A DNA stretch of 20,735 nucleotides from IMG/VR virus record IMGVR_UViG_3300043464_001968, positions 1 through 20,735 of that record. One strand, written 5' to 3'. This document shows positions 1 through 20,735 of the stretch, one piece after another. Position 1 is the first letter of the stretch, and every line of letters begins with the position of its first letter. The DNA comes from a virus. Below the pieces are notes generated by a model. The model was not told the origin of the DNA. It was given only the letters and a program-made list of their open reading frames with translations, and did not search any database. Made by a program: the position numbers and the translations under genes.

Positions 1-38
1 TCGAAGTCGGGGGCGGCCCGCCGGGGCCGCCGGAAGGA

Positions 39-79
39 CCCCCACGCCGTGGGGGGCTGTTCGCCCCCCACTAGGGGGG
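39..79. repeat. GC-rich overlapping hairpins
   Basis: CCCCCAC (39-45) pairs perfectly with GTGGGGG (49-55) across a 3-nt loop. The run G6 (51-56) can instead pair with C6 (64-69), and that C6 can pair with G6 (74-79), so three mutually exclusive stems are possible. No T-run follows, so a simple intrinsic terminator is not obvious. It may mark the end of a transcription unit to the left of the window or form part of the repeat-rich control region. Confidence 0.5.
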
Positions 80-84
80 CAGCA

Positions 85-169
85 AGTATTTCGATAGCCG
101 ACCGGGCACCGCCCGCGAGTATTTCGATAGCCGACCGCCGCGGCCGCGGCAGTATTTCGATGGCCGACC
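85..169. repeat. Three 19-bp direct repeats at exact 33-bp period (iteron-like)
   Basis: AGTATTTCGATAGCCGACC occurs at 85-103 and 118-136, and at 151-169 with one change (A to G at its twelfth base). Start-to-start distance is 33 bp both times, about three helical turns. The two 14-bp spacers differ in sequence, and the second is a perfect GC palindrome. Conserved words with unrelated spacers suggest protein-binding sites such as iterons or operators rather than simple slippage. The bound protein is unknown. Confidence 0.7.
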
Positions 170-180
170 ATGCTCACGAC

Positions 181-201
181 CGCTCACCGCTCACCGCTCA
201 C
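181..201. repeat. Short heptamer array (CGCTCAC)3
   Basis: Three perfect tandem copies of CGCTCAC directly precede the longer GTCGATG heptamer array. The unit length is the same (7 bp) but the sequence differs, so two heptamer arrays adjoin here. Confidence 0.7.
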
Positions 202-206
202 CGCTC

Positions 207-315
207 GTCGATGGTCGATGGTCGATGGTCGATGGTCGATGGTCGATGGTCGATGGTCGATGGTCGATGGTCGATGGTCGATGGTCGATGGTCGATGGTC
301 GATGGTCGATGGTCG
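207..315. repeat. Heptamer tandem repeat (GTCGATG)15.6
   Basis: Fifteen perfect GTCGATG units run from 207 to 311, followed by four bases of a sixteenth. Because 3 x 7 = 21, every frame of the strand reads as the same repeating heptapeptide, so the apparent open frames are an artefact. Such heptamer short tandem repeats are known from cyanobacteria and planctomycetes and vary in copy number by replication slippage. The array lies about 90 bp upstream of promoter P1. Confidence 0.9.
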
Positions 316-376
316 GATTCTCATTTCCTAAGTGTCCGGTCGGCAACAACTCTTTGCGATTGCCCGACGTTCAAGC

Positions 377-391
377 AAAAAAAGTTTTTTT
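377..391. promoter_or_regulatory. A7-G-T7 tract upstream of P1
   Basis: A7 (377-383), G, then T7 (385-391) forms an AT-only inverted tract in an otherwise GC-rich region, 10 bp before the P1 -35 box. It could act as an UP-like element, as a DNA unwinding or bending element, or as a terminator hairpin for upstream transcription. A comparable A5-C-T4 tract sits just before P2. Confidence 0.5.
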
Positions 392-401
392 GGTGGAGCA
401 C

Positions 402-430
402 TTGACGCCATGTTGCCGATGGGATACTAT
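402..430 (+). promoter_or_regulatory. Promoter P1, sigma70-like
   Basis: TTGACG at 402-407, a 17-bp spacer, and TACTAT at 425-430 make a near-consensus promoter about 45 bp before the first start codon. Bases 411-427 (TGTTGCCGATGGGATAC) recur with one change in P2 at 4958-4974, so the spacer plus the start of the -10 is probably also an operator. It would drive the rightward operon from 475. Confidence 0.75.
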
Positions 431-474
431 CATCACAGCGGGCAGGAAACCCGCGACCAACTAGGAGACGAACG

Positions 475-702
475 ATGCCCGCGACCATGACCAACACCGC
501 CAACGCGAAGCGGCTTGCGGCGACTATTGGCGTCAATCAACTGTGGTGCCTCCAACTTACCAACGGCCGTCTGTACGTCGTGGCCGACGCCTATGGATCG
601 TATGGCAGCGGCCGACGATGGGCCGTGACCGACGATGATGCAATCGAAATGGCCCGCAAGGCTGGAGTGATTTGCTCCGATGAGGGAGAGGTGACCGAAT
701 GA
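475..702 (+). CDS. Unknown 75-aa protein, first gene of the P1 operon
   Basis: I do not recognise this protein. The start is supported by TAGGAG ending 7 nt before ATG 475 and by promoter P1 about 45 bp upstream. The stop overlaps the next start as ATGA at 699-702, which predicts translational coupling to the helix-turn-helix gene downstream. The central part (LWCLQLTNGRLYVVADAYG) looks like a beta-hairpin core, and the C-terminus is acidic. There is no membrane segment or Cys cluster. As the first product of a strong, apparently regulated promoter it could be a small regulator or an early host-interaction protein, but that is inference. Confidence 0.7.
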   Translation: MPATMTNTANAKRLAATIGVNQLWCLQLTNGRLYVVADAYGSYGSGRRWAVTDDDAIEMARKAGVICSDEGEVTE

Positions 703-1286
703 ACACCGCCGAACACAAATCCGCCGCTGCCGCCGCTGGCCTTCAATGGCCCGACGTTTTGGCAGCGTATCGGGAAACCCGTGCGATTGAAGCCGAAGAG
801 TTGGAGCGTATCGGATCATTCCGACGCGAAGCGTTGGAACAACTGAGCGGCGACAACCACGCTGGCCGCTTTAGCGGTCGCCATCGTGCGGCCTTCAGCG
901 GCGGCGACGCTACCTACATTCGCGGGCTGGACGTTACCGCCGCTGGTCGCGGGATGACCGCTGATGAACTATTTGACGAACTAGCCACAACCAGCCGAAC
1001 CATGCGGCCAGCCGATGAAGTCATGGCCGAGGTAATCGAGCGGCTTTCTGGCCTCAACCAGCCCGCCGAAGAATGCGAGCCGACATGGATGGGTCTAGTC
1101 GCGGCCGCGGCCGCGGCCGACATAACGGAGCAATGGCTACGCCAACTCGTGAAGGCCGGGAAGGTGCGTGGCCGACGGGTCGGCCGCCGTTGGGAGGTAG
1201 CCGCGGCCGATGTGGCATTCTTCCAGCGTCACCCAACGGCCGGCCGTCCCCGCGTTCGTGCTCACCTTGAAGCCTCACCCTTTTGA
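699..1286 (+). CDS. 195-aa protein with C-terminal helix-turn-helix (HTH_17/excisionase-like)
   Basis: The N-terminal 120 residues are charged, helix-rich and unrecognised. Residues about 131-176 match the small winged-HTH pattern of excisionase/MerR-type domains: a helix from the Ala run (AAAAAADI), TEQWLRQLVKAGKVRGRRVGRRWEV, then an ADVAFFQRH helix. The poly-Ala comes from a GCGGCC hexamer run near 1100-1120. Translation is probably coupled to the preceding gene by the ATGA overlap, with GAGGGAG just upstream. The gene ends 4 bp before a perfect 20-bp palindrome (1291-1310), a plausible target for this or another regulator. DNA binding is likely; whether it is a repressor, an excisionase or a replication-origin factor is not resolved. 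Confidence 0.75.
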   Translation: MNTAEHKSAAAAAGLQWPDVLAAYRETRAIEAEELERIGSFRREALEQLSGDNHAGRFSGRHRAAFSGGDATYIRGLDVTAAGRGMTADELFDELATTSRTMRPADEVMAEVIERLSGLNQPAEECEPTWMGLVAAAAAADITEQWLRQLVKAGKVRGRRVGRRWEVAAADVAFFQRHPTAGRPRVRAHLEASPF

Positions 1287-1290
1287 TCTA

Positions 1291-1310
1291 TTGTGTCCCA
1301 TGGGACACAA
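1291..1310. promoter_or_regulatory. Perfect 20-bp palindrome, probable operator
   Basis: TTGTGTCCCATGGGACACAA is a perfect inverted repeat with no loop. It lies between the HTH gene stop (1286) and the ardC-like start (1377). A GTG and an ATG inside it could extend open frames, but the ardC-like gene has a better start with a ribosome-binding site downstream. A dimeric repressor site is the simplest reading. No matching -35/-10 pair is obvious around it. Confidence 0.65.
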
Positions 1311-1376
1311 CCAACAACACAACCCGACCCGGCCGCGGGATTCAATCGGCCGGAACACTTGAACGGAGAAACGACG

Positions 1377-2330
1377 ATGAATGCCACAACCACAACCACA
1401 ACCCGCCGCGACGTTTACCAGGAAGTCACCGACGCGATCGTGTCGCGTCTCGAATCTGGCACCGTGGCACCGTGGCACCAGCCATGGAAAGCCGGCCACG
1501 TCGCCGGCCCGGTCTCCCGACCGCTGCGCCATAATGGAAAACCCTACCAGGGGGTAAACGTGCTGATGCTCTGGATCGCGGCTGAATCGGCCGGCCACGT
1601 CTCCCCCTACTGGCTCACCTACAACCAGGCCCGCGAGATCGGCGGACACGTTCGGAAGGGTGAGAAGGGGACAACCGTTGTCTACGCTTCAACGTTCCGG
1701 AAAACCGAAGAGAAGGCCGACGGCACGACCGCCGAGCGGTCGATACCGTTCCTGAAAACCTATACCGTTTTCAACGCTTGCCAGTGTGACGACCTGCCCG
1801 CCCACTACATGCAGATTGCCGAACCGTCGGCCACGGCCGGCGACCCCCTGCCCGCGGTGCTCGAGTTTGCCACCAACACGGGAGCAGACATCCGCGAGGG
1901 CGGGAGCCGAGCGTACTACAACCCGTCGGCCGACTACGTCCAGATGCCGCCGGCCGGCACGTTCGACAACCCGGAATCGCACGCCGGCACACTGTGCCAC
2001 GAGCTGGCCCACTGGACAGGCCACGGCGCCCGGCTCGCTCGTGACTTCTCCGGGCGATTCGGCGATGACAAGTATGCCGCGGAGGAGCTGGTAGCCGAAC
2101 TCGCGGCCGCCTTCCTCGCCGCCGATCTCGGCTACGAGCCACAACCACGCGAAGACCACGCCAGCTATCTGGCATCGTGGCTCCGCGTGTTGAAGGCCGA
2201 CAAGCGTGCCATTTTCACCGCCGCCAGTCACGCCAGCCGATCGGCGGAATATCTCCACTCGCTCCAGCCGGGCGGAGCCAACCGTACCGAAGAGACGGCC
2301 GACGACCTGGAGCCGATCGCCGCAGAGTGA
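1377..2330 (+). CDS. ardC: ArdC-like antirestriction protein (ssDNA-binding domain plus zincin-like metallopeptidase)
   Basis: ArdC-family proteins are carried by plasmids and phages and protect incoming DNA from host restriction. They combine an N-terminal single-strand DNA-binding domain with a C-terminal zincin-like fold. Residues about 8-130 (VYQEVTDAIVSRLESGTVAPWHQPW, YWLTYNQAREIGGHVRKGEKGTTVVY) match the ArdC N-terminal domain. HELAH (residues 208-212) followed by EELVAE (236-241) gives the zinc ligands and catalytic Glu. The length of 317 aa is usual. The open frame extends to a GTG at 1293 inside the palindrome, but ATG 1377 has GGAG 8 nt upstream and gives the family's normal N-terminus. 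The first codons (MNATTTTTT) continue the C/A-rich leader theme. It is the only gene here with a clear counter-defence role. Confidence 0.92.
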   Translation: MNATTTTTTRRDVYQEVTDAIVSRLESGTVAPWHQPWKAGHVAGPVSRPLRHNGKPYQGVNVLMLWIAAESAGHVSPYWLTYNQAREIGGHVRKGEKGTTVVYASTFRKTEEKADGTTAERSIPFLKTYTVFNACQCDDLPAHYMQIAEPSATAGDPLPAVLEFATNTGADIREGGSRAYYNPSADYVQMPPAGTFDNPESHAGTLCHELAHWTGHGARLARDFSGRFGDDKYAAEELVAELAAAFLAADLGYEPQPREDHASYLASWLRVLKADKRAIFTAASHASRSAEYLHSLQPGGANRTEETADDLEPIAAE

Positions 2331-2344
2331 CGACCTGCCCTCAC

Positions 2345-2369
2345 CCCCTGCCCGCCCCCGGGGCAGGGG
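2345..2369. repeat. REP-like hairpin after the ardC-like gene
   Basis: CCCCTGCCC (2345-2353) pairs with GGGCAGGGG (2361-2369): a perfect 9-bp stem with a C-rich 7-nt loop. The flank CCCTCACC resembles widespread REP-type palindromic elements. It lacks a T-run. It may limit read-through or stabilise the upstream message, or be a mobile REP unit. Confidence 0.6.
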
Positions 2370-2395
2370 AGACGGGCCGGCCGACACTCGACCGA

Positions 2396-2414
2396 CCACA
2401 ACCACCACCAGGAG
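2396..2414 (+). promoter_or_regulatory. C/A-rich translation leader, copy 1
   Basis: CCACAACCACCACCAGGAG ends 8 nt before ATG 2423. The identical 19-mer recurs at 2811-2829, and close variants precede five further genes. It combines an unstructured C/A stretch with a consensus ribosome-binding site. Confidence 0.7.
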
Positions 2415-2422
2415 CAGATCCC

Positions 2423-2731
2423 ATGAACGCCACAACCACCGACAACCTTTACGGATGCCCCACCAAGCAGATCGACCACGCCGCCTATCCCAAACTGTGC
2501 CGCACGCGATCGGACGCCGAACTTCTGTTCGTCATCGCCGATTGCCAAGCAGTCCTCGCCGCATGGCCCGACCAGCCGAACTACGGCTATTACCTGGACG
2601 AAATCAACTACTGTGCCGATGAGCTGGCCCGACGGGCCCGCGGCAGCAAACGCCGCCGCCCCACAACCAACGAGATAGCAGCCGCTGCAGCCGCGGCCGC
2701 TTGGAGCCTATGCGAAGGGCTTGACGACTGA
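2423..2731 (+). CDS. Unknown 102-aa protein
   Basis: Not recognised. The start at 2423 is fixed by AGGAG 8 nt upstream within the C/A-rich leader; an in-frame ATG much further upstream would run back through the REP-like hairpin. The N-terminus MNATTT repeats the start of the ardC-like protein and of the gene at 3313. Residues 28-70 (SDAELLFVIADCQAVLAAWP, YYLDEINYCADELARR) look like a compact helical bundle with three Cys overall. A basic patch (SKRRRP, 75-80) and an Ala run encoded by GCNGCN repeats follow. It sits immediately downstream of the antirestriction gene, so an accessory counter-defence role is possible but unproven. Confidence 0.75.
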   Translation: MNATTTDNLYGCPTKQIDHAAYPKLCRTRSDAELLFVIADCQAVLAAWPDQPNYGYYLDEINYCADELARRARGSKRRRPTTNEIAAAAAAAAWSLCEGLDD

Positions 2732-2776
2732 CCCGGGCCGCCCCGGCCACCGCCGCCCCACCGGGGACGGCTGGAA

Positions 2777-2800
2777 CCGGGCCGGCCCGGCGATCGCCGG
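2777..2800. repeat. Two overlapping perfect 14-bp palindromes
   Basis: CCGGGCCGGCCCGG (2777-2790) and CCGGCGATCGCCGG (2787-2800) are each perfect palindromes sharing four bases, so two alternative strong hairpins can form between the genes ending at 2731 and starting at 2838. The second contains GCGATCGC, an octamer that is over-represented in this window. Confidence 0.6.
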
Positions 2801-2810
2801 CCACCGAGAC

Positions 2811-2829
2811 CCACAACCACCACCAGGAG
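2811..2829 (+). promoter_or_regulatory. C/A-rich translation leader, copy 2
   Basis: Exact 19-base copy of the leader at 2396-2414, ending in AGGAG 8 nt before ATG 2838. Confidence 0.7.
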
Positions 2830-2837
2830 CCACAACC

Positions 2838-3209
2838 ATGTCCGACTACATCGCACGATTCGACCGCGGCCCGTCGACACGATTCGACGCCGTCACCGAC
2901 TCCGCGGCTATCGACTACGTCCGCGAACTACTGGCCGACGAGGGGGCCGACGATGGCGAATCCGCCAGCGTCTATCGGCTCGACGACGACGCGAACGGCG
3001 TCGAGGAATATATCGGCGAGGCCACCGCCGGTAACGACGACCAGGCCGACGACGACGCCCAACCGTTAGCCGTCGAAATCGTGCCGGCCCCGCTGGGGCC
3101 GATCGAAAGAACCATCGCCGGCCTGATCGTGCGATGCCTTGACCTAGTCGCAACAGTCGCGGCCGATTGGCGCGACGCCCTTACCGAAGAAATGACGCCC
3201 GCAACCTGA
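2838..3209 (+). CDS. Unknown acidic 123-aa protein
   Basis: Not recognised. ATG 2838 is chosen because AGGAG lies 8 nt upstream at the end of an exact copy of the repeated leader; the frame is open further upstream but only through the palindromic spacer. The protein is strongly acidic in its first 80 residues (ADEGADDGESASVYRLDDDAN, NDDQADDDAQ), with a possible amphipathic or weakly hydrophobic helix near residues 88-110 (PIERTIAGLIVRCLDLVATVAADW). Small acidic phage proteins are often DNA mimics that block host nucleases or methylases. The acidity and the ardC-like neighbour make that a reasonable hypothesis, not a demonstrated function. Confidence 0.75.
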   Translation: MSDYIARFDRGPSTRFDAVTDSAAIDYVRELLADEGADDGESASVYRLDDDANGVEEYIGEATAGNDDQADDDAQPLAVEIVPAPLGPIERTIAGLIVRCLDLVATVAADWRDALTEEMTPAT

Positions 3210-3231
3210 TCGCCGCGGCCCCCCGGCCACC

Positions 3232-3271
3232 GGCCGCCGACCTGGCGGCCGGGCACCGGGCGGCCGGGCAC
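3232..3271. repeat. Hairpin and 12-bp direct repeat between small genes
   Basis: GGCCGCC (3232-3238) and GGCGGCC (3244-3250) form a perfect 7-bp stem with a 5-nt loop. GCGGCCGGGCAC is then repeated at 3245-3256 and 3260-3271. This GC-rich block separates the gene ending at 3209 from the C/A leader of the next gene. Confidence 0.55.
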
Positions 3272-3280
3272 AACGCCCGA

Positions 3281-3304
3281 CCACAACCCACCACCACCGA
3301 GGAG
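3281..3304 (+). promoter_or_regulatory. C/A-rich translation leader, copy 3
   Basis: CCACAACCCA, CCACCACCGA and GGAG run together before ATG 3313, with an 8-nt gap between GGAG and ATG. It is the same layout as the other leaders. Confidence 0.6.
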
Positions 3305-3312
3305 CCGAGACC

Positions 3313-3699
3313 ATGAACGCCACAACCACAACCACCGCCACCGACCAGCGCCCGACGTGCTGCGAATGCGGGAGCCACAAGGTAGAGACAACCGCATGGA
3401 TCGACTACGACGCCGAGGGCGTCGCCCGCATCGTCGACGGCGAAGGCCCGCACGGGGACGAAACCGGCAACTGGTGCCACGACTGCCAGGAGCACGTCTA
3501 CCTTGACTTCCCCACAACCACGCCGGCCGACGACGCCCGACGCCAGGCCGCCAACGCGGCCCGCGAGCACGCCGGCGAAATGCTGGAGCTGCTAACGGCG
3601 ATCGTGGCCCCAACGCTCGGCTACTACTCGCCGGACGATGCCGCCGCTTGCGGGTCGGCCATGGCACGGGCCCGCGAACTACTGGCCCGGCTTGCATAA
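3313..3699 (+). CDS. Unknown 128-aa protein with probable zinc ribbon
   Basis: Cys16-x2-Cys19 and Cys55-x2-Cys58 (TCCECGSHK and NWCHDCQEH) give a CxxC/CxxC pair typical of a zinc ribbon. The 35-residue loop between them contains an acidic WIDYDAEG stretch. The C-terminal half (residues 70-128) is helical and Ala-rich. The N-terminus MNATTTTTAT is encoded by CACAACCACAACC, extending the leader repeat into the gene. Zinc ribbons of this size bind nucleic acid or protein partners in many phages. I cannot assign a family. The gene is free-standing with leader-driven translation rather than overlap coupling. Confidence 0.75.
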   Translation: MNATTTTTATDQRPTCCECGSHKVETTAWIDYDAEGVARIVDGEGPHGDETGNWCHDCQEHVYLDFPTTTPADDARRQAANAAREHAGEMLELLTAIVAPTLGYYSPDDAAACGSAMARARELLARLA

Positions 3700-3776
3700 C
3701 CCGCGGCCGCCCCCGCCCCCCCGTCAGCCACCAGGCCCACGGGGCACCGGGGCCGGCCGTAACGTTGACGACCAAC

Positions 3777-3795
3777 CCACAACCACAACCAGGAG
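3777..3795 (+). promoter_or_regulatory. C/A-rich translation leader, copy 4
   Basis: CCACAACCACAACCAGGAG ends 8 nt before ATG 3804. It differs from copies 1 and 2 by a single base. Confidence 0.7.
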
Positions 3796-3803
3796 AACCA
3801 ACC

Positions 3804-4088
3804 ATGAGACCCCCCGAGACCTTGAAGCACGGCACCGCCCTTATCTCTTGCACTGGCGGATGGCGAATCCGTTGGGCAGACGGCACGACCGCCGGCCGCG
3901 TTCGTGCTCGCCTACGCCGAGACCGTACCGCGTGGATCGCATTCTGCGACGCATGGGATGGATACACCTGGACGCGAGACAAGGTAATAACCCGCCCGAC
4001 ACTCCCCGAACTGGAAGACGCCGTCCGGCAGTATGCCGACGCCGTTGACCAGCACGCATGGGTAGCGACCGGCGCTTGCCACAACTGA
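3804..4088 (+). CDS. Unknown 94-aa protein
   Basis: Not recognised. ATG 3804 follows AGGAG in the C/A leader; upstream extension of the frame crosses the previous gene and has no ribosome-binding site. Residues 8-55 (HGTALISCTGGWRIRWADGTTAGRVRARLRRDRTAWIAFCDAW) look like antiparallel beta strands with many Trp and Arg, and the C-terminal third is helical (LPELEDAVRQYADAV). It is basic and Trp-rich, unlike the acidic neighbour at 2838. It could bind nucleic acid, but there is no diagnostic motif. Confidence 0.72.
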   Translation: MRPPETLKHGTALISCTGGWRIRWADGTTAGRVRARLRRDRTAWIAFCDAWDGYTWTRDKVITRPTLPELEDAVRQYADAVDQHAWVATGACHN

Positions 4089-4102
4089 CCGCCCACAACC
4101 AG

Positions 4103-4130
4103 CCACACAACCACAACCCACAACCAGGAG
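4103..4130 (+). promoter_or_regulatory. C/A-rich translation leader, copy 5
   Basis: ACACAACC, ACAACCC and ACAACCAGGAG in series precede ATG 4139, with 8 nt between AGGAG and ATG. This is one of the two longest C/A stretches in the set. Confidence 0.65.
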
Positions 4131-4138
4131 CCCACGCC

Positions 4139-4378
4139 ATGACCGCCGCCCAGTTTTGCCGACTCGCCGCCCGTTACCGCGACCTCGATCCCACAACCCG
4201 CCGAGCCGTCGACGCCCTCGCCATCGGCGACGCCCGCACGGCCGACGACCACGCCCCCCGTGGCACCGACGCCCGCCGCACGGCCGACCGTTACCTACTC
4301 GACCTCGACGCCGCTGGTGCCCCGGTCGGCCCCGCCCGCCCGGCCCCGGCCCGCTTCGTCCCAATGTTCGCCGACTGA
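4139..4378 (+). CDS. Unknown 79-aa protein
   Basis: Not recognised. ATG 4139 follows an extended C/A leader ending in AGGAG. The N-terminal half is helical (FCRLAARYRDLDPTTRRAVDALAIGDARTADDHA). After a second helix (DARRTADRYLLDLD) the tail is Pro/Ala-rich (PARPAPARFVP) and probably disordered. Its size and layout match the other small products of this block. No membrane segment or catalytic motif is visible. Confidence 0.7.
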   Translation: MTAAQFCRLAARYRDLDPTTRRAVDALAIGDARTADDHAPRGTDARRTADRYLLDLDAAGAPVGPARPAPARFVPMFAD

Positions 4379-4409
4379 CCACAACCAACCCCACAACCAC
4401 AACCAAGAG
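4379..4409 (+). promoter_or_regulatory. C/A-rich translation leader, copy 6
   Basis: CCACAACC repeats start almost at the preceding stop codon and end in AAGAG, a weaker ribosome-binding site, before ATG 4418. The whole 39-bp gap between the two genes is C and A apart from the AAGAG. Confidence 0.65.
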
Positions 4410-4417
4410 CCACAACC

Positions 4418-4669
4418 ATGCCCCCCAGCCGCTTTCACCTAGCCCCCTATTCCTTGACGTTCGCGGCCGACGACCACCAGCGAAACCGCTGGACCCTCGC
4501 CGCATACATCGCCGCGATCGACGCCGGCGGCCAGCTCAACCACCAAACCCACCAGGCCGCGATCCTGGAGGGACGACGGCTAGACGCCGAGACCGGATTT
4601 CGTTGGTGGGTGCTCGACACGGCCGGCAAGCTGGACGCCACGCCAGCCAGCGGTTCCGCGATCGCTTGA
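4418..4669 (+). CDS. Unknown 83-aa protein
   Basis: Not recognised. ATG 4418 lies 8 nt after AAGAG within the repeated leader. The sequence mixes aromatic-rich stretches (FHLAPYSLTFAADD, FRWWVLDTAGKLD) with a helix (RWTLAAYIAAIDAGGQLNHQTHQAAILEGRR). There is no hydrophobic segment long enough for a membrane span. Its TGA stop lies inside a consensus TTGACA at 4666-4671, a possible -35 for the next gene. Confidence 0.72.
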   Translation: MPPSRFHLAPYSLTFAADDHQRNRWTLAAYIAAIDAGGQLNHQTHQAAILEGRRLDAETGFRWWVLDTAGKLDATPASGSAIA

Positions 4670-4693
4670 CACTTGGAGCCGACCGGAAACAAT
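4666..4693 (+). promoter_or_regulatory. Possible promoter for the small HTH gene
   Basis: A perfect TTGACA (4666-4671) is followed after 16 bp by AACAAT (4688-4693), a 4-of-6 match to a -10. If used, transcription would start close to ATG 4701, giving a leaderless or nearly leaderless message and ruling out ATG 4692 as the start. The weak -10 keeps confidence low. Confidence 0.35.
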
Positions 4694-4700
4694 GTCTCCC

Positions 4701-4919
4701 ATGGCACCCAAGATCGACCCGGACAAATACGTCACCATCGGCACCGCCGCCAAACTGGCGAACGTGTCGCGGCTATGGATGAGGAAGCTAGTCCAGAATG
4801 GGCACGTCTCCGGAATCCAGATCGACAACCAATGGTTTGCCCTACGGTCGGCGGTTGAATCGTTCGCCGAGACAACAGCCGGACGCGGCCGACCACGCGG
4901 CGGAAACCACGCCCACTAG
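4701..4919 (+). CDS. Small helix-turn-helix DNA-binding protein (HTH_17/excisionase-like)
   Basis: Residues about 10-55 (YVTIGTAAKLANVSRLWMRKLVQNGHVSGIQIDNQWFALRSAVESF) fit the compact HTH_17 fold: two helices with a turn, a short wing, then a final helix. The C-terminus is basic and Gly-rich (GRGRPRGGNH). The domain resembles the C-terminus of the 195-aa protein at 699-1286, so the window has two regulators or excisionases of one type. Neither ATG 4692 nor 4701 has a well-spaced ribosome-binding site; 4701 is preferred because 4692 overlaps the possible -10. It lies just upstream of promoter P2. It is the only gene in this block without the C/A leader, so it may be regulated separately. Confidence 0.78.
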   Translation: MAPKIDPDKYVTIGTAAKLANVSRLWMRKLVQNGHVSGIQIDNQWFALRSAVESFAETTAGRGRPRGGNHAH

Positions 4920-4929
4920 CCCACGCCAG

Positions 4930-4977
4930 AAAAACTTTTCTTTATCCCTTGTTTAGTTGTTGCCGATTGGATACAAA
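4930..4977 (+). promoter_or_regulatory. Promoter P2, sigma70-like, with operator shared with P1
   Basis: TTGTTT (4949-4954), a 17-bp spacer and TACAAA (4972-4977) form the promoter. A5-C-T4 (4930-4939) lies upstream, as A7-G-T7 does at P1. TGTTGCCGATTGGATAC (4958-4974) matches P1 at 16 of 17 bases at the same position relative to the -10. It would drive the 5028-6024 genes. Confidence 0.7.
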
Positions 4978-5027
4978 TAGTCAGACACCACAACCCGCGA
5001 CCCCGGCCGCACAACCAGGAGAGAACC

Positions 5028-5294
5028 ATGACCCCGATCGCCCGATACCAAACCCTAGCCACCCGCCACGCCTTCCGCGGTTGCGACCCGCTCACCCAGC
5101 CGATCGTCCACGCGATCGCCGGGGGCCGGGAGATGCCGGAGGAGTTTGCCATCCTCGACACCTATTACGACATCGGTGCCCCCGAGGTGGAGCAGCGGTG
5201 CGAGACGATCCGCGATGAGGTCCGCCGGATAACCAGTGCCGCCGGAATCCCCATGGCCCGCACGTTCACCATGATCGACGGAGGTGCCGCATGA
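5028..5294 (+). CDS. Unknown 88-aa protein, first gene of the P2 operon
   Basis: Not recognised. ATG 5028 follows CACAACCAGGAG with a 6-nt gap, and P2 lies about 50 bp upstream. The stop overlaps the Prim-Pol start as ATGA (5291-5294), so the two products are probably made together. The protein is mostly helical (RYQTLATRHAFRG, EFAILDTYYDIGAPEVEQRCETIRDEVRRITSAAGIP) without a known motif. Coupling to a primase-type gene suggests a replication accessory or an early factor, by context only. Confidence 0.78.
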   Translation: MTPIARYQTLATRHAFRGCDPLTQPIVHAIAGGREMPEEFAILDTYYDIGAPEVEQRCETIRDEVRRITSAAGIPMARTFTMIDGGAA

Positions 5295-5782
5295 CCCCCG
5301 ACATCATCGCCCTCGCCGCCGCCGGTTGCCGATTCATCCGCGTCGCCCGCCGGGAGAAACGCCCGCTCGGCTCGGCTTGGCAAACCCGCAGCACGGACAA
5401 CCCGGCCGACGTGGCCGCGTGGATCCGCTCCGGCTCCAACGTGGGCATCCTGCTCGGCGAGCCGTCGGGCGTTGTCGACGTTGAATACGACTCCCCCGAC
5501 GGGCTCCAGGAGCTTGCCGCCTACGGGATAACCGACCTTCACACGCCGACCTGGCGGTCGGCCCGCGGGGAGCACCGACTATTCCGTTGGGAACCGTGGA
5601 TGCCGCCGACGGCCGTCGTGAAACTTGGGGCTATCGAAATACGGATTGGCGGTCGGGCCGCCCAATCGGTGCTCCCGCCGTCGGTCCACCCGACGGGCGT
5701 GGCATATGAATGGACAACCAGCCCGGCGGAAGTGGGAATCGCCCACTTTCCCGCCCAGCTACTGGCGGGAGCACTGGCATGA
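5291..5782 (+). CDS. Standalone Prim-Pol domain (bifunctional DNA primase/polymerase N-terminal family)
   Basis: Prim-Pol (AEP-type) domains make primers and extend DNA in phage and plasmid replication. The pattern is clear: an N-terminal GCRFIRVARREKRPLGSAWQ segment, VAAWIRSGSNVGILLGEPSGVVDVEYDS (acidic residues D63 and E65 in the catalytic strand, with D67 nearby), RGEHRLFR (H96), and RIGGRAAQSVLPPSVHPTGVAYEW. At 163 aa it is just this domain; related phage proteins usually fuse it to a helicase or continue for several hundred residues. The catalytic strand reads DVEYD rather than the common DxD, so activity is likely but not certain. The gene is coupled on both sides by ATGA overlaps. Confidence 0.85.
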   Translation: MTPDIIALAAAGCRFIRVARREKRPLGSAWQTRSTDNPADVAAWIRSGSNVGILLGEPSGVVDVEYDSPDGLQELAAYGITDLHTPTWRSARGEHRLFRWEPWMPPTAVVKLGAIEIRIGGRAAQSVLPPSVHPTGVAYEWTTSPAEVGIAHFPAQLLAGALA

Positions 5783-6024
5783 TCCGCGACGCCGTCCGGG
5801 CACTTCTCGCCGTCGTCGTTATGGCGATCGCCGCCGCTCTACTTATAGAGACGCGATTCCACCTGGCGGCGATCGACACGGCCCACCGGGCAGCCATTGA
5901 CATACGTCAATCGGCCACACAACCAATGGCCCCACAACCAGTAGCCGCGGAGCCGGCCCCGCTTCGCCGGCTTGGACGGGCAACCCTAGACCTGGCTGAC
6001 GCCGCCGTCGGTCTCTTGCGGTGA
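5779..6024 (+). CDS. Small single-pass membrane protein, 81 aa
   Basis: ATG 5779 overlaps the Prim-Pol stop (ATGA). Residues 6-24 (VRALLAVVVMAIAAALLIE) form a signal-anchor or transmembrane helix. A helical stretch follows, then a Pro/Gln-rich linker (ATQPMAPQPVAAEPAP) and a short amphipathic C-terminal helix. The CACAACCA word of the upstream leaders appears inside this linker. The 3' end overlaps the end of the convergent gene by 39 bp. It could be an early membrane-interaction or superinfection-exclusion protein; the sequence alone does not decide. Confidence 0.7.
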   Translation: MIRDAVRALLAVVVMAIAAALLIETRFHLAAIDTAHRAAIDIRQSATQPMAPQPVAAEPAPLRRLGRATLDLADAAVGLLR

Positions 6025-6387
6025 GTCGGCGATCGACCGCCCCATCGCCCGCAGGATCGACCGCCACGGCCGCGACGGCCACCACAGATCGAGTAGCACC
6101 ACCCCGATAGCCGAGGTCGTGCCGCCCAGTACCACGTCCCACAGCGGCCCGGACCCGTGACGTGCTTCCCACTGCTCGCGGACCTGGCTCCGCATTAGCG
6201 TGAGGGCATGGCCGACCGACGCATGATGCCGCCCGCCCCCGGCTTCGGCGTCCTCTAGGTGATTGTGCGGCCAGTGCCGAATCGCCAGCCTGGTGAGCTG
6301 GTCGACCCGCCAGACTTCGGCATAGGTGACACGCGACCCCAACCGGTAGCGGACGTGCGCTTGTAGTTGGGCGATCGCTTCGTTCAC
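5986..6387 (-). CDS. Unknown 133-aa protein with possible membrane segment, last gene of the late operon
   Basis: The start is GTG 6387, 4 nt after the preceding stop at 6392, with only a weak GGCGGTG ribosome-binding site. The N-terminal 80 residues are soluble-looking and His/Arg-rich (VRYRLGSRVTYAEVWRVDQLTRLAIRHWPHNHLED). Residues about 82-104 (LWDVVLGGTTSAIGVVLLDLWWP) could cross the membrane. The C-terminal end is antisense to the last 39 bp of the rightward arm. It sits in the lysis-type cluster, so an accessory lysis or membrane role is possible. Function is unassigned. Confidence 0.62.
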   Translation of the reverse strand: MNEAIAQLQAHVRYRLGSRVTYAEVWRVDQLTRLAIRHWPHNHLEDAEAGGGRHHASVGHALTLMRSQVREQWEARHGSGPLWDVVLGGTTSAIGVVLLDLWWPSRPWRSILRAMGRSIADSPQETDGGVSQV

Positions 6388-6391
6388 GTCG

Positions 6392-6601
6392 TCACCGCCG
6401 GGGTGGGCACGTTCCGGAGACGCACGTCGTGCCGGACTTCACCGGCACCGGCACCGGCGGCTTCGCCGCCAGCTCCTCGAGGATCGACGCCCTGGCGGCC
6501 GACACCGCAGCCGCAGCCCTCGCGGGCTCGGTCGCGATCCGCTGGTGATCGGCAGATAGCCAAACGAGTATCGAAATAACCCACCGCCAGAGGATGCTCA
6601 C
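6392..6601 (-). CDS. Small membrane-anchored protein, 69 aa
   Basis: The start is GTG 6601, overlapping the upstream stop as GTGA; an in-frame ATG further upstream would overlap the previous gene for about 40 bp. Residues 2-15 (SILWRWVISILVWL) are hydrophobic and probably anchor the N-terminus. An Ala-rich helix (ARAAAAVSAARASILEELAA) and a Pro-rich tail with two Cys (PPVPVPVKSGTTCVSGTC) follow. The layout of short anchor, helix and Pro-rich tail resembles spanin-like or Rz-type lysis accessories, but there is no specific match and no lipobox. Confidence 0.6.
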   Translation of the reverse strand: MSILWRWVISILVWLSADHQRIATEPARAAAAVSAARASILEELAAKPPVPVPVKSGTTCVSGTCPPRR

Positions 6602-6849
6602 GGCTTCACCTCGTCGAGTTTCCTCCAGATCGCCATACACGCGACCGCACCGACGACCGACAGCACCAGGCCAGCCGGCCGGTAGTGGTCACCGCTCACG
6701 AGAGAACCGGCCAGACCGCCGGCCACGGACCCGGCAACCCCGACGGCGATCGTCTGCCACCGGCTTGTTGGCTTTACCGGCGGCCACAACCATTCGGCGA
6801 TTGAGCCGGCGATGAAACCGAACATGAGCCATACGATGATCGAAAACAT
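6598..6849 (-). CDS. GlsB/YeaQ/YmgE-family small membrane protein
   Basis: This 83-aa protein has three predicted transmembrane helices (about residues 3-22, 32-52 and 58-76). Its Gly-rich pattern FGFIAGSIAEWLWP, then VGVAGSVAGGLAGSL, then LSVVGAVACMAIWRKL is typical of the transglycosylase-associated/GlsB family of stress-response membrane proteins. ATG 6849 overlaps the upstream stop (TGATG) and has GGAGGG 8 nt upstream; the longer upstream frame runs antisense through non-coding codons. In a phage lysis region such a protein could serve as a holin or as a modifier of the host membrane. The family match is good; the phage role is inference. Confidence 0.78.
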   Translation of the reverse strand: MFSIIVWLMFGFIAGSIAEWLWPPVKPTSRWQTIAVGVAGSVAGGLAGSLVSGDHYRPAGLVLSVVGAVACMAIWRKLDEVKP

Positions 6850-7109
6850 CACCAGCCCTCCGCATGACATACGAGTGATCGGTCCGAACAATGGGCGGCC
6901 GCGTATTGCTGCTCGACCGGCCGCGGTGCCGGCTCGGCGAACACCGTCATCCACAACCCCATTTTCGCCAGCCGCGAAATCAGTTTGATGAACGGGCGTT
7001 GCGGCCGCGGGTTGAATGGATTCACCGGGTCGAAGCCTGGCACACTGGCGGCCAGATAACCGGCCACGAGACAGCCGAGACATGAGAGAACGATGCCGCG
7101 TTTGGTCAT
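6849..7109 (-). CDS. Small protein with N-terminal membrane segment, 86 aa
   Basis: ATG 7109 gives MTKRG followed by a hydrophobic segment (IVLSCLGCLVAGYLAASV, residues 6-23). An alternative GTG at 7121 would overlap the preceding stop (GTGA) and add four residues. After the segment come a Pro/Phe-rich stretch (GFDPVNPFNPRPQRPF), a helix and a Cys/His-containing tail (AAAHCSDRSLVCHAEGW). The lipobox-like VLSC is not a good match. No family is recognised. It lies between the papain-like peptidase and the GlsB-type protein, all with overlapping stops and starts, so co-expression is expected. Confidence 0.65.
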   Translation of the reverse strand: MTKRGIVLSCLGCLVAGYLAASVPGFDPVNPFNPRPQRPFIKLISRLAKMGLWMTVFAEPAPRPVEQQYAAAHCSDRSLVCHAEGW

Positions 7110-7117
7110 GACAACAC

Positions 7118-8266
7118 TCACAGGGCGAGGTAGTGATTGACGGACGGCGACTTCGCCGCGTCGGTCGGGGCCGGGGCTGGGGCCGGCTGCAGCCAGCCGG
7201 CGTGATCGAGGTCGCGGTACTTGAAGCCGTCGACCGAACCGATGACGAAGGAATCGCCTTGGGCGAGGATCGCTTCCGCGTCTTGGCGGGAGATCCAGAA
7301 CGAGCCGTCCGGCTGGTCGGATGGATGCTTATTGCCCCCGACGTAGTTCGACCACGAGTTGAGCACCAGCACGCCGTCCCGCGGATTCTTCATTGGCGAT
7401 GAAGAACCAGCCGCGTTGTTCTTGGCGTACTTCACCGCAACGATCACCATGCAGTGATTCCAGGTTCCGGCCCGCCGACAGAACCCATCCGAATCCCGAT
7501 CGCCACTGGCAAATCCGACGTTGCTGCAAATCGGCACGCACATGCCCGACTCTAAGGCGGACACAAGCGACGCCCAATCCTCACAGAGAGCCACGGCCCT
7601 CGCGGTGTGCTCGCGGCCCAGCTTCGCGAGCGAGGGTGGCACTCCGTATGCACCCCACTGCCGAGAGCGGTCGATTGAGTAGGTCGTGAGGTCGATGTCG
7701 CCGTAGACCTGGCGATAGAGGATCCCGCCGACCGTCTGGTCCTTGCACCGCCCCGACACCCAGCGGGCCGCAGCACCGCCGTAGGAGCCGTCGGAGAACC
7801 CAGCGTTGGTGACCGGCGGCATCCGGCCGGCGGTCCTCGACCCGCCGTAGATTGGCTCGGTCGCCACGATCAGCGGGCATTCAGCCAACCCGCCAGCGAC
7901 GTGATCGACACACTGGCCGATGTACGACCCCATAGCCCAGCCGAAAGAGACGCACGTCCCGGCGCTACCCTGGTTCCACGGCCCGAATGGCTTGCCGTAC
8001 TTCTGCCGGTGGCACCGGTCGGCGAACCGGTAAAGGTAGGCATCGTGCCCCTTCGCCCCGGCGATGACCTCGGCCCCGGCCTGGCGGAATAGCGGCTGGT
8101 CCAGCTCGCGAAGGAACTCCCGCGTGCCTTCCGGGTTCGCGACGTAACCGAAGTTTGTTTCGACGCGGTCAGCCAGCCGCGAGACGTACCGCGAGACGAT
8201 CGTCCCAAGCACCGCCGCGAACACGACGAACGCGATCGCAGACCACGACCAATCACTTCGCCGCAT
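7118..8266 (-). CDS. Membrane-anchored papain-like (C1 family) cysteine peptidase
   Basis: ATG 8266 gives 382 aa with an N-terminal anchor (residues about 8-26, SAIAFVVFAAVLGTIVS). The catalytic elements of C1 peptidases are all present: Gln99 of the oxyanion hole and Cys105 in NQGSAGTCVSFGWA, His271 in WNHCMVIVAVKY, and Asn303 in VLNSWSNYVGG. Spacing fits the papain fold, and many extra Cys could form disulfides outside the membrane. The C-terminus has an Ala/Pro linker and a short tail. The gene overlaps its upstream neighbour by 14 nt and is coupled to the small membrane genes downstream. A papain-like enzyme beside a holin-like gene suggests a lysis or envelope-degrading role, possibly against a proteinaceous envelope. 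No muramidase or amidase is present in the window. Confidence 0.85.
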   Translation of the reverse strand: MRRSDWSWSAIAFVVFAAVLGTIVSRYVSRLADRVETNFGYVANPEGTREFLRELDQPLFRQAGAEVIAGAKGHDAYLYRFADRCHRQKYGKPFGPWNQGSAGTCVSFGWAMGSYIGQCVDHVAGGLAECPLIVATEPIYGGSRTAGRMPPVTNAGFSDGSYGGAAARWVSGRCKDQTVGGILYRQVYGDIDLTTYSIDRSRQWGAYGVPPSLAKLGREHTARAVALCEDWASLVSALESGMCVPICSNVGFASGDRDSDGFCRRAGTWNHCMVIVAVKYAKNNAAGSSSPMKNPRDGVLVLNSWSNYVGGNKHPSDQPDGSFWISRQDAEAILAQGDSFVIGSVDGFKYRDLDHAGWLQPAPAPAPTDAAKSPSVNHYLAL

Positions 8267-8807
8267 TGGTGGCAGCCCTCCCCAAATCGCGATACGCCGC
8301 AACCCACGCCGTCCGCTGCTCGGCGGTCAGCGGCCCGCCGTCGGTGCCCACGGCGTCCTCGAGGTACTTGGCGATCGCGTCCCGTGCTGCCGGCTGCCGG
8401 TCGCCAATCGAAATACCCCGGCAGCGGAGAATCCTGGTCCGCTTCCGCAGCTCATCCACGCCGATGCCGGTGGAGAGATAGCCGTCTGGCTGGCCGGACG
8501 AAAACTCGATCTCGTCGGCCAGCTCCGAACACATAGCACCGATGAGGGCCGCGTCCTCACTGGCCGTCTCTCCGGCGAACAATCCGGCCAACGACAGCGG
8601 GCCGGCGTCGGGGGCGGGAGTCGGGCCGGGGGCGGGAGACTCCGACGGCCCGAGACCATACGCGACGGCCGCGGCCACCAGGGCGATGCCGGCGTAGTGG
8701 CGGGGCGTGAGTTTGGCGGCGGCGGCCCTGGCCTTCTCGGCCAACGGCTGGAGGTGAGGCCAGCCCCAGGCTGCCACCGCTGCGATTATGAGAAGCGTAG
8801 GAATCAT
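8253..8807 (-). CDS. Membrane protein of 184 aa, unknown
   Basis: ATG 8807 overlaps the preceding stop (ATGA). Two hydrophobic segments occur at residues about 3-18 (PTLLIIAAVAAWGWPH) and 38-52 (YAGIALVAAAVAYGLG), followed by a Pro/Ala linker (SESPAPGPTPAPDAGP). A soluble domain of about 110 residues (LAGLFAGETASEDAALIGAMCSELADEIEF through TAEQRTAWVAAYRDLGRAA) completes the protein. I do not recognise the soluble domain. Placement between the holin-like gene and the papain-like peptidase suggests a membrane partner of the lysis cluster. Confidence 0.75.
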   Translation of the reverse strand: MIPTLLIIAAVAAWGWPHLQPLAEKARAAAAKLTPRHYAGIALVAAAVAYGLGPSESPAPGPTPAPDAGPLSLAGLFAGETASEDAALIGAMCSELADEIEFSSGQPDGYLSTGIGVDELRKRTRILRCRGISIGDRQPAARDAIAKYLEDAVGTDGGPLTAEQRTAWVAAYRDLGRAATNAAK

Positions 8808-9178
8808 GCGAGCCTCACGAGTGGTAGGAGTTGCTCGATCGCCCCGGACGCGAGGGCGAGCACCAGGAGCCGGACGGGCCCGCGAGCCAGCCCCCATAGC
8901 GGCCAGAGCACCAGCGGCACGCATCGGTCGGCCACCGCGTCGAAGAGGGCGGCCACGCCGTCAAGCACCGCGGCCTTCTTCTCCTCGCCCGTCATGCCGA
9001 CCACGTCGTCATAGAGGGAGACGGCCATCCGGAGGAACGCGACCAGCAGTTCACCGAACTCGGCCCACGTCAGCCCGTCAGCAGCGGCAGACTTGGCCGA
9101 CTCAACGAACGCATGAAGTTTCACGAGGACGCCGCCGGGGGTGTTGGCCGCAGCCGCGGCCGGTGCTTCTGCGATCAT
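8804..9178 (-). CDS. Holin-like or membrane-associated 124-aa protein
   Basis: ATG 9178 follows the preceding stop by 2 nt. The N-terminal half is helical (GGVLVKLHAFVESAKSAAADGLTWAEFGELLVAFLRMAVSLYDDV). MTGEEKKAAVLDGVAALFDAVADRCVPLVLWPLWGLARGPVRLLVLALASGAIEQLLPLV then gives an amphipathic helix and two hydrophobic stretches, a layout seen in some phage holin-type proteins. Context supports lysis: it is followed by small membrane genes and an exported peptidase. No family can be assigned from sequence alone. Confidence 0.62.
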   Translation of the reverse strand: MIAEAPAAAAANTPGGVLVKLHAFVESAKSAAADGLTWAEFGELLVAFLRMAVSLYDDVVGMTGEEKKAAVLDGVAALFDAVADRCVPLVLWPLWGLARGPVRLLVLALASGAIEQLLPLVRLA

Positions 9179-9180
9179 GG

Positions 9181-9654
9181 CTATGCGTATGTGCCGTTCC
9201 CGACTACGGTGATCTGACCGGCATAGGTTCCAGTGATGCCATTGGCGACCGAAAACGACCCGGTGGCGGTCGAAATGCCGGAGAGGTAGTCGGCAAAATG
9301 AAACTGCCCGCCGACGTTGATTCGCACACCAGTCATTCCGGTAGGTGCCCCGAACTGGACGTACCCTCCAGTCGGCCCGGTCGAGACGTTAACCAGCACT
9401 TCCTTGAGGGTCGTGACTTGTGCGGACCCAGTAGGGCCGAACGCCGAAACCGGGAGACTCAGCGTGCCCCACGTTACGCTTCCTATCCCGGTGGTCGCGA
9501 AAGTCTCCGACCACGCGACGTTGGCTTGGTTTGGCCCAGTGCCGGTTGTGATCGACCGGCTAGACGATTGCGTGTCCGACTTAGACGAACCGCCGTCGTC
9601 AGCCAGCGACCAAGCGACGCGAGTTGCCCCAGCGACCGAAAGTGTGTTTGCCAT
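9181..9654 (-). CDS. Virion-type beta protein, paralogue B of a tandem pair
   Basis: This 157-aa protein is rich in Gly, Thr, Ser and Val and looks all-beta. It shares an ordered set of motifs with its neighbour at 9657-10154: MANTLSVxGxTRxAWxL, SSRSIxxGTGPxQANVA, KEVLVNVxTGPTGG, PTGxTGVRxNVGxQxHxADY and a TGTYxxxxTVxGxGxY end. The middle region (residues about 50-80) differs freely. The two genes are 2 nt apart. The composition and position among late genes suggest a tail-fibre, decoration or adhesion subunit. The family is not recognised, so the call rests on composition and context. Confidence 0.7.
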   Translation of the reverse strand: MANTLSVAGATRVAWSLADDGGSSKSDTQSSSRSITTGTGPNQANVAWSETFATTGIGSVTWGTLSLPVSAFGPTGSAQVTTLKEVLVNVSTGPTGGYVQFGAPTGMTGVRINVGGQFHFADYLSGISTATGSFSVANGITGTYAGQITVVGNGTYA

Positions 9655-9656
9655 GG

Positions 9657-10154
9657 TTAGTAAATGTTTCCATACGAGCCGATGCCAATCACCGTCACGC
9701 CGACGGAGTAGGTGCCGGTGACGTTCGATTTCAGCGTGATTCCAGAAAACGAAGCTCCGACTGCAAGTCCATCGGTATAGTCGGCGAGGTGCATTTGCGA
9801 TCCGACATTCATGCGGACGCCAGTGACTCCCGTCGGGATTCCGACAGTCAGATTCCCACCGGTTGGACCGGTCGCCACGTTCACCAGAACTTCTTTGATT
9901 GCGGTGAATGAAATAAAGCCGTCGTACCCAAAGGATGTGTCGCGATACTCAGCGAGGTCGATGTTCGTCGTGCTCGTTCCGGTCACGCTCACCGTGTCGG
10001 TGATCGCCACGTTTGCTTGGCTCGGCCCGGTGCCATTGGCGATCGACCGGGACGACCGCTGCTCCACCGACCTCGACACCGACCCAATGCTCTGGCTCTC
10101 GGACAGAGTCCACGCCAGCCGAGTGTTTCCGGAAACCGAGAGGGTGTTTGCCAT
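9657..10154 (-). CDS. Virion-type beta protein, paralogue A of a tandem pair
   Basis: A 165-aa homologue of the protein at 9181-9654, with the same N-terminus (MANTLSV) and the same conserved motifs in the same order, but an unrelated central stretch (TGTSTTNIDLAEYRDTSFGYDGF) and a slightly longer C-terminus. ATG 10154 overlaps the preceding stop by one base (TGATG). Base composition is somewhat lower in GC than the genes around it. Two diverged copies in tandem imply duplication followed by divergence, as expected for hetero-oligomeric fibres or decoration proteins. Function is inferred. Confidence 0.7.
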   Translation of the reverse strand: MANTLSVSGNTRLAWTLSESQSIGSVSRSVEQRSSRSIANGTGPSQANVAITDTVSVTGTSTTNIDLAEYRDTSFGYDGFISFTAIKEVLVNVATGPTGGNLTVGIPTGVTGVRMNVGSQMHLADYTDGLAVGASFSGITLKSNVTGTYSVGVTVIGIGSYGNIY

Positions 10155-10387
10155 CAGTGGATCTTCCCTTCCGCGTGGAGTCGTTTTGCTTCGGCGAGCG
10201 TCAGCCCAGCCCGTATGGCAAGGAACTCAAAAAACGTCAGTGGCGTGCGGCCCGATGGCTTCCGACTCGTGATCGCCCCGATCCCAACACGCCGGGACGG
10301 CTCGTAGTGGACGTGCTCGCCGGCATCGCTGGCCGACGCCAGCGGCTCGCGGCCCCTGGCGGTCGATCGAAACAACGAGTCGGTCAT
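10154..10387 (-). CDS. Unknown 77-aa protein
   Basis: ATG 10387 is chosen because the frame further upstream overlaps the preceding gene and the conserved intergenic element. The C-terminal third (LTFFEFLAIRAGLTLAEAKRLHAEGKIH) is helical and resembles a short helix-turn-helix or a peptide-binding motif, while the N-terminal part is polar with several Arg and His. It precedes the pair of virion-like paralogues and overlaps the first by one base. No family is recognised. Confidence 0.6.
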   Translation of the reverse strand: MTDSLFRSTARGREPLASASDAGEHVHYEPSRRVGIGAITSRKPSGRTPLTFFEFLAIRAGLTLAEAKRLHAEGKIH

Positions 10388-10402
10388 GCAGTGCCCTCTA
10401 CC

Positions 10403-10421
10403 ACCATTGTACGGGTGTTCA
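10403..10421 (-). promoter_or_regulatory. Conserved intergenic element, copy A
   Basis: Read on the minus strand, a TGA stop codon runs into ACACCCGTACAATGG, about 15 bp before the ATG at 10387. The same arrangement, TGA followed by CACCCGTACACTATCC, occurs at 12445-12462 before the gene at 12429. TACAAT could be a -10 hexamer, but no good -35 lies 16-18 bp upstream. Confidence 0.45.
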
Positions 10422-11027
10422 CTGGCCCTCTCGGTCCATGACTTCATACAAGCAAGCGGCATATCCGGCGATGTCGACCGGGCCGTCGATCGTGGCATTC
10501 GGCCCCCGGAATCGCGCGATCTTGTCGAGGATCATGATCGTGGCCCAATCCGCTTCGGTGAGCGGTCGTTTCAGCACGTCGGAGAACGCCGCGTTGACCA
10601 TCCCGATGGTCCGGGCGAAGTGATGCTTCGGCCCGCCGTACTTCGGGCGACGGTCGCGGATCACTTCGGCGGTCCTCGAGCACAACTGCTCCGCGGGAGT
10701 CTGCTCCGGCTCCGGCCGATCGCCGCTGGCACCGTAAACCCGCCGGGTGATCGGCTCGCCGTCCGGGGCTATCTGGTCCCGCTTGTATTTCTCCCACGCC
10801 GCAGCGATCGCCGCTCCACTCGCCGCACCATCCGCCACGCCGCTCGACCTTGTTGCCTCCAGCATCCGTTCCCTTTCTCGTACGAGTCTCATGCAATGGG
10901 CCGCCAGGTTCCCCGACGTGCCGCACCATTGGCCCTGGAATCGACGGGCGTCACGCACGACCGTCGCGATGTATTCGTCGGTGAGTGGTTCGCGATACGA
11001 AACCTCTGCCGAAGTTTCTAAGGGCAT
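10419..11027 (-). CDS. Phage protein with DUF6378-like C-terminal domain
   Basis: Residues about 120-200 (CSRTAEVIRDRRPKYGGPKHHFARTIGMVNAAFSDVLKRPLTEADWATIMILDKIARFRG then DGPVDIAGYAACLYEV) match DUF6378, a domain common in tailed phages with the signature of a YG-H/F-R region followed by LDK-AR and D-AGYA. The N-terminal part is helical and Arg-rich. ATG 11027 gives 202 aa; GTG 11039 overlaps the preceding stop (GTGA) and is an alternative. The conserved Arg/His/Asp set hints at an all-alpha nucleotide-binding or hydrolase-type fold, but no activity is established. Confidence 0.78.
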   Translation of the reverse strand: MPLETSAEVSYREPLTDEYIATVVRDARRFQGQWCGTSGNLAAHCMRLVRERERMLEATRSSGVADGAASGAAIAAAWEKYKRDQIAPDGEPITRRVYGASGDRPEPEQTPAEQLCSRTAEVIRDRRPKYGGPKHHFARTIGMVNAAFSDVLKRPLTEADWATIMILDKIARFRGPNATIDGPVDIAGYAACLYEVMDREGQ

Positions 11028-11035
11028 AGGTTTTG

Positions 11036-12202
11036 TCACTTCGCACCCCCGACATACTCCATGTGCATCTCGTGCAGCCCGCCACGCTGCGAATAGACGA
11101 AACCTTGCATCGCACGCTCGGCACCAACGAAGCCCATGTCGACGTGCCACGAATCCGGCGGAACGATGGTCGGTGCCGTCCGCACGATCACACTGTCGAT
11201 CGTCCCAACCTCGGCGGCCTGGTGGTGAAGGTGCCCGACGTGCCACTCGCGATGCCGGCACTGCGACCACTGGGCTGCGGCCTCAATCGCCATCACGCCG
11301 GCCAGCTTCTTCCTTGCCTTGTCGCCGTGGGTGACGCCGATCAGATTGCCGCCGTGCGTCAGATACTTCCTTGACGTGAACTCTGTGTTGACCGACACAC
11401 GCTTATCGTCCCGATACCGCTCGGCGAATATCTTTTGGAGAGCCCACGCCATCGCGGTGTCGTGATTGCCTGGCACGAAGACAACCTCAGTCGGCAGCGT
11501 TTCGGCAGACTGCTCCACCACTCCGGCGATGGCAGCGACGGCCATCTCAATCGTCTTCTGCAGCCGAGAGTCGCGGTCGATGTAGGTGCCGCCCGTAGTG
11601 GTCCCAGAGATCGTGTCGAAATGCAGCGTGTCGCCAGCGAGGACAATGGTCCGCCGGCACGACGCAGCACTCCGGTCAATCAGACGGCTCGCCGTCTTTC
11701 CAACCAGCTCGGCGGCGATCGACAAGTCGTAGTCGCTGCCGGTGGTGTGCCGCCAAGACCGCCCTCCGAAATGGAGATCGCTCATCACGAGCACACTCCA
11801 CAATCCGGACTGCTTGCGGCCGTGCCCGCCACGCTTGGGAAGCCGTAGCGAACTGGACGCGGCGGCGATCAGCCCGTCCACGATTTCCGTAGTTGTCGGC
11901 CCGCCCCGCGGCTTGAGCCGCACGAACACCCGGAACAACTCGGTAACGACCGGCTGCCCGGTGCTTCGATCGACCGACGCCGACTCCCACTTGGTCGCTT
12001 CACTCGCCGCGACCTCGTAGCGGTCGAGGTCGGCTTCGATATGCCGCAACAAATCCTCCACCGTGCGGATCGTCCGCGACGTAGACCGGGCCTCGAGCAC
12101 GTCGCCGTCCTGGCGTTTCGTGACTTGCTCGGCGTCGGCGGCTGGGGCCGGCGGCGGGGCCGCGGCCTTCACCCGGTCGATCAGTCTTTCCTTGTCAGCC
12201 AT
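11036..12202 (-). CDS. Calcineurin-like metallophosphoesterase
   Basis: All motifs of the calcineurin-like phosphoesterase fold are present in order (numbering from ATG 12202): MSDLHF with D142 and H144, AGDTLHF with D191, PGNHD with N246, H247 and D248, THGD with H292, and GHLHH with H324 and H326. These bind two metal ions and hydrolyse phosphodiesters or phosphomonoesters. At 388 aa it carries an extra N-terminal region of about 130 residues, with a disordered Ala/Pro segment and a helical part (VEDLLRHIEADLDRYEVAASEATKWES). The start overlaps the preceding gene by 22 nt. In phages such enzymes act on DNA, RNA or protein phosphates; the substrate is unknown. Confidence 0.9.
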   Translation of the reverse strand: MADKERLIDRVKAAAPPPAPAADAEQVTKRQDGDVLEARSTSRTIRTVEDLLRHIEADLDRYEVAASEATKWESASVDRSTGQPVVTELFRVFVRLKPRGGPTTTEIVDGLIAAASSSLRLPKRGGHGRKQSGLWSVLVMSDLHFGGRSWRHTTGSDYDLSIAAELVGKTASRLIDRSAASCRRTIVLAGDTLHFDTISGTTTGGTYIDRDSRLQKTIEMAVAAIAGVVEQSAETLPTEVVFVPGNHDTAMAWALQKIFAERYRDDKRVSVNTEFTSRKYLTHGGNLIGVTHGDKARKKLAGVMAIEAAAQWSQCRHREWHVGHLHHQAAEVGTIDSVIVRTAPTIVPPDSWHVDMGFVGAERAMQGFVYSQRGGLHEMHMEYVGGAK

Positions 12203-12429
12203 TGCCGAAGCCCTTGGCGACCGCACACCGGGAATCCATCCGCCGCAGCCATGGCGACGATCTGATCGGCAAGCCAGCACGCGGAGACTTGCAGATCACC
12301 CGACTGCCACTGCCGGCGGATCTCTAGGAGCTGCTCGCGGACGGCCGGCGGCAGCCGCGATTCAAACCCGCGGGGAGCGGATTTGATGCCGGCTGCAGCC
12401 GCGTTGATGCGGTCGACGAGCGTGCCCAT
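12181..12429 (-). CDS. Unknown 82-aa protein, helix-turn-helix-like
   Basis: ATG 12429 lies about 17 bp after the conserved intergenic element. Residues 25-80 (LPPAVREQLLEIRRQWQSGDLQVSACWLADQIVAMAAADGFPVCGRQGLRQWLTRKD) look like a compact helical DNA-binding unit: helix, SxxWLADQI turn helix, then a recognition-type helix GRQGLRQWL. It recalls small terminase-like or regulator domains in phages, but no confident family can be given. The 3' end overlaps the phosphoesterase start by 22 nt. Confidence 0.6.
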   Translation of the reverse strand: MGTLVDRINAAAAGIKSAPRGFESRLPPAVREQLLEIRRQWQSGDLQVSACWLADQIVAMAAADGFPVCGRQGLRQWLTRKD

Positions 12430-12444
12430 AGCACGATCCTCGCG

Positions 12445-12462
12445 GATAGTGTACGGGTGTCA
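12445..12462 (-). promoter_or_regulatory. Conserved intergenic element, copy B
   Basis: Minus-strand TGA followed directly by CACCCGTACACTATCC spans the stop of the upstream gene and the start of a 30-bp gap. It matches copy A at 10403-10421 over CACCCGTACA. A TTGACA lies at 12463-12458 but has no -10 at the right distance. Confidence 0.45.
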
Positions 12463-12783
12463 ACCCTTGTTTTCCGGGGAGTTTGAGCCCGGAGAAAGCC
12501 CGAGATATTTGGCCCCGACGGCGTTTAGCATCTCGGCCCTCTCTCCGCACCCACACGGGCGGCCGATCACCTTGCTGACTCGCTCCTCAGTGATGCCGAT
12601 GGCAGACAGCCCGGACTTCACCATGTCGCCCAGGCCGGGCCTTGCTCGCGGGTAGGCCGGGTGCGTCTCGTCCACCGTGATCGTGTCGTTGTCCTGGCTC
12701 ACGATGCACGGTCGCACCTCGTCCAGCGTGTAGCCACGCTCGCGGCAGCGTTGCTCAAGGTGGTCGAGCTGGCAGGAGATCAT
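12460..12783 (-). CDS. Unknown 107-aa phage protein with Cys motif
   Basis: ATG 12783 overlaps the preceding stop as ATGA. The N-terminal part (CQLDHLEQRCRERGYTLDEVRPCIVSQDNDTITVDETHPAYP) has a helix followed by two strands. The C-terminal part (LGDMVKSGLSAIGITEERVSKVIGRPCGCGERAEMLNAVGAKYLGL) carries CGCGERAEMLN, a pattern seen in small phage and prophage proteins in which the closely spaced Cys probably bind a metal with other ligands. Function unknown. It follows the Cys-rich adhesin-like gene directly. Confidence 0.7.
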   Translation of the reverse strand: MISCQLDHLEQRCRERGYTLDEVRPCIVSQDNDTITVDETHPAYPRARPGLGDMVKSGLSAIGITEERVSKVIGRPCGCGERAEMLNAVGAKYLGLSPGSNSPENKG

Positions 12784-13517
12784 GGGAGAGGATTTGTCTC
12801 GCACGCCTCGCGAGTTTCGAGCGTAAACGATACTTGCGGCATTAGATCTATTTCTTCCGTAATGTCGGGGCCTCCGGATTGTGTCCCGCGGCATCCGTTG
12901 AAGTTTGCAGTACCACTTACGAAAAGACTAGTAGAGTCCCACGCGCCAAATGACGTACTGGCAGCCTTGGAAGCAATCGACCACTGAATCGGGTTTGCTA
13001 GTTCGAACTGGCAAGCGTCGGCAAGATATACCCTTTTAGTTCTGCTGGCGTTCGAATACGCACAAAGATTCAACCGAAGTCCATCATTTGGGTTTTCGAT
13101 GATCAATGTAGAGTTCATCGAAAAGTAAAGGTCAACGCCCATGCGAAAGCCTGCGCCTCCGACAGATTCGCAAAAAAACTTTGCGCCAATCTCAAAGCCA
13201 GTGGCGAAAGCTCTATTGCCGCTTGATTCGCAACTGTAACCACGCAAACCAGATAATCTGGCGTCTAGGCCCGGGCATGAAACAGAGATAACGTCCGCGG
13301 GATTGTTTTGGTTGTAACTGCAGCTTCCAATAAACAGAGATTGAAGGACACCCGGAGACTTTTGGACGCTGACGCTATTTGATGATGTATCACACACCGA
13401 CGGAGACGAGAGCGACGAAGAACTTCCGCCGTATGTCGTTGATATGGAGAGCTTGTATCGACACAGTGGGAGACATTCGCAACTGCCACAACACTCGCAC
13501 CCCGGCAGTAACACCAT
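12780..13517 (-). CDS. Cys-rich, low-GC probable virion or adhesion protein
   Basis: ATG 13517 overlaps the upstream stop (TGATG) and gives 245 aa beginning MVLLPGCECCGSCECLPLC, six Cys within 19 residues and a likely metal or disulfide knot. The rest is Ser/Gly/Asn-rich and beta-like, with more Cys spread through it (for example SCSYNQNNPADVISVSCPG, GYSCESSGNRAFATGFEIGAKFFCES). Base composition differs sharply from its neighbours: two sampled 60-bp lines at 13021-13140 have about 42-43% GC, against about 75% at 13741-13800. Within a tail operon this pattern is typical of recently exchanged receptor-binding or fibre genes. The family is not recognised. Confidence 0.68.
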   Translation of the reverse strand: MVLLPGCECCGSCECLPLCRYKLSISTTYGGSSSSLSSPSVCDTSSNSVSVQKSPGVLQSLFIGSCSYNQNNPADVISVSCPGLDARLSGLRGYSCESSGNRAFATGFEIGAKFFCESVGGAGFRMGVDLYFSMNSTLIIENPNDGLRLNLCAYSNASRTKRVYLADACQFELANPIQWSIASKAASTSFGAWDSTSLFVSGTANFNGCRGTQSGGPDITEEIDLMPQVSFTLETREACETNPLP

Positions 13518-14290
13518 CACGAGCACTCCGCTGCGATTAAGTGCCAAGCCGAATCTATACTCGCCACAGCAACCCACTTGGCCGCACTGCCGGAAGCGTT
13601 GACGGTAGCGAACCTATTCACGCCGGTCATCGATGGCGACCCGCTGGCTTGAGATCCGGCCGCCGTGTATTCCCACACCGTCTGCGTCGACCCCTTGGTC
13701 CACGTCCCGGTGATCTTGCCGACCTTCACGCCGCCGGTAGCGTCGCCACTCCCGGCGCCGATCCGCACGAGCCCCCACTTCCCGGCTCCTGTCCCGCTCT
13801 CCTTCCACAGAATCGCGGCCTCGCCGGACGACGCCGTTTTCAGCTCCGTCGTTGACCCCGGCTTTGGGGTCGCAAACCGATGGCTGGCGTCTATCACGTC
13901 AAGTTTGCACTGCACGACCCCGTCGATCGCAGCCATGCCCAGCTTGTCGGCACCGATCGGCTCGACGGCGATCACGAAGCTACCGTTGGTCGTTCCGGTG
14001 GGCGTTTTTCCAATGACGGCCGGCGAAGACTGAAAACCTTCCGTTGCCGTGCCCGTGCTGCCGCTTGGGGTCGGCATCACGCCGTCGATATGCAGCACTC
14101 CCCACTGCGGCACCGTGCCGCTCGTCTTGTTCTGGCAGTAGACCCGGAAGTTGGTCCGGCGATACGAAAACTCATCGCCGGGTGCGGCCGCCGCCCCTGG
14201 CTTTACAAGATCCACTACACGATTCCAGGTCGTGGCATGGATCTTCAGCTTCTCGCCCGGCTGTGCTTTCGCGTAAGGATCGCCTGACAT
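13517..14290 (-). CDS. Tail or baseplate-associated structural protein, 257 aa
   Basis: ATG 14290 overlaps the preceding stop (TAATG). The opening MSGDPYAKAQPGEKLKIHATTWNRVVDLVK is a recurrent N-terminus of phage structural proteins in which a short region precedes beta domains. The remainder is Gly/Thr/Ser-rich and beta-like (FRVYCQNKTSGTVPQWGVLHIDG, KWGLVRIGAGSGDATGGVKVGKITGTWTKGSTQTVWEYTA). Its position after the tape measure and another tail protein supports a distal tail or baseplate role. The exact family is not identified. Confidence 0.7.
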   Translation of the reverse strand: MSGDPYAKAQPGEKLKIHATTWNRVVDLVKPGAAAAPGDEFSYRRTNFRVYCQNKTSGTVPQWGVLHIDGVMPTPSGSTGTATEGFQSSPAVIGKTPTGTTNGSFVIAVEPIGADKLGMAAIDGVVQCKLDVIDASHRFATPKPGSTTELKTASSGEAAILWKESGTGAGKWGLVRIGAGSGDATGGVKVGKITGTWTKGSTQTVWEYTAAGSQASGSPSMTGVNRFATVNASGSAAKWVAVASIDSAWHLIAAECS

Positions 14291-15225
14291 TACTTACCGA
14301 AATCCTTCTTTGGCTGCCAGACTTGCGGGAAGGTTGTCCCGCCGATATTGAGCTTCGTGAAGTCGCCGCCTTCATAGACGCTGTTGACGTAAACAAACTT
14401 GGGCCGCTTGACGATCGACTCAGCTACGGCGGCGGTTTCATAGGTGACTGTCATGTAGTCCCAGCCGCCCTTGTTGATCCCACTTATTGCACCGACTTCC
14501 AGGTTTTTCTTGTTTGGGCTCGCGGAAAACGAAAAGGTGATTTGGCACTTTGAAGCACCGCGATCCACTTGGCCGCGTGCCCCAAGGAAAAGCACCTCGC
14601 CCTTTTCAAACATTCGCCATGACGCATTGTTGATTTTTCCGGTCAAGTCATACACGTCCGCGAGGTATCTCTTGACCACGGACTCCGAAGGGAACGTCCA
14701 CGTCTCTGAAAACGTGAACGCCGGTATGGTTACATCGACGCCGCGGACCTGGTCGCCCTCGATGTCTATGGCCCCCTCTACGTCTGGTGCCGTCCCAGGT
14801 GCGACCGCATATTTCGACTGGCCGGTGCCGTCCGTAAGGCCGACGACATTCTTCGTATTCGCCTGCGTGATGTGTCCCGTGCCGCTGGTCGTGTCAAACG
14901 AAATACTTCCAGATACACCGTCACCGCCATCATCCTGCGAATCCTGGTCAGGTTGCTCTTCGTCGGACTCGATCGCAAGATTGACGTACTGGGCCGAAAC
15001 CTCCCACCAGTAGTTGCCCAGCCCGCGAATGTCGATCCTGGTTCGCTTGTGGCCGTACTGGTAGAGCGGGGAGTTTTCTGTCGCCCACTGTTCGGCCTCT
15101 AGGTAGCCGGCCTTCTGCGACACAAGCCACCGCAGCGTGACCTCACGCTCGAGGCCGCCCTTGTCGTTGGTCGTCAGCCCACCGGAGCCGGAGTCGAATA
15201 GCTCGATTACTTCTGGATATGCCAT
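14290..15225 (-). CDS. Tail-associated structural protein, 311 aa
   Basis: This is the first gene after the tape measure, starting 8 nt after its stop. It is a soluble, beta-rich protein (LEREVTLRWLVSQKAGYLEAEQWATENSPLYQYGHKRTRIDIRGLGNYWWEVSAQYVNL). An acidic insert (SDEEQPDQDSQDDGGDG) separates it from a long C-terminal region (FSETWTFPSESVVKRYLADVYDLTGKINNASWRMFEKGEVLFLGARGQ, QITFSFSASPNKKNLEVG). The gene directly after the tape measure in siphophages usually encodes the distal tail or a baseplate hub component, which this position suggests. No diagnostic motif confirms it. Confidence 0.72.
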   Translation of the reverse strand: MAYPEVIELFDSGSGGLTTNDKGGLEREVTLRWLVSQKAGYLEAEQWATENSPLYQYGHKRTRIDIRGLGNYWWEVSAQYVNLAIESDEEQPDQDSQDDGGDGVSGSISFDTTSGTGHITQANTKNVVGLTDGTGQSKYAVAPGTAPDVEGAIDIEGDQVRGVDVTIPAFTFSETWTFPSESVVKRYLADVYDLTGKINNASWRMFEKGEVLFLGARGQVDRGASKCQITFSFSASPNKKNLEVGAISGINKGGWDYMTVTYETAAVAESIVKRPKFVYVNSVYEGGDFTKLNIGGTTFPQVWQPKKDFGK

Positions 15226-15233
15226 TGTTTCAC

Positions 15234-17546
15234 TTATGCAAACGCGAGCCCGCCCGAACGGGCTAGGCCAACAAGCTCTCTTAGGTGCCGCGTAGATTCG
15301 GCCACCGATGCTGCCGTCTGCTCCATGGGGGTTACAAGTGCTTCGTCACCGCCGGCAACCGGGGCGGTTTGCACGCGGGCCGCAGCCGCGATCGCACCAT
15401 TCACGGCGTTGATGTCTCCCAGCGGGTTGGCGTTATTGGAGTTGCCCTGCAGCATCCCTTCAAGCGCGTCCGCAGCCCTTCCGGTGTTGTCAGCAATTGA
15501 GTTCATTACTTGGATTTCGGGTCCGACCCCGATGCGTCCGGCGAGAGCCGCGGAAAATGTTCCAACCGACTTGGCGGTCACACCGCCGGCCGCGGCGTCC
15601 ATCATGGGCATTTGAAGATCGCCACGCTTCGCTTCGTTCTTGCGAACCTCGTCCGCCTTCTTGCGATTATCCTCGCCCTGCTTCTTGATCCGTTCTCGCT
15701 CTGCCTTTAGTTCGTCGATCGTGCCTGGGAGGTTGTCTTTTGTCGCAGCATCGGCCGCCTCACGCTCCTTGGCCCTCCGGTCTCGCTCTGCGGCCCTATC
15801 CTGCGACCTGGCATCCGCATTCGGGGACTTTGCCCTCTCGCCCTCAACGCGCTCGTCGACGGCCTTGAGGGCATCCGTCAGTCCGTTCATGGCGAAATCC
15901 CAATCAAACGCGGCTTTGAAATACTGCCCGAGCCGCTCAAGCTGCCCCTGCAGCCAAAGAATGTCGCTCCCGAAAAGACCGAGGAAACGGTCGAGTCCCT
16001 CGATCAGCATGTCTCCGATCCAATCGCTAACGCCCATGACGGTGTTCTTCACTGCGGAAAACGTGTCATGGAAATACTGCTGCATCTCAACCAACGCGAT
16101 GGCGAGGTTGATATTCATGAGCTGCCACGCGGTGCCGAAATCAAGCGACATAGCGGCCGCCATGATCGCGTCCATTTCGCCCCGGAATGCCGGGGAGAGT
16201 CCGTACATATTCGCCAGCATGATCGCCACGCCGGCCGTCAGGGCGGCGGCCGCGATTCCGATTGGCGACGTTAGTAGTGCCAAGGCCGCCGACAGCACAG
16301 CCACCCCAGCGGCGAGCGCCTTGAATGCGAGCCCGGTGGCTATGAGCACGACACCCATCCCGACGAGTGCCACCGTGGCACCGACCGCTGCCGTTGTCAC
16401 GCCTGGGAATGCCGAGATGAGGGCTGCCACAATGTCGATGAACTTGGCCGCGGCCGCGGCCGCATAGCCGATGTTTGGCCCGAGAGCCTTCGCAAACGCG
16501 ATCGTCAGCCGCTCGACGGCCGCATACATCGTTTGCAGCGCACCAGTGATTCCGCTCATGAGGATCTGGAACTTGAGCGACACCGGAAGGTTTGATTCCA
16601 TCGCGTCTGCAATATCCTCAAACCCAGCAACGCCAACATTCAGAAAAGCACCGACCACCCGGATGCCGCGGTCGCCGAACACCTGTCCGAGAATCCTGTC
16701 ACGCATGACATGGTCGACGCCCATCAAGGCATCTTCGAGAACTCCGACAATCTGGACGAGCGGCAGAAGATCGCCGTCGGCATTGCGGAAGCTCTCCACG
16801 GTGAGCCCGATTTGGGCCAGTGCGTCCTCGGACTCCTTGGCCGGAGACGTAAGCCGCATCAAGGCCGTTTTGATGCCCGTGCCGGCCTCCTCGCCCTTGA
16901 TCCCAAACCTCGCCAAGACCGCGAGGCCTTGCGAAATATCAAAGAGCGATTGGTTGAACAGAGCACCGGCGGACCCGACTAGGCCGAACGACTCAACCAT
17001 TGCGGCGATCGACGTTTCGCTGGCATCCGCGGCGGCAGAAAGAGTATCGACGGCCTCGGTGGCAGAGACACCGAACGTGTTCATGCTCACCTTCATAAAC
17101 ACGGCCGCTTCCGCCATCTCAACGCCCGAGACTCGTGCAAACTCCACCGCAGCCTTGCCAGCACCCTCGAGCACTTGCTCGAGCGACATTCCGGCTTTCA
17201 GCAGTTCAAGGAAAGCCTCCGCGATTCCGGACGGGGCGATATTCATGGCCTTAGATAGGCCGATGGCCGCCTTCTCGACGGCCTGCAGCTCGCCGTCCGT
17301 AAGGCCGGCCGCGGCCTTCATGCCGAGCATGGCATCCTCAAACTTGGCGGCCGTCTTTGCCGCGAGCACCATCGGAATCCCGAGGGCCGTTCCGACGAGA
17401 GACATAGACGTGCCGAGAGCCTGCATCGTCGAGCCGATAGCCTTGAGCCGGCCCTGGACGCGAGCCATGGCTTGCTGGAATCGTGTGTCCTTGGCGTAGA
17501 TTTCTACGAAGGCACCACCGGCACGAACTCCACCGGCGCCAGCCAT
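15234..17546 (-). CDS. Phage tail tape measure protein (TP901-type)
   Basis: At 770 aa this is the largest gene in the window. Residues about 65-260 (KFEDAMLGMKAAAGLTDGELQAVEKAAIGLSKAMNIAPSGIAEAFLELLKAGMSLEQVLEGAGKAAVEFARVSGVEMAEAAVFM and ALFNQSLFDISQGLAVLARFGIKGEEAGTGIKTALMRL) match the PhageMin_Tail domain of TP901 tape measures. A long hydrophobic region follows (about 375-450, VTTAAVGATVALVGMGVVLIATGLAFKALAAGVAVLSAALALL), then a charged coiled-coil (about 575-645, DERVEGERAKSPNADARSQDRAAERDRRAKEREA). The protein sets tail length and takes part in DNA ejection. ATG 17546 follows the upstream -1-frame chaperone stop by 2 nt. The length predicts a tail of roughly 110 nm by the usual 1.5 angstrom per residue rule. 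Confidence 0.93.
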   Translation of the reverse strand: MAGAGGVRAGGAFVEIYAKDTRFQQAMARVQGRLKAIGSTMQALGTSMSLVGTALGIPMVLAAKTAAKFEDAMLGMKAAAGLTDGELQAVEKAAIGLSKAMNIAPSGIAEAFLELLKAGMSLEQVLEGAGKAAVEFARVSGVEMAEAAVFMKVSMNTFGVSATEAVDTLSAAADASETSIAAMVESFGLVGSAGALFNQSLFDISQGLAVLARFGIKGEEAGTGIKTALMRLTSPAKESEDALAQIGLTVESFRNADGDLLPLVQIVGVLEDALMGVDHVMRDRILGQVFGDRGIRVVGAFLNVGVAGFEDIADAMESNLPVSLKFQILMSGITGALQTMYAAVERLTIAFAKALGPNIGYAAAAAAKFIDIVAALISAFPGVTTAAVGATVALVGMGVVLIATGLAFKALAAGVAVLSAALALLTSPIGIAAAALTAGVAIMLANMYGLSPAFRGEMDAIMAAAMSLDFGTAWQLMNINLAIALVEMQQYFHDTFSAVKNTVMGVSDWIGDMLIEGLDRFLGLFGSDILWLQGQLERLGQYFKAAFDWDFAMNGLTDALKAVDERVEGERAKSPNADARSQDRAAERDRRAKEREAADAATKDNLPGTIDELKAERERIKKQGEDNRKKADEVRKNEAKRGDLQMPMMDAAAGGVTAKSVGTFSAALAGRIGVGPEIQVMNSIADNTGRAADALEGMLQGNSNNANPLGDINAVNGAIAAAARVQTAPVAGGDEALVTPMEQTAASVAESTRHLRELVGLARSGGLAFA

Positions 17547-17548
17547 TC

Positions 17549-17963
17549 TTAGTCCCCAAACATTTCAGCGAATGATTTCTCGTCGAGCATCTTTGGTTTT
17601 GGCTTGTCGTAGAACGGATTGAACTCGTGAGGCTGGTAAGGCTCCCGCCTCTTCTTGGGATCCCGGTGAATCGAGTAGTGCTGTGCTACGACGGTTGAGG
17701 TGTGACCCCACGCTTCCTTTTGCTTTGCTGTTGCTGCCCAGACGAGGCCGCGGAGCGTCCATTCTCCGGGGTGGACTCCGATGACGCCGGCAAGCTCGTA
17801 GCAGAGCTGGTAGAGGTCAAGAGGTTCTCGATCACGAGGTCCATCTCCTTCTCCATGTGATGCACCCTCGACTGCATCGTCTCCACCACCATCGCGTCGG
17901 CCTGCCTCGCCTTGTCGAGAGCCATCTGGAGCGCTGGCCTCAGATCCTTCCGGCAAAAAAAAA
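17549..17963 (-). CDS. Tail-assembly chaperone extension, -1 frame (GT-type)
   Basis: This -1 frame is open across and beyond the chaperone gene and ends 2 nt before the tape measure start. Its last 90 residues (LDLYQLCYELAGVIGVHPGEWTLRGLVWAATAKQKEAWGHTSTVVAQHYSIHRDPKKRREPYQPHEFNPFY) look like genuine coding sequence of the kind found in frameshifted tail chaperones: a W/L-rich helical region, then HRDPKK and a PxxFNPF motif. Between about 17840 and the ATG of KMLDEK there is no ATG, GTG or TTG, so independent initiation is unlikely. It is probably made only as a fusion to the upstream product after -1 slippage at T9 (17955-17963). It should bind the tape measure during tail assembly. Confidence 0.75.
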
Positions 17964-18243
17964 CCACTTCGTCTAGCAGGGCGTTGCTGGCCTCGTGCAG
18001 CGTGTCGGCATTGAACCCGTCTGCAAACTGCTCCGGAGTGAGGCCACGCGACTCGACCTGGTCCTGACACATCGCGTAGAGAACGCGGCCGAGCGTGAAG
18101 ACGTTGTTGATTTCTTTGAGGCAGTTTTGCGTAGTGGGGAGGTCGAGCATGTCCACGCCCGTTAGCGTCTTGGCACGCTCAAAAGCCCCGAGGCTTCCGC
18201 GAATGCTCCACAGCCGACCCTCAGTGTCCGTAAACGCCTTCAT
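17686..18243 (-). CDS. Tail-assembly chaperone, zero frame (G-type)
   Basis: ATG 18243 gives MKAFTDTEGRLWSIRGSLGAFERAKTLTGVDML, a beta-hairpin followed by helices, the usual layout of G-type tail chaperones positioned between tail tube and tape measure. Codons 94-96 read GTT TTT TTT, containing the slippery heptamer T TTT TTT inside a T9 run. Coding character persists past it (CRKDLRPALQMALDKARQADAMVVETMQSRVHHMEKEMDLVIENLL) to about 17835. The last 43 residues (Ser/Gln/Arg-rich) look like a shadow of the -1 frame. Both an unshifted 185-aa protein and a shifted fusion of about 233 aa are predicted, as in lambda gpG/gpGT. The unusual T-run in a GC-rich phage supports this. Confidence 0.82.
   Translation of the reverse strand: MKAFTDTEGRLWSIRGSLGAFERAKTLTGVDMLDLPTTQNCLKEINNVFTLGRVLYAMCQDQVESRGLTPEQFADGFNADTLHEASNALLDEVVFFCRKDLRPALQMALDKARQADAMVVETMQSRVHHMEKEMDLVIENLLTSTSSATSLPASSESTPENGRSAASSGQQQQSKRKRGVTPQPS
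17955..17963 (-). other. Probable -1 ribosomal frameshift site (T9)
   Basis: On the coding strand nine consecutive T sit in frame as G-TT TTT TTT T-GC, giving the perfect X-XXY-YYZ slippery sequence T TTT TTT. No other heptamer of this type was found in the overlap of the two frames. The T-run could also favour transcriptional slippage. After slippage the ribosome enters the -1 frame that ends at 17549. Confidence 0.7.
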
Positions 18244-18252
18244 TAGTTCGCC

Positions 18253-18618
18253 TTAGTGGCCCCACTGCCTAAGAGTAAATCTGGCAACCACCGCGTCGTC
18301 GATGCTTTCGTCGGCCGAGATTTCGTGAATCGTGAACTGTGCCAAAACCGGCATCAGCCCATTCTGCGTTGTCACCTCAATAGGGGTATCTGAAAACTCG
18401 GCGGATCGGAGAACTGCGACATCCTGCGGATCAAAGACCTCGACCTCCACCTCATACGTTCGATGAATGACCACCGACGATCTGCATAAGTGCCCGTAGC
18501 CCGTGGCGTCCACCTCATTGGTGGTACGCCTCACGCCTACGTCACGCACGCTTTCAAGCGTGAAACCGTTGACCCTAAATACGCACTCGCGGCCGAGGAC
18601 AAACTTTTCAGTGGGCAC
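18253..18618 (-). CDS. Tail-tube-like protein, paralogue 2
   Basis: The 121-aa protein starts at GTG 18618 with AAAGGTGA upstream. It shares a pattern with its neighbour at 18643-19011: LGxxxxFxxNG near the N-terminus, RxTxExDxTxxG, an exposed strand EVEVEVFDxxD, and a C-terminal FTIHEISADESIDDAVVARFTLR that corresponds to QVMSISESQDLDNAVEWTVNLR. The fold suggested is the beta-sandwich tail-tube type. Two adjacent tube-like genes may encode a tube protein and a tail-completion or minor tube subunit. It precedes the chaperone by 9 nt. Confidence 0.72.
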   Translation of the reverse strand: MPTEKFVLGRECVFRVNGFTLESVRDVGVRRTTNEVDATGYGHLCRSSVVIHRTYEVEVEVFDPQDVAVLRSAEFSDTPIEVTTQNGLMPVLAQFTIHEISADESIDDAVVARFTLRQWGH

Positions 18619-18642
18619 GGCTCACCTTTTGCGACGAGCGGA

Positions 18643-19011
18643 TCACCCAGCGGTCTTGCGGAGGTTGACCGTCCACTCGACCGCGTTGTCCAAATCCTGC
18701 GACTCAGAGATGCTCATAACCTGGAATACGCCAGTCGGGCTCACGAATGGGCCGGTCGGCGACAGCGTGCAGGTGATCGTGCCGGTCGCCCCAAGCCCCG
18801 GAATGTCATGGTCGAGCACCGTTACGTCAATCGTCGTGTTTTTGCGAACAAAAGCGAACTCCTGCTCGTCACCGCTTCCGCGGGTGGTGACATCAGTCTC
18901 AGCCGCGGTCTCGCGATTCACCGAGACGGTTTTCACGTCCTTGTTGGCGATGCCGTTCGAGAACGTGAATGTGCCATCTTTGCCGAGGTAGTAGGTGTGG
19001 GCAGTAGCCAT
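18643..19011 (-). CDS. Major tail (tube) protein candidate, paralogue 1
   Basis: The 122-aa protein starts at ATG 19011 after AGGAG, behind the best promoter in the late operon (19047-19076). Beta-rich sequence (MATAHTYYLGKDGTFTFSNGIANKDVKTVSVNRETAAETDVTTRG, NTTIDVTVLDHDIPGLG, FQVMSISESQDLDNAVEWTVNLRKTAG) is typical of tail-tube proteins with a DVT/DxTxRG segment. Being just before the chaperone and tape measure, and having its own promoter, it fits the abundant tube subunit. It is paralogous to the gene at 18253-18618. Confidence 0.78.
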   Translation of the reverse strand: MATAHTYYLGKDGTFTFSNGIANKDVKTVSVNRETAAETDVTTRGSGDEQEFAFVRKNTTIDVTVLDHDIPGLGATGTITCTLSPTGPFVSPTGVFQVMSISESQDLDNAVEWTVNLRKTAG

Positions 19012-19046
19012 TTTGTCGCTAGCTCCTGATGCAATGCGGTTAGGTT

Positions 19047-19076
19047 AGTGTACCTATACGCCAGTATACCTGTAAA
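19047..19076 (-). promoter_or_regulatory. Internal late promoter before the tail-tube gene
   Basis: On the minus strand, TTTACA (19076-19071), an 18-bp spacer and TACACT (19052-19047) form a sigma70-like promoter in the 66-bp gap before ATG 19011. Two similar 11-mers, TACAGGTATAC and TATAGGTACAC, repeat at a 16-bp period across the promoter and may bind a regulator. This is the longest gap in the tail operon. Confidence 0.55.
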
Positions 19077-19077
19077 C

Positions 19078-19848
19078 CTACGATCCCCTGATGAACGTCC
19101 CCCGGCCAGACTGCGACGCGCTAAACTGACCGCCGAACGCTTTGGCGAGGTCGCCATTGGCGACGGCACGCATGAGTGCCGGGTACATGTAGGGCCGTTC
19201 CGGATACCTCACCACCCGCCGCTGCGACGTGGCCTGCCACATCGCCCCATTGACCGGACGGCTTCCTGGAGCACCAGTCCTGGTGATGACCTGGCCGCCA
19301 GGATAGCGGTTGCGAAATACCCACACGGATAGGGTTTGCGTGCCCCCGAACTCGTGCAAATAGGGCAGCATCTTGCCCTTCTTGCTTGGGCCGACGACGG
19401 CCGACCTGGTCTGTGCGTCGAAGTAGTTCCAGAGGTTTCGACGGAAGCCGAGCATGTGCGAGTAAGGGACGTGCGTGTGCGGAGGTGTGCCCGGAGGTGA
19501 CGGCGGCCTCGTCTGTATTTCCATCACTCTGGTCTCGATCGCACGGCGAGTCCGGTTGTTCGTCCCCGGCCTGTTCGCCAGCTCTCTCAGTCCCACGCCA
19601 GGGTTGTCCTTCATGATTTTCAGCCTCGGCCTGGCAGACCCCATCTTGCGAATCGACCTCCTGGCATAGTCCTTGATTCGCAGCGACCCCCTTGAGAGGG
19701 CTTTGTATTCCATCGCACTCAGCGCCGACTTCACTGCCGCCCGGTCAAAGAACATGCTGGTGCTGACCCGCAGCGAAACGCTTGGGATTTGGAATCCGCC
19801 GCCCATGGCTGCGGCAAACGGGTTTCCGCCCATCGGGAAAAATGCCAT
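19078..19848 (-). CDS. HK97-gp10-like phage protein (head-tail or tail completion)
   Basis: At 256 aa it carries the recognisable arrangement of the HK97 gp10 family: an N-terminal region leading into AVKSALSAMEYKALSRGSLRIKDYARRSIRKMG, a Pro-rich insert (RPPSPPGTPPHTHVPYSHMLGFRRNLWNYFD), LPYLHEFGGTQTLSVWVF, and ERPYMYPALMRAV near the C-terminus. Family members act in head-tail joining or tail completion. The protein is longer than usual because of the central Pro/His-rich insert. It follows the tail-terminator-like gene by 2 nt and precedes the promoter for the tail tube. Confidence 0.82.
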   Translation of the reverse strand: MAFFPMGGNPFAAAMGGGFQIPSVSLRVSTSMFFDRAAVKSALSAMEYKALSRGSLRIKDYARRSIRKMGSARPRLKIMKDNPGVGLRELANRPGTNNRTRRAIETRVMEIQTRPPSPPGTPPHTHVPYSHMLGFRRNLWNYFDAQTRSAVVGPSKKGKMLPYLHEFGGTQTLSVWVFRNRYPGGQVITRTGAPGSRPVNGAMWQATSQRRVVRYPERPYMYPALMRAVANGDLAKAFGGQFSASQSGRGTFIRGS

Positions 19849-19850
19849 GA

Positions 19851-20300
19851 CTATACCCCGTCGTTCTGTCGTGGAACTCGGTACGCAACCTCGATTTGAG
19901 CCGTGAAAATGCGACTGTCGTTCAACGCATCACGGTCAAACATTGTCTGAAACGACGACGAGTAGTATTTCGCGTTTTCCGGCATGATCTTGGCCGAGAT
20001 TGTTTCGCCGCGGATCACGTCGATTATTTCTTCGCACAGCCGCATGAGCGGATCGACTTGCCCATTGCTGCCGTCGGTCGCCTTGGCGACGATCACCATG
20101 ATCGAGTGGGTGAATAAGTCCTGGCCTCGCGAAACCCTCTCGGTCTCGGCCGGCCCCGGAACCACAGAGACACGAAGCTCTTGCAGGTCCGGCCGGTCGT
20201 AGTCCGGCACATACTTCCGTGACGCAACGAACGGCACCGAGAAAATGTGCGATGTCAGTGCGGTGGCGAGCGAGTCTGCGATTTCTACGGCGACTGACAT
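19851..20300 (-). CDS. Probable tail terminator or minor tail protein
   Basis: The 149-aa protein (MSVAVEIADSLATALTSHIF, LQELRVSVVPGPAETERVSRGQDLFTHSIMVIVAKAT, PLMRLCEEIIDVIRGETI, SRIFTAQIEVAYRVPR) has alternating helix and strand typical of tail-terminator proteins such as lambda gpU, which cap the tail tube. Placement between the gp10-like gene and the upstream genes fits. ATG 20300 follows the preceding stop by 2 nt. Detailed family membership needs a profile search. Confidence 0.72.
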   Translation of the reverse strand: MSVAVEIADSLATALTSHIFSVPFVASRKYVPDYDRPDLQELRVSVVPGPAETERVSRGQDLFTHSIMVIVAKATDGSNGQVDPLMRLCEEIIDVIRGETISAKIMPENAKYYSSSFQTMFDRDALNDSRIFTAQIEVAYRVPRQNDGV

Positions 20301-20302
20301 TG

Positions 20303-20735
20303 TTATTCGGCCTTGGGGCCGTCCTCCGATTCCATTGTCTCTAGTATGCGGACGTTTTTCTTGAGTCTCTCGTCATTCGGGTTTCGGCTGACCGCTTCCC
20401 TGGCGTGCAGCAAAGCCTCGCTGTAGCGACCCATCTGCATGGCAGCGGAGCACGCTAGATCGGGGACGGCATCCGAGTAGGCCGCCGGATCGCTCGCGTG
20501 CGAACGGTTTTCGTCGGAGCAGTTGAGGGCTTGCCGTGCCCAGTAAAGCGTGCCGACCGGATCCCCCTTCGCCCACGCCAGCCCAGCGACGTGGAAAAAA
20601 GCCTCCGGCTCCAGCGGGCTCTCCAGCATGGACCCGAGGATATGCAGCTCCCCACGCTTCCCGTCCCGGCGAGACAGCGCCCGGCGGGCGTAGGATCGCT
20701 CGTTGGGAGCCCCTCCCGGCATGGCAAGGTATTTC
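20303..20735 (-). CDS. TPR-like protein, 5' end outside the window
   Basis: The frame is open to the right edge of the window; codons before the first ATG (20722) read KYLA, and no ribosome-binding site precedes that ATG, so the protein is probably longer. Helical repeats resembling TPR motifs are seen in PEAFFHVAGLAWAKGDPVGTLYWARQALNC and AVPDLACSAAMQMGRYSEALLHAREAVSRNPNDERLKKN. The N-terminal in-window part (PNERSYARRALSRRDGKRGELHILGSMLESPLEP) resembles TPR tails of larger proteins such as glycosyltransferases, which is a guess. A TPR protein at the head end of a tail operon is unusual and may be an assembly factor or a cargo gene. Confidence 0.62.
   Translation of the reverse strand, partial: KYLAMPGGAPNERSYARRALSRRDGKRGELHILGSMLESPLEPEAFFHVAGLAWAKGDPVGTLYWARQALNCSDENRSHASDPAAYSDAVPDLACSAAMQMGRYSEALLHAREAVSRNPNDERLKKNVRILETMESEDGPKAE

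Follow-up and report, generated by a model that had tools for sequence, protein, structure and literature searches.

Gene layout and the C/A-rich leader

The window, by which we mean the whole stretch of DNA that was analysed, is an IMG/VR virus record of 20,735 bases. Small genes on the plus strand (475-6024) fill its left part, and tail genes on the minus strand, that of the tape measure protein among them, fill its right part; an SbcD-like exonuclease is encoded by the phage itself (11036-12280). The promoter candidate and genes of the left part are as follows.

402..430, plus strand: TTGACG-17-TACTAT, a sigma-70-like site that may be the promoter of the cassette operon
1377..2330, plus strand: ArdC-type antirestriction gene, ardC (ArdcN and zincin domains; Pfam PF08401, 3.6e-43, and PF18818, 8.9e-51; PHROG 7245)
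2423..4669, plus strand: six small leader-served ORFs (2423-2731, 2838-3209, 3313-3699, 3804-4088, 4139-4378 and 4418-4669)

The ardC gene is the first exchangeable slot of the cassette operon, and for the six small ORFs a Pfam search gave no confident match. The original prediction placed a C/A-rich leader with a ribosome-binding site before the starts at 2423, 2838, 3313, 3804, 4139, 4418 and 5028. All seven are genuine ORF starts, each preceded by such a leader and by a Shine-Dalgarno sequence (SD), which is AGGAG in six cases and AAGAG at 4418.

1377..1403, plus strand: start of ardC, MNATTTTTT, its Thr codons being an in-frame reading of the CCACAA repeat
2396..2414, plus strand: leader CCACAACCACCACC with AGGAG, before the gene at 2423
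2423..2437, plus strand: MNATT start, the repeat extending into coding sequence
2811..2837, plus strand: leader with AGGAG and CCACAACC spacer, before the gene at 2838; its first 20 bases equal 2396-2415
3281..3304, plus strand: leader CCACAACCCACCACCACCG with AGGAG, before the gene at 3313
3313..3333, plus strand: MNATTTT start, the repeat extending into coding sequence
3777..3795, plus strand: leader CCACAACCACAACC with AGGAG, before the gene at 3804
4093..4130, plus strand: leader of four ACAACC units with AGGAG, before the gene at 4139
4379..4417, plus strand: leader occupying the entire 39-nt gap, with SD AAGAG and CCACAACC spacer, before the gene at 4418
4988..5021, plus strand: leader of two units flanking a small GC stem, with AGGAG, before the gene at 5028

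The copies at 2396 and 2811 are identical as had been claimed, over 20 bases rather than 19, and the MNATTT starts expected in three genes were found (1377, 2423 and 3313), although one of these genes, ardC, has no leader proper. The leader is also absent from the gene at 4692, whose start is more likely 4701, and from those at 5291 and 5779, which are coupled.

The word CCACAACC occurs 28 times on the plus strand and never on the minus strand, all copies lying within 985-6953. When the region 2331-5030 was compared with 1000 dinucleotide shuffles, 20 copies were counted against a mean of 0.29 (maximum 3). Gaps account for 20% of the bases in 1-6030 but hold about half of the copies there. Some copies lie in genes with no start close by; among 39 gene families, counted beyond codon 12, we found 10, mostly in the frame xCC-ACA-ACC, against 0.3 by codon shuffle and 1.9 by synonymous shuffle. 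Since several other 8-mers show a similar excess within genes, the word occurs mainly, though not exclusively, in the leader.

Such counts might be a by-product of composition, the C/A strand bias of a GC-rich phage yielding CCACAACC by chance, or by mutation and slippage. The GC skew reaches -0.35 and the AT skew 0.42 across the leader region, slippage can expand hexamer arrays, and the copies within genes fit the same idea. Nevertheless, the dinucleotide shuffles do not reproduce the count, and the leader is tied to non-coupled starts and to the hairpins described below; this position dependence refutes the explanation, which we regard as scarcely tenable.

The leader was also considered as a per-gene promoter. 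A scan of 1-6100 for sigma-70-like sites found two (402-430 and 4666-4693) against 0.8 expected, neither of them inside a leader, and this candidate was rejected for that reason.

A conserved hairpin between stop codon and leader

The original prediction mentioned very GC-rich hairpins before the leaders. These are present, and inspection of the segments indicates that they are one conserved hairpin family, because the GC-rich segment preceding the leader folds to a single plan after unrelated genes. The plan consists of an outer stem of at least 4 bp, a 1x1 mismatch (usually C.C), 5 bp, a 3x3 internal loop, 8-11 bp and a loop of 3-7 nt, about 23 bp in total, with the sequence of the apical stem varying between slots. 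The hairpin begins 2-8 nt, mostly 5-8 nt, past the preceding stop codon and ends approximately 21-42 nt upstream of the SD. The following are examples from the window.

2332..2382, plus strand: imperfect copy of the hairpin after ardC, following the conserved plan with two non-standard pairs
2735..2788, plus strand: conserved hairpin after gene 2423-2731 (covariance model R1, 42 bits)
3215..3267, plus strand: conserved hairpin after gene 2838-3209 (R1, 54.8 bits; descriptor scan)
3706..3757, plus strand: hairpin after gene 3313-3699, folding to the same plan

Hairpins of this kind were found after at least 15 preceding gene families. Pairing holds for 94.7% of the cells in their alignment, and double-change cells numbered 55, against 21.5 with shuffled partners and at most 17 with slid partners, both counts being favoured by the fitting of the alignment to the structure. 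A strict descriptor gave no match in 20 shuffled sequences. Non-standard pairs, counted with regard to RNA versus DNA strand, comprised nine G.U and ten A.C. A known RNA family was rejected, as the Rfam search at E up to 1 returned nothing save one chance-level match. With integron gene cassettes (an ORF with attC) in mind, the intergenic hairpins were inspected by eye, and no RYYYAAC/GTTRRRY core pairs were seen; matches to tyrosine recombinases, expected of temperate phages, are present in three of eight longer contigs, one of them above the Pfam cut-off.

Leader and hairpin are closely associated. The leader is present in 34 of 36 hairpin-bearing gaps and 31 of 47 other non-coupled gaps, and in none of 36 translationally coupled starts. 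The hairpins could be sites of RNase III processing or partial termination, the leader being merely the resulting 5′ end. That the hairpin measures about 23 bp, contains internal loops and is placed right after each stop codon between the cistrons of an operon agrees with this, and the early intergenic RNase III sites of phage T7 resemble the hairpins here. We consider this explanation clearly unlikely, however, because the 31 gaps just mentioned have a leader without a hairpin and neither a U-tract nor a U-rich terminator is found on the plus strand.

Predicted single-strandedness and standby geometry

The C/A-rich segment had been proposed to be unstructured, and folding predictions support this. 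The predicted unpaired fraction of the 25-nt leader tract is 0.69, against 0.41 for coding inserts at the same place, and was higher in all 24 families (p = 1e-7). In the distant phages L005 and L006, which use a different word, the property is kept in 20 of 22 cases. The opening of the SD predicted by partition-function folding is the same with leaders and coding inserts (0.49 versus 0.49), and the reading that the leader frees the SD was therefore rejected. A standby platform, for which the tract is predicted to be single-stranded, is favoured over that reading.

In the standby model of E. coli, the surface area is calculated as As = 15 + proximal + distal - hairpin height, where As of 24 carries no penalty and As of 20.5 almost none (PMC3936740). 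When 35 modules were measured, hairpin height was 26.6±1.5 nt and the proximal tract 31.7±5 nt, giving a mean As of 23.6, with single modules ranging from 4.5 to 35; the rules applied were measured in E. coli. By these rules, tract length is predicted to offset hairpin height, close to the range of little or no penalty. The suggestion that the leader insulates starts from the hairpins thus holds in that the leader separates the conserved hairpin from the start at a length fitting standby geometry, but not with regard to opening of the SD. In E. coli, CA repeats placed downstream of the start raise expression (PMC4611024), and the MNATTT starts would fit a similar stimulation.

Distribution of the leader and its words among relatives

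Relatives were gathered with several queries, namely ArdC, the 2838 protein, the tape measure protein, a Prim-Pol protein alignment and the exact 19-mer. The plus-strand genes of 19 contigs form 49 protein families without detected mutual homology, 29 of which carry the leader at least once, and from the HTH gene to the Prim-Pol gene both order and content vary freely. As anticipated, the leader stands before non-homologous genes in related phages, and outside this locus it is present across a family of uncultured phages. The Prim-Pol gene served as anchor for 63 contigs; in 25 of them at least six copies lie upstream of it, with no reverse copies in those 25. The tape measure and exonuclease proteins match named phages at less than 60% identity throughout, indicating that there is no cultured relative.

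Apart from chance matches, the 19-mer CCACAACCACAACC is confined to this phage family; beyond it, nine isolated matches were found in genome contigs, with no phage homologues near. A leader borrowed from the host was rejected on account of these isolated matches and of a Pirellula genome with a single copy. In the phylum of this Pirellula MAG, 8 of 392 genomes have homologues of the protein at 7118-8302; three of the eight also have the neighbouring 8253-8924 homologue, and two of these three the 8804-9178 homologue, at 30-47% identity. The homologues make planctomycete bacteria the likely host of the phage family. A search of 294 genomes of the same phylum with the hairpin model, using strict filters and no positive control, found none.

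The word itself differs between clades. One clade of the Prim-Pol tree (L103, L104, L112, L116, L122, L123 and L124), six members of which were checked, uses CCACGCC, and CCACAACC is nearly absent from it; L070 uses CGAACC, with 21 sense and 0 reverse copies. Within a genome the word is uniform, its copies changing together, and the hairpins are retained in most of the phages with CCACGCC or CGAACC. According to the folding predictions, the C/A-rich single-stranded property appears to outlive the sequence word in distant relatives. Clade-specific words shared by all copies are also what sites co-evolving with a factor would display, and the 1x1 and 3x3 internal loops of the hairpin are fixed, so that leader, hairpin or both might bind a phage or host protein or a small RNA controlling all cassette genes jointly. 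This seems quite improbable, since the number and register of units vary among the copies of one genome and no candidate factor was identified.

Probable gene exchange at the borders

When gene content was compared at leader boundaries, different ORFs were found between the same borders. Where the same upstream gene is followed by a different ORF, similarity usually spans hairpin and leader and ends at about the ATG; where the same ORF follows different upstream genes, it usually ends close to -30, at the leader's 5′ end, or continues through a hairpin shared by the slot. As every border has the leader, a stop near -30 shows only that the preceding sequence belongs to the upstream gene. Unrelated genes in one slot have homologous hairpins in common (families 12, 16, 45 and 26; families 8 and 27; families 13 and 25), indicating that the ORF is the unit replaced. 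Family 10, which occurs after family 1, 13 or 25, keeps its SD-to-ATG spacer, AGGAGAACCAG(A/C)CC, whereas upstream of the repeat the sequence is that of whichever of these families precedes it; the switch lies inside the repeat, and the 5′ half of a leader follows one neighbour and its 3′ half the other. The pairwise junction tests are not independent of each other.

These patterns suggest that the borders are sites of ORF exchange between relatives, with junctions in or at the leader, and recombination may proceed via the leader. Clean ORF swaps that alone survived selection would also be expected to put junctions at the borders. The idea that the leaders serve as short homologies for shuffling cassettes thus finds support as a pattern, in that ORFs switch at leader/ATG boundaries between close relatives.

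The leader could even be mainly a recombination homology, kept uniform by gene exchange or conversion, with translation needing only AGGAG. This would account for the words that are uniform per genome and differ by clade, for the swaps with junctions in the leader, and for the MNATT start shared by unrelated proteins. We hold it to be unlikely, though not far-fetched, because the repeat is short (14-27 nt), coupled genes lack the leader, and homology alone does not require a predicted single-stranded property that outlives the word. A long shot is that the border is a dedicated exchange system, in which a hairpin extruded from DNA would be opened by a nuclease such as the SbcD-like exonuclease and the C/A repeats would give the homology; if true, one module would both shuffle cassettes and guarantee translation of the inserted ORF.

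Interpretation of the module

The anatomy, covariation and orientation of the module, its presence before unrelated genes and absence from coupled genes, and the junction positions were observed directly. From these we infer, at a probability of roughly 60%, that the leader is a modular ribosome standby and binding site that doubles as a border for cassette exchange. The standard module between genes would have the leader as its 3′ half and run, in order, from stop codon through conserved GC-rich hairpin, predicted single-stranded (CCACAA)n tract and AGGAG to ATG. In a polycistronic message, the hairpin may mark or protect the end of one cistron. The tract beside it, poor in G and U, is predicted to remain single-stranded, and could act as a standby platform for the 30S subunit, of a predicted length sufficient to offset the hairpin. 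Each ORF would then initiate independently of its upstream neighbour. ORFs could be exchanged, gained, lost or permuted at the leader without losing a functional start site, and the borders could act as short homologies because all borders of a genome carry the same leader in the same direction. The finding of ArdC in one slot suggests that the cassettes include genes for host takeover and anti-defence.

Comparison with known systems

The leader is real, orientation-specific and phage-family-wide, and together with the hairpin it makes up a border that separates exchangeable genes. This border is analogous to the SAS/ESAS elements and to PeSLs and is a member of neither, since it lacks the sequence of the former and, as judged by the sigma-70-like scan, the promoter of the latter.

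SAS (start-associated sequences) and ESAS are elements of cluster K mycobacteriophages, which infect another host lineage, and were described in 2011 (PMC3203893; PMC12699233). Like the leader, SAS is a short asymmetric sequence in sense orientation that carries an SD and lies directly before many unrelated non-structural genes; a subset has an inverted repeat just upstream, and the elements are absent from host genomes. The leader likewise lies upstream of starts in one orientation, before 29 of the 49 families and with no reverse copy in the window. From one cluster K subcluster to another, the consensus of the ESAS inverted repeats varies (PMC3203893), as the words here differ between clades. 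In contrast, SAS is a fixed 13-mer, GGGATAGGAGCCC, whereas the leader is a variable tract of C/A hexamers before AGGAG. The window leaders, (C/A)n-AGGAG-CCACAACC or similar, contain no match to that 13-mer with up to two deviations, and the bases 5′ of their AGGAG are C/A-rich rather than GGGAT. ESAS is a 17-bp inverted repeat with little support as an RNA hairpin according to its authors; the hairpins here have another plan and strong covariation, and do not form 17-bp imperfect inverted repeats of conserved sequence with a 4-13 bp spacer directly upstream. The excerpts of the two papers contain no junction analysis, whereas junctions were compared here.

PeSLs, the promoter-early stem-loops found in T4-type phages (Arbiol et al. 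2010; Comeau et al. 2014, as cited in PMC4503421), are also repeated intergenic stem-loop elements between small exchangeable ORFs and have been proposed to mediate modular shuffling. A stem-loop between exchangeable ORFs with junctions at the element is likewise found here. According to that source, however, PeSLs contain a promoter and a terminator, whereas the present element has a ribosome-binding site and putative standby tract, with no sigma-70-like promoter in the leader; both sites of the scan lie elsewhere. The standby modules of bacterial 5′ UTRs (PMC3936740) resemble our module in that single-stranded tracts, here predicted ones, flank a hairpin located before the SD, with a geometry for which the published model predicts little or no penalty; here the element is natural, repeated and placed between operon cistrons and not in a 5′ UTR. 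CA-repeat translational enhancers (PMC4611024) similarly bring C/A-rich repeats near the start, continuing past the ATG in three of our genes, but the E. coli multimers were placed downstream of the start and the main tract here is upstream.

The function of SAS is still described as needing experimental verification in PMC12699233. For the present element, the covarying hairpin, the separation of word from property and the standby geometry make the proposed function a prediction open to experiment. A shared start leader, a preceding hairpin, unrelated exchangeable genes and clade-specific words are the logic that it has in common with SAS, and finding this logic in a second, unrelated phage family suggests a recurring solution, namely a plug-in border for acquiring and expressing new small genes.

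Borders between exchangeable genes

Directly 3′ of stop codons, the intergenic spaces of 2332-3757 and the homologous gaps of related phage contigs (L003-L036) carry a family of conserved, covarying hairpins, for which Rfam gave no match, and this family is a component of the best explanation for the leader borders. The slot-2 upstream gap with the MNATT N-terminus is a second type of border, which lacks the C/A-rich leader: slot-2 genes from different families (ardC at 1377, and L015:1054 and L017:1219 in two relatives) have one 90-nt gap and this N-terminus in common, after which divergence begins.

Candidate regulatory sites

1291-1310, perfect 20-bp palindrome TTGTGTCCCATGGGACACAA, upstream of ardC
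4666-4701 region, promoter-like TTGACA-16-AACAAT, immediately 5′ of the HTH_17 gene

The palindrome, retained or decayed among relatives, is a possible operator. Two promoter-like regions, 402-430 and ~4949-4978, have GTTGCCGATKGGATAC in common, and similar sequence was found 5′ of the HTH gene in relatives; TTGTTT-17-TACAAA (~4949-4978) fell below the pass level of the promoter consensus scan. The conserved HTH_17 start is probably ATGGCACCC at 4701 rather than 4692, and the product may be an autoregulated, excisionase-like regulator.

Left end and minus-strand genes

205-315, TCGATGG tandem array of ~16 units, left end of the contig
7118-8302, 8253-8924 and 8804-9178, minus strand, three-gene module
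10422-11270, minus strand, gene with C-terminal DUF6378 domain
11036-12280, minus strand, SbcD-like metallophosphoesterase/exonuclease

The array is also present in the related contig L016. PHROG neighbours of the DUF6378 product carry the label phosphofructokinase. SbcD-like exonucleases act on DNA hairpins, and this one is encoded by a hairpin-rich phage. Homologues of the three-gene module co-occur in Planctomycetota genomes, at loci (L052-L054) that are probably prophages.
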